Assembly: GCA_014607495.2 (NCBI GenBank)
Contig: CP053175.1
Coordinates: 8,370,001-8,434,000, forward strand
Source of the DNA: Carposina sasakii
Taxonomy: Eukaryota; Arthropoda; Insecta; Lepidoptera; Carposinidae
DNA length: 64,000 bases
Direction: 5' to 3'
Below, one piece after another: positions 1-64,000 of the stretch. The first letter of the stretch is position 1. The number at the start of each line of letters is the position of its first letter. The notes under the pieces were generated by a model. The model was given only the letters and a program-made list of their open reading frames with translations, ran no database searches and was not told where the DNA came from. A program made the translations under genes and the position numbers.

Positions 1-691
1 CCTTACACATATGATATTATAGCAACACCTTGGTTCTACATTATAGCTAAACACTGCACAAGGGCAGGGCAGATCTGCGTGGGCGTCCATCGAGCAACCA
101 GGTAAGAAATATGACAATCAAATCGTGACTGCACGATATCCCTAACACCCCCCATGGCAGTCTTGTCGCGTGCTCTGGGGTAGGCCTACCTGCAATAGGC
201 TGATGATGATGATGAACATAGTATAAACGAAAGTTTCCCGCTCTCTGTCTGTCACATGTATGCTTAGGACCTTTAAACTACGCAACGAATTTTGATGCGG
301 TTTTTTATTTAATTAATGGTAAGAGAAAGATTTGTGTGTACAGTATCAGCATTGTACCCGTGCAAAACCTGGGCGGGTCGCGTGTATCATAACTCTTGTA
401 CTTACCTAAATTATATAAAGTAATAAGTATGTAAGAAACTAAAGTAACTAGACTAAAATTAGATATATATTATAAATATGTTTTAAGAAATGAAGTGGGA
501 CTCGAACTAAGACTAAGGTCTAATTATTATTCGGCTATCTCCCTCTCCTTCTATTTCAATTTGCTACTTCCTCTAACGTATTGAAGATCTATTTCAAAAT
601 TCATCTCCTATCTACATAACCCGGCTGTTTCTATATCATTTATTATATCTCCCCCTTCCCCTACGTCTATCTCCGTCCCGCTCGCACTCAC
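1..691. other. RBM25 intron 10 portion
   Basis: Intron continuing past the left edge. Apart from the LINE 3' tail at about 140-215, I see no gene or structured element. Confidence 0.6.
140..215 (+). repeat. 3' tail of an RTE-type LINE
   Basis: Degenerate copy of the lepidopteran tail ending CAATAGGCTGATGATGATGA. Fuller copies of the same tail in this window translate as EAYVQQWTS, the C-terminus of an RTE-type reverse transcriptase. Confidence 0.6.
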
Positions 692-853
692 TTGTAGTAC
701 TTATGATCGTCCCTCTCATCGTCGTAGTCCTCTAGGAACTCCTTGAGCCTCTTTGCCTCTCTCTCCCTCTCCTCCTCGCGGCATCGTGACCTCTCCCTCT
801 CTTTCTCGTACTCTTTCCCTTTGCGACGTTCGCGAATTTCCCAGTTTTTCAAT
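692..853 (-). CDS. RBM25: RBM25 exon 10 (last exon in the window)
   Basis: Encodes LKNWEIRERRKGKEYEKE and the family signature KEFLEDYDDERDDHKYYK. Ends in phase 2 at donor GTGAGT, so at least one more exon lies below base 1. Confidence 0.9.
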
Positions 854-3800
854 CTGCAACATTAATTAGTTAATTAAATATTTTGTCTTATTTCCAGTAA
901 TACAATGATATTATAAAATTATTAATAAAGAAATGGAAAAAATTCTTCACCCGAGTGGGAATCGAATCCACGACCTCTGCATTCCGTGCTAGTGCTCTTA
1001 CCACTGAGCTACCGGGTCAATTACTCGGATGACGCATTACTCGGCACACGCAACAGAACGAGTCTTAACATAGACAAAAATAGTAGAATACAATGTAATG
1101 TGATGTCTTAAACAATAGTGTATAATAGTAGTTTATTAGACATAGGTACATGGGCCAAACAATAACTAGTGGCCCGGTGGGGCCGGAAGCACTTTTCTTT
1201 CACCAGCCTCACAAAATATAACAATTGTTAATATAAGTTGACAATAATATAAGTTGTTAATGTGGTCGATTCTGACCGGCATACTTAAACCTAAACGTAA
1301 AATTAGTCCTTCCTGTCCCTTTCTGCCTCAAAGAACGGAGAGGGATAGACCTATGGGGTAAGCACGAACCTTTCTACGCGGCGTAACGCTAGCGACTCGC
1401 TAGCAAAATCTATGTGATTTGACAGTTGAACGATAGCGTTACGGACTATCGAGAGGTTCGTACTTACCCCTCTGACTAAGATTTAGTTTACATTCAAGTG
1501 TGACGGTCAGAATCGACCATACTATTAATGGCTATTCCCATACCTCTCCTGATAAGCAGCTTCCTTCTCCCTCGCTCGCTTATCGAGCCGCTTCCTCTCC
1601 CTGGCTTCCTCGTCCAGCTCCTTGTCCCGGCGCGCGTCCCGCGAGTCCCGCGAGTCCCGCACGCGCGACCGGGATCGATCCCGAGCGCTGTCCCGCGAGC
1701 GCTCGCGTTCCCGCTCCCTTTCCCGTTCCCGTTCTCGCTCGCGTTCTCGTTCGCGTTCCCGTTCTCTGTTAAACGTGGCTATTGATATAACTTCAACGCA
1801 TACATACTACATCATTCGCATTATGTTCTTCGAAATAAGCGTAAAAACGACAAACATAAATAATTTATGTGAGAAATGGTTATATCTTTTTAAAGTATAC
1901 TCGGCACTGTAATATATTCTTTACATAACTTACTTTAAGGTAAAAAAAAATCACATAGCATATATAATTTGCACACAGCCACAATTTTAAGTTTAAAATT
2001 AGACAGAGTGATTCAAGAAGAAGGTTTATATGTATAATATCGGCAGTGCGAAGCCGGGGCGGGTCGCTAGTAGGCCATGTAATTCACACATTTAAAGCGA
2101 CTACTATCTTTACAATAAGTCTTTTGTTCGTGTATTTGTAATGGAACTTCTTCTAAAGCGATTTTGATGAAATTTTTTGTGTGGGTTCGAGAATGGTTTA
2201 GATTCACAATGCGGTCAACTAGATAATGTTTTTATAAATGTCCAGATTATTACAACTTATTTCAGAAAGTTTTGTATTTAAGACGTGGGACAGGACAACG
2301 TCTGTCGGATTCGCTACTACCTACAGGTATATATTACTCGTATATAACAACTAACCCGGGTGGCCGGGCATCTCTGGCAATCTCCGCCCGCGTCCGTATA
2401 TACGGATGTATGGACAGGTTCACTACATATAATGTGCTGCCGATCGATCCAACGTCATTAGAGTCGCGGAATAACATCGCTTTGTGATAACCTGTCTATA
2501 ATACTACACGAAAACTGTTAGAGCTTTACTTATAAGAAACTGTTATTGATTAGGCTTCTTCTTCTTCTTCAGCCTATTGCAGTCCACTGCTGGACGTAGG
2601 CCTCCCCCAGAGTCACCTCGCTGGGCAGGCGGGTGAATTAGCCTAATCAACGCTTAAATTGACCGATATTCGTAACACTTTGCTGTCAAATGTCGTGTTT
2701 AACGGTTGTTTAACTATACACACGGTTTATAAGTAAGGCCCTAACAGTACAACTAGGTAAATAATGGACATCGATTTACTTTTGTGTTTTTTATTTATCC
2801 CGACTATTATTATTATAGCGGAGCCACCTATCGGACGCAAAACAGAAACACATACACACATATAATCACGCCTTTATCTCTTACGGGGTAGGCAGAGCAC
2901 CAAGAGCCGATAGAACCACATGGTGCCACTTCTGACCAATTTTGAGGGTATAGTTGACATGCACAAGTTCGGTTATTAGTGACAGGTGGTCAGCCCATCG
3001 CCTACAAAACACCAAGACCCTCTCGTCCCTCTACTGACTTGTACAGTATGCCCGGGAAGAGAAGCAGAACAGAAACACAGTTCAATACAAATCCTAGAAC
3101 GCGATATCGAAGTTTGTCACAATGATTAGACATACATGGGCCAAATAATAACTAATGGCCCGGTCGGGCCGGAAACGGTCCCGTTTTCACTAAACCCCCA
3201 TTACATTATTCTCTTCACGCCAAAAGTACTGAACCTATTTATTGAAATAAAATTTGGTACACAGATAGAACCTTACACAGGACAGAGGCTACTTTTATTT
3301 CGGATAATTTGAAAATTTGAGTTGTTTTCTAGACCACGCGGACGAAGTCTGGGGCATATATTTCAATAAGCAGTTAGTTCTAACTGATGAATATAAATTC
3401 GAAACTATCTTTCTATAAAACATGAACAAGATCTAGACATCATCAACTTTATCTCTTCAAATAAAGCTATCTGATAATTTTAAAAACACCCATTTAGTTA
3501 ATTGAAAAATTATTTATTTTATTGCAACATAGTAAAAATGAGGAGTGTTTTGTAAAACAAAGTTCTTGAAAATTGATTTTGTAATGTAGGCACGATTAAT
3601 TCCAACATAATAATATTGAGATGTCCATTATTTATCTTGAACAACTGTACAACACTTGCGAAAATCAAATCAAAACCCAATTTTATGTTCACACAATTTC
3701 ACCCATAAACACCCGATATACACTGAACTACATATATATTGTTATTTTATACCAAGAGTTGCGTGAATTACATGAAGGAAGCAATAAGAGGAGAGACAAA

Positions 3801-6800
3801 TAATGGTACGCAGCGCAGTATATACCAATCACTGGTAAATATTTACCTCTTATCACATGCGACAGTTATTCGCCATTGCGCGGTTAGTAAATTCGTGAAA
3901 ATGTAATTAATAAGCACAAACTTTTTATTTACTTAGACGAATCTAATGATACGTCCCGAGCTCAAATGCGACCAGCCGTGTAGGCTCTAGAGCGTGCCAA
4001 ACAAATATACATACTTACATATATACATATAATAAAAATGTAACGGATCGCTGTCTGTACATGGAAGATATATGAGAAAAAATATTATAGGTGACCTTTA
4101 TCAGCACAATAGTACCTAAAAGAATGATTTTTGGAATTTTTATTTCAGAAACCGCTGAACCGAATTCGATGCAGTTTTTAGGAATATATTGTGACAGGTC
4201 CCACTCAACATATAGGCTACTTTTTATCCCAGGAGAATGTTTTTATCCCGGATAATTTTGATTCATTAGATTTATTTTTCTTTTTTCTATAGTCCACGCG
4301 CACGGAGTAGCGGGCGTCCACTAGTACATCATATACTTAAGAATATAACCCTCTGTCCAGTTCAGTCGGGTGAAAAAAACATGTATCAAGTTTTAATTAT
4401 GTAGTTCTTATAGTTTTAGAATGCAATTGCAGTGACATACGAATGGTCAAACAGACAGATTTTACCCAATTGCGCGAGAAAGAGGTTAGTTTTTCGAATT
4501 TATACACTATGTATTATATGTAGGTTTGCGTGTTTAATTAAATATCATTTACCAAAGATATATAACATCGTACTGAATTTCTTGAGATATTTAACATTAT
4601 GTATTTGCTATAATCATAGAAAATTCCAGGCATCAACATATCTGATTTAATACCATTTGGCAAAGGAAAATACCCATTACTATATAAAAAAGTTTTTAAA
4701 ACCACCTCCACCTGTTACTTTGTTAGTGGTAACTCTGAGTCGAGATAAAGTTTATGCGAGCGATAATACAGCCTTCGACGGCAATCGACCAGTATTGTGA
4801 ACTAGTTGAATACTGCGACATTGTTTACCAGTAGGATTAATAAATAAATGAATATTTATAGTAGAGCAAAAGAAATGCGTCACAAGAAAACCGCGGGAGA
4901 TTAAAAACCTTGCAGTTGTCAGCTCTGAATATACTTACATACATACAATCACGCCTTTATCCCTTACGGGGTAGGCAGAGCACCAAGAGCCGATAGAACC
5001 ACATGGTGCCACTTCTGACCAATTTTGAGGGTATAGTTGAGATGTACAAGTTCGGTTAGTAGTGACAGGTGGTCAGCCCATCGCCTACAAAACACCAAGA
5101 CCCTCTTGTCCCTCTACTGACTTGTACAGTATTCCTCTATGGCCCGGGAAGAGAAGCAGCTGTAGTATTATACGTTATTTTTTCACTCCCAGAGCAGCAT
5201 AGAAGAATATACATACTCTAAAAGAAAATTATACTTCTGTTTTATGTGATTACTTATTTACCACTAGGCACTTTGCAATTTCCTAACTGGATTATCATGT
5301 ACCTACATAAAATGATGTGAAATTCACTTACTTTAGATGAATTAAATATCTCTCGCAATTAGCTATCTCTATTTTCATTACATTTTAGTGAGAGACAGCA
5401 TCAACTTCATTCATCATCAGTTAGAACTATCTATTGAAACATCTGCCCTAAGATAATTGTATTGTAGTATATAGTAATTCCGTGATAATTTAGACTTACC
5501 TCTCCCTGTCTCTCTCGCGCTCCCTCTCTCGTTCTCTCTCTCTCTCTCTAATCTCCCTTTCCCTTTCTCTCTCGCGTTCTCTGCAAAGAAACAAATCTTG
5601 TTAAAATGTATATGAAATCATGGATTGCAGGAAATAGTGTTATAAATATGTTTTAAGAAATGAAAAAATTCTTCACCCGAGTGGGACTCGAACCCACGAC
5701 CTCTGCATTCCGTGCAAGTGCTGTTACCAACTGAGCTACCGGGTCAATTACTCGGATGACGAATTTAACCATCTCTTTTTAAACGTTTTATTCTTACATT
5801 ACGTTTTTGGCAACGTTATTTTTTCATCCCGATAGCTATACACTAGTGTATTAAGCTTTCGTTTCCTAGGATAGCGGTGCCGGCATATAGCGGCCGTGCA
5901 TGTTGTAAAGGTGAGCTAGCGACTTGTCTGTCACTGATAATTTAGTGTGGGATCTCTTTCGCAATTCTGCACCTCTCGCTACCACAATTTGGGAACACAG
6001 CTGAGTGTATATCATCATCATCATCTTGCAGTCCACTGCTGGACGAAGGCCTTCCCCAGGGCACGTCACAAGACCGCCATGGGGGGTATTTGCCCATAGT
6101 GTGCATATGTATGTACTATAATTATTTGGGCTAAGTTTATTTCTCTTCCAGAAAAAACTTTATAGACATAAGCAATTAAAACAAAAACTTTTTAAAAATA
6201 ATTTATCTTTACATTTTTGTATACAATAAAGAATATGTATCTTACCTCTCCTTCTCCCTCTCGCGCTCTCGTTCCCTCTCCCTCTCTCTCTCCTTCTCCC
6301 TCTCTTCTCTCCCCTTGTCTCGTTCCTCGCGACGATCCTTGCCTCTGTTAAGATATTATATTCACGTTAGAAAACTACATTATATAAGGTGTTTTCAAAA
6401 TTAGTGATTTGCTTTCGACTCGAAACTAGGTAGGTAATAAAAAGAAACAACTTTCACTATGGGGCCGACTCCAAAATAGGGGAAAAAAATCAGCTGTTCC
6501 ATACATTTCAGTGCAGTAATTATTCAAGATTGTATGGAACAGTTGATTTTTTCCCAATTTTTATACAACATAGGCTATTTGAAAATGTGAAAAATAATTC
6601 GTCAATCACTGTAATCAGTATGTATTAGGAGTTTAAAAATGTTTATTTACTAACTGAAGTTGAAAAAAAATTGTTGATTTACTTAAAAATCCGTAAATAA
6701 AAATGCATATTTTAAACTTTTGTCACGTGACACAAAACGCTCATGATTGGTCGGGCTTATTATGACGTCACCTGCTTGTAAACATTGTTTTTTGTTTACA

Positions 6801-9800
6801 CTAAAAAGTATGTGAATGACATGTATCAAAGTGACAGATACAGGCAAATGATGTCACTGACGCCATATTTTCAAAGAAGCGTTTTGGCGCGATATTTAAA
6901 TATTAAACTTTTAATTTGATATTTTTCAGTAAATATGTACCAGAATTGAAAAATACAACTTTTACTGGGTTTTTAAACCTCCAGAGAATAATATAAAATA
7001 GATTTTGAAAATCAGTCAAATAGCCTATTGTCATACAACATTTAAAATTATCTAAATTAGAAATAAACAGAAATTACCTGGAAGTACTCCGTCTCCTACG
7101 CTCCTTATCTCTATCCCTTTCTCTCTCTCTATCGCGATCTCTCTCCTTGTCTCTCTCCTTATCCCTGTTCTTGTCTCTCTCCTTATCCCTGTCCTTGTCT
7201 CTCTCCTTATCCCTGTCCTTGTCTCCCTCCTTGTCTCTGTCCTTTTCCCTCTCCTTGTCGCGCTCCTTGTCCCTCTCTTTCTCTCTTGACCTGCCTCTAT
7301 CCCGCTCCCTCTTGTCGTCTTTGTCTCTATCCTTCTCTTTCTCATCCTTATGGTCGCGCTTGCGCCGGACGACCACATCAGCTTCGTCCTGATTGGAGGA
7401 CAGAACACACGTTAAGGTGCGAAAGTGACGCACACAGCGGTCGGGGCTTTCGGAAAGAACATGGCCGATTGCTATTTTGTGATTTTATACCTTTATAAAA
7501 AATTAAATATTGTATTGTTTTATAAAAGTTGAGATAACGTTACATTACATAGCTTCGTACCGAAATTTATCATGATCAAGCCTAACGAAGGAAAAATCAC
7601 TTTAACGAATTTAGATTAAATTCTTAGAAAGCTATGTTAGTTTTTAGCTAGGCCGTTTGATTGCTGTTTCTTTGAGCTAGCAGATCTTTTCTCATAGTCT
7701 GTATTCGTGCTATCTAGCCCCCAATTCTCATGTATTGCTCGACATATCTACACTCGACTTCCACAAAAACAAAATGGCGGATATTTGAACAACTGATATC
7801 AACAGCAACTTTAATTAGATATCAACATCGCCAATAATGTAATTTCAAAAAGAGATGGTAAAATTCGTCATCCGAGTAACCGGTGGGTCAGTGGTAAGAG
7901 CGCTGGCACGGAATGCAGAGGTCGTGGGTTCGATTCCCACCCGGGTGAGGAATTTTTTCCATTTCTTTATTAATAAATTTTGCATGTTCAAATATGTCGA
8001 GTGCAATGTCGAGCGATAAGTGAGAATTGGGGTTTTGATTGTTTTAGCCTTAGCGTCAATTATCCTTGAAGGTCTGAAGAATATGGTAGGAGATGGAATG
8101 GCTCGCGTTTTTCACTATATTGCGTATTTTGAAAAATGGCATACGTCACAAAATACATAGGTTTCGATGCGTCGTTTACTTATACACCTTCTTCAGTACT
8201 CTACAGGATGTAACAGAAAGGGTATGTTAAGCGAAAAGCTATGTAAATAGCCCACTATAGAGAACCTATTTCCAAAATTTGAGACTCGAAACCACATTTT
8301 TACTTTTCAAGATTGTATGAAAATTCCTGAGATATTTAAAAATTCTCCATACTATCGGGAAAAATAAACATGTGATTTCGGGTCTCAAATTTTATGGATA
8401 GGTTCTCTACAGTGGGCTATTTACATAGCTTTTCGCTTAACATACCCTTTTTGTTACACCCTGTATACATACTATAGCTAATATTATTCTCAACATTCCC
8501 ACGAAAACGTAAATAATCTAAAATTGGCGAAAATTGTAAATATGTGACGTACATATGTGTGGCATCCTCACACGTCCCCCACTCGCCTAGCGCACACACA
8601 CACACACACAATTTTCGCGATCGCATTGCTTTAGCTTCGCTTTGCAAGTTCAAAATAACTACAATAATATGCAAAGCTTATTCTTTAAACGCCAACGCCC
8701 GCGTTGGTTGGATGCAGGCTGCTTCCGACCGGTCGGAGTGGAGGTTGTTGGGAGAGGCCTATGTCCAACAGTGGACTTCTCAGGGCTGTAAATGATGATG
8801 ATTCTTTAAACAATACTCACGGTAAAGAAGTAAAGGAATAAAGGAAAATCCTGTGGTAATATAACTATTAAAAGAAATCCCATTGCGACATCCAATTAGT
8901 ATGTATCTATATACAATAGGATTTGATATGAAAACGACAGAGTGGACGCTTCATATAGTAAATGTAATGACCCTTCTTATGTTCTTTCCAAAACACTTTC
9001 GACTGCTGCGTAACAAGCTATAGCTAAAAAAAAACACGGGTATGTAACAATCAATGTAGGTATACTTTAATTTATCGCCATAGTATTTGTTGCACGTATA
9101 TATTTATGTATGTATAGGAGGGCTATTATTATTCATACAGACTATGTGTTTTTGTTTTATTAGTTTTTAATGGGTTAATTTAATTTAAATATTGAATTTA
9201 CTATTCAAATAAATTTAAATATTTATAAGCAGCTAGGCTCTCAGTCGTAATTTTCATTTAAATCTCTTGCATATTTTTGCTTAAATCAATTTTGCAGGTT
9301 TGATATAAAAAATGACTTGCCTACTTATAAAGTTTTCGTACGTACTTTATACCATGTAGTGACTAAACTAAAAAAAATAAAAATATTACTTCACTTTTTT
9401 ATTCACATTATAAAATAATATTATTGTGTTATATGTATTATGTTGCTTATTACTACTTCAAAATCTTTGTTCACAGAGGGGCGGTTACTCCTTAGTTCCT
9501 AGCTCTATAATTTCGTGTCCCATAATTCATGTCGGTATAGAGATGTGTTCATATAGGGGCATTAGCTTCAGTGGCAAATACAATGTGTGGGTACGTTTGC
9601 TTTTGCCAATACATAACACGTCTTGATATTACTGTTTGCTCTTAAATACTTCCACATAGGGGCCCTTTCAATATAGTTTGCCCTTATATACGTCGTGTGA
9701 TATGATCGTTAGTATTTAAATTCAGAGGGGCGTTTGACTTTTGCCTTAAAATACGTCGAAGTATGAGCGTTAGCTTCTTAGTACTTAAGTTCACTGAGGG

Positions 9801-12800
9801 GCGTTTACAATATAGTTTCCTTTAAAATACCACGTTATTTGAGCGTTTTTAGAGTTTCATCTAAAATACCCCGTAAATTGAGCATTTGCCACAAATTAAT
9901 CTTCAAAATACGTTGTGACAAGCATTTGCTCGAATACAAGAGAAGATGGTTCTGAAAGGCGAAAGGGGTATATTTGGATCGTACTAAATGGAGATCTGTA
10001 GTCTCTGCCTACCCCTATGGGATATAGGCGTGAGGTTATGTATGTGTACAAAAGATAGTGCAACAAACACGCAGGCCAGAAACACATCAAAAAGATCGTT
10101 TAATCATACGCTTGCCGTCCCGCGCCCCCCGGCCGCACCTGCAAGACGGTCCTACTCACGACTCACGACTCGTTCATTCACTCATTCATTCATTCGCCAG
10201 GTAAGTGACCCACTTACGTAGTCCAGTGCGGAGCGCGCGGCGGCGGCGGTAGGCGGCGACGTCCAGCGGAGCGGGCGGCGGCATTAATGTTATCGCTGCA
10301 CACTTATTGCACACTTTTTCGCGATAAAAAAGCTCATATTGCTTGGCTTGATCAGATTTTGTCATTCGATTTGCCTGCTACAATAATTAATTAAAATCTA
10401 TGTTCAATCTGTCAGTTTCAACGTTTTTATCTAGATCTCTTTCAAAATACAGGGTGTAGCCAGGAAAATACTGAAATGCTGAATAGGTACCATTATGTTG
10501 AGTTATACAAGTGTTTTACTAGCAGGAAATGCGTTTTTAATTTGATTTGATCTGTGCTAACTCTATCGGGCGATCCTGTGACTCGCTAAATGGGCTTATC
10601 GTTTTTTTTTTAGACTCTCCATTAGAGTTGATCAGTTATTTGAACTTATTGAACGCCACTTTTATTTAAAATTATGTATTATTTCAAATATTGTTATTAA
10701 GGCAAACTCAGGATAAAAAAAAATGACCTACACTATTAAATTTGAGAATTTTCCTGCGAAAGTTTTCAGAGGTTATCGATTTAGAAGCATGGTTTGCACT
10801 CAGCATGCCAATATTTGCCTGGCTGTTACTTACACCCTGTATTTATGGTAACTGACAGCAAGCGTTTAAAAAATAGTAAGTAAAGTCATGAGTTCTCCAT
10901 CGTATGAGGAATAGTTTAAAAAATGTGCAATCAGTGGCGCGAGTCGCATCTCCGTAACTCACGAATACGAATCAGCGACTTTCCGCGGCGGTCAGTCTAT
11001 ACGTTTTATGATCAGTTTCTTTGGTTATAGAAGATTATGTAAAAACAATAGTCTCATTTTTAGTAAAAAAAAAAATTACGTTTTTTATAACGTATTGACT
11101 GGCTACATGCTTGTTTTGTTGTGTCTATGTGGTAATTACATTAATTTGTAATGTGTTCTTTTACCCCAATTACCTAATACATTGTTTTAAAGTAAAGAAG
11201 TCAAGAGTACTCAATCATAATAAAAAAATAATACAAAATCAATGCAAATAACCCAGAGACAATAAAGTCACAATTTAAATAAAAGTGTTAGTGTGTGTAC
11301 CTAGGATAGCAGAGACAATACAAATAATAAATGTTACAACAATGCAAATCATAAACAATATAGACTTTGAAACAAATGAAATATTTTGATAATTTTACAT
11401 GATGACTCGGCAGAATCGCTATTGTTTACTGTTTTAAGAAAGTTTTGTATCCAAAATTTTATTTTAGACTTTGTTAAATTTGATTAGCTAAGTTTTACAT
11501 TCTAAATAAGTTCCAGTGTGATGTGATATTTATGTAACCAAGAAACTATATGTATTTTGAGTAACTACTACTAAATCATATTGTGAAAAAACAACGATTA
11601 ATGTATGTAAGTGTCGCTATAAAAAAAATACAAATTATTAAATTATACCCTCTCGCCCCAAACTTCTAATAATGATTAATGGCTTTCATCTCTGTGGGTA
11701 ACTAACTTATAAATGGATTTAACAATTAAATTACAAGTTAAAACCATACAAATTAACAATGCAATCATTGTCAAACTTACAGCAATATCATTATGTATTT
11801 TAAAAAAACATATCATAGCACCATAATAAAGACAAAAATAAGTAAAGTATGTATATTATGTTTCTGTGTAAAATTAGTCTCCAGTATATACTGGTTAACT
11901 GGAAGAGAATGCCATGTGAGTCAGAATTAAGTAAAATTTCCTTATCTTATAACTGTGTGTGTGTGTGTGTGTAAATATTTTTCCGGCAAGTTTAAATATT
12001 ATGTAACTTTTTTTCAGTCAACGTGACTACAGTTAAAAATAATTAACGTACAATAGCGTTTTCACCGAGCATCGTATGTCTGTAACTCACCGCTTCAGCA
12101 TTCCTCTCCTACGTCACTTGTAAATGCGCTCGGAGGTACTTTGTTACGTCCTATATCGATAGAGAGAGTTGTCAACATAATGTTCCGAGTTAAAACTATT
12201 TCATATTAAGCTTTTAAACTACTTCGTTGGTACTTCATTACGAGCTATATCGAGTTTCAGAAAATTTGTAATTTGTTAATATTTTTCTAGTTTTAGGTGT
12301 TTTTGCGGTTGGACTGTTGGTAGGCGGTTTTTTATGCAATATGCTGTTTTATTTCGGAATTAACAAAATTATATGCATAAAAAATATTATACCTAAATGT
12401 GCATATTTTTTATTTAATTTGTATTTATTTAAATGCATGTGATTAAAATCGAAAAGTAACAAATGTAAAAAACCTGTCACATTCATTAGGTACAAACATT
12501 GTGTTTATATAACTGATAATAAAAAACAACTTATTTCCTCATATTATATCCCCAACAGCCCAACACAACAAGTCCTTAAAAAAAACATCAGACAATCCAC
12601 CATTTGCATCAACAATAATAAAAAACCGTCTCGATACGAACGTAACTCAGTACCACTAGCGGTCAGCCTCAATATGCACTAACCCCCCTCACGCCCCCGC
12701 CTGAACACTCGTCCCCTTTCGTCCCCCCGGTGGACATGGGACCCCCGGGTGGACATGACACCCCCGGAGGACACGCCCCCTCCCCCCCTTACCTTCATGC

Positions 12801-15800
12801 TTTCCCTGAACTTGCCGATCTCTCGGTGGATGACGTCACGCTTCTCCTCTGATATATCTGCCTCTTCGAGAACGCGCGCCGTTTTCGAGATCGCTTCCTC
12901 TGTGGAATTTAAATGGAAATTAATACAATAATTGTGTTTGATTAGAGTCTTTTGAATTTCACAATAAAAAACAAAAATACAAAAATAAACTTTAGTTGGA
13001 AAACAATTTTTTCATGGGCTCACATAAGTTAATTGTGCAATTCTTTTTTGAAGTTGTTTCCCAATGTTTCCATTCATCATTATCATCCATCATAAATCAT
13101 GTATACACTAAGCTCTAAGAGGCGGCTCGTGATATTTTAACATTTTTTTTACTATGAGCGCAAGCAAAATTACGTATGAAAGGTCACAAGGCTACTGCCA
13201 CAGGGGGGGTTTTGCCCATATCCACATTATCTATGTTCTACTGGGTGTAAAAAGACAACTTTGTTCTTTTAATACCTCGTATTCTTTGTAACATCACGAT
13301 CATTTTATTCTATGGAAGCACCCCTGGAAAACCACGCGTTTCCAAGATATTGAGGTCCAAAGTTACATGAATATCAGCATTTTTTTTAAATAAATCCATC
13401 TGGAAACAGTTAACAAACATTTTTTTAAAAGACACCATATTAATATTTAAAAATGTTAGTTTTGTAGGTACATTTGTCAATTGAATACATTTCTTGCAAT
13501 AATTTATTTTTTAATTTTTTTCGTTTCCCAGGGTTGGTTCCATAAAAAAAAATGATTGTTACTTTACAAAGAATACGAGGTATTAAAATAACAACGTTGT
13601 CTTTTTACACCCTGTATACATATAATAAAACTAGTAGTCGCCCGCAATTCCGTCCGCGTGTACTGAAAAAAGACCAAAATGTCGAAATTATCTGGGATAA
13701 AAATATTTTCCCGGGATAAAAACATTTTCCCATGATAAAAAGTAGTGTTGTATATTGGTTAGTTGAGGGTTAAGTGGGACCTGCCTGTCATTCATATATT
13801 CCTGAAAACTGCATGGGACAAAAAATCATTCTTTTGGGTATTGTTGCGTTGATAAAGGTCTATAATATTTTTTCTCATATATCTTCCATGTACAGACAGC
13901 GATCCGTTACATTTTTATTAATAAGTACATAGGTATGAGAAGCTCTCGGTGTTGTGGTGGTTACCTTTCTGCAGCGCCTCGTAGTTGTTGATCTCGTGCT
14001 GGTACTCGATGTCTAGCTGTGCGAGCCGCCGCGCCGCCGCCTCGTCCAGCGAGCGTGCGCGCGCCGCGCCCCCCCCACCCGCTGACCGCTGCTCCGCTGT
14101 GCACACATATGATGATGATGATCTCCGATCGTATTTAAATAAAACCGATCTCTACGGAGATTGGCCAGATACGCAGGAGATATTATAGTGCACAAGTGTG
14201 TGCGCAAACACAGATGCACTCTCCATTCCGTTACTCTCATAGTCCGATGGGACGGAAAGCCGACACGACCGGAGAGAGATCAGGCGCAGGACCGACGGTT
14301 TTACGTGCTTTCCGAGGCACGAGCTAAGTGACAATTTTGCAACATTAAAATCTGTACATGAAATAAATTCATTAGTACAGGCCTGTGACTGGGATCGAAC
14401 TTACACTTCCTGCTTGGAAGGTGCACGTCTTAACCTTATACACATATATACATTATACCATACTAATATCCTGATTTACTACGACAGACACTACACTGTA
14501 CACCTATGCTGTATGATGCTGACAGAGCAGCTGCTGTGTATGCTGCACCGCAGGACGCATGCCGGACTACACCACACCATACACAAACACAAAATAGGTG
14601 CACAGTCGTCAAATTACCAAAGAACAGCCAGACAACCTTATTTTCTTAATTCCAAAGTTATGTGGATGCTAGCATTCCTAGCTCAGCAAAATAATAAACA
14701 GGCAGCTATGCCAAATGTGGCTTTGTAATCTACTTCATAATCCTGCAATTATGGCTACCCCATTACAGGAAGGTTGTCAATCATGGGCACTTAACAAATC
14801 CCACTACAAAAAGCTAGAAATTTGTCAAAACACTATGGATCGAAGTATGATGGGAAAGCGACTATCTGATAAAGTTAGAAATATAGATATAAAGAAATGT
14901 ACTAAAACAAAAGATATTACTACAACAATTAAGAGATTAAAGTGGAAATGGGCAGGTCACACAGTCAGAGGAAGAGAAAAGTGGTCTAAAGCAATAATGT
15001 ACTGGTTTACCGGAGACAAAAAGAGGAAATGTGGCAGGCCAACAAGATATTGGGATGATGAAATTAAAAGTGTGGCAGGAGGTTGCTGGACTACAATAGC
15101 AAAGGATAGGGATAAATGGAAAGAGTTAGGGGAGGCCTTTGCCTACAAAAGGCATACAGACAGTAAATAAATAATTATATTAGTTAAGAGCAAAAATGTA
15201 TTTACAAAAAATTGTCAGAAATAAAGGCTATTTTTTTTTTTTATTATTATTTATTACAGGAATACAACTGTGAGTATATTAATGTTTGGGACAGCTATCT
15301 TATCACATGCATAACTCAAGCATGAAAGTAGAAAGAATAACGGAGAGAGTGTTGTCAATACACAGAGTGAGACATTCATAGTAAGCTCGGTAACTCCATG
15401 GAGTAGGGATGTGTAATGACGCGTTATCCGCCCACACATACAAAGTGAGCTCGGAGTCTACTACTAGAAAATACGCACACATGCGCAACGCGCCGCCATT
15501 ACGGTGCTTCAATCTATGCATTGACAGCATTACGCCCATTGTTCTTTATACATTCATAACCGCAAGTAGTTAAGAACTTAAGCTTAACGTAGGCTAATCA
15601 GTACTTAATTTGTTGATATATTTGTCAAACATTGTGTGTAAAGAATGCAATTTCTCACACTTGATATACTCTGAATATCAATGGCATACTATGTGTAAAT
15701 CCGGGAGGTGGGCAGCAGCACCTCCCGTGTTGACTACATAGTCCAAAATACAAACTGCAGTCATCGACCCGCCTGCCCAGCGTGGTGACTATTGGCAAAT

Positions 15801-16545
15801 ACCCCCCATGGCTGTCTTGTGGTGTGCCCTGGGGGAGGCCTACGTCCAGCAGTGGACTGTAATAGGCTGATGATGATGACTATGTGTAAATATATAAAAA
15901 AAACCATTACAGTTAATCCTTACATTTGTATGCATCTACAAGAGCCTGCATCTTGCCATCAGTCCTTGCGACCAGCTTCTTCTCCGCTACCTGCCGCTCG
16001 TGCATCAGCCTGACGCAGCGCAGCGCCGCCTCGGGGTTCGCAAACTCACAGAACCCAAACGTGGACACCCTTTTCCAGTTTAGAACGGGCCCGCACGCTC
16101 CTACCATGGCACGGATCATCGAATCTGGCGCCCTGCTTGTTATATTTCCTGGAAATTTAACAAACAATACATACAGATATCTCAGATTCAATAGAAAACT
16201 TAACATGTGACAATAATTTCTTTCGAGATATAAAAAGGCTACAGTCGTACATACCTATGAACACAGTGATGGGCGGTCCGTCATCATTAGACCCGTTATT
16301 TCGGGTAGGCCCTCGTGAGATAACCGCCTGACCGTTGCTAGGCGGCGCCGGCAGCAGGGCCCCTCGGCCGCCGCCCCCGTACGCCCCTACCATGACCTGC
16401 TGATATAAAACTTGGTTTCAATCATCCCTTGGCAACGAAATTGTTAGGTTATAAACGAAAAACTTACGTGTGTAGCTACGGGCATTGTGACAACGCCTGG
16501 TGCGATTCCGTATGGCACCAGAGGCGGTCTAGGCGGAAAAGACAT
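692..16545 (-). CDS. RBM25: RNA-binding protein 25 gene, 10 exons, 3' end outside the window
   Basis: Splicing regulator that associates with U1 snRNP in nuclear speckles (family knowledge). Exons in transcript order: 16545-16468, 16399-16255, 16148-15924, 14096-13965, 12899-12793, 7388-7078, 6344-6246, 5580-5500, 1765-1544, 853-692. All junctions are GT/AG and phases match throughout, giving about 520 codons. The order is a Pro-rich N-terminus starting MSFPPRPPLVPYG, an RRM at about residues 69-149 (VFIGNI and FGFCEF), the conserved segment with SEEKRDVIHREIGKFR, long Arg/Glu/Asp/Lys low-complexity tracts, and the KEFLEDYDDERDDHKYYK signature. The C-terminal PWI domain must lie beyond base 1. 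The start is the first ATG after an upstream untranslated region and gives the family N-terminus. Introns are full of repeats. Very confident identification; an extra alternative exon cannot be excluded. Confidence 0.92.
945..1040 (-). repeat. tRNA-derived SINE, copy 1
   Basis: Read on the minus strand: GTAGCTCAGTGGTAAGAGC (box A) and GATTCGATTCCC (box B), then GAAGAATTTTTTCC and an A/T-rich tail. Same family as 5660-5768 and 7860-7980. Confidence 0.75.
1544..1765 (-). CDS. RBM25: RBM25 exon 9 (RE/SR repeats, DEEARERKRLDKRAREKE)
   Basis: A 222-nt phase 2-2 exon: Glu/Arg dipeptides, then Ser-Arg/Asp-rich sequence, then a charged helix ending EAAYQER, where the family's YQERLK motif crosses into the next exon. 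Donor GTATGG. Confidence 0.87.
2555..2632 (-). repeat. 3' tail of an RTE-type LINE
   Basis: Reverse copy of the AGGCCTACGTCCAGCAGTGG tail, starting with a CTTCTTCTTCTTC run. Confidence 0.65.
2850..3075 (+). repeat. Dispersed repeat family A, copy 1
   Basis: Contains CCTTTATCTCTTACGGGGTA and TGGTGCCACTTCTGACCAAT. Other copies are at 4935-5165 and, reversed, 19428-19573. Very common in moth genomes; class not determined. Confidence 0.7.
4020..4330 (-). repeat. Dispersed repeat family B, copy 1
   Basis: A unit of about 310 bp running between AACGGATCGCTGTCTGTACA and the outer CACGCGCACGGAGTAGCGGG. Other copies are at 13630-13920 and 22020-22335. No coding potential. Confidence 0.65.
4935..5165 (+). 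repeat. Dispersed repeat family A, copy 2
   Basis: Near-identical to 2850-3075 over about 200 bp. Confidence 0.7.
5500..5580 (-). CDS. RBM25: RBM25 exon 8 (RE repeats)
   Basis: An 81-nt phase 2-2 exon of Glu/Arg dipeptides with an REIRER interruption. Acceptor TTTGCAG, donor GTAAGT. Frame-neutral if skipped. Confidence 0.82.
5660..5768 (-). repeat. tRNA-derived SINE, copy 2
   Basis: Minus strand: GTAGCTCAGTTGGTAACAGC (box A) and GGTTCGAGTCCC (box B), tail GAAGAATTTTTTC. It lies 80 bp from exon 8. Confidence 0.75.
6005..6085 (-). repeat. 3' tail of an RTE-type LINE
   Basis: Reverse copy with ATCATCATCATCTTGCAGTC and AAGGCCTTCCCCAGGGCACG. Confidence 0.65.
6246..6344 (-). CDS. RBM25: RBM25 exon 7 (RE repeats)
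   Basis: A 99-nt phase 2-2 exon coding RGKDRRE and then Glu/Arg dipeptides. Acceptor CTTAACAG, donor GTAAGA. It can be skipped without changing the frame. Confidence 0.83.
6570..7035. repeat. MITE with ATAGGCTATTTGA ends
   Basis: Terminal inverted repeats ATAGGCTATTTGA and TCAAATAGCCTAT enclose about 460 bp with no ORF. The right end is 40 bp from RBM25 exon 6. The element sits in intron 6. Confidence 0.65.
7078..7388 (-). CDS. RBM25: RBM25 exon 6 (RD/KE low-complexity)
   Basis: Starts DEADVVVRRKRDHKDEKEKD and continues as alternating Lys/Arg-Asp/Glu residues. Much of it is a tandem array of an approximately 24-bp in-frame unit coding RDKERDKD. Ends RRRSTS plus two bases (phase 2), donor GTAATT. 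Confidence 0.87.
7719..8036. repeat. MITE interrupted by a tRNA-derived SINE
   Basis: Inverted ends CCCCAATTCTCA and TGAGAATTGGGG, each followed inward by a GCTCGACAT-type motif, enclose the SINE at 7860-7980. The SINE therefore landed inside an older MITE. Confidence 0.6.
7860..7980 (+). repeat. tRNA-derived SINE, copy 3
   Basis: GGGTCAGTGGTAAGAGCGC (box A) and GGTTCGATTCCC (box B), then GAGGAATTTTTTCC and ATTTCTTTATTAATAAATTT. Plus-strand counterpart of copies 1 and 2. Confidence 0.78.
8194..8466. repeat. Foldback MITE of the ACAGGGTGTAAC type
   Basis: Long inverted arms of about 90 bp: AGGGTATGTTAAGCGAAAAG near the left end and its complement near the right end, bounded by ACAGGATGTAAC and GTTACACCCTGTA. 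Should fold into a hairpin. Confidence 0.75.
8695..8797 (+). repeat. 3' end of an RTE-type LINE
   Basis: Translates as GWMQAASDRSEWRLLGEAYV then QQWTS, the C-terminus of lepidopteran RTE-type endonuclease-reverse transcriptases. It is followed by ATGATGATG. Confidence 0.7.
9450..9925. repeat. Degenerate tandem repeat
   Basis: Five or six diverged copies, roughly 80-100 bp each, of a unit with AGGGGCGTTT and AAAATACGTCG...GAGCGTT. Read by eye; period approximate. No coding frame. Confidence 0.5.
10120..10290. other. GC-rich island inside RBM25 intron 5
   Basis: About 170 bp, strongly GC- and CpG-rich, in a surrounding AT-rich intron. On the minus strand an ATG at 10284 opens a short frame that runs into a good donor, GTAAGTGG, at 10217; a possible acceptor GTGTGCAG ends at 10296. 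It could be an alternative promoter or exon, or an unrelated CpG island. Confidence 0.35.
10448..10850. repeat. MITE with ATACAGGGTGTA ends
   Basis: Inverted ends ATACAGGGTGTAGCCAGG and CCTGGCTGTTACTTACACCC, about 400 bp apart, non-coding. Confidence 0.7.
10851..12650. other. RBM25 intron 5, unassigned part
   Basis: About 1.8 kb of AT-rich intron. I see only a short GT microsatellite near 11954 and no gene or clear mobile element. Confidence 0.5.
12663..12792 (-). promoter_or_regulatory. G-run cluster just inside an RBM25 donor
   Basis: In the transcript strand, eight runs of four to seven G occur within about 130 nt starting at the exon 5 donor. Such runs act as intronic splicing enhancers and can form G-quadruplexes (established for other genes). 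A role here is inference. Confidence 0.4.
12793..12899 (-). CDS. RBM25: RBM25 exon 5 (conserved EEKRDVIHREIGKFR segment)
   Basis: Encodes EADISEEKRDVIHREIGKFR, the best conserved stretch between the RRM and the RE/RD region. Ends in phase 0 at donor GTAAGG, which is followed by an unusually G-rich intron start. Confidence 0.9.
13241..13617. repeat. MITE with GGTGTAAAAAGACAAC ends
   Basis: Arms of about 55 bp: GGTGTAAAAAGACAAC and AATACCTCGTATTCTTTGTA on the left, complement on the right ending GTTGTCTTTTTACACCCTGT. Interior related to family C. Confidence 0.72.
13630..13920 (+). repeat. Dispersed repeat family B, copy 2
   Basis: Begins TAGTCGCCCGCAATTCCGTC and ends AGCGATCCGTTACATTTTTA, 45 bp before RBM25 exon 4. 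Confidence 0.65.
13965..14096 (-). CDS. RBM25: RBM25 exon 4
   Basis: GC-rich exon coding a Gly/Ala linker and then LDEAAARRLAQLDIEYQHEI. Acceptor TGTGCACAG, donor GTAACC. Phases fit exons 3 and 5. It lies 3 kb from exon 5 in otherwise AT-rich DNA. Confidence 0.82.
14375..14440 (-). repeat. tRNA-related SINE fragment
   Basis: Read on the minus strand it contains a box B-like AAGTTCGATCCCAGTC. Short and diverged. Confidence 0.4.
14700..15175 (+). pseudogene. RTE-type LINE, 3' fragment of the reverse transcriptase ORF
   Basis: An open frame of about 140 codons (to TAA near 15170) carries the C-terminal features of RTE endonuclease-reverse transcriptases: LKWKWAGHTVRGREKWSKAI, a K.KCGRPTRYWDDEI motif and KDRDKWKELGEAFA. 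The endonuclease and polymerase core are absent, so this is a 5'-truncated copy, as usual after target-primed insertion. An A/T-rich tail with a T run follows at about 15230. It lies in RBM25 intron 3, antisense to that gene. Confidence 0.75.
15770..15885 (+). repeat. 3' tail of an RTE-type LINE
   Basis: Contains GGGGGAGGCCTACGTCCAGC and AATAGGCTGATGATGATGA; ends 40 bp from RBM25 exon 3. Confidence 0.7.
15924..16148 (-). CDS. RBM25: RBM25 exon 3 (RRM core)
   Basis: Completes the RRM: NITSRAPDSMIRAMVGACG, then VLNWKRV, the RNP1-like FGFCEF, and the helix after it ending in KMQALVDAYK. The incoming phase matches exon 2. Donor GTAAGG; ends in phase 1. Confidence 0.9.
16255..16399 (-). CDS. RBM25: RBM25 exon 2
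   Basis: Begins after a tandem CAGCAG acceptor, so a one-codon alternative (NAGNAG) start is possible. It encodes a Gly/Pro/Ala-rich linker and then PPITVFIG, the RNP2 strand of the RRM. Donor GTATGT; ends in phase 1. Confidence 0.88.
16468..16545 (-). CDS. RBM25: RBM25 exon 1
   Basis: Start ATG at 16545; 26 codons beginning MSFPPRPPLVPYGIAPG, the Pro-rich N-terminus typical of the family. Donor GTAAGT follows at 16467. Ends in phase 0. Confidence 0.9.
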
Positions 16546-18115
16546 CACTTCACGCTCCTAACCACATTCGTCGCTGAGATATGATGACTTTTTAACCACA
16601 AGTGACGCGTCCACTACACTGCAAGTCAGATGCCTGTTTTTAATTGTCTTCCACTTCACTATATTACACAACACTAATTATCTATAAACAACTTGAATCA
16701 CTGTGATCGCGTATTTTTCACACAACCTATTCAAAACTAATTTGTAATAGTCTAAATTTCTAAAATTAAAAGCTAGAATTAAAAAATAAAGCACTGACCG
16801 GCCATATTTTTCAAAACTGACTGGCGGCCATGTTGCTTTTTATTTATTTTCGCTATGGCAGTCCCTTGAGATTTAAAGTATATAAATCATACAGCCAAAA
16901 CTTTATTTTAACATTTTATGGAAGGAAATACCTACTCAACGAATTAGCCAATTTAAAATGATAGAATAGTAAAATGTTACATACTTACATGCGAATCATT
17001 TATACATACTAGCCTACGCAGTACGAACCGTTGTCCATGTCCACCCTCTATTTATAAAGTCTATCGTCCAACCGTTCATCTGAGGTCCACCCTCCTCTTG
17101 AAAATGGCATTAGGTAACAAGGAACAAAGACATCGTCTGCTTGTATTTGTTTTGTGGTAGTATGTATCTGTACAGTTTGGTAAATACCATGAAGAATGTA
17201 TAAAAGAGGAGGTGGGACTATGCACTGAGTCATGTGGCAATCGTGAGGCCATGACGTCATGATAGGGACGGAGTTTCAGAGTAAACGTGTTCAGCGCCAG
17301 TGTAATGCAGTAGCTGTAACCACACGCTTGTACTCCGAAATGTAACCGTATTAAAATTACAAAGACACTAGCGCTTTTATCAGGGTACTTTTTTTACTAA
17401 AACGTAGTATAATATTGCCATCTAGCGATGAGTAATTGCACTAGTAAAACAATCTTGAACCATATTGGTAATGAGCAAGTAGTTTTGACTAGTCCGTTAG
17501 AGAGTAAGTATATTCTTTGGACTAGTCACTACAAGATGGTTTCTATGTAAATGGGTAGGGCTAGTATTCAATGCTCCCCTCGTCCCATACTTCGCCCCCG
17601 CTCCGCGGCATACTATTTTTGTATGAAAATATACTTAGCCGCTACTCCTCTTTTATTTCTTCTCCATGGTAAATACGTTTGTACAACCAACCAGTAGGTA
17701 TTAAACCAAGGGTTAACTAGACCACACCATGGTAAGACCGTGGTGTATTAAGGTATTATCTTTGCACTTACCCATTGTCTTAACTTTCCGGATTTAAAAA
17801 TAACAACAAATATTTATAAAGCATTTATTGATAAAATATTGTACAATATGTAACTAATAATAGGATAATTAAGTTCCTACACCCGGTCAAATAATCAAAT
17901 AATGGGGTAAAATGATGTGCAACCCCGAATATTCACACAATTTATGGATAACAGGAATTGCATACGGAGTTCATAAAAAATATTCTCCTTTTGTTACACC
18001 CTGTATATTACAAAATTTATCGCTCATCCCTTTAATTATAAGACCGGGTAAAGTACATAAGGCAATTAGGTATATATCACAGCAAAAATCTTATTATATT
18101 ATTACCTATGTAACT
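16546..18115. other. Region upstream of RBM25
   Basis: Contains the RBM25 5' UTR and promoter, with no TATA box I would defend, then AT-rich intergenic DNA. A short GC-rich patch lies at about 17580-17610. No gene recognised. Confidence 0.5.
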
Positions 18116-18354
18116 ATTAGAATTTATTAAGACAAATACAAAAAGATATAAATTTATTTCAAGCTGAAAAGCTACACAAGGATACATACAAGTGAAAACC
18201 CAGCTTCCTGGAGGAAGTACAGAGGAGAGATGCAACAATTAAATTAACAAACATTGCACCTCATCTGTTTTCATGCTTGGGCGTAGGTAGCCACAGGTGG
18301 AGCTCTGACCTGTACAGTACCTAAACTCACCTTAAAACTTTATTACCTACTAGT

Positions 18355-19095
18355 GGCCCGCCCTCGCTTCGCTTCGGTACATATCAATACATAGATACAA
18401 CTTTATATGTAGGTACAGCGGTTTTCGTTTAAATTTGGAACTCCCGTTGGTCCCCTTCCCGTGGGAATTTCGGGAAATCCGTTCTTAGAGCTTTCTTGTA
18501 GCCCTAATCCGATTTCAGCTTCGTATAAATAGCGGTTTTCGTAAAAAAATTAAATTCCCGTAACTCCCCTTCCCATAGGAATTTCGGGAAATCCGTTCTT
18601 AGTGCTCCCTCGCAGTCCCTAATGAACATACAGGTCCAATTTCAAATTCATATGTATCGCAGTTGTAAAAAAATGAATTCCCATTTGTCCCCTTCCCGTG
18701 GGAATTTCGGGAAATCCGTTTTGAGTCCTTCCTCGTTGTCCCCAATGAACATATATGCCCGATTTCAGCTTCATATGTATAGCGGTTCTCGTAAAAATTA
18801 TGAATTCCCGTTAGTCCCCTTCCCGTGGGAATTTCGGGAAATCCGTTTTTAGTCCTTCCTCGTTGTCCCCAATGAACATATATGCCCGATTTCAGCTTCA
18901 TATGTATAGCGGTTTTCGTAAAAAATATTAAATTCCCGTTGGTCGCCTTCCCGTGGGAATATCGGGAAATTCTTATAGCCTATGTTCATCCAGGTCCAAT
19001 AAGGATTCTAACGGTGATAGAATTTTTGAAATCGGTCCAGTAGTTTCGGAGCCTATTCATTACAACCAAACAAACAAAGTTTTCCTCTTTATAAT
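18355..19095. repeat. Dispersed element with internal minisatellite, copy 1
   Basis: Five units of roughly 100-130 bp, each with CCCGTGGGAATTTCGGGAAA and AATGAACATATATGCCCGAT. The element ends GAAATCGGTCCAGTAGTTTC and TTTATAATATTAGAGTAGA. The same arrangement recurs at 55745-56546. The ORFs through it are by-products of the period. Confidence 0.75.
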
Positions 19096-19427
19096 ATTAG
19101 AGTAGATTTATACACTTTATTGAGACAAAACACATACAAAAAATACAAATATTATTTATTTCAAGCTGAAAAGCTACACAAGGATACATACAAGTGAAAA
19201 CCCAGCTTCCTGGAGGAAGTACAGAGGAGAGATGCAACAACTAAATTAACAAACATTGCACCTCATCTGTTTTCATGCTTGGGCGTAGGTAGCCACCGGG
19301 TAGGGCTCTGACCTGTAAGGTACCTAAACTCACCTTAACTTTATTATTACCTATTTAAACACTTTGTTGAGACAAAACAAGGACAAAAAAAATACATATA
19401 TTATTTATTTCAAGCTGAAAATCTACA

Positions 19428-19573
19428 TGGGCTGACCACCTGTCACTACTAACCGAACTTGTACATCTCAACTATACCCTCAAAATTGGTCAGAAGTGGC
19501 ACCATGTGGTTCTATCGGCCCTTGGTGCTCTGCCTACCCCGTAAGGGATGAAGGCGTGATTATATGTATGTAT
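19428..19573 (-). repeat. Dispersed repeat family A, copy 3 (partial)
   Basis: Reverse copy containing CTGACCACCTGTCACTACTA and CTTGGTGCTCTGCCTACCCC, inserted into the third 255-bp unit. Confidence 0.7.
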
Positions 19574-20483
19574 GAAAAGCTACACAAGGATACATACATG
19601 TGAAAAACCTAGCTTCCTGGAGGAAGAACAAAAGAGAGATGCAACAATTAAATAAACAAACATTGCACCTCACCAGACTTCATGCATGGGCGTACCCATG
19701 ATGGGGCTCGGTATGTAAATCTTTTGTTCATATTTGTATGAAGATGTAGCAATTGAAAACAGGCAATTTGGGACTGACCCTAAAATACAAATAGGAGAGT
19801 TAACAAAAGACGCTAATACGTATGTAGCGGCACCTTTAGAAGCGAAGTCAAATTTGTATGGACGCTAATACGCGTAAAAGAACTTTTGTTCTGCAGCTAT
19901 ATTAAATATTGCGTTTATAAATATGGTCACAAAACAAAAGTTGCTGTAAATGATGCAGGTGGACATGTGATGTTGTAATTTTCAATTAATTTCACCTTTG
20001 AAAAATGGACTTGCCCACTTAATTTTGAAGGCTTATACTACCTCATTTGGACACATAATCAAATTGTAATTTTACAGATAGGTATGATTTTGATTATTTA
20101 TTCTGATAACAATAAGATGTTATTAAGATTCATCCATAGGAAACTACCTCATTCGAATTATACTGGTTCTGTAGGGCAGGGGTTCCCAAACTCTTCTCAC
20201 CGTAGCACCATTGTTGTGCTAAAAAAATTGCTTCTCTTAAAGTGGTTGGCAAGACTCGGGAATAATTTGCTAGTTACATACCTATTATGTGACTATTCCC
20301 TATGTATAATATTATTAATTTAGACTGCCCCACCCTGAGACAACGGCTGACTACGCCCACGTCTTCACGCCAATCTACTCAGATTGCGTCATAAAGTTTA
20401 TTTGACACTAAAAGCCACGTAAAAACACATAGATGAAAAGCCTTGCTGACATAAATAAAAAAGATTTCTTAATAATTCTTCTA

Positions 20484-20690
20484 CAAGGTGTAACAGAAGG
20501 GGTATGTTAATTGAAACCAGTCTAGAACGATAAGCTACAAAGATACAATGCCATCCAAGCTATCAGGAAAAAATAAAAAATCATGGATATAAATCGAATC
20601 CTCATCCTTTTGTGGATAAAATATGTTATTTATATGTAGTGGGCTATTTTCATAGTGTTTCCTCTAACATACACGTTTTGTTACACTTTT
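20484..20690. repeat. Diverged ACAGGGTGTAAC-type MITE
   Basis: GGTGTAACAGAAGGGGTATG on the left and TAACATACACGTTTTGTTAC on the right; a worn relative of 8194-8466. Confidence 0.5.
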
Positions 20691-20774
20691 GTTACCTCGA
20701 CTGCGTGTTTTTTCTATACATTTTTTTTTCTACGTAACATTGTCGGAAATATTGTGGCCGAAACGAAACATAAT

Positions 20775-21135
20775 ACAGGATGATTTTTGGTCGTCAACGT
20801 TCCCGCAAACTACGGAATCTCCTCATCATCACGATAATTTTCCTCCATGGAAGCATACCTGGGAAGTGTGTGGTTTCCAAAATATTAGGGTCCAAAGTTG
20901 AGTAAATAGACTGCGTTTTTCTGCATAAATGCACATAGACGCATGTAGCAAGATTTTTCACGAGAAGTAATTAATATCTGTCTATAAATAAACTAGCATA
21001 AACACTAGACACTATAAATTTCGCCAGATCAAGTAATTAAAAAAAAAATTCAAGATTTTTTTTTTCCTAGCATTTTTTTTAGCATAAACTTACTTTATTT
21101 TATGTATAGTAAAAAAATGTCCTGTATAGGATTCC
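20775..21135 (+). repeat. Dispersed repeat family C, copy 1
   Basis: Inverted ends ACAGGAT and ATCCTGT flank about 350 bp with TCGTCAACGTTCCCG and GTTGAGTAAATAGACTGCG. Other copies at 24356-24724 (reverse) and 56948-57320. Confidence 0.65.
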
Positions 21136-21139
21136 TTTA

Positions 21140-22015
21140 GTTGGTCGCGTAGTTGTCTTTCGACATAATGGATGGTAAATAAATAAATAAGTATATAAGC
21201 AAGTTAGTAAATAAGGCTGGGAGCCTGCCTATAAATATTTACATGTATTTATGTGTAGGCATTGCACTGCAGTACGTACACTATGCTACCACGCATGTAT
21301 TCGGTATTTATATATAATTTCCAGATTTAAACCTTTTCCCATACTATTTTGTTTTCTTATCAGTTAAAGTTTTACAAACATCTATTTAAATAACATAGGA
21401 CTAGAACATATTAGTATATAAATAGTAATCTAATTTGTACAAATGTACATGTGCGTCGCTTATATGATAACACAGTTATTATAAGTATATTTTTAACCTA
21501 ATTATTTACATCTTTGTACAGTACCTACAGAGTAATAAATATTGCTAAGAATCTTATGGAACACTGGAGAACACACACTAAATGATTAAATGATGCTATT
21601 ACATAAACAGTTCTAGTACAAGTGTCGCAGACGCCGTATTACAAAACGGCTAGGCATTTTGAATACCTACTATGAAAGAATTAATTCCTTCCAGTGCTTC
21701 GCAGGTCGTTCACACGGCACGCTCGCTTCGCTCGCTCGACTCGTGGGAAGTTATTTTGTTGTAACAGTTATAACATAACATAACCTTACCCAATTAATTA
21801 AGCAGACAAAGTCCTAGAAGCTAAATTATCTCTCTCCAAAACCCATACTTTTTACCCTAGCGGTTTTGTAATACAGCGTACTATAGGTACAATATGCCTT
21901 CGACACAGCTAAAACTATGTACCTATTTTGTTATACTGTAAGTAGGTACCTGTCACTGAAGGTATGTGCATTTAAATGAATGCCCTGTATGAAACATAAT
22001 AAACAACATAATAAA
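21140..22015. other. Intergenic DNA, nothing recognised
   Basis: AT-rich sequence with a short CG-rich patch near 21715-21745. I see no gene and no clear element. Confidence 0.5.
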
Positions 22016-22019
22016 CATC

Positions 22020-22335
22020 CAGCCCGCGACTCCGTCCGCGTGGACTACAGAAAAAACAAAATGTCGAAATTATCCGGGGTAAAAACATTTTCCCGGGATA
22101 AAAAGTAGCCTATATGTTAAGTGGGACCTGTCACAATATATTCCTGAAAACTGCATCAAATCGGTTCAGCCGTTCCTGAGACTAGCGTGCACAAACGCAC
22201 AGATAAACCGACAAACAGACAAAAATTCCAAAAATCATCGTTTTGGGTACTATTGCGTTGATAAAGGTCTCCTATAATATATTTTCTCATATATCTTCCA
22301 CGTACAGACAGCGATCCGTTACATTTTTATTATAT
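22020..22335 (+). repeat. Dispersed repeat family B, copy 3
   Basis: Runs from CCCGCGACTCCGTCCGCGTG to GCGATCCGTTACATTTTTAT, followed by a short TA microsatellite. The best preserved of the three copies. Confidence 0.7.
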
Positions 22336-22587
22336 GTATATATATATATATATGTATAAGTAGGTATTTCACGAAATAGTTCCTTTGAATGAGGGCGCTA
22401 GTTACTATGTATATGACATTACTTGTGTTTCTTTACTGCACACATTAAAATTTAGTTCCGAAATCAGATATAGGAATTATTCAATGAAACGCACTTTACA
22501 ATTAAATTAGTGAACTTCCTAATAACACGAGATATTGGCTATTCAGTTTAGTTTTACACGGACGAACTATGCTAAAAATGACTGTAG

Positions 22588-22999
22588 CAAGGGCGGATCT
22601 AGGAGCGTAGTCATGTGGGTCATGGGACCTTAGACTAGCTTAGGGGCCATCCATATATTACGTCACAGGTTAAGGGGATGGAAGGGGTCGTCAAACTGTG
22701 ACATTGTGTGACAAGAGGGTGGGTCCTAAATGATTCGTGTCATCTCATCCTAAATTCGTACGTCACATTGTCATCCAATTATCTCTAAATGTAAATTTGC
22801 AAAAAAAGCTAAATGTGACGTCACACTAGGGGGTTCTCACAAATAAATATAAATAAAATAAAGGGGCAAAAAATCATGAAATTCGTCTGACGTAATTTAT
22901 GGATGACCCCTTATGTATTGATACAATTTCACGAGCAATAGTGAAGGTCGCAAAGTTATAAAATTATGATCTTCCCCTGACACCATGTCTGGATCCGCC
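22588..22999. repeat. Nested pair of MITEs
   Basis: Outer inverted ends CAAGGGCGGATC and GATCCGCCCTTG. Inside at about 22642-22913 is a second pair, GGGGCCATCCATATATTACG and GACGTAATTTATGGATGACC. No coding content. It lies 120 bp beyond the Syx17 stop. Confidence 0.65.
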
Positions 23000-23114
23000 C
23001 TTGGGCTGTATGGTCATGGTCCTGCAGTTTTAACTACCCCACTTTGGGACCACAGCCGCCACATCTACTTATTATATAATATGCGTCGCATTAACAGCAG
23101 ACGCAACCCAACCG

Positions 23115-23352
23115 TTATTCCTCCTTATCCTTAACGCCGCCCCCAGCGATGGCATTGGCGTCATCACTCGTAGAGTGAACCTTGTCGTGACGTGTCCGCA
23201 CACGGCTGACGTGCCGCAGCCCGAAGTACCCGGTCAGTGACCCCGCGAGCGCGCACGCGGCGCCCGCCTTGACCCCCGCGACCAGACCCACCGGACCCCC
23301 CACTAACGCGCCTAGTATCGCTCCTGTTGCCCCCATTGCGGTCACTTTTAGT
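23115..23352 (-). CDS. Syx17: Syx17 exon 6 (membrane hairpin and C-terminus)
   Basis: Last exon. Codes the two Gly-rich membrane helices, a basic patch (HVSRVRTRH) and an acidic tail, to TAA at 23115-23117. Confidence 0.92.
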
Positions 23353-26300
23353 CTAAAACAATGTTAGATGATAATGCTATATGCCAAATGAGGTTTTGTG
23401 TACTTAAAGATTCCCCACCCGACCTGTCCACCCACTGGACGTTCCCACCGGCTAGTGTTGTGAACAGAATTAAGTAATACACCTAGTAATCGATTAATTC
23501 ATTCATTCGATAAATTCAAATAAATTAAAACATTTATTTTTTCATTTTATTAAAAAAAACTAACAAGTTAATCACTTTAAAATTTAATGAAGCTTTTCTA
23601 AAAAATGGCCAATGCTTATATCGCCACATCTTTGTTTGCCTATTCAGGCTTTGGCCAGTTATTTTATTGAATAGATTTTATGCAAAATAAATTAAGACCC
23701 TAATCAATAAAAACGCATATCTTTTTTTCATAAAGTGATAGAATTTGTTAGTTTTTTTTATTTTAATAAAATTAAAGTAAATTAAATGTTTCAATTTATT
23801 AAAATTAATCGAATTTATTAATTAGTCTATTACTAGGTATACTTAATTCGGCTCATAACACTAGCTTAGTGGGTGGACAGGTCGGGAGGGAATGATTCTT
23901 CTGGACATCTTACTTTGGGAACACACCCGTTTATGTTATGCGTGTGTAAGGTTTTTAATGCAGGGCTTCACTAGAATACATCAGCTTCATCTCCTTTCGT
24001 GCATTTCATCGGAAGAGGTAGCTATGGGTTTCCGGGAAGTGAGTGGCAGCCTTCCGTGTTAACAATATGTAGTCCGAAAATTACACTGAGGTCACCAACC
24101 CGCCTGCCCAGCGTGGTGACTATGGGCAATACCCCTCTGTGGCAGTAGTCTTGTGACGTGCCCTGGGGGAGGCCTACGTCCAGCAGTGGACTGCAATAGG
24201 CTGATGTATGTGTAATCATAATAAATATGACATACCTTTCAGCGGAGGCGAGGTATTGCCTTCCTGACACTACGTTGACGCCCGCGCCTTGTATATTTGC
24301 TTCCGCTGACGTTACCTGTTGTAAAAGAAAACCTTTGACATAGGACGCAACATCTACAGGATGTTTTTTTGTGGCCACCTTTAACGAAGGATACGTATTC
24401 TATACATGAAATAAAGTAAGTTTATGCCAAAAAAAATTTTTTGAAAAAAAAATTTAATTTCCTTGATCGTGCGAAATTTATAGTGTCTAGTGTTTATGTT
24501 AGTTTTTTTATAGACAGATATTAATTATTTTTCATGAAAAAATCCTGCTACGCGCGTCTATGTGCATTTATGCAGAAAAACGCAGTCTATTTACTCAACT
24601 TTGGACCCTAATATTTTGGAAACCAGACACTTCCCAGGTATGCTTCCATGGAGAAAAATGATCGTGATGATGAGGAGATTCCGTAGTTTTCGGGAACGTT
24701 GACGACCAAAAATCATCCTGTATAGGTACCTACAGTCATAAGCAATAAGAGGTATACACTAATGCACTTATGCCCTATATGTTAAGGTTTAAAGTCCAGC
24801 AATAATGTATACCTCCATCTTACTTATTTATTACTCATGGCTGTCCATCAATACATAGTTATAAATAAAGTTTTTAACTATTTAACTTTTAGGGGCAGAA
24901 TTTTTAGGTTTTTTTAGGGGTCAACGACTCAACGTGTATTGTCCGTTTCATAGAGTAGTTATGATGGTGATGACGCTAATTACTATGTGTATGACCACAT
25001 TTTCTGTGTCATCATACTATGTAGGGGTTTTTAGGGGATAAATTCAAAAATCTTGGTGTAACATTGGATGTGTGTTGGCAACACAGCTCAGTAATGACCT
25101 GTAATGGCATAAGTAGGTAAGTAACGACCTGTTCCCTGGAGTGCACGGCGGCGTGGTGCAGCGTGGCCCACGCCTCGTGCAGCGCCCGCACTTCCTCCTG
25201 CAAGGAGCTCCAGCCGGACATCAGCGCCTCCCGCTCCAGCAGGGCTACCTCCTGACGAGGAGAGTGTGATTCATGCAATACCTCCATAGTAGACCCCTCT
25301 GCGGATGTTCGACGCTCATAAGTTTGCGATTCAATAAACATATGAGCGTCGAACATCTGCAGTGGGGTCTCATATAGTGTTGCCCAAATTCAGTCTTGGT
25401 CTTGCAGTCTTGGTCTTGTTCTTGCGTTTTTGCAAGACCAAGACCAAGAACAAGACCGCGTATTTTTAGCAAGACCAAGACCAAGACTGACCGTGCAAGA
25501 CTTGAGCAAGAACAAGACATAGCCTGCAAGACTCTTGCGTCTTGCAGCTAGGACTTAGCGCTATTTCACGGAGTAGTTAGGTGTAACAGTTCGGTGTATA
25601 GGTAGGTACGCTTAGGAATTCTATGAGACGCAAAAAACTGTATCAAAGGATATGAAAAACTGGACCTATGCGCATTACGACTAATACCATAAACATAGCG
25701 AATAAAAAAATATTTATTAAAATCAAACTGAGTGCATGCATAGTTATGTTTTAACCATCGGCACTTTGATAATGCGGCATCAAAGGTTTTGTACTTACTT
25801 CTCAAAGAAATTTGCCGCTTTTCGGAAGTACATGGTTATGAACTTATGATACACGCGCCGGCGGCTTCTTTTGAAATCTAAAACAATCGTTGCCGCCACG
25901 CCGAAATCATAACATTTGACACTATTTGATTGCCGCCATAGGGCGTAGGTATACTCATGCAGAATAATTTCGAATTTTAAGAGTACCTACAGGTGTTCCA
26001 AAGAATAAATAAGTTTCAGAGTGCTTAGAATTAAAATGAATACATTATACTGATCACGCAAGTAGTATTATGATTAGGATAAAATGGTAAGGATAGGTAG
26101 TAGATATCATAATAATTCATTCTAGTAAGTATATATTATAATATTGATTACTTATATGGTTTTAAACTAATTACTTAGGTACTATTATTGTACATTTAGT
26201 CATTATATTTCTTAAGTTTTTACAAGAAAAAATAGCAAAAAAGTGTTCAAATATCACCCGTTTGATAAATATTGTAGCCACTTTTAAATATACTTGAAAC

Positions 26301-29300
26301 GTGTAAAAAAATTCTACAAAACTAATAAAATAATATAAAAAGCGTAGGTACTTACCTACTAATAAAATAAAAAGCCTGCGATAAGAGTTTTGTATTACTT
26401 ACCAGCCCGAATATCTCTGAGAGAGATGATGAGAGTAAGTATTTACTAGCTGTGCCCGCGACTTCGTCCACGAGGAATAGTAACTTTGGAGGTATAGTGA
26501 CGTTCAGGATTTATTTATTTATTTTAAAACTTCTGTCATCAAACATACAAACGAACTCTTCAGCTTTATAATATTAGTATAGATGTACGCCAAAACATTC
26601 ACTTATATGTAAAGAATAGTGATTGGCACTAATTCTTTACATATATTTTATTCACGCGTCGCGTCTGTACAAGTAGGTAATATTTAGTGTGTGTTTGTAC
26701 GCCGCACGCGGCATCGTTTGATTTGCGGCGGCATCCTTTTCATAGAGCCGGCACGTGGCGAGGCGGCGCGGTAGAAAGCAAGGAAACGTACTTCATTTAT
26801 TTATACTTCATAATACGAATTATTTTAATTCCAGTCATTTCCAATTGAGCTGTGCTTCGAGTCTAACTTAATAATTGTTTTTACTAATTCTCGTTGTTTT
26901 CTAAAAACGTATCACGTGTACAATTTAATATGAGTGACGAAGATTCAAATTATTCTAGTCCGAGTAACGAGAGTTTGAGTCACAGATCTAAAAGACCCAA
27001 AAGCAAATTTGAGGAGTTTTTCGAAATAATTCATGCATCCCAAACTGCCTTGTGTAAATTGTGCCAACATAAAAAGATTGAAATAAAAATGTAAAACAGA
27101 AACACTTCAGGCTTAAGGAAACATCTAATATCTTTCCACAAAAAGGAATCAGAAATATTTCTTCCTGTTAAACCAAAATTAAGTGGAGATATCACAAGCT
27201 TTTTAGTAACCGCTGGAAGAAGTGGACAGGTAAGAATATTTTTTTAACAGTTAAAAGAATTTTAACTCCGCGTAGCTATTCATGCGATACTTTCAAAAAC
27301 GCCATTAACTTATTTTATTTTATTTTTATTTATTTCGGAAAACAAACAGTGTACAAACTAAAAAAGTAACTATTAAAAAAAAACAAAACCATTTAAATGT
27401 TTCCACATATATGCATCTAGGTAATTAGAAATAGAAGGAGGGGAAGGGGAACGGAAAGTAAATGGCGTAAAATGGGGAAAAGGAATTTTAAAAAAGAGAA
27501 ATAACTATAAAATCTAAACGTAAGTATTATTACGTAAGTATTTTTGAGTTAGTGGTGTTTTCATCTAGGGGTGCGACATATTAAGTATGTAATTATCGTC
27601 TTAAATATTTTTTATAAACACCCATATTTTCATTTAATCGGCCAGTAACAACTAAGTACTTTATTTTGGTAAATTACAGTACAGTGCAACCTTAATATAA
27701 CAAATATCAATTTAACGATTTTCTCGATTTAACAACAACAAACCTCCTCCTCTTATACGCTCAAACCTAGTATGTTTTAAATAATAACACAAGATTTATT
27801 GTTTTGTTTCAGTCGGAAAACAGCAGTGACAACATCACGACAGCTACAGTTGATTGGGTGGTGAAAAAATATCTTCCCTTCTCATTTTTCGATGACGAAG
27901 CTACACAAGTATATTTTCGACGTATTTGCCCTAATATGGTGTTTCCTAAAAGGTCTACACTTAGAAGGAAAGTCAAAGAGCGATTTGAAGAGCTCCAATT
28001 GAATCTCAAGGAACGACTTCAACAATTATCATCTAAAATGTCGTTTACCATTGATGGGTGGACGTCAATTGCTGGTAGGAGTTACTACGGGGTTACTATT
28101 CATTATATAGACAACGAATGGAAGTATCGATCTGTAGTTCTTGATTTTATACCATCACGCGGTCGACATACTGGGGAAGATATTGCAACGATTTTCCATG
28201 AATTTTTATTGGAATATGGCATAATTGATAAAATACAAGCTATCACGGTCGACAACGCAAGTGCAAATACCAAATTTATGTTTGAACTGGGCAAACAGCT
28301 GCCGCCACACTTTGATTCAGACAATCAACATTTCCGGTGCTTTGCTCACATTTTAAACCTTGGTGTACAAGATTTATTAAAGACCTTAGCATTACACTGT
28401 GAGTCTGACACTAACGCGCAAGATCAGCAGTACGAAGACTATGCAGACGAAACTGAGGATGAGGAAGATGAAGAATCTGCACCAAATATTGCTGACTCGC
28501 GTACATCTGTAACAAAGTTACGCAGTATTTCCAGTAAAATAAAAAGAAGTGAGATAGTGAAGAAGAAGTTTCAGTCTGCTTGTGAAGCAGCTGGCGTGCC
28601 ATCAAATCTAAATGCCATTCTTGACTGTCCAACGAGATGGAATTCCACACATGATATGATTGGATTTGGTTTAAAAGTGAGAGCGGGCATTGACATATTG
28701 TGCAGTTCTGTCACCGAATTGAATGATTTTCAAATCACAGCTAATGAATGGCAGGTACTCGAAAATTTACATAAATTTCTAATAAACTTTAAACTTTTAA
28801 GTACAAAACTTGGTGGAGACAAATATGTTACATTACCGCTAGTCATTGTATCATTCAATCTCTTGCTAGATAAAATTGAATCCATGGTAAAACAGTTAGA
28901 TGAGAAACCTAATCGATCTGAAGTGGATGAAAGGCTCATTCTAGCTTTCCAAGCAGCTCGAGACAAAATGCTTAAACATTACAAGAAGAGCAACTGGATT
29001 TATTGTACTTCTTTAATTTTAGACCCAAGGCATAAGGCTCAGACTTTTGACCTGACAATGTGGGGGAAGCAACTTAAAACAGAAAGTCTGCGCAAGTTCA
29101 ATGAACTTTATGAAGAATATAAAAGTCTACACTCACTGAACAAATCTCTGGAATTACCAGAAAAAGAAAATAAAGTATGTGATGAAGATGAAGACGTAAT
29201 AGACTTTGATAAACTCTATGAATGTCCCTCGACGTCATCTGGATCTTGTCTTCAAGGCTTAGTGATAGACGAGTTGGAGGAGTACCTGAGAAAACCAAGA

Positions 29301-32300
29301 ACTGCCAGCTCAGAAGACATTTTAGATTGGTGGAGGACGCATGAGACAGAGTATCCGATTTTATCGAAAATGGCCCGTGATTTTCTCTCAATACCTGCAA
29401 CTTCAGTACCTGCTGAGAGGTTATTTTCTAAAGCATCATTAGTAATTAGAAAACATAGAAATAGGTTAAGTGATGAGTCAGCCAGATGGTTACTTTGTAT
29501 TAATTCTTGGTCAAAAGAATTGATATAAAGTATCATAACCTAATGATAAAGCTGTTGATTTGTGTTGTATTTTATTTTTTATTCAAATAAATGATAAATC
29601 GTAAAACTCTTTTATTAAATTTCTTATAAGTTGAGGGTTCAATCTCTTTCTAGACAGATAAGTATTGTTCTTTAAAATACAGTCAAGTTATTGTAATTAA
29701 TTTGTTTTTTTACATGTTTTAGCAAATGTAAGCTTATAAATCATAAATGTTTATTAAGAAACAGTTACTTCCATGGAAAACGACATATAGGTCAGTTGAT
29801 TTTTCGAATTTCTTATCAAATCTTCAGTTATTTATTAATCTGCTTGATATTTACTATGGCTATGTTAATTCAAGCTCACAATGTCAATTCTAATACGTTT
29901 TTCTAAGATTTAAAGTAAACTTTAATAAATAGTAATAGACTAATAGGTAATTGCAAGACTTGCAAGACTCTTGCTGCAAGACCAAGACCAAGACCACGAC
30001 TGGGAGCGCAAGACCAAGACCAAGACCAAGACCAGGTGTATTGGCGCAAGACCAAGACCAAGACTGGCTAAGTCTCGTCTTGTTCTTGCATTTGGGCAAC
30101 ACTAGTCTCATACTATTTAGAAGTTCATGTTATTTGAAGTTCGAACTGTTTTGTCTTTATTCTTATAGGTACATATACTCGCATAGTAGTGTAAGCAAAT
30201 ATTAGAAAATAAACCATGTTTAATTAAATTTGTAGGAGAATATTGTACCTTTCTATGTAATCTATACTAATATTATAAAGCTGAAGAGTTTGTTTGTTTG
30301 TTTGTTTGAACGCGCTAATCTCAGGAACTCCTGGTCTGATTTGAAAAATTCTTTCAGTGTTAGATGGGTATTTCTTAATTTTTTAAAAAAATACTGTGAT
30401 TCTAAAATTTCTAGCTGGTAGAAACTAAATTAAACGTTTACGCTTTTTGATATTAAAGTAGGTATAAAACATAATTCTTTTATGAATAGAAAGTTGAAAA
30501 TTTTGTAAGAATTATATTTTATTTTAATTTTAATATAAATTAAAAGTTCCCTTCCGTGGATGTGATTACACAGGTTTTGTGAACAAAAATAAATGCTGTG
30601 TTTTTTTCTGCTGCTACGAAAGTATGACAACTAAGCCAATATTACGTTAAATACATTTCCTCCATAAATATGTAAACATAAGCTCATAAAGATGCAGCAA
30701 TATATATATTTTTTTGAAATAAAATGTGTGATCAATTTTTTTGTCCCGTCCATGGATAAATGTCACACAAGTCCTACACGAAAAATAACACGCGCATTTC
30801 CGAACGTGACTGGCCATAGACAAGGCCCAAGACGCCATCTTTCATTCCCAGTTGTCAATATCCGTCGGCGGCGTTGTGTTTGTAAGAAAAGAAAAATCAC
30901 ATATTAATTCTCAAAAAGCGTCAAGCATAAGCAGTCACAACCGTGTTGGTCATCAAAGGTATGTACTTTACAATTATACAATTAGTTGGTGTGGTTTTTA
31001 TGTGTTTTGGTGTGAAAATGTTATTGTTAATTGGAGCACGTTCATTCGTGTTTTTGAGGTTATGTTTCCGGAGCTTATATCGCCAAAAGTCACTTCCGTG
31101 GAGGTCACTTCCATGGTTCCATGGATAAAAATGTTGCCATGGAAGTGACTTGCGATACACGGAAGTGACAATATTTTACTGAGTATGGGGAAGGTTTGTG
31201 CTGGCTTTACAGAGGTGGTTGACATATGTATGTTGCTTGGCTTAATATGCTTTTACTTTATTTCAGATGGGGAAACCTAAATCTAAAAAGCGTCCTAAAA
31301 CGGCGGAAGAAATTCGTCAGCAAAAACGTGAATGTGAGCAAAGGCGAAGGGCTCGCATAAAGGAAAATGCTGATTTATACGAAGCTGCTAAAGAAAAAGA
31401 TAGAGCAAGAAAGAAGAATCAAGTAAAGCTGGTTGCTGAAATGTCACCAAGAGAACATCGCAAACAGAGAAAAGAGTGGAGAGACCGCAAATCAAGGAGT
31501 CGACTCAAACAAAAACGGGCTAAAACTCTGGTAAAGCACTTAAAAGAAAACACTCCAGAGACTACTGATGATGAGGGAATATTACCGATGCGACCAGAAT
31601 CACCGTCCATTTTAGAAAGCGTTTCTAAGGTAGTAACTCGTCCACAGTCTAGTTGTGCCAGTGATAGTTCAACATGCTCAGACTTTATCAAATCGATTCC
31701 ACAAAGTCCAAGCTCATCACAAAGTGGGTCAGTGAGTCGACAAAAGAAAAAGGTGTACAAGCATCCAGAGTAAGACGGGAGTTGACAAATTTGATTATAA
31801 AAAAACAAAAGGAGACAATAGAAGCTATGAGAAAGAAAATACATTCATTGCAAGTCAAGATATTGAGAGGAACTAAGGAAAAGAGAAATATGGATAGAAT
31901 TACTAAGAAAAGGAGCCCTATTAAGATAAAAACCGGACTATCAATGCCTAAAAAAATTCGAGCAGAAGTTATAAAATTTCTTGAAAGAGACGACAATAGC
32001 AAAATGTGTCCCGGCAAGAAAGATTGCATAACTAAAAATAAAATAAAAAAACAAAAGAGATACTTGTCTGACACCCTGCTCAACCTGCACAAAAAATTCC
32101 AAAATGAAAACATCTATAAAATTAGCTTTTCTTCTTTTTGCCGCCTACGACCTTTCTGGGTAATAGGAAGAAAAATTTCTGAAAGAGACACATGCCTTTG
32201 TGTGGTTCATGAAAATATGCAACTCATGTACGACAAATTAAAATACCTCAACATAATTTCCCACCTGAATTTAAGGGAGCTCTGTAAAACTATAGTATGT

Positions 32301-35300
32301 GACATCAATTCAGAAACGTGTATGTTACGTAAATGCACAATTTGTAAAGATAAAGTTCCAAATATAAATGATTTTGACGACTCGACTGAAACTACTTATA
32401 AATCATGGGCAATGATAAAGGAAAACAGAATCATAAAAGGCAAGGAAAAAGAAGTACGGAGAACAGTTAAGAAAGAAATTAAAATAACGAAGAAGACATT
32501 ACTGTTGAAGTTTATTGAGGCTCTTGAAAATTTTCTGCGACACCAGTACACAATCACGCATCAGTATTTAGCTACTTCCCAGTTAAAGACTAATCTTTCT
32601 GTCAATGAGATATTCATGCAAGTAGACTTTGCAGAAAATTACTGCTGCAAGTATTCTGACGAAATTCAAGCTGTTCACTTCGGTGCTTCAAGGCTGCAAA
32701 TAAGTTTACATACGGGCGTGTATTATTACAGATGCCCTGAGACTGGGGACTTGAAAAGTCAGTCTTTTTGTACAGCGTCGGATTGCTTGCGGCATGACGC
32801 TAGTGCGGTATTTGCTCATTTGCAAAAAATTCTAGACTTGATATATTTGTCACATCCTTTTAAAACTTTGCATATGTTGAGTGATGGCCCAACAGGGCAG
32901 TATAGAAATAAAAGGCCTTTTTTTTGTTTACTCAATACATAACTCGGCGCTACGGAATACACATTGCTTCATGGAACTTCAGCGAAGCTGGACACGGCAA
33001 GGGACCGATGGACGGGGTCGGAGCTGTAGTCAAAAGGACTGCAGATCGAATAGTGGCTCAGGGCGAGGATATCCCTGATTTTATAGCCTTCATGAAATCC
33101 ATTGAGGCAAATATAACCAACGTCACGATTGCTGTCGTTACTGAAGGTGACATGAGAGCTAAAGACCAAATTTTATCCAATCAAGGAAAAAGCATAAGCG
33201 GAACCTTAAAAATTCACCAGGTCACTTGGGTCGTCAACAATCCAGTAAGAATTTATTTGAGAAAACTCACATGTTTGTCTTGTGAACCTGGTAGCGTCTG
33301 CTCTCATTATTCTCTGTGCAAAGGCTTTATCGATTTTATCAGCATCCCAACGGCAACTGATGTTTCGCAATTGCAACATATATTGAGTTCCAAAGATGAG
33401 AATGCTATTTTGCCGCCTTTCGACAATAAAGACGATCATAGAGATAAAAAAACAAACGACGAAGAGAATTTACCAGTGGATAAAGGAGGTGAAAATTTGT
33501 CACCTATTTCAGCGATTAAAGGTAGAGAACTAAAAGATGGGATGTGGGTGATTGCAAAATTTTTGTTTAAAAATAAAAAGATTCAAGTAAAGCATTACGT
33601 CGGTCAAGTCATTGGATTTGATGGGGCTGAGCCCCGAATCAAATTTACAAAAAAAAAACATTACACCAAGGATCACGCCGTCTTTCATTGGATAGAACCT
33701 GAGGATGTTTTCCCTGTACCTCGTGATGACGTGATTTCAATTTTAAAAGAGCCTACACCCGGTAGACGGGGAGAACTACTTTTTGAAAAAGACGAACTTC
33801 AATTATACAAAATATTGAATAAATACCATTGTTCAAGTAAATTAATGGACATTTATTCATATGATTATTCTTAACATTATTTTGTTCCTAATTGTCTAAG
33901 AGTTGATATAAATTTTGAGACTGATTACTAAGACTAAGCATATTACTGATTTAAAAGGGAAAGCCCAAAATTAGTTGATTATTTTGTTTGAAAATTTAAA
34001 ACAACATTTTTGTTGCCTTGTTACGTATTCTTTAAGATTAATAAAGATTTTGAATGAAAACCCTGATATTTCATTTTAAAAACATATATGTTTGGTTTTC
34101 CATGGACGATTTTGGTGCAACATTCGAAGATCCAAGGAAGTGACATTCTCTTCTTTTGTTTGAAATGTCACTTCCTTGGACCTGTAGTCACTTCCATGGA
34201 GGGCAATTTTTTTTCAACCCTTATATTTTAGCCCCTAAAAGACTGCGAGCTCAGCGACTATTTTTACCATGATAACCAAGATCAATTTTATCCAATCGTA
34301 ACATTAATTTTATTAGAATATCATTTTTAAATTATTTATTTCATTTTCGTTCAAAATTAAGAAATACCCAGATAGCCCATTTACCAAGGAAGGCTACAGT
34401 CTATACAACAACCTGCCCGGCTTCGCACGGGTACAACGCCCCCTCACGCGGACGAAGTCGTGGGCGGCTGCTAGTAACTAATAAGCGTGATATTTATTTA
34501 AATTTAAGTAGTTTGTCGATAAAAAACAGAGTGTAAAATTATTATGAAAAGTGTCGGTAATAAAAAAAAACGGCGGAATTCAAGCATTCATTCTGCACTT
34601 ACCTCTCTTTGAGAAAAGTTGTTTTATTGGATAATAAAGGATTGTTAAAACTGTTTTGTTACAATAATATTATATTATTACCTAAGAGTGAGACTTATTA
34701 TTTACAAGTTAAGTTAGTTTTCAGTAGATATAACTTAAAAGTCTTAATTTTGTACTCTGTACAATTTTTGTTAAGTGTTAACTGTTACATACATTATTGT
34801 ATACTTTGTTTTTCTCGAGCTAAATGTAACTTCGATATCCACGAGACAGGCATTAAGCCTAGTGTGGGTATCATAGTTAACGTATGCAAAATAGATTCTT
34901 CTGCAGTGTACACACGTACACTAATATTCTATAATTAATATGTAATAATGTAACTAAGTGATGTGTGTACATTGAAACTAAAATTATTATTATTATTTTG
35001 TATCTCTTTCGAAATTCACGGGACTACAGAGTCCCGGTCCTTTGAGAGGCGTGCATCGGGCCGTGGCCAAGATGTAGAGGCCCTATTTAGAGAACTTTAA
35101 TATGGTGTGGGATACACAGGGCAGAAGTGTGCAAATTAATTACACACCCACTTTTCAGCAGTTAGCCTATTAATAAGTTCCACATGGTAAGGGGTGAGCC
35201 TACCGCCGCTTTCCGGGCACAAATACAACAATCTAGCGACCGGTAACTAATCCAACAGGAAATGTTTCCGTGCCAGTCTAAATAAAGCTATTTATAACTA

Positions 35301-38300
35301 TATATTAGTTGGGATTCTAGTACATACCTGCTCATTAACCTGTAGTTGCAGGTCTCCCCCCCACTGCTCAGTGACGTCATCTCTGGCGTGCGAGACCACG
35401 CCCACCGAGTCCGTCGACATCGCACTACCCGCGACATTGTCTGCGTTACTCCGGTTTATCGATAGCGGAGACGTTTCTGATGACAACAAGCGATTATGGC
35501 AACCCACACCCTTATTACCTAACTAGCAAAAGCAAAGCGATAGCGCAAATTGTACAAAAATCGCTGATTGCTTGTCAAATTCGTATTGCGTAAAATTAAT
35601 TTCAAAGGAATTTTGACATTTCAAGGCGAATATTATACAATTTTCGCTATCGCTTTGCTTCAGCTTTGTCATTGCTTTTACATAATCAGGGGGCCTGATG
35701 CTTAAAGGCAGCCATAGAATAATAAGTTCTCCAGAACCCGTTATCTATCACACACACTTTTGAAGCAACTTTTAGTAGGTCAAATTAACAGATTTTATGT
35801 ATGTATCTCCTTTATGAATCACGTTCAAATTATTAGGCATATAGGTTAACTTTACAATTACAGCTTATTTGTTACATTAAAGCTCTAAAAAGTGATAATG
35901 TTTCTTGATTTGGCAACAATCCGCGGTTTAGAAGAGGGGAAGATGCGGGATTTTTGCCTCGTTTTTTGCTTCACTACCTGGCCGTACATTTGCCATTGAC
36001 AATTCCATCTGGTGACTCGTTATTCTATTCAGGTAGCTCGATTCTGCAGGTTAACATTCTGCAGGTTAACAACTATCTTTTTTGGGAATTTAGTGTTGAG
36101 ACCAGCAAGTTTTCAAACCATTGCGTAAAATGTTATAAACGTCCATCACACTCAACACAGATGCACACAACTAACTATCAGAGCATTCCATGAAAATTAT
36201 TATTTAAACCAGTCTTAGATAACGCCCCCTGGTGGGTGCTGGAAGCATAGAAAGGGCGGTAAGGCCCACAAAAGATTTGAGAGACTATTATATCTGAGGT
36301 TTTTAAAGTGAAATAAGTTTGAAAACCTCTGTTTTAGACTTTACAAATGGCAAACATAAAGTTTTACATTCCTGTAAAATCACAATTAATTAAGGTTTAA
36401 TTATAATTTAATGTTTTTAAGTTGTCATAGTCATAATTATGTATGTAAGTCTAAGTATGACAGATATCATACATTCATCTGTCATCTTAAACAGAATTTG
36501 AACATTGTTTAAGCCTAAGCATTGCTTAAATTTGACATGTAATATTCCATAAATTTTGCTGTCAAATGTAATTTTTAAACAGTGTCTCTTTATACACGTC
36601 TTTGTATTAACACCGACTGTGTTATTACAAAAGAATTTAAACATGTTTTAAGCTAAACTTGTCCTAAATTTGACAGATATGACATACATTTTGCTGTCAA
36701 ATGTCATAATTAAATCTAGTCTAACTTTTGGTGCGCTTTTGTAATAACCGGGTATGTGTAGTGTTAGTGAATTGTGACATTATTGATATTAGGTAAATTT
36801 ATGATGATTTACAATGAGATATAATTATTATTTGTTATCAGTTTTTAGTTCATGTATTGTTATTCAGATGATATTCTCATCTTACCCCTTCTGCAAGCCT
36901 CCACCAAGTTCCTACAACTCTTCTCTATCGCACCTAAATAACAGCTTTATGTTAAACTTACTTAACTTTAACTTAAGTTACCTAAATTTTATTTATTACA
37001 CCTCAACCAAATTATTTTATTATTTATTATAATAGCCTTTAATCGGAAACATTAAAATTATTGTTTTTTTTTTCTTTTTTATTTCTTAAACTACAGTAAC
37101 TGCTTCTGTGTGCCTTTTAGGCAAAGGCCTCCCTTGTCTGGTCCATGTTTTGGTCTTTCTGGCAATCTCTTCTATTTCATCGGCTCATGCAAATTATACA
37201 CACATTTAAATGCTTTAAACACTGTATTTAAAACCACATTTGATGGCTCAACTTTGACTTTTTTTTTTGTTTAGTTTATCCCGAAGGAAAGGCAAGGGGA
37301 ACTAAGCCCATACAGCCATTGACTTTTTGTTGTCAAATATTGTTTAAAACACAATTTCACACATGTTTAACTTAGATCTGTATTTGGTTTTGTAATGAAA
37401 GCTACCAACTTATCACCGATCTTTTACAACAGACCCTACTTATTTAATGGCAAAATTAACATGTGACTGTTTAATCTCATTGCAATCCCGTAGTTCTATC
37501 AACCCTATTTTTGACAACTCAACACAGCTGTGTGTAGTATGTATCTATTGATTCTTTGTAAATAAATGTAATCCTGTAAAATTCAGACTGCCACAGCAAA
37601 ACTCACCAAGGTAATCTACAATAGACTTGAGTGTGAGGTCTCGCGACCTCTGTGTGAGCGCATCAAACTTGGCCAGGTCCTCACTCCGCACCTGACGCCG
37701 GAGCGCCTCCATCTCCTGCAGTAGCGACCGCAGCTGTGACGAGACGCGCTTCGCGTGCATCTGCTCTGTTCTGACTCGTGCATAGTCCTTGTTTTCTTCA
37801 TACTGGAATATGTTGAATTCATATTTTATTGTCTTGTTCTCAATAACATTTTGCTGATATTGTTAGCATATTTTGTCTGTGTGTCTTAGGACACGTAGGT
37901 CTCCTTCAAGTTATACAGTCTATTCTGTGACCAAAGTATATGAAATAGTAATAGTACTGCAAAAACAGTCTTGGAAAGATTATTTTTTCGTTTCTAGTTG
38001 TAATTTTAATTTTACATGCCAAAAGCCAAATGAACGATTTATCTATCTATCTACTATTGTTTACAAGAAAATATAGGCGCTTGCTAATTGTTAGGCATGC
38101 GACGTACATGAGCCAAGAACATACTGGATTATTTATAGACCCCCATCTACGTCATTATTACACAAACGTAGTGTTACAAATATTGTGCTGTAACCATCTT
38201 TGAATGCTGTCTTATACGACTTATTACTAACACCATTAATGTACATACATAATGAAAATTAATAATTAATTCAAACTTTACCTTTATAATGTTGGCTTTG

Positions 38301-38401
38301 TGTTGTCTTAAAAGATCCAAGTGATGAGGAATCGCAACTTCATTGAATTTGGTCAATGATAGCTCGACACGCCGTAGTGTTAGCTTGTTAGATTCGTCCA
38401 T
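23115..38401 (-). CDS. Syx17: Syntaxin 17, 6 exons, complete
   Basis: Qa-SNARE that drives fusion of autophagosomes with lysosomes and also acts at ER-mitochondria contacts (family knowledge). Exons: 38401-38282, 37802-37607, 35518-35328, 25251-25129, 24315-24236, 23352-23115. Phases match at every junction and give 315 aa, against about 302 in human. N-terminal helices begin MDESNKLTLRRVELSLTKF with the family LR.HK.NI motif. The SNARE region ends NIQGAGVNVVSGRQYLASAE. The diagnostic C-terminal hairpin of two Gly-rich membrane helices is at about residues 242-285 (GAILGALVGGPVGLVAGVKAG). The introns have swollen to hold a hAT and a Sola-like transposon, but the coding frame is intact. Confidence 0.93.
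23411..23890. repeat. Foldback MITE in Syx17 intron 5
   Basis: Outer arms ACCCGACCTGTCCACCCACT and its complement, then inner arms TAGTGTTGTGA..GAATTAAGT and complement. The centre is A/T-rich. The TAGTGTTG start recalls hAT ends, but no 8-bp duplication is visible. Confidence 0.65.
24090..24212 (+). repeat. 3' tail of an RTE-type LINE
   Basis: Contains CCGCCTGCCCAGCGTGGTGA and AGTGGACTGCAATAGGCTGA; ends 25 bp from Syx17 exon 5. Confidence 0.7.
24236..24315 (-). CDS. Syx17: Syx17 exon 5 (SNARE motif, C-terminal half)
   Basis: Encodes VTSAEANIQGAGVNVVSGRQ and YLASAE, matching the C-terminal half of the syntaxin 17 SNARE helix. Acceptor TTACAACAG, donor GTATGT, phase 2. Confidence 0.87.
24356..24724 (-). 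repeat. Dispersed repeat family C, copy 2
   Basis: Reverse copy with ends TACAGGATG and CATCCTGTA, in Syx17 intron 4, 40 bp from exon 5. Confidence 0.65.
24885..25090 (+). repeat. Truncated hAT-type MITE
   Basis: Shares AACGTGTATTGTCCGTTTCA and CTAATTACTATGTGTATGAC with the complete copy at 40792-41110 and keeps its right end, GTTGGCAACACAG. The left end is missing. It lies about 40 bp from the Syx17 exon 4 donor. Confidence 0.55.
25129..25251 (-). CDS. Syx17: Syx17 exon 4 (SNARE motif, N-terminal half)
   Basis: A 41-codon phase 0-0 exon: EVALLEREALMSGWSSLQEE, then a heptad-patterned helix ending HSREQ, near the expected central glutamine. The donor GTCGTT is weak. Confidence 0.83.
25294..25374. 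repeat. Palindrome at the hAT insertion site
   Basis: Arms GATGTTCGACGCTCATA and TATGAGCGTCGAACATC, extended by GACCCC/GGGGTC, enclose about 20 bp. One arm continues past the hAT at 30113 (CTAT), so the transposon entered a pre-existing hairpin. Confidence 0.65.
25375..30104 (+). mobile_element. Complete autonomous-type hAT transposon, 4,730 bp
   Basis: Ends are perfect inverted repeats TAGTGTTGCCCAAAT, flanked by the 8-bp target duplication GTCTCATA (25367-25374 and 30105-30112), as expected for hAT. Just inside each end is a dense array of the TTGGTCTTG/CAAGACCAA unit (about 25385-25550 and 29955-30090). The interior holds a two-exon transposase gene on the plus strand. A short moth SINE-like fragment (about 26445-26590) is embedded before the gene. 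The element lies in Syx17 intron 3, antisense to the host. Confidence 0.93.
26930..29528 (+). CDS. hAT transposase with BED finger exon, one internal stop
   Basis: Cut-and-paste transposase. Exon 1 (26930-27229) encodes a Ser-rich start and a BED-type zinc finger (CKLCQHK, then LRKHLISFH). Exon 2 (27813-29528, about 572 codons) holds the hAT catalytic fold: TIDGWTS and ITVDNASAN with the first two acidic residues, CPTRWNSTHDM, and the C-terminal dimerisation block FLSIPATSVPAERLFSKAS. Donor GTAAGA and acceptor TTTCAG keep the frame. A TAA at 27092-27094 interrupts exon 1 inside the finger, between the Cys and His pairs. The catalytic exon is open throughout. Either the gene was recently disabled or translation uses only the downstream part. 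Confidence 0.88.
30366..34369 (+). mobile_element. Complete Sola-like DNA transposon, 4,004 bp
   Basis: Perfect 17-bp inverted ends GGGTATTTCTTAATTTT, flanked by the 4-bp target duplication AGAT (30362-30365 and 34370-34373). Subterminal regions carry several copies of a TCACTTCC(A/G)TGGA-type motif in both orientations (near 30550, 31090-31170 and 34110-34200), likely transposase binding sites (inference). The transposase is at 31267-33874. Four-bp duplications and the protein pattern fit the Sola superfamily, but the assignment is from memory of family features, not a search. Confidence 0.8.
31267..33874 (+). pseudogene. Sola-like transposase, two frame breaks
   Basis: Three overlapping frames make one protein of about 860 residues. 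Frame 1 (31267-31773) is a very basic region (MGKPKSKKRPKTAEEIRQQK, REHRKQRKEWRDRKSRSR). Frame 2 (to 32942) has a coiled coil, Cys-rich motifs (CPGKKDC, CMLRKCTICKDK) and the catalytic core IFMQVDFAENY and HMLSDGPTGQYRNK. Frame 3 (about 32930-33874) has SWNFSEAGHGKGPMDGVGAV and a C-terminal region with GRELKDGMWVIAKF. The breaks lie near an A-rich stretch at about 31745 and an 8-T run at about 32920. A possible leader exon ATGGGGAAG ends at a GTTTGT donor near 31195. Acid residues of the DDE/D fold appear present. Confidence 0.72.
34374..35327. other. Syx17 intron 3, right-hand part
   Basis: Contains the right part of the split repeat (to about 34450), then AT-rich sequence with an open frame at 34609-34938 that resembles no protein I know, and a segment near 35010-35200 that looks repeat-derived. 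Confidence 0.5.
35328..35518 (-). CDS. Syx17: Syx17 exon 3 (linker)
   Basis: Low-complexity linker with SSETSPLSINRSNAD and DDVTEQWGGDLQLQVNEQ. The acceptor TGCTAGTTAG lies at the end of a MITE; the exon starts in phase 1 and ends in phase 0 at GTATGT. The linker is poorly conserved in the family, so the call rests on splice phases and context. Confidence 0.75.
35523..35683. repeat. MITE abutting Syx17 exon 3
   Basis: Inverted ends AGCAAAAGCAAAGCGATAGC and GCTATCGCTTTGCTTCAGC, about 160 bp. Its left end is 5 bp from the exon 3 acceptor. A related end starts near 63950 at the window edge. Confidence 0.7.
35684..37606. other. Syx17 intron 2
   Basis: Diverged repeats with TTTGACAGATATGACAT and GCTGTCAAATGT motifs (about 36430-36730) in two imperfect copies, and a short reversed SINE-D end (37262-37325). 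No gene. Confidence 0.5.
37607..37802 (-). CDS. Syx17: Syx17 exon 2
   Basis: Encodes YEENKDYARVRTEQMHAKRV and a coiled-coil helix to LKSIVDYL. Acceptor TTCCAG, donor GTGAGT, phase 1. Confidence 0.9.
38282..38401 (-). CDS. Syx17: Syx17 exon 1
   Basis: ATG at 38401; 40 codons covering the first helix, with VAIPHHLDLLRQHKANIIK at its end. Donor GTAAAG, phase 0. Confidence 0.9.
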
Positions 38402-38509
38402 TTTAATAGGTATCGATTCGCGTTTTAGTATCTCTAGTTAGAGAGTAGTATATTCTTTGTTTAGTATAGTATTTGGTTTATTTAGTAAACTTACAACATT
38501 TCAAAATGT

Positions 38510-38925
38510 TTTTTTTTTAAGTTTATCCCGAAGAAAAGGCAAAGGGAACTAAGCCCATACAGCCATTGTCTTTAGTAAATGATTTCTTAAATTATGAGAG
38601 ATGATAATGATGATGATGAATGGAAACGTCGGGAAAATCCTCAAGAACAAGCGTAAAGTTCGTCAAAATGAAAAATTATTGCAGAAACAACTTACACGGG
38701 CCCATGAAGAGATCGTATTCCGGCTAAAATTTTACTCAGCTTACCTGCGTATAAAACCATGCACACGTACTAGATTCACATCACAAGTAATCAAAATATA
38801 ACTTATTTACCAAAAAACATCACTTTACGGACACATGCAAGCCATTTACAAATAATTTTTGATTTTCACAAGAAAATTACACCTGCACCCTTCCAGCTTT
38901 TCCCGCCGAATCATTTCAAAAGTAC
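38510..38925 (-). repeat. SINE-D copy 1
   Basis: About 415 bp, reading on the minus strand from GGCGGGAAAAGCTGGAAGG to CCTTCGGGATAAACT and an A-rich tail. The 3' A tail and lack of inverted ends suggest a non-autonomous retroelement. 110 bp upstream of the Syx17 start codon. Confidence 0.7.
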
Positions 38926-39244
38926 AGTAATACCCCACTTTACGCGACCCCGTTATGCGCGGTTTCACTATAACGCGAATTTTAAAATTCACGTTTAAAT
39001 GCTTCGCATAATGCGAAAGAATGTGTATAAATATAATTTAATCATTAACTCCCCTTTGGTCGCGGGAATCCTCGCGTCCTCTGAACATTCTGATTGAAGA
39101 ACTGGGGATTCCCCGTATTACGACTTTGTTCTATGGCAAAGATTAAATTTTGAATATGTTTAATCATAAACCTCGATATACGCGAATTTCAGTTAACGCG
39201 ATTTTTTCCGGAACGTATCGCTCGCGTAAAGCGGGGTATTACTG
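38925..39244. repeat. Tigger/pogo-like MITE, 320 bp
   Basis: Inverted ends CAGTAATACCCC and GGGGTATTACTG, each followed inward by TTACGCGA-type sequence. Flanked by TA duplications (38923-38924 and 39245-39246). Confidence 0.82.
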
Positions 39245-39264
39245 TACATACCTTGTACATACAT

Positions 39265-39690
39265 TTTTTTTTTTTAATAGTTTATCCCGAAGGAAAGGCA
39301 AGGGGAACTGAGCCCATACAGCCATTGTCTTTAGTAAATGATTTCTAAATTTATGATGGATGATAATGATGATGATGAATGGAAACGTCGGGAAAATCCT
39401 CAAGAACAAGTGTAAAGTCCGTCAAAATGAAAAATAATTGCAGAAACAACTTACATGGGCCCATGAAGAGAACGTATTCCGGCTAAAGTTTTACTCAGCT
39501 TACCTGCGTATAAAACCATGCACACGCACTAGATTCACATCACAAGTAATCAAAATAAAACTTATCTACCAGAAAACATCACTTTACGGACACATGCAAG
39601 CCATTCACAAATAAATTTTAATTTTGACAAGAAAATTATACACCCACTCCCTTCCAGCTTTTCCCGCCGAATCCTGTTTTTTTTCAACTT
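39265..39690 (-). repeat. SINE-D copy 2
   Basis: Same orientation as copy 1, with its T run at 39265-39277. Differs from copy 1 at scattered positions. Confidence 0.7.
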
Positions 39691-39844
39691 CAACTTTTAA
39701 AAATATCCAGTTCTCCGGCTCCGTCGACTATTGACAACACTGACGACAAGATTAACGATTCAGCCAATTTTTTATTGTGGTTGTGTCATTGTCACTGTCA
39801 GTCCACTGTCACTGAGATTGTCATTTTTTTAATAATAACAATAA

Positions 39845-40085
39845 TAATATTCACACACTACACAACACATTAACCTAGTCCCACACTAAGATCCCTAAGG
39901 TCTTGTGTCGTGGGTACTAAGTAACGGTATATAAATGCATAGATAAGTATAGAAACATCCATGACTCGGAAACAAACATCAATATTCATCATATCAATGT
40001 TTGCACCTACCGGGATTCGAACCCAGGACCTATGGCGTCGTAGGCAGGGTCACTACCTACTAGACCAATCGGCCGTCAAATATAA
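39845..40085 (-). repeat. tRNA-headed SINE
   Basis: Minus strand begins with a tRNA-like head (GGCCGATTGGTCTAGTAGGT as box A, GGGTTCGAATCCC as box B) and continues into a body with ATGTTTCTATACTTATC. Distinct from the SINE at 945-1040. Confidence 0.7.
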
Positions 40086-40374
40086 TAAAAATAATAAAAT
40101 TTTACTGGCCTGGTACTAAGTACTTAAGCCGAAATCATACATAAAAATATACTTACTAAAATACTAATGTACACACTAAACAGGTTTTCACTGCACTAAT
40201 TCATGGTAATTGTGTTCTGTGCTGTTAGGAGTAATTGTGTTCTGTGTTCGTAACCGATTTCGGCTCACATGAATGGGATTTTGGCGATTTCGGTTGACAA
40301 CCGTGCTCGTTAGCAACGAAAATTAACCCATAGCCCGTCTTTGTACCGTTGTGAGTGTTGTGACACCTGTTTCG

Positions 40375-40775
40375 TGATTCGGCGGGAAAAGCTGGAAGGG
40401 AGCGGGTGTAATTTTCTTGTGAAAATCAAAATTTATTTGTAAATGTCTTGCATGTGTCCGTAAAGTGATGTTTTCTGATAGATAATTTATATTTTCTTTA
40501 CTTGTCATGTGAATCTAGTGCGTGTGCATGGTTTTATACGCAGGTAAGCTGAGTAAAACTTTAGTTGTAATACGATCTCTTCATGGGCTCACGTAAGTTG
40601 TTTCTGCTGTTCATTTTGAATTTAACTAATTTTGCATTCGCTTTTGAGGATTTTCCCAACGTTTCCATTCATCATCATTATCATACATCATCATAAATTC
40701 TGAAATCATTTACTAAAGACAATGGCTGTATGGGCTTAGGTTCTCTTGCCTTTCTTTCGGGATAAACTATTTTAA
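40375..40775 (+). repeat. SINE-D copy 3
   Basis: Plus orientation, GGCGGGAAAAGCTGGAAGG to TTCGGGATAAACT and an A run. Opposite to copies 1-2. Confidence 0.7.
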
Positions 40776-40791
40776 AAAAACCTGTTTCGTC

Positions 40792-41110
40792 CAGTGGTGA
40801 CAACTTAGAGGTTATACCCCTAAATTTAGGGGGAAATAAGATAACTAGGGGGGCTTTTAGGGGGAGAATTTTTTCAGGGTTTGTTTTAGGGATACAACGA
40901 CTTAACGTGTATTGTCCGTTTCATAGAGTAGTTCCGATGGTGATAACGCTAATTACTATGTGTATGACCACATTTTCTGTGTCAGCATACACGGATGCAA
41001 TCCTACCCCCCCCCGCCCGCTCATAATGAGTTAAAGTTAGGAATTTAGGGTTTTGAGGGGTAGAATTCAAAAATCTTGGGGGTATCATTGGACGTGGGTT
41101 GGCAGCACTG
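40792..41110. mobile_element. hAT-type MITE, 319 bp
   Basis: Ends CAGTGGTGACAAC and GTTGGCAGCACTG, flanked by a perfect 8-bp duplication GTTTCGTC (40784-40791 and 41111-41118). No ORF. A truncated relative is at 24885-25090. Confidence 0.82.
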
Positions 41111-41189
41111 GTTTCGTCAACATTTTAATTTCCAGGGCAGTAACATTTAATTTAAAAAAAAAACATTTTAATTTTTGTTTGTTTGTGGA

Positions 41190-41592
41190 TTCGGCGGGAA
41201 AAGCTGGAAGGGAGCGGGTGTAATTTTCTTGTGAAAATCAAAATTTATTTGTAAATGGCTTGCATGTGTCCGTAAAGTGATGTTTTCTGGTAGATATGTT
41301 ATATTTTGATTACTTGTGATGTGAATCTAGTGCGTGTGCATGGTTTTATACGCAGGTAAGCTGAGTAAAACTTTAGCCGGAATACGATCTCTTCATGGGC
41401 CCATGTAAGTTGTTTCTGCAATTATTTTTCATTTTGACTAACTTAACATTTGTTCTTGAGGATTTTCCCGACGTTTCCATTCATCACCATCATCATTATC
41501 ATCCCATAAATTCAGAAATCATTTACTAAAGACAATGGCTGTATGGGCTTAGTTCCCCTTGCCTTTCCTTCGGGATAAACTAAAAAAAAAAT
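41190..41592 (+). repeat. SINE-D copy 4
   Basis: Plus orientation, ends in ACTAAAAAAAAA. Confidence 0.7.
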
Positions 41593-41631
41593 AGAAATGT
41601 ATACAACTGATTTTAATATTCCAGGGCGGGA

Positions 41632-42030
41632 AAAGCTGGAAGGGTACAGGTGTAACTTTCTTGTGAAAATCAAAATTTATTTGTAGATGGCTTGCATGTG
41701 TCCGTAAAGTGATGTTTTCTGGTAGATAAGTTATATTTTGATTACTTGTGATGTGAATCTAGTGCGTGTGCATGGTTTTATACGCAGGTAAGCCGAGTAA
41801 AACTTTAGCCGGATTACGATCTCTTCATGGGCGCATGTAAGTTGTTTCTGCAATAATTTTTCATTTTGACTAACTTTAAACTTGTTCTTGAGGATTTTCC
41901 CGACGTTTCCATTCATCATCATTGTCATTCATCATAAATTCAGAATACATTTTACTAAACAATGATTAGGCTGTATGGGCTTAGTTCCCCTTGCCTTTCC
42001 TTCGGGATAAACTAAAAAAAAAAAAAAAAT
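41632..42030 (+). repeat. SINE-D copy 5
   Basis: Plus orientation, ends ACT followed by a long A run. Its end marks the left boundary of the bacterial-like segment. Confidence 0.7.
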
Positions 42031-42108
42031 ATTCCATTAGTTGCATATTTTACTTTCAGTAAATTTCAGTGCTTAGCACATAGAAAGAGTTCATAGTCAA
42101 AGGCTTAG

Positions 42109-42267
42109 CATCTCTACTCAGTCTGTGGTGCTAGTGTTGGAGCTTGTTGTCTGGTTGCTGCTGCAATTGTATATTATTGTAATAAACCTTCAAGTTCACT
42201 TGAAAAGAGTAGCATCGATAAAGTTGTAGTCAATGAATATACTGTACAGTGGTTTATTGTTGAATAA
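42109..42267 (+). pseudogene. C-terminal fragment of a small membrane protein, bacterial-looking
   Basis: An open stretch of 53 codons to TAA at 42265-42267. It holds one hydrophobic helix (VGACCLVAAAIVYYC) followed by NKPSSSLEKSS and an acidic/hydrophobic tail. A single membrane helix plus a short Ser/Glu/Lys tail resembles the C-termini of ankyrin-type proteins of Wolbachia-like bacteria (impression from memory). No start codon; the 5' part is lost at the SINE-D boundary. It could be a chance reading. Confidence 0.35.
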
Positions 42268-44469
42268 TTTGCTATAATTATTCATTTATTAATTAATAAA
42301 TGAAAGCTTGGTAGTCCAATCTATCCCAAACCACAAAACTCTCACAGTAGTTCTTTTTAGTTAAAGAAAAAGTAACTACTTTTAATTTAGTGATAAAAAG
42401 TAAAAATACATACCGATTAAAATAATTTTACAAAAAAAATATCTTGCTAACTTTAGCTCTGCTAACTTTTTCGATTATCATACATAATGAAAATGATAAG
42501 AGACTTATATGTTAAGTAAAGAAACTTCTACATTGTTGCAAGATATTGAGAATTCCTCACAGACAAAGTGGTCATGGAGAGTTGTAAAACAAGTAGAAAA
42601 CGTGGACGTTCTGTTACAGACAAAGATGGTACAGTATCAAAGAGGCTGCACATGGATGTAAGTGTTACTAGTAATGAAGATTCAGAGTTTCCTAGTGATT
42701 CACATGATAAACCTGGACAGGATGAATTGGATAATACTTGTCAAACTAAGCAATACATTCCTCATCACTTGATTGGAATTATGTACCAATTAGACTTGTC
42801 CGTGCTGTGCTCACTGAGAGAGTCTATGTATAAAAATAAATATCCATTATTATCATTAGTGTTTGGAGATTCCGAAATTGATAAATTTAATGATATTGTC
42901 CTTCGTTATGAAAAGAAGTCTATTCATATAAAAATTGAAAATGTAGACAAGTATTACATAAATAATGGCATTAGTTATGCTAGATTATTTACTAAAGAAA
43001 AACGAAGTTTTTCTATCAATAATTACTTTGATAGTTTTGTTAAACATCTAATCTCTAAATCAGATAGTTTATCAAATAATATAGAATATCTTATTGTATA
43101 TACTAATTCAGGCTTTGATCTTACAAAAGAAAAGAATTTAAGAGAAGAAAAATTCAAAAATTTTTATCCTTTTAAATTTGATAGCATAAATATAGAAGAA
43201 TTTGACCTTTTAAAGGACTTTTTGTTTATAAATGACAATATGCAAGAGAGTGGTTTTTATCGATTTTCGCGAGATAAAACAACAAAAGAAGAACTTTTAA
43301 GGCGGTTAGAGTTTTCGTCTGCTATGCAGAAAGTAATAAAAGAAAGAAAAATCTCTCAGGAATTTGAAAAAGAAATAAAAGAAGCATTTTTAGATAAATT
43401 AGTGTTTGCAGTTAATCAGCCTAATAGAGAAGAGCTGAACAGGATTATTAAAAATGAAATAGAAAAAAATAGCACAGTTGAAGATTATATAGCATTACAG
43501 GAAAGAGTGTTACATTATTTAACAGCTCCAGAAAAGGATCAAAAACTGGAGAATCATGTGTCTAGAATTATATATGAATTCAATTTATTAATGCTCTTCT
43601 TGCATTACATGTTTTTGTATAAAGATATATTTTCCATAAATTATGAAGGAAAAACCCATGATATATCTAATAACATTGCCCTTGATTATAAAGATAAAGT
43701 TACTTATATAAAGGCTTACAATACAAATGGTAATATTGGTTATAGTCAGTTATTTCCCTCTAGACAACAGAGTATGTTTTCTATTAATAAATATTTTACT
43801 CTTTTTGTTGAAGAACTAAGAGAGAGTGTAGAATACTTTATTATCTATACTAATGCAAATCTAGATCTTACAGAAGAAAAGAAGTTAAAAGAAGGGCGAT
43901 CTAAAGATTTTTATCCTTTAAAATTTGATAATGACAAAGCTTTAAGAGATTGTTTGTGTATAAATGAGAATGGTCTTTTTCGATTTGTGCTAGAAGAAGC
44001 AACAAGAAAAAAGCTTTTAAGTCTATTAAAGCTTCCACCTTCTTTGCAAAAAGAAAAAGAAGAAGGAAGACTTTCTAGTGAGAATGAACAAGAAATAAAA
44101 GAGAAATTTTTAGATAAACTAATATTTGCAATTAATCAACCTAATAAGGAAGGATTGAATAATATTGTTAAAGATGAGATAGATACATTCGATGTTCCAT
44201 ATAATTATGAAGAATTACATGAAATAGCATTACGTTGGTCAGAATCTCATGAATTTGGTCCTCTTACAAAAGCAATAATGGAAAAGCTTTTGGGAGATAT
44301 AAAAAATAATAGATCTAGTTATAAGATTCAAAATAAAAACATTAATGAAGAAATAAAATTTGCTAGAAGTGTGGTTGGTAGAGAGGGAATACCTGCATTT
44401 AATCAGTTCTTAATGTTTTTAAATACAGGAGACGGAAAAAAATATCTGAAAGTCATGAAAAAAGAACTA

Positions 44470-46700
44470 ATAAGCTTAACTAATGTATCCAGTATCTTAG
44501 GCGGAGCGAGAGGTAAAGCTCCTACAGCATTTCAAGGCTTATATGGTCTATGGTTTGATAAAGAGGGAAACAAAACTCAATATTTAAAAACCCTAGAAAA
44601 AGAGGGAATAAATCTAGCTAATATATCTAGTATTTTGAATAGAGCAAGAGGTAAAGCTCCCACAGCGTTTAAAGACTTATATGATCTGTGGTTTGATGAA
44701 GAAGGAAATAAATCGCAATATTTAAAAACTCTAGAAAGAAAAGGAGTAAATTTGACTAGCATGTCTAGTATTTTAAGTGGGGCTGGGGCTAATGCTGCAA
44801 CAGCATTTAAAGGCTTGTATGATCTGTGGTTTGATGAAGGTGGAAATAAAACTCAATATCTGAAAACTCTAGAAGAGGAAGGAATAGATCTAACTAATAT
44901 GTCCAGTATTTTGCATGGAGTAGGAGCTAATGCTACAAAAGCATTTAAAGGCTTATATGATCTGTGGTTTGATGAAGTTGGGAATAAAACTCAATATCTG
45001 AAAACTCTAGAAGAAGAAGGAATAAGTCTAACTAATATGACCAATATCTTGCATGGAGTAGGAACTAATGCTGCAACAGCTTTTAAAAACTTATATAATC
45101 TATGGTTTGACGTGAAAGGAAATAAAACTCAACATCTGAAAATTCTTGAAGAAAAAGGAATAGATCTAACTAATATGTCCAGTATTTTAGGTGGATCAGG
45201 AACTAATATTGCAACAGCTTTCAAAGACTTGTATGACCTTTGGCTTGATGAAGATGGAAATGAAACTCAATGTTTAAAAACTCTAAACAAAGAAGGAGTA
45301 AGTTAACTAATATGTCCAATATTTTAGGCGGAGCAGGAGCTAATGCTGCAACAGCTTTTAAAAATCTATATGACCTATGGTTTGATGAAGAAGGAAATAA
45401 AACTCATTATTTAAAACCCTAGAAAAAGAGGGAATAAATCTAGCTATATATCCAGTATTTTGCATGGAGTAGGGCCTAATGCTGTAACAGCTTTCAAAGA
45501 CTTATATAGTATGTGGTTTGATAAAGAAGGTAATAAAACTCAATACTTAAAAACTCTAGAAGAAAAAGAGATAAACCTAACTAATATGTCTAGTATTTTG
45601 AATGGAGCAGGAGTTAGTGCTGCAGCAGCTTTCAAAAGCTTGTATGATCTGTGGTTTGATGAAGAAGGAAATAAAACTCAATATTTAAAAAAATTAGAAA
45701 AAGACGGAATGAGTCTAACTAATATATCCAGTATTTTGCATGGAGCAGGAGTTAATGCTTCTAAAGTTTTTAAAGAACTATTTGATACTTTTTTTGATGA
45801 GCAAGGAAATAGAAAACAGCATTTAAAGCACTTTTTTATTAAGGAAAAAGGTGGAGATAAAAGCTTTAAGCTAAGTAACTTATCCAGTATTTTAAGTAAA
45901 GCAGGAACTAGAGCTAGATATGCTTTTGAAAAATTGCATAGTGTCTGTTTTAATGATGAAGGAAAAAGAACAAAACTTTTAGATGATTTCTATAAAGCAG
46001 GCTTTAGGCCAAGTAACTTATCCTCTGTATTAAGTGGAACAGGAGCTCGTGCTTCTTCTATCTTAAAAATATTGCATATTGTTTGTTTTAATGAGAAAAG
46101 AGAAAGAACAAAACTTTTAAATGATTTCTATAAGGTAGGTTTTAGGCCGGGTAATTTATGTAGTATGTTGAGTGGAGCAAAGAATAATCTAGAAAAGATT
46201 CTGAAGAGGTTTCATGATTTTTGTGTTATAGGGGACACAAAAAGATACTTAAATCGTTTCTTAAGCGAGGAAGAAAGTTTTACGCTGAGTAACTTATCTA
46301 AGATATTGCACGGAGCAGGAGCTAATATTTGCTCTGCTTTAAAAAATTTTCATGATGTTTGTTTTGATGAGAAAGGAAACGAAACACAGATTTTAGGTGT
46401 CTTTCGTATGGCAGGTTTTACGCCAAGTGATTTATCTAATATACTATCCATGTCGGGAAATAATGCCACTTTTATTTTAAGAAACTTTCATAAAGTTTGT
46501 TTTAATTAAGAAAATTATTTAAATCACTTCTTGGCCGAGAAAAAGCTTTTTACGCCGAAAGATTTATCTAGAATACTACATGGAGTAGGAATTGATGTTT
46601 GTTCTATTTTCGAAAGATTGCATGACCTTTGTTTTGATAAAGAGGGAAACAAAACAAAGTATTTAAAAAATCTCATCAAAAATGATCATTATAAGATATC
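44470..46700 (+). repeat. Array of sixteen 138-bp coding repeats
   Basis: Repeats 1-10 are near-uniform at 46 codons; 11-16 are more diverged, and a worn copy precedes repeat 1. Residues after the SSIL core vary: GGARGKAP, NRARGKAP, SGAGANAA, HGVGANAT, HGVGTNAA, GGSGTNIA, GGAGANAA, HGVGPNAV, NGAGVSAA, HGAGVNAS, SKAGTRAR, SGTGARAS, SGAKNNLE, HGAGANIC, SMSGNNAT, HGVGIDVC. The position after L alternates G/N/S/H, reminiscent of base-specifying positions in TALE repeats (analogy only). Confidence 0.82.
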
Positions 46701-46800
46701 TGATATATTACATGAACAAGTTAAAAAAGCTCCTACTTTTTTAGATAAACAGAATATTAGCCAAGGAGACAAAGTATCTAATGCATCGAGTAATTCATCC

Positions 46801-47028
46801 TGTAGGAGCACGTGTCTGCTACTACATCCAGAATTGATGAGTACTTGATAGGGTGTTGTAGAACAGGAAAGATGTGATAACGTGATAAATCACTTTAATA
46901 ACTTGAAAATAATGATTGATGTGTGCACACTAATTGAATGACGAACGTGAACTGAATTTAGGTAGGAAATAGCGATTTACAGAAAAGCTGACTGCGAAAG
47001 ATTCACAAATGTGCGATGTAATCGTACA
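46801..47028 (-). repeat. BEL/Pao 3' LTR
   Basis: 228 bp, from TGTAGGAGCACGTGTCTGCT to GATGTAATCGTACA on the plus strand; matches 51887-52114. Just inside it lies a purine stretch that may be the polypurine tract. Confidence 0.9.
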
Positions 47029-47304
47029 TATTCCCGGGCCTGAGATGAGATGATCTTACCATACAACTAAGCACATGTTAAAAAAATAGGTAAAAAAAAA
47101 TGAAATAGAAATGTAAATGAATAATAGTAATAAAAATTAAAATCAATAGTCTTGAGTCATCTCTACTTGAGGTGAGGTGATCCTCTCTGCTCGAGGGTGA
47201 ACGCTCGGTATCTCTATGCTCTGCAGACAGCGGGCGGCGGCGGCGGCGCGCGCGCTCGAGTCGGCGTGCGCGGGGGGCGCGTCGGGCACAGGCTGGGGCA
47301 CCCG
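47029..47304 (-). other. Non-coding 3' segment of the BEL/Pao element
   Basis: Lies between the envelope stop and the 3' LTR. Includes a strongly GC-rich patch (about 47215-47300) unlike the rest of the element, possibly captured host sequence. Confidence 0.5.
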
Positions 47305-50058
47305 CTATCGGCACCTTAGCCGTCTAATTGATATTACCACTCCGATGATTCCCAAGATGCCAAATACCACGTATATCATGGTGTAATGATGAATGTCATG
47401 ATATGAGATGCTGTTTGATATCACATCTGCTTGCTTCAGCTTCTTTATGCTCTCTCCGAGTTGAAATAATTCTTGTTGCATTTCAGGTGACTCCTTCAGG
47501 GTCGGAGAGGTAGGTATGGAGATATTGATAACGTCATTTATCGGAGGAATATTCGGCAGATAAATTTCAGGTTTCAAGTTAACTTCGCTTGTATGAAGTT
47601 TGTGCGGAAGTACAGTAAAACTGTCCGTTTTTATAATACAGCTATACTGGGCATGTATAATACCTGTGTCGGTCAGCTGATGTGCTGTAACTTGATCTTC
47701 GCATATTGTCCGGACTGAACATCGATTACAGCAAAAATATAGATATGTATTTATACTGTTTAGTTCTTCCCATTTGTTTTTACAATTCTTGGTAATTGTA
47801 GTACATTTTGCAGATTCCATTTTACAAAAACTTTTATCTTCCCTAATATAGTACTCCGGTTTTCGAACATGGCAAAAGAGAGTTTCTGATAGAACTAGGC
47901 AGGATCTGATGTCATTTTCGGTCAATGGCGTATAAACGTCCTTCTTCATGTTAATCGCAATATAATCAGATATCGGAATTATACTGATCATTTGATTTCC
48001 TTTCTTCTCTGGTACGGATATTAATTTAAGAATTTCGTAACCGTCTCTGCTGATGAGAGGTAGTCTTATCTCAAAAATAAGCACATCTTCTGCGAGTCTT
48101 GCCTTTACTTGTAGCAGCTTGAAGATCTTAGATAACTCTGTATGAAGGTTTTCAATTGGAAGCGAGACGTCCTTAGGTAATTGGCTCGCGATGATACCCA
48201 GCTCCTTGATGAGTTGATCGGGGGTTAATAGATGAGAATCGAACCGACCGTGGTATATGTCCGTAATAGTATCCAATAATGTATTTTGAATACTACGTAG
48301 ATTATGTAACATGTTGCTCGCTACTGTCGCCCCTATGTTAAAGGAGATAAGGATCCGATTGCCCTGAACTTCGTCTTTTATCTGATTAAGGGACTTGTCT
48401 AATGTATTAATATGTTTGTTGATCATTTTGTGTTGCAACTGCATTGTTGATTCAGCTCTTTTTAATAGATTAAATTCGGCTTCTATAACTGACGTTTGAT
48501 TTTTCCAAAGAGAGGCTATATATTTCTCGTTGTCTCGAACTAGTGCGATGTCTTTTCTGTACTTCGCGGCAAAATTTTCGTCTAATACTCCAAACAGGCT
48601 GTTAGCAAGGTAACCGACACCATTGATAAGTCCCCGGCGCCGGCGCACTTGCGTGTTCGAAATATGCTTGCTAAGTAACATTTGATTGTAGTACTCGAGT
48701 TCCGCGAATCCGTGACGTAATTGTAGTATTATAACGTCACAGAGGCCTTGTTGCCGTATAGTGTTACATGTATCTTGTAATGTTTGCGTATATTTTTCTA
48801 GCGCCTTTATTCCTTCCCAATAAGGCTCTAAACTATAATATGCGACGATTTTCCATTCATTCTTGATTATCATCATGTCGGAGATCTTGTCAAAATAAAG
48901 TCCTTGACCCTTTCTGATTTGGGTCACGTTGACGTCGCATTGAGAAGTTGACACGGTAGATAAGAGCAGAAATAATGTTGTGACTATAGAGTTGAGGCTA
49001 AACTTAATATGACCACTTGCGCTTACTTGGCGTTTTCTATCTGTAGTCACTGACATTACGTCATTTGTTTGACGTAGCTTGACGTCACAACTTTGCGTTG
49101 AACTTTGTGGGTGTTTATCGGCGTTTGCTAGCAAAGTAGAAATTTTGATAATAGGCCGCTTCAAATATCCACTTTTAGTCTTCAACGTAACGACACGCAC
49201 GTAACCGTCCTTTCCTTGATGCAGTTCGGTAACTCTACCCATAGCCCACTTGCCTGGCGGTAGGTTGTCGTCATGGATTAGCACGACGTCATCGACTTGT
49301 AAGTTACGTTGAGGGTTTCTCCATTTACTCCGTGCGGCTAATTGCATTAAATATTCTGAGCGCCATCTTTTCCACAAATCCTGTAGAATTTTTTGGGTTA
49401 TATACCATCTTGTGCGTTGATCCTTTTCTGTTTCCATCAACGTCAGAGTTGGCCCACTTGCTAAAAAGTGAGACGGCGTAAGGTAATTCAAATCTTCTGG
49501 ATCTTCAGTTAATGGGCATAATGGTCTTGAATTTAGGCAGCCCTCTATATGGGCTAGGAGAGTTGAAAATTCTTCGTAAGTGAGACGTTGTTCGCCAATT
49601 ACTCGTTTCAGATGATATTTAAAACTTTTCACTGCCGCCTCCCAGAGGCCTCCTGCTGACGGCCAAGCGGGGGCATTGAAATGCCACGTGATTTCCATTT
49701 CCGCTATCTCACCAAGGAAATCTTTGTTTATTACATTTTGTATTTCTTCAAATTCAAGTTGTAGCAACTTACTAGCTCCGAGGAAATTACGTCCGTTATC
49801 ACTGTAAAGGTGCTCTGGTTTACCTCTACGGGCTGACATCCTTCGAATAGCGGCTAGTAAGGACGATGTTGTCAAGTCTGCCACCAACTCAAGGTGCACC
49901 GCCTTGGTCACCATGCACACAAACACAGCTACATACGCCTTTGTGGTCTTGATACCACGTCCCTTGTTAGATTTCACGTATACGTGGCCTGTGTAATCCA
50001 CACCGGTGTGCATGAAGGGACGGGATGGGTTTATCCTTGATTCCGGCAAGTCTCCCAT
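47305..50058 (-). CDS. BEL/Pao integrase core continuous with a baculovirus-F-like envelope
   Basis: One open frame of 917 codons. The first part is the integrase catalytic core with its three acidic residues (HTGVDYTGHV, LYSDNGRNF, PSAGGLWEAAVKSF), then the DUF5641-type C-terminal region (VDDVVLIHDDNLPPGKWAMG). After about residue 350 comes an envelope-like protein: a hydrophobic signal-like helix (VTTLFLLLSTVSTS), a furin-type site RRRR followed by the fusion-peptide-like GLINGVGYLANSLFGV, coiled-coil segments, a Cys-rich region and a C-terminal membrane anchor (YVVFGILGIIGVVISI). This matches the F-type fusion proteins of baculoviruses and insect env-bearing retroelements. The env part would normally come from a spliced RNA. 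The frame is intact, but the element cannot be autonomous. Confidence 0.87.
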   Translation of the reverse strand: MGDLPESRINPSRPFMHTGVDYTGHVYVKSNKGRGIKTTKAYVAVFVCMVTKAVHLELVADLTTSSLLAAIRRMSARRGKPEHLYSDNGRNFLGASKLLQLEFEEIQNVINKDFLGEIAEMEITWHFNAPAWPSAGGLWEAAVKSFKYHLKRVIGEQRLTYEEFSTLLAHIEGCLNSRPLCPLTEDPEDLNYLTPSHFLASGPTLTLMETEKDQRTRWYITQKILQDLWKRWRSEYLMQLAARSKWRNPQRNLQVDDVVLIHDDNLPPGKWAMGRVTELHQGKDGYVRVVTLKTKSGYLKRPIIKISTLLANADKHPQSSTQSCDVKLRQTNDVMSVTTDRKRQVSASGHIKFSLNSIVTTLFLLLSTVSTSQCDVNVTQIRKGQGLYFDKISDMMIIKNEWKIVAYYSLEPYWEGIKALEKYTQTLQDTCNTIRQQGLCDVIILQLRHGFAELEYYNQMLLSKHISNTQVRRRRGLINGVGYLANSLFGVLDENFAAKYRKDIALVRDNEKYIASLWKNQTSVIEAEFNLLKRAESTMQLQHKMINKHINTLDKSLNQIKDEVQGNRILISFNIGATVASNMLHNLRSIQNTLLDTITDIYHGRFDSHLLTPDQLIKELGIIASQLPKDVSLPIENLHTELSKIFKLLQVKARLAEDVLIFEIRLPLISRDGYEILKLISVPEKKGNQMISIIPISDYIAINMKKDVYTPLTENDIRSCLVLSETLFCHVRKPEYYIREDKSFCKMESAKCTTITKNCKNKWEELNSINTYLYFCCNRCSVRTICEDQVTAHQLTDTGIIHAQYSCIIKTDSFTVLPHKLHTSEVNLKPEIYLPNIPPINDVINISIPTSPTLKESPEMQQELFQLGESIKKLKQADVISNSISYHDIHHYTMIYVVFGILGIIGVVISIRRLRCR

Positions 50059-50445
50059 TATTTGATAGTTTTTATCTGGGTTATGCTTTTTGCACGTAAT
50101 GCACTGGCGAATAAATTTTTTGTTGTTTTAATTCCACTAAGTAGCCAATACTTTTGCCGAACAAATGACAATGTAATACGAGCTCCTCCGTGGTAGGTAT
50201 TTTTATGCGCTTGCATAATAATTAACTCGGTCAAGCGACTGTTTTGAGACAAAATAATTGGATGTTTCATCTCTGGATTGATATGGGCATGTTTTAATCT
50301 CCCGCCAACTCTCATAATGCCATCTTCATCAAGAAAGGGGTTCAAACTTAAAATCTTGCTTTTGGAGGGCACTTGGTTGCCCTTTCGTAGTTCGTTTATC
50401 TCAGTTTGAAATTCGTTTTCTTGTACCCTTTTGATAATTATCTTA
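50058..50445 (-). pseudogene. BEL/Pao integrase zinc-binding region, frameshifted
   Basis: Carries the conserved DGIMRVGGRLKHA segment and the His pair of the HHCC finger (HKNTYHGGARITLSFVRQKY). The frame is lost before the Cys pair, near 50110, and resumes in the integrase core. Confidence 0.75.
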
Positions 50446-51767
50446 TTAGCTAGCTTGATTTCCGTTAGAGTGAGGTAGGGGTTCCGTTTTTCTGTCTTGT
50501 TTTCGACTTATGAACCGACGAATCCACGCCAGCACGTGTATAACCTTGGCGTAAGAGCTACACTTGTCTAATAGTTCAACCACGAGATTATTAGTGTTGG
50601 TTGCAGAATATACCTCCCCGAGGATTAGCTTAGTTTTTGCTTCTTCATTTGTCGTATAAATTATCTTGCTTGATTCTTGTTCTTTGAACGTGATTGTTGG
50701 AAGCCATGCTGGTCCTTTCCACCATAATGCGTGTTCTTCTAATTGCTTAGCTGTTAGTCCCCGGCTTGCACAATCTGCTGGGTTCTCGGCAGATTTGACG
50801 TAGCGCCAACAAGTAGCAGGAATAACTGGAGTAATTTGTTGTACCCTGTTGGCAACAAATACTTTCCAACGCTGGGTTTGACCTTGTAGCCAGCCTAGAA
50901 CAGCAGTCGAATCCACCAACCATAAACCTTGACACGATGATTGCTCAGACTTTCTCGTACTTTCTCCATTAATGTAGCTAGTAGGAGAGCTCCACACAAC
51001 TCCAATTTCGGCAAGGATATGTCTTTATTATGGGGTACTAATCTTGATTTTCCCGCCACTAAAGTTATTAGAGTTTGACCTTGTTTATTTGTTTTGCAAT
51101 AAATTACACAGGCGTACGCTTTCTGCGATGCGTCACAGAACCCGTGTAATTCGATATCGCTCGACGATTCAGTACCTAACCATCGTGGTATGTTTAGGTT
51201 ATTTATAGCTGCTATGTTTTGTTTAATTTTAACCCATTCCTTGTTAATATCTTCGGGGATCTTGTCATCCCACTGAAGGTTTCTTTTCCACACAGACTGA
51301 AATAGGAGCTTCATCTGTGTTGAAATCGGCGTTAGCCAGCCTAGTGGGTCAAATAGCCGAGCGATTTCGGACAAAAGTTGCCTTTTCGAACAGACAGTCG
51401 TATTCTCAGCTATCTCAAATATCAATTTAAACGTAAATACGTCATCTGTGGAGTTCCAATTGAGGCCTAAGGTTTTCATTGACTCTGGCTGTCTAAAGTT
51501 GTAGGTCTTATCCGCACATTCGCCCTTGTCGGCGTCTTGATTAGTTAATGTGGGATGGTTAGACTTCCACTTTCTTAAGTTGAAGCCGCCTGACTGTAGT
51601 AACTGTACAAGATCCTTTTGTAGTTTTTCGGCTGACGTCACTGAGTCGGACCCATGTAAGAGATCGTCCATATAAAAACATTGTTCGACCACCTGAGCAG
51701 CTTCTGGGTATTGTGACCTTTCATCACGCGCCAATTGTTTCAGCGTCATCATGGAGCTGGGTATCAT
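50446..51767 (-). pseudogene. BEL/Pao reverse transcriptase (3' half) and RNase H, frameshifted
   Basis: Two overlapping frames (51767-50895 and 50997-50446). The first begins MMTLKQLARDE, just upstream of the polymerase motif CFYMDDLLHG, and continues through the thumb (ARLFDPLGWLTPI) into RNase H (HGFCDASQKAYACVIY, LPKLELCGA). The second continues RNase H (LWLVDSTAVLGWLQG, NPADCASRG). The palm motif with the first catalytic Asp is missing. Confidence 0.8.
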
Positions 51768-51789
51768 CTATGCAACAAGGCACATCAAA

Positions 51790-51882
51790 CCTTCGATAGC
51801 TCAGTTGGTAGAGCGGTGGACTGTAGTTGGAATTTCGATTGTCATCCATAGGTCGCTGGTTCATATCCGGCTCGAAGGACCA
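51790..51882 (+). pseudogene. Complete tRNA-Tyr(GTA) copy with intron and CCA, beside the LTR
   Basis: Exon 1 is 51790-51826, a 17-nt intron is 51827-51843, exon 2 is 51844-51879, then CCA (51880-51882), which nuclear tRNA genes do not encode. The 73-nt mature part folds as a standard cloverleaf: acceptor CCTTCGA/TCGAAGG, D arm GCTC..GAGC, anticodon loop CTGTAGA, T stem GCTGG/CCGGC. The T loop is TTCATAT, so position 58 is T instead of the near-universal A. In the element's sense strand the 3' end of this copy is the primer-binding site, four bases after the LTR. A reverse-transcribed primer is the best explanation; a functional gene is unlikely. Confidence 0.9.
51865..51882 (-). promoter_or_regulatory. 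Primer-binding site for tRNA-Tyr
   Basis: On the minus strand, TGGTCCTTCGAGCCGGAT begins four bases (TTAG) after the 5' LTR and is complementary to the last 18 nt of tRNA-Tyr including CCA. Confidence 0.85.
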
Positions 51883-51886
51883 CTAA

Positions 51887-52114
51887 TGTAGGAGCACGTG
51901 TCTGCTACTACATCCAGAATTGATGAGTACTTGATAGGGTGTTGTAGAACAGGAAAGATGTGATAACGTGATAAATCACTTTAATAACTTGAAAATAATG
52001 ATTGATGTGTGCACACTAATTGAATGACGAACGTGAACTGAATTTAGGTAGGAAATAGCGATTTACAGAAAAGCTGACTGCGAAAGATTCACAAATGTGC
52101 GATGTAATCGTACA
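51887..52114 (-). repeat. BEL/Pao 5' LTR
   Basis: Matches the 3' LTR base for base where compared. The CATCC target duplication follows at 52115-52119. Confidence 0.9.
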
Positions 52115-52289
52115 CATCCGATAAAACGAAGCGAGAACAAAACTTGGGTAGTTTACAACAAAGTGATTCTAAAATTAAGAGAAAAACCCGGAAGAGTACC
52201 GCAAGAAACTGCTGACGTAATAGATGATAACCCTGAAATTTATTTAAGTGATACCACAAAAGATAATCAATCAATCAATCTCCAAGTTT

Positions 52290-52683
52290 TTAAGCTATTT
52301 CTTTCTTGACTTGTAAAATTTCAGCTTTAGGATGGCCAGTAGATTCAGCTATTAAATCGATACACCAGCTTTAAGTAGATTTTTAGCCAATGCTCTTTTA
52401 GCCTGTTTTTTCGCCGTCTTCGCTGTCTTTTTCATGTCCGATTTGGATGCCTTATTTTTGCCTTTTTCAGTAGCATCATCAAGTTTTTGAGCGAGAACAG
52501 CTTGTTCATCAAAAATACGTTTTATAAGCAATAAATTCTTTTTCTGGCCAGTTGAATCTATTTAGCTCTTCATAGGCCTTTTTAATTATTAGATCACTAC
52601 TTATTATTTTTGAAGTCAGGAATATCATAAGAATGTCCTTATTTTTTTCAGTGCCGAAGATGCGCTTGAACGATATGAGAGTA
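52290..52683 (-). pseudogene. Rpn-family PD-(D/E)XK nuclease/transposase, 3' part
   Basis: Rpn proteins are bacterial recombination-promoting nucleases, abundant in Rickettsia- and Wolbachia-type genomes (family knowledge). Read on the minus strand: FKRIFGTEKNKDILMIFL near the start, then IIKKAYEELNRFNWPEKEFI, a Lys/Ala-rich helix, and the characteristic end AKNLLKAGVSI followed, in another frame, by LIAESTGHPKAEILQVKKEI. A small deletion causes that frameshift, and a further shift follows FIAYK. The 5' part, expected on the far side of the group II intron, is missing. The gene is convergent with the repeat-protein gene, 75 bp away. Confidence 0.7.
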
Positions 52684-52756
52684 GACCAGGAGAACTTCCC
52701 TCCTGGCCCCTTCCAGAATCCTGCGTGAAACTCGCGCTTCATAAGGCTCCCACTAG

Positions 52757-54290
52757 TCATTGCCCTAACCCTATACTCAATTTCCAGTGCACAAACAGAT
52801 TTGATCTGCTCTTTGCAGTTCTTTCTAGTACCTTAGCTGCTTTGGTTTTGTGTCCTCTCAGATTTTTGTACTTTGTCTGGAACCACTTTCTGAGTTTTTT
52901 ATTAAACATTCTTATTATGCTATCTAGTACAGTTATATGATGCTTCCCGTAATAGTTAAACCTTCCTCTCAGGATTGGATTACATATTCGTAATATATCT
53001 TCTATTTCCAAGTTTGTTCTTCTAGCAAATTTCCAGCTTCTAATTTCTTTCTTCACCTTGTTCAGACTTTCTTTACTTGCAGTTGGAGTAAAGCTTACAA
53101 ATAGACTACTATCTTTTCTATTTCGTAAAAGTCTTTTTCTAAATTCATATCCAAGAAATGTAAATGATACATTCTCATGATTATCCCTTCGTTGTCCATC
53201 TTGATAATAGATAATTTTGGTTTTCGTATGTTTTATTTCCAATTTGCAAATCTTCAGTCTCTGTTCAAGTTGACCAAGAATTAGTTGTGTTTGACTCTTG
53301 CTTACACAATGTATAACACCTCGTACGCGTGATCTTCGCCCATATTACTTAATCGTATCGGGTGCAAGTGCTGCGCGCGGGCCGTGTGCGCTCGTCTGCA
53401 TATCGCTTGGTTACTCCCTGGCTTCTCGCTCCTTACCAAGACTTGAGTTTTTGGACATTTATTTAAGTACTTATAAGCAACGTTTTTTACTATTGCTAAA
53501 TCTGACTACATATTTCTATAACAGCAATAGAAATATGACCTATACTTAACAGCAAAACTTAAGTAATAAAATGTAATGCTCCTTCTAAAGTATACATGTA
53601 ATTGTTCCTACAAAATAAGTTGTCTACTCGATGTCATATAAATATTGGTACTATCATCAATAACAAATCAATTTGTAAGTTTATAGAGGTATTCTATCAA
53701 AGGTAAGGTAAGGTAAGGTATTCTAATAAAGACTTTAAAAAAAACTATAACACCATCATCAGCATATCTTGCCCACTTTACACTTGGATATTCTCTTCTC
53801 ATCCACATATCAAAGCTGTAGTACATAAATAGGTTGCTTAAGATAGGAATTACTACACCCCCGTGCGGCATCCCACTGAGACGCTTTAGTTTTGTCCCAT
53901 CTTTTTGCTGTATCTCTGCACTTAGCCAGCTTTGCATATATAAGAGAACCCACTTATTTGTGGTATGCTTTCTGACTTGATGTCGAACGAACTCTGTTAA
54001 CCAATCTTGATCGAAGCATCGTCTTCTCGTTTTTCCTATGGCATCTAATGCCGACTTATTTGGCCTATAACCATATGAATCCTCATCAAATACCTTCTCA
54101 AGTTCTGGTTCTAAAACACTTCTCACCACTTCCTGTGCTATTCGATCGGCAACAGTTGGTATCCCAAATGTCCTTGTTCCTCCTTCTGTCTTAATTATAT
54201 CATAAGCCTTGACTGTGTATTCCATAGCTTGTAAAGGTTCTTGCTTAAGTCTTGATCAAACTTTTCAATTGTTAGATCATCAATACACAC
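52757..54290 (-). pseudogene. Group II intron reverse transcriptase/maturase
   Basis: Would splice and mobilise the intron. Pieces in order: LTIEKFDQDLSKNLYKLWN (about 54290-54225), frameshift, then GGTRTFGIPTVADRIAQEVV, FDEDSYGYRPNKSALDAI, a deletion removing the FD catalytic palm motif between WLTEF and VRKHTTNKWVLLY, MPHGGVVIPILSNLFMYY, and the active-site YADDGV near 53755. After the insert, the frame resumes at 53311 with HCVSKSQTQLILGQLEQRL, KTKIIYY, FTFLGYEFR and the maturase domain with LRGRFNYYGKHH. Loss of the palm motif and frameshifts make it inactive. The family is bacterial and organellar; no mitochondrial features are seen. Confidence 0.85.
53321..53745. mobile_element. 425-bp insert with 9-bp target duplication
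   Basis: Flanked by TATAACACC at 53312-53320 and 53746-53754. Removing it and one duplicate restores the maturase frame. One end carries a short GGTAA microsatellite (53701-53720) and the other a GC-rich stretch, suggesting a non-LTR retrotransposon fragment; family not identified. Confidence 0.8.
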
Positions 54291-54528
54291 ATCTCTAAGT
54301 TGAATGATTTACTAAACTCGACTACAACAACAACAACCCCATCGCTCCATAGTCATTACAACCACTTCTTCACTACTACGAGTTGATCCGCCCCAGTGAT
54401 TTGCAATGCTACTCTAAAGCTTGAGGATTAGCCTCTTGCTTATCTCGCTTTTTATCAAATCGACTGGTTCCTGCAGTTCCTTATTAAAGCCCAGATCAGA
54501 CTAGCGCCACCTTTATGCCGAACACCAT

Positions 54529-55110
54529 CTACACATTTATATTTGCGGCTTTGTACTTGTCAGGCGCTAGCGGGCGCGGTCTGGCGGTAAGCGGCGGTCC
54601 CGTGGTCTGTATGTGGTGTGTGACGTCATGCTTAGGCGGTGCGTTGATTGACATCGGCCTCAGTACATCGGGAAATTGCTTGAGAATGTCGTGATATGTA
54701 TGCTCGCTGCTGACCATATACACGGCTTCTTGTTGCGTTGTAATCCGTATCGCGTCGATTGATAACTCGGTGAGTTTGTCGATGAGTTTTCTTCGATGTA
54801 GGTCAACCAGTAACTTGTAATGTCGTAGGAAATCTGCTCCCAGTATCGATGTTTTGACGTCGGCGACGATGAATGTCCAGCGAAAGTCGCGTCGTAGCCC
54901 CAAGTTAAGTCTTAAATGTTTTTCGCCGTAAGTGCTGATCGGTGTGTTATTGGCAGCGTATAAAGTGTAGGCGCTCGCTGTAGGCTTCTTATTTTTGTGG
55001 TTTGCGAGTACGGATATTTCTGCGCCTGTGTCGACGAGGAAACGTTCTCGCGTATTCATATCGAAGACACATAGGCGGTTGCTTGCCGGTGATGTATTCA
55101 CGTTGGCCAC
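54529..55110 (-). CDS. Ty3/Gypsy retropepsin and RT N-terminus (fragment)
   Basis: Open frame with the aspartic protease active site FLVDTGAEISVLA, the second strand SILGADFLRHYKLLVDL, and the linker into reverse transcriptase (FPDVLRP, then HHIQTTGPPLTARPRPLAPD). The frame ends where the element is broken. Confidence 0.83.
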   Translation of the reverse strand: MANVNTSPASNRLCVFDMNTRERFLVDTGAEISVLANHKNKKPTASAYTLYAANNTPISTYGEKHLRLNLGLRRDFRWTFIVADVKTSILGADFLRHYKLLVDLHRRKLIDKLTELSIDAIRITTQQEAVYMVSSEHTYHDILKQFPDVLRPMSINAPPKHDVTHHIQTTGPPLTARPRPLAPDKYKAANINV

Positions 55111-55527
55111 GGTCGGAGTTTGCGTGGCGGCGGCAGCGGCTTGTACGGCGTAGTCCGTTGCGTGTGCGAATTGTGACTCGGTCGGCGATATCCCTTGCGA
55201 TCTTGTCGGTTTGCGGCTTCCTTGCGTAGCTCGGCGAGTTGAGCGGTAAGATGCTGGATTTGTTGTGCTAGCCGTAGGCAGGCTTCTTCCTTGGCGGACG
55301 GTGTGCTAGTAGCTGGGATGGTCGATGATGCTCTTCTATGTAGTGTCTCGTCGGCCATCATCATAGCGTGCACGTAGGGTGATGATTCGTGGCTCGTTGG
55401 TGTCGTCATGGTGCGCGCGTGAGAGGGAAACTGGCCGTTCCAGCGCACCATCTTGCGTGAAGGGTCTTCCATGGCATGTGTCTGTGAGACGTGGACTCGT
55501 GGCAGCTGGATAGGTTTCTTCTCCCAA
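55098..55527 (-). pseudogene. Ty3/Gypsy gag remnant
   Basis: Two short overlapping frames with a Pro/Ser/Thr-rich linker and a coiled coil (ACLRLAQQIQHLTAQLAELR). The zinc knuckle expected before protease is missing and the frame shifts into protease. Confidence 0.55.
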
Positions 55528-55658
55528 GCTGCTGATGAGTGTGCCAGTCGTCTTCTTCGTGCTGCGTGCGGTTGCGTGCAGATTTTTCAGCGCCGATAGG
55601 TTGCGGCTTCTTCAGCTTGCGGTTGCGTGTTTTTCTTTAGTCAGATCACGTCGGCCAA

Positions 55659-55675
55659 TCACGTCGGGGTCACCA
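55659..55675 (-). promoter_or_regulatory. Ty3/Gypsy primer-binding site (tRNA-Trp)
   Basis: The minus strand TGGTGACCCCGACGTGA is complementary to the 3' end of insect tRNA-Trp including CCA, and lies two bases after the LTR end. Confidence 0.7.
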
Positions 55676-55744
55676 ATTGTAGCGGTTGGGTATACTGGTA
55701 TTGCACCACTACGTTGAGCGTTAGGAAACGAATCATGTTTTATT

Positions 55745-56546
55745 ACAGATAGTGGACGCCCGCGACTCCGTCCGCGTGGACTACAGAAAAAATAAAAAGT
55801 AGCCTATATGTTAAGTGTAAAAAGTAGCCTATATGTTATCGCGGTTGTCGTAAAAAATTAATTCACGTTTGTCCCCTTCCCGTGGGAATTTCGGGAAATC
55901 CGTTCCCAGTGCTTCCTCGTGGGTCCCAAATAAACATATATGCTCAACTTCAGATTCACATGTTTAACCGTTTTCGTAAAAAATAAATAATTCCCGTTGG
56001 TCTCCTTCCCGTGGGAATTTCGGGAAATCCGTTCTAGTGTTTCCTCGCAGTCCCTAATGAACATATATGCCCAATTTCAGCTTCATATGTATAGCGGTTT
56101 TCGTAAAAACTATGAATTCCCGTTTGTCCCCTTCCCGTGGGAATTTCGGGAAATCCCGTTTTTAGTCCTCCCTCGCTGTCCCCAATGAACATATATGCCC
56201 GATTTCAGCTTCATATGTATAGCGGTTTTCGTAAAAACTATGAATTCCCGTTTGTCCCCTTCCCGTGGGAATTTCGGGAAATCCGTTTTTAGTCCTCCCT
56301 CGCTGTCCCCAATGAACATATATGCCCGATTTCAGCTTCATATGTATAGCGGTTTTCGTAAAAAATATAGAATTCCCGTTGGTCGCCTTCCCGTGGGAAT
56401 ATCGGGAAATTCTTATAGCCTATGTTCATCCAGGTCCAATAAGGATTCTAACGGTGAAAGAATTTTTGAAATCGGTCCAGTAGTTTTTGAGCCTATTCAT
56501 TACAACCAAACAAACAAAGTTTTCCTCTTTATAATATTAGTGTAGA
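55745..56546. repeat. Dispersed element with internal minisatellite, copy 2
   Basis: Begins GTGGACGCCCGCGACTCCGT, carries five units with CCCGTGGGAATTTCGGGAAA, and ends like the copy at 18355-19095 (TTTATAATATTAGTGTAGA). Confidence 0.75.
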
Positions 56547-57500
56547 CACCGGGCTATATATATACAGAACAGAACAGTCACTATGGGTGTGCCCACCACC
56601 GGGCCCTACACCCTCCACTGACCCTCGAATCTGATAACTTGATTTTTTGGATCTAGGACTTTAGAAAAAGCCATAACCTAAAAAGTATATGTTGTATCCG
56701 TTTTTTTTTTCAATATACAATCCCCAAGTTGATACGACAACCTTCACGGTCGGTTCACTGCGGTTTTTTGCAAGTTACTTCTCATCAAGATTCGGTCCAT
56801 AGCAATCTATGTTGACAAAACGATGGGACGAAACAAATAAAATAATATATAAACTCAAAATAGTCGAGTCATGTTAGAAGTTATGCTTTCCAACAGAGAA
56901 CAAATGGAATTAAATTAGGATTTACTGTATGCTGCTTCAATATACAGGTGATTTTTGGTCGTCAACGTTCCCGAAAACTACGGAATCTCATCATCACGAT
57001 CATTTTTCTCCTGGAAGCACACCTGGGAAGTGTCTGGTTCCCAAGATATTAGGGCCCAAAGTTGAGTAAATAGACTGCGTTTTTCTGCATAAATGTCACA
57101 CGTAGCAACGTAGCACAGTCGCGCGTAACAAGATTTTTTCACGAAAAATAATTAATATCTGTCTATGAAAAAACTAGCATAAAAACTGGACACTATAAAT
57201 TTCGGCCTATCAAGTAATAAAATTTTTATATTTCAAAAAAATTCACATAATTTCCCAGCATTTTTTGGTATAAACTTACTTTATTTATAGAGTACGTACC
57301 CTTCGTTAAGGGTGGCAACGATAAAACACCCTTATAGCCTAAATAGAGTTAGAGATCTTGTGGCAAAAGGAGCTGAGTGTAAAGCTAATTATCGTGCTTT
57401 CGATAACAGCAGTAAGTACATCTCGGATAGTTTCAATTCAATTTAATCTTTAGTTTATGGCTTGACAAAAAAAAACGAATTTAACTACTTGCCGTCAAAC
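56547..57500. other. Intergenic DNA with family C copy 3
   Basis: Includes a family C copy (about 56948-57320) and, at 56585-56635, a segment CCCACCACCGGGCCCTACAC shared with the insert at 57633-57918. No gene. Confidence 0.55.
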
Positions 57501-57632
57501 TCGCGAGAATTGGCGGGAAAAGCTGGAAGGGTGCAGGTGTAATTTTTTTGTGAAAATCAAAAAATATTTGTAACTGGTTTGCATGTGTCCGTAAAGTGAT
57601 GTTTTCTGGTAGAGAGTGTTAAGTTATATTTT

Positions 57633-57918
57633 CTATTGAGGGATCGCCCACCACCGGGCCCTATACCCTCCGCTGACCCTCGGATCTGCCGACTCATGAT
57701 CACGAACACAAGACACTACAGTCGCAACGAGAAGCCAGATCCAAGCACCTAGCATGCAACCATAAATACATAGCTGCTAATCCGAAAACCAATTAAAATT
57801 TTTAATCGACATGTGTTTCGCCAACACCCGTGGCATCATCAGGATTAGTTTTCTATGTTAGTTCTATCTACCGGACCAACTAACTAACAACTAAAACCAA
57901 TGTATTGCCAAAAAAGTA
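57633..57918 (+). mobile_element. 286-bp non-LTR type insert
   Basis: Flanked by a 12-bp duplication AAGTTATATTTT (57621-57632 and 57919-57930). Contains CCACCGGGCCCTATACCCTC and ATCGACATGTGTTTCGCCAA. Length of duplication and lack of inverted ends fit a LINE/SINE insertion. Confidence 0.75.
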
Positions 57919-58477
57919 AAGTTATATTTTGATTACTTGTCTGCCGCGTTAACTATAACCACCGTAACTGCGTCAAACATAAAGCTGAGAAAATCGCGTT
58001 CAAAGTTTTTTTTTGTTTTTTTGTTACCACGGAAAAACTAATTGAGACAAAGCTTCACAAACTAGTTTTTCTGTCGGTCATTAATATTATTTATATATTG
58101 GTATTTTTTTCTTTTTTGTTTTGTACTGGATTCTATTAGTATTTGTTGAAAAACTTAATATCATTAGTAAAGGTATCTCAAACTCGAGTTGGTATCCTAA
58201 GCATAAGTACCGTAGGTACAGTAGTTACGGCTATCATCTCTAGCAATCGCGTACATACGCTATTTATGACTAGTAGAGGTATGTGTATAGTTTTTGTTCG
58301 GAATCTAACCTTACCAAAACAAAATAGGCAAATGGGTACATAAACGCTTATCTCCCAGACAGACATGCGGTAGCAATAATAAGCTGGCATATATACTATG
58401 AATTAGGTAATTACTAGGTACCCATATTAAATTAATTACATAATCAAAAATAGTTTTATTTTAAAATAAACTTATTT

Positions 58478-61400
58478 TTACAAGACAGTTTCAGTTTCTT
58501 CTTGACCGCAATCCACACCAGTGCTGGAAACTGGTAAATTACGCCAAAATATTTTTCGGTTTTCGGGCATTAATGGTAACAGTTTTTCAATAATTTCTTT
58601 TTTTCTTTCCTGCGTTATACCTCTTGCCTTTTCTTTTGGTCGTAACTCAGGGAATTGCTTTGTTTTTAATACTTTTGCTTGCAGGAAATCTAATATTTGG
58701 TAGTCGGCATTATGAGAACTTCTATATTTTAGGTAAAATAAACCCTTTTCCAGCATTACAGACATAATGTCCTTAAGGTAAATTCGCGGTGTTTTGCTCC
58801 TCAATTTATGCTGCGACGTGGGATCTTGCCAATCAAAGAAATCTGGAACAGCCATGACTTTAACATAATTTTTCTTCGAATTTGACAACCGAACGTTATC
58901 AACAAAATCGTCAAAGTCGTATAATTTGGTCTTTCTTTTCATTGATAACTCCACCTGATGGTGGAAGGCATCAGCTGACATATAAGTATGCCCGGGCTCA
59001 AAATATTTTATTGTTATTGTTTTGGCTGCAATTGTGCTGCTGTTAATAACATATACAAGGTAAGACAACAGTGCCCAATTTTTATTTTGAGCCGAACAGT
59101 TATCGAGCCACAAAGTTATATGCTCGGCATCTCTTTTATGAACCAAGAAAGCATGGAATGCCGACATTATATCTTCTTGGCGCCTCCCTGATACCGTCTC
59201 ATTCCACACGGCTGCGTATGGGACGGAACGATTATTCGTTGACCCCAAGGGTACAAAACTTTCGTTGAATACAATTATTCTTGGACAAAATATTGCCGCT
59301 TTGAATTGGTCCATGCGCGGCAACATTACAACTTTCTGCAAATCTACTGAATAGTAGATATTATTGCCATTGTCAGCTGCAGCTGCCAAGTCCACATCCT
59401 TTTTATACTCTGCACGAGATTCTCTATATCGCACTTTATGAGATAGGTGGTTCATACATATCTCACACGATTCCTCTGGATTAGCGTAGTGCTGTGGATT
59501 ATGCATTTTGAAGTAAGCACACTGTTCACACTCCTCATTTCCTAAGTGTGCAAATGATATGTTTAAATTTTCAGTCACTACTTGCCTGTAAAATTCAAAT
59601 GAAATTTGTCTGACTGAGTCTTCTTGTAGAAATTGTTTGTGCATAAAAGTTATAGTTAAATCACTTGGTAAGTATAATTTTTTGGGTGCATGTTCACGCC
59701 GGTAATGTGAAATAGATGGGCCATAACTCATTATGTGTTTCTTTATAATTTCCTTGTCTATTTTATATTCCTAGTGTACCTTCCACGTTCATATTTTTGA
59801 CAATCAATTGGTTTTTTAGCGCTGTAATAAGTCTTGAATCATTTCTAGCATTATAACCAAGCGTAGTCAAGAAGAAGATTTTGCAAACTTCAACTTTAGG
59901 AAGATTATCTACCTTAAAGAAATAACAATATGTGATCATGCGTTTCGGGTTACCTTCTGTGTTAGATTGAATTCTTCTCGCAACTTGTTTTTCTTCTACT
60001 AAGCACTTGATAAACAAACCCTGTTGCTCCCAACTTAAATTTATGTACTGCTCATGTATTCTTTTTCTTTGTTCTTCAGTCACCTTTGTAGTACATTTCT
60101 TCTTGCAAGAACTATTGCAAGGATTTTTCAAAGAGTATTTATTTAAAAATTCCTGTTTCTTCTTAGTCTGTCTCTCATCCACGGACATATCGAATTTTCT
60201 TCTTTTTCTTGGGTTTCCCGCTTTCGTCAAGCCCGATCCTGTTTTCTCAATAGTTTCAACATTTTCTTCCCTATTTTGTTCATTACTTTGCGAATTAAGC
60301 AATGTGTCAGGTTGATGCATCAGTTCGACGACATGATTTTCACTTCTACTCGAATTTTCGTGCGACGACGTGGACTGTTCATTATGTATATCCCTCTCTA
60401 TTTCTTCATGTTGTTCATTATTCAAAGATTCTTTTCGGGACTGTTCATCTATCCTCTTCTCCATATCCTTTTCCTGTCTTAGCCGTCCAGTGTTGTTATC
60501 TTTTAAAATGTTTGGGTCTTGGTGTATTGGTTGTTCATTGCCTTGAGTTCCATCATGATTTAAGATTTCTTGTATAGTGTCTTCTTCAGAGTTAATATCA
60601 GTATGAGAATCATCTACGACTTGGTTCATCTTCTTGTTATTGATGATAAAATCAGGATCCTTAACACTGTCGTCACTATCACCGGCGTAAGGTAATATCT
60701 TAAATCGAATTGTCACTGTTTTCAATTATATCTGAGGAATTTTCAGATAGTTCCATCGGATCTTCTATTAAAACATTATAAAGCTGTTGAGTTTCCGGTG
60801 ACATAGCTGGAACAGGCGATGAGGGTGGTTCGTTGTTTATGTTTCTTAATAACATGGGCGTCGATGGTGAATACAATGGAGGCGAAATGGCATTCAGTAC
60901 GTCCAATAGGGGTGTGTTAGGATTGGACTCACCTGAAACGATGTAGTTTCATGTAAATATTAATATTTAGTTGCAAATAACTTCTTTATAACAAGCTTAT
61001 CAAACAGGTACACATAATTGACTTACATTGTAATTTTTCGCATACTGTATTAGTTTTAAGCATTATAGGCGTTAGTGGCGAAAATGGTGGAGGAGGAATA
61101 GACCCCTGCATGCTGGAGAAAGGACTATCAGCGGGATTGGAGTTACCTGTAATAATATAATTTTATATCTAAGCATACTTTTTGTTCAAAAAACGTAATT
61201 CTTTATAAATAACATATAAAATAGCTACACATAAATTTACTTACATTGTAATTTTTCGCATGCTGTATTAGTTTTAAGTATTATAGGTGTTAGTGGAGAA
61301 AATGGTAAAGGAGGGATAGACCTCTGCGTGTTTAAGAAAGGACTGTCAGCGGCATTGGACTCACCTGTAATAATAAAAAATTACTTGTATATTTTTCAAA

Positions 61401-62071
61401 CAACTTAATTCTTTATAAATTACATATTAAATAGGTACCTATATATAATTGACTTGCATTGTAATTTTTCGCATAATGTATTAGTTTTAAGCATTATAGT
61501 TGTTAGTGGAGGAGGAATAGATTCCTGCATGCTTGCGAAAGAACTGTCAGCGGGATAGGACTCATACTTCAGATTGGACGATACAATATCAAATGATACG
61601 ATATCCACGATGCGTGGTCATGCTAGGGGGGGCTGGTAGACTAAAAAAAACATGTGTCTAAGTAATTATCTATTGTTTGACGGGTGACTTAAGCATCCAT
61701 TTAAAAAGTTGTAATTATTTATGAATGCTACCTACTCGTATCATGCCCTAATGAACAACAGAATCCCGATAAACAGTTTTATTAGGTAGGTAGAAAGGTA
61801 GGTAGGTACGTAAACTCACCATCCACTTCACTATGCATTCTATGCGATGTAATTGTTTCACGAAGATCTGCTAGTTTACGCCTTTTAGTTAATAGCTCCA
61901 TAAGTAAACCCTTCTGCAAATATTTGATTTCTTTTAATACAATAACATACAAACAAGTGATATGGTATCTTCAATTATCTAACAAACAAATGAATAGTAA
62001 ATTTATTCGTCAAATAACCTTCTTAGAATGTAGATTGGTGGGTAGGTACTTACGTTTTCTTTATTTTCCAT
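58478..62071 (-). pseudogene. Sola-like transposase gene 2, multi-exon, two frame breaks
   Basis: Exons: 62071-62054 (MENKEN), 61913-61820 (KGLLMELLTKRRKLADLRE), tandem 120-nt exons 61364-61245 and 61146-61027, then the main exon from 60932. The main exon has a Ser/Pro start, an acidic Gln/Asn-rich middle, NPCNSSCKKKCTTKVTEEQR, VCKIFFLTTLGYNARND, SYGPSISHYRREHAPKKLYL, a Cys-rich region (ECEQCAYFK, SCEICMNH), and the catalytic fold: IYYSVDLQKVVMLPR, ITLWLDNCSAQNKNW and GHTYMSADAFHHQVE. Frame is lost near 60720 and near 59770. TGA/TAA-free core of 417 codons remains. Assigned to Sola-like from general pattern; a search would decide. Confidence 0.72.
61450..61575 (-). pseudogene. Third, degenerate copy of the 120-nt exon
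   Basis: Still reads PADSSFASMQESIPPP and KTNTLCEKLQC, but a piece is deleted, the acceptor is poor and the donor has become GCAAGT. Confidence 0.65.
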
Positions 62072-62925
62072 CGCAAATAAACACTGAATACACTATTTAA
62101 ACAGTACTTATACTGATTATATAGATCAACTTGTTAATTAACAATAAATTTTGAAATAAAATGAAATAGACACTAAAATTTAAAGATGTGATCGTCGACT
62201 AGTCTAGTCTAAGAGCGGTCACGCAATGAACTTTTGGTGAATTTCCCCTACCTCGCCCCGCGCGGGGTACGTTTGCTAGTTATAACTACTGCATCTGCCA
62301 CACTTACTTGTCTTATTCGTAGCAATACGGTAAAAATGGAGAGGTAATTTACTACATAAACATACAGTAAGTACCAATGACGTTTATATATTTAGTGCAC
62401 ATTAGATATTTTTTATTCAACACAAGTTATAAACACTTTCAGTGTCAGTTATTGTAGTAATTTGTAGTTCCCGTTATTTGAAAACTAATGGTATGCTAAG
62501 GATAACAACAGTAAGTGCTGAAGAGGTGTTTATCAGTAGTATAACTAGTTTAAAATTATTGTGATTAATAGATATTACCACCATATAAGGTAGTTACGGT
62601 GAATATAAGTAGTAATACACATTTACCTAAAAATAGGAAAACAAATTATAACTAGATTATGTGCCCTTGCTGCGTTTATATTTAGGAGTCGCCAATAATA
62701 TTTATAATAAACAGCGCAACAACTGCTCTTAAAGTACTTATGTTATGCAAGTCTTCCAAAAGGAACTCACTTACAGTGTTTATGTTTATTGTAATTTCTA
62801 GAATATACAATATTTTTAAATACGCGTCGGTATTACTTATAGATCTTTTATTGCTGATTCCGAATATGCTAATAACTCATTTTTGGAAAAAATGCTACAT
62901 ACAGTGGTTATAATTGGTGCGGCAG
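62072..62925 (-). other. Leader of Sola-like element 2
   Basis: AT-rich sequence between the inverted end and the first codon; expected to hold the promoter. Motif TTATAACTACTGCATCTGCC near 62280 resembles the terminal repeat. Confidence 0.45.
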
Positions 62926-63192
62926 TTGTGATGTGAATCTAGTGCGTGTTCATGGTTTTATGCAGGTAAGATGAGTAAAACTTTAGCCGGAATACGATCT
63001 CTTCATGGGCCCATGTAAGTTGATTCTGCAATTATTTTTCATATTGACTAACTTTACACTTGTTCTTGAGGATTTTCCCGACGTTTCCATCCATCGTCAT
63101 CATTATCATCCATCATAAATTCAGAAATCATTTACTGAAAACAATGGCTGTATGGGTTTAGTTCCCTTTGCCTTTCCTTCGGGATAAACTAA

Positions 63193-64000
63193 AAATAAAA
63201 ATTACAGCATTTTTTCTAAATAAATCCAGTAAAGAGCTAATTTTTCTCGATATACAGTTTTATTGAAAAATCCGAACAAGGGTACCAGCAGAAACTATTT
63301 ACCATGGATATTGATACAGGTAAATACATGATATTTATAAACTATATAGCGCTTAACCTCATTGTTGGGGTTTTTATTATTTACAATATGCATATTACAT
63401 GTGGCCGAGTTATAAGATCCTAGTAATATACATAAAAAAACAAACAAACACCATTTTTCTTCATTATAATTATTTTTGTTCTAACAAAACTACTGCACGC
63501 TAGCTACCTACCTTATATGTACATGAATTCCAACCCTCATACCGATGGGTACCTACAGGCAAATGGCAGTCAGTGATTGGCTTATACTGCGCTGTGAAGC
63601 CTACTTCTACATTAACGGTTGCAGAGGAACATTGATAATGACACCTTGTCTTACACTTAGGTGTATAATGAACTTTTCTACCTACATTAGAAACTCGATT
63701 AACTGGACTATTAATATTAATTAATGGACTAATTGATGGCATTTGGATAATCGAATATCCGGATAAGCGAATGTATGAATGAAGAATTGCAATTTAATGC
63801 ATATATAAGGTATTTTATGGGTTCCGGTAGCGTTAGCAACTTTTTTATATAATTATAATGCTTTTTCACAGAGCAAAGGACTAGATATTGGTTGCCCAGT
63901 TACTCGTAGTTTGTAAAAACCGACAATTCAGACGCACGTCAAGAGCAGTTAGCAAAAGCAATGCGATAGCGAAAATTGCTTATCAAATTCATATTATATA
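63193..64000. other. Right edge of the window
   Basis: A short exon-like ATGGATATTGATACAG before a GTAAAT donor at 63303-63318 (plus strand), a minus-strand frame at 63500-63742 with CKTRCHYQCS, a TTTGGATAATCGAATATCCG pogo-like end near 63743, and the start of the AGCAAAAGCAATGCGATAGC MITE at 63953. None is firm. Confidence 0.35.

Follow-up and report, generated by a model that had tools for sequence, protein, structure and literature searches.

How does a retroelement come to carry, where a short primer-binding site (PBS) is expected, the complement of an entire tRNA, and why does that copy depart from the tRNA at one particular base? This question is raised by positions 51790-51886 of a 64,000-nucleotide stretch of Carposina sasakii DNA (hereafter the window; contig CP053175.1, positions 8,370,001 to 8,434,000). 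The initial annotation, which was made from the letters alone, had read the segment as the product of reverse transcription that ran through the m1A58 stop of the primer tRNA. The analysis reported here leads us to assign a probability of about 0.85 to the following account: an over-long plus strand, started on an unspliced tRNA-Tyr primer, was extended past m1A58, mis-transferred, and then integrated.

Anatomy of the element

The element spans 46801-52114 on the minus strand and is bounded by two 228-bp LTRs (3' LTR, 46801-47028; 5' LTR, 51887-52114; both on the minus strand) that have TG...CA ends and are identical at 228/228 positions. It is flanked by the 5-bp target-site duplication (TSD) CATCC, which is found on the left at 46796-46800 and on the right at 52115-52119; LTRs of this kind with a short TSD are those of a BEL/Pao element. 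Pfam analysis indicated a Pao-type pol with Peptidase_A17, integrase core, and DUF5641 domains. On the minus strand, a pol ORF at 50895-51767 contains the YMDD motif and Peptidase_A17, a further pol ORF fragment at 50446-51024 has no Pfam match, and the ORF at 47305-50127, scanned as two pieces, encodes the integrase core, DUF5641, and a Baculo_F-type env. Both gag and protease are missing, and on these sequence features the element is filed as a deletion derivative of a gag- and protease-bearing BEL/Pao element. Its best named protein relatives are from Lepidoptera (top match, 54% identical), and searches of viral and genome contig collections returned no relatives of the element.

Several other features of the window were recorded. 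Adjoining the element, the minus-strand region 52675-54255 looks like a broken group II intron, which is unexpected in an animal nuclear genome; it contains a GIIM maturase domain (52760-53344) and an RVT_1 RT domain (53671-54255), its Rfam Intron_gpII score is 35 bits (below the cut-off of 40), and a scan of the genome contig collection found no relative of the RT piece. Two long plus-strand ORFs of 918 and 364 aa (42550-46509 and 44345-46684) lie over a 138-bp tandem repeat array; the longer one matches Ntox33 with 34 bits (cut-off 28), no single stretch passes, and the match is perhaps a repeat artefact. A tRNA-Ser-like sequence at 5672-5746 on the minus strand belongs to a repeat family also seen at about 911-1038 and 7844-7980 (about 87-90% alike) and is probably a tRNA-derived SINE. 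Finally, a repeat of about 400 bp is present several times at 38506-42030 and 62926-63201; its copies lie in both orientations and are mostly 86-94% alike.

The tRNA-Tyr copy and its donor gene

Inward of the 5' LTR, after a 4-nt spacer (51883-51886, minus strand; CTAA on the plus strand), the element carries a full tRNA-Tyr(GTA) in complement, its 17-nt intron included; the tRNA itself is read on the plus strand at 51790-51879 and is followed by CCA at 51880-51882. Rfam recognized it as a tRNA with 57.3 bits (gathering score 29; E 1.8e-10), so that the sequence and Rfam both agree with the initial description of a complete intron-bearing copy with a non-genomic CCA, four bases from the LTR. 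On the plus strand, the 5' exon (positions 1-37) occupies 51790-51826, the intron 51827-51843, and the 3' exon with the CCA 51844-51882.

A search of the host genome (399 Mb, 31 contigs) identified ten tRNA-Tyr genes, none of which encodes the CCA. The 3' exon of the copy differs from these genes solely at position 58, which is A in 10/10, and the single T-loop deviation that had been noted is thereby borne out. The intron is identical (17/17) to that of one gene only among the ten, L002 at C21:4415763-4415852, and the copy equals this gene, intron included, except for A58 changed to T at 51864; another of the ten, L011, has a changed 5' exon. Gene L002 is without CCA and has a T-run downstream, and the window copy begins at tRNA base 1 with the gene leader not carried over. 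With its CCA and T58, the copy does not have the features of a functional tRNA gene; it has those of a read-through product, namely a tRNA complement directly after LTR and spacer, ending in CCA, and a changed base at the m1A58 position. Because the copy has the exact C21 intron, the CCA, and a start at base 1 without leader, we infer that the template was an end-processed, CCA-added, and still unspliced tRNA; the intron comparison thus supports the suggestion that an unspliced tRNA served as primer. The full-length case is a single copy: no second full tRNA-bearing match was found among the 40 candidates scored in the genome search, and hence no full-length relative that combines the same tRNA segment with gag, an observation that would have spoken against read-through.

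Where over-extended copies end

The genome contains 400 exact 18-nt tRNA-Tyr PBS matches, compared with 0 for a reversed control. The normal stop was counted on the first 72 of these 400 sites, which have 56 distinct right flanks and are not all independent. In 67 of the 72, the match to the tRNA past position 59 was not above background (1-8/20 bases at positions 38-57). Four sites run to about position 38, two with T58 and two with A58, and the remaining one (L068, C3:14323751) is of intermediate length, running 7 nt past position 58 with T58.

Manual reading of the alignments placed the ends of 15 of 24 extended loci (window excluded) at positions 37-39. Four independent shorter copies clearly pass position 37, and all have a changed G37: it is T in L015, L016, and L050 and deleted in L020 (and its duplicate L021), which ends near position 27. 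L014 is a weaker case of changed G37. Locus L053 keeps both A58 and G37, its match going on for two more bases, and in L024 and L052 G37 is matched before the match breaks off. In the unspliced copy of the window, G37 is unchanged (51826). G37 of animal tRNA-Tyr is m1G. In yeast, tRNA-Phe must be spliced before Trm5 methylates its G37 (PMC4090602, PMC11408192; the literature is cited here and below from excerpts). An unspliced primer may thus have been without the m1G37 block at 37 while already bearing m1A58, and RT would have reached the tRNA 5' end because m1G37 was lacking.

The clustering of ends near position 38 could also stem from a different primer rather than from a block by m1G37: the 3' half of a tRNA, for example the 3' exon before its ligation (38-76). 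The 3' exon begins at position 38, and the 15/24 loci ending at 37-39 are what such a primer would give, but L015, L016, L020/L021, and L050 run on into the spliced 5' exon and have a changed G37, a result that no half molecule can yield, and the explanation does not apply to the window copy. We regard a half-molecule primer as a possible, though doubtful, source of these ends.

Base 58 in copies that pass it

The census of position 58 covered tRNA-Tyr primer copies in this one genome. When positions 57-59 were left free, so that the search had no bias to T58, 15 exact places passing 58 were found, with T in 10, A in 1, C in 1, G in 1, and a deletion in 2 (one duplicated locus accounts for two of the T places, and another for both deletions); the base was thus changed in 14 of the 15. 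A second search demanded A58 with at most three mismatches and so did not lean to T58 either; with the ten CCA-less tRNA genes set apart, it returned 27 copies that run past 58, of which 16 have T, one C, one G, and 9 A at that position, and none equals the tRNA exactly. Among these 27, two end in CCG and one in CTA, C14:7569455 and C14:7663996 are one duplicated locus, and four A58 copies (C26:2344921, C27:318090, C30:2682557, and C31:1726186) are known from the search match only. In copies from this search with a single mismatch, the mismatch lay at 58 in 11 of 14; the binomial probability for one of 35 positions is 3e-15, and it is 3e-12 when the window copy and a duplicate are excluded. 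In a set of 25 loci, from which the duplicates L018 and L021 were dropped and which leans to T58, having been found mainly by a T58 query, position 58 was changed in 20 and kept as A in 5; any other position between 38 and 76 was changed in at most 5 (position 38 itself) and in at most 3 further in. Over-extended tRNA-Tyr copies therefore show a genome-wide excess of change at position 58, and the proposal that the altered A58 of the window is a mark of read-through and not a lone mutation gains from this recurrence, with the qualification that 9/27 copies keep A. Misincorporation by RT at m1A is known (PMC4787781), and excerpts of the same source describe a low C signal in RT data for m1A followed by A, the context found here.

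Alternatively, T58 might have been inherited, an ancestral extended PBS with T58 having given rise to the many T58 copies. The 10/15 share of T58 among the exact extended copies and the pairs with common LTR families would fit such descent, yet (i) the 25 loci fall into about 17 LTR groups with differing inner flanks, (ii) the window LTR matched none of the other loci's LTRs, (iii) position 58 differs within single LTR groups (C in L023 and A in L051; T in L024 and G in L050; T in L025 and A in L052), and (iv) the window intron represents a fresh copy from a gene with A58. We consider inheritance an improbable source of T58.

Relatives of the element and the junction with pol

What the window element has lost can be read from a relative on C5, the LTR of which is 99.6% identical over 228 bp and the pol of which is 99.3% identical to that of the window (6 mismatches and 1 gap in 956 columns). 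This relative carries DUF1759, which we take to be the BEL gag, together with an aspartyl protease, an RT that reaches YMDD and continues beyond it, Peptidase_A17, and an integrase zinc-binding domain. With it as reference, homology to pol resumes in the window at 51754, just upstream of YMDD, which confirms that the element lacks gag, protease, and the first part of RT and resumes in mid-pol. It had been expected that normal relatives would have an 18-nt site followed by gag. The gag was indeed present in the C5 relative, but the length did not hold throughout: in the nearest relatives, L059 (C5) and L060 (C2), the tRNA-Tyr match at the PBS is confined to the final 13 nt, to which the last 13 nt of the window tRNA copy correspond, against the 18 nt matched at 400 sites in the genome; the less closely related L058 (LTR, 90%) has an 18-nt PBS with one mismatch. 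In another family, a 36-nt extension with T58 adjoins a DUF1759 ORF (L026), an arrangement suggesting that extended sites can also occur in gag-bearing elements.

The 35 nt that separate tRNA base 1 from pol (51755-51789) are not themselves pol. In the sense of the element, this filler consists of one T, 21 nt that equal gag of the C5 relative in antisense (51768-51788, minus strand; L070 1000-1020), and then antisense env (51753-51768, minus strand). The env piece matches the stretch at 48190-48205 (plus strand) exactly over 16 nt, and 22/23 with the next bases, and it enters pol through a TGATGA microhomology. Microhomology, which the initial annotation had advised looking for near 51760-51790, is thus present at the junction, but 51755-51789 is filler and not resumed pol; a pol origin of these bases was rejected in favor of antisense gag and antisense env. 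As copying of genomic RNA gives antisense sequence, the plus-strand end, after running off the tRNA, probably hopped over RNA; the assignment of strands and their order at the junction would follow from this reading. The claim that the over-long strand was transferred to a wrong place accordingly extends to several such places: antisense gag, antisense env, and then pol.

A patchwork of filler with microhomology is typical of end joining, and its presence here could be taken to mean that a normally integrated element later suffered a genomic deletion, with templated repair joining tRNA-like sequence to pol. A CCA-bearing tRNA copy with a misread base 58 points instead to an RNA template, the two LTRs are still identical, and the TSD is intact, so that we hold a later deletion to be very unlikely. 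The insertion beside the LTR, by DNA-level events, of a tRNA gene or a tRNA-Tyr-derived SINE with a later mutation at 58 is scarcely credible and was rejected, for although a tRNA complete with its intron might have been copied from a gene, the CCA is in none of the ten genes and sits at the PBS position of the relative, no gene flank was carried over, LTR ends and TSD enclose the unit, and the change at 58 recurs at other loci. The ten gene loci were also inspected for flanks matching the pol side of the element, which would have favored insertion of a gene, and none was found; the CCA, the absent gene flanks, and the intact LTRs and TSD around the unit all support the original view that the tRNA was copied during reverse transcription.

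Other extended loci

At L012, an LTR is followed by an extended PBS with T58 and then by the terminal 40 nt or so of an LTR, and the duplication ATAAA flanks the whole; judged by this layout, L012 is a second rearranged unit that keeps both LTR ends. Among the 17 loci L012-L028, inspected over about 4.9 kb on each side, it is the only one with a second LTR piece on the inner side. Clear TSDs were seen at the window element and L012, with a candidate in L017 and another, without an LTR end, in L013; at the other extended loci tested, no consistent TSD was found, and clear duplications are rare. The inner flanks of most of the 17 extended loci are left without explanation by the read-through account.

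Proposed mechanism

We propose that an end-processed, unspliced tRNA-Tyr from the C21 gene primed synthesis on BEL/Pao genomic RNA. Plus-strand strong-stop synthesis would have copied U3-R-U5 and then the attached tRNA; at m1A58, the usual stop, RT would have read through with insertion of dA, which gives T in the tRNA-sense strand. If methylation of G37 has to await removal of the intron, there would have been no block at 37, and RT could have copied the intron and continued until it ran off the 5' end of the tRNA. Having failed to pair cleanly with the minus-strand copy of the PBS, the over-long 3' end may have copied short stretches of genomic RNA, gag and then env (hence antisense), before annealing to minus-strand DNA in mid-pol via TGATGA and being extended. 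The product, with both LTR ends, would have integrated with a 5-bp duplication. This scheme presupposes that the host tRNA-Tyr bears m1A58 and, once spliced, m1G37, and that an unspliced tRNA can act as primer.

Discussion

In HIV-1, m1A58 is the normal stop of plus-strand strong-stop DNA on tRNA-Lys3; in vitro, RT copies unmodified tRNA as far as the 5' end, and in TRMT6-mutant cells synthesis proceeds past A58 (excerpts of the review PMC13191261). Read-through of both kinds is thus already known from that work, and the likeness to the present case lies in an RT that passes primer position 58. The HIV-1 observations were made in vitro or in methyltransferase-mutant cells, whereas those reported here concern integrated copies with a changed base 58, one of them apparently made from an intron-bearing primer. 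An HIV provirus resembles the window element in having a CCA-bearing tRNA copy at an LTR together with deletions, but there the tRNA is tRNA-Gly, outside the 3' LTR, and self-primed copying was proposed, whereas in the window a PBS-matching tRNA lies at the PBS (excerpts of PMC12220202). The BEL/Pao element Achilles, from the olive fruit fly, is described with an 18-nt PBS, and the excerpts of its description mention no tRNA body (PMC4580426). A review of PBSs in mammalian ERVs asked, as we do, whether tRNA modifications leave misincorporations in the PBS; its conclusion, in the excerpts available, is that the PBS positions that had changed are not those of known modifications, whereas the mark described here lies just past the 18-nt PBS, in over-extended copies (PMC7472051). 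A search of the accessible text of PMC6625037 for tRNA and strand transfer gave nothing on either, and excerpts of the open-access literature (PMC) yielded no report of over-extended PBSs marked at position 58, nor of a primer that still had its intron.

In the HIV-1 review cited above (PMC13191261), the evidence for m1A58 as the stop comes from in vitro and cell work. In the germline copies of natural retroelements analyzed here, both the expected stop and its failure, with a changed base at that very position, can be seen. The intron-bearing copy suggests that a tRNA can prime before it is spliced and offers a reason why only that copy reaches the 5' end. We lean toward the view that over-extended PBSs form a heritable, genome-wide record, in which base 58 would report m1A58, base 37 m1G37, the endpoints of the copies stops near 38 and perhaps 26, and the intron the packaging of an unspliced pre-tRNA and its use as primer. 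If this is true, the past modification and maturation state of retroelement primers could be read from genomes, and the history of tRNA modification would become testable from genome sequence.
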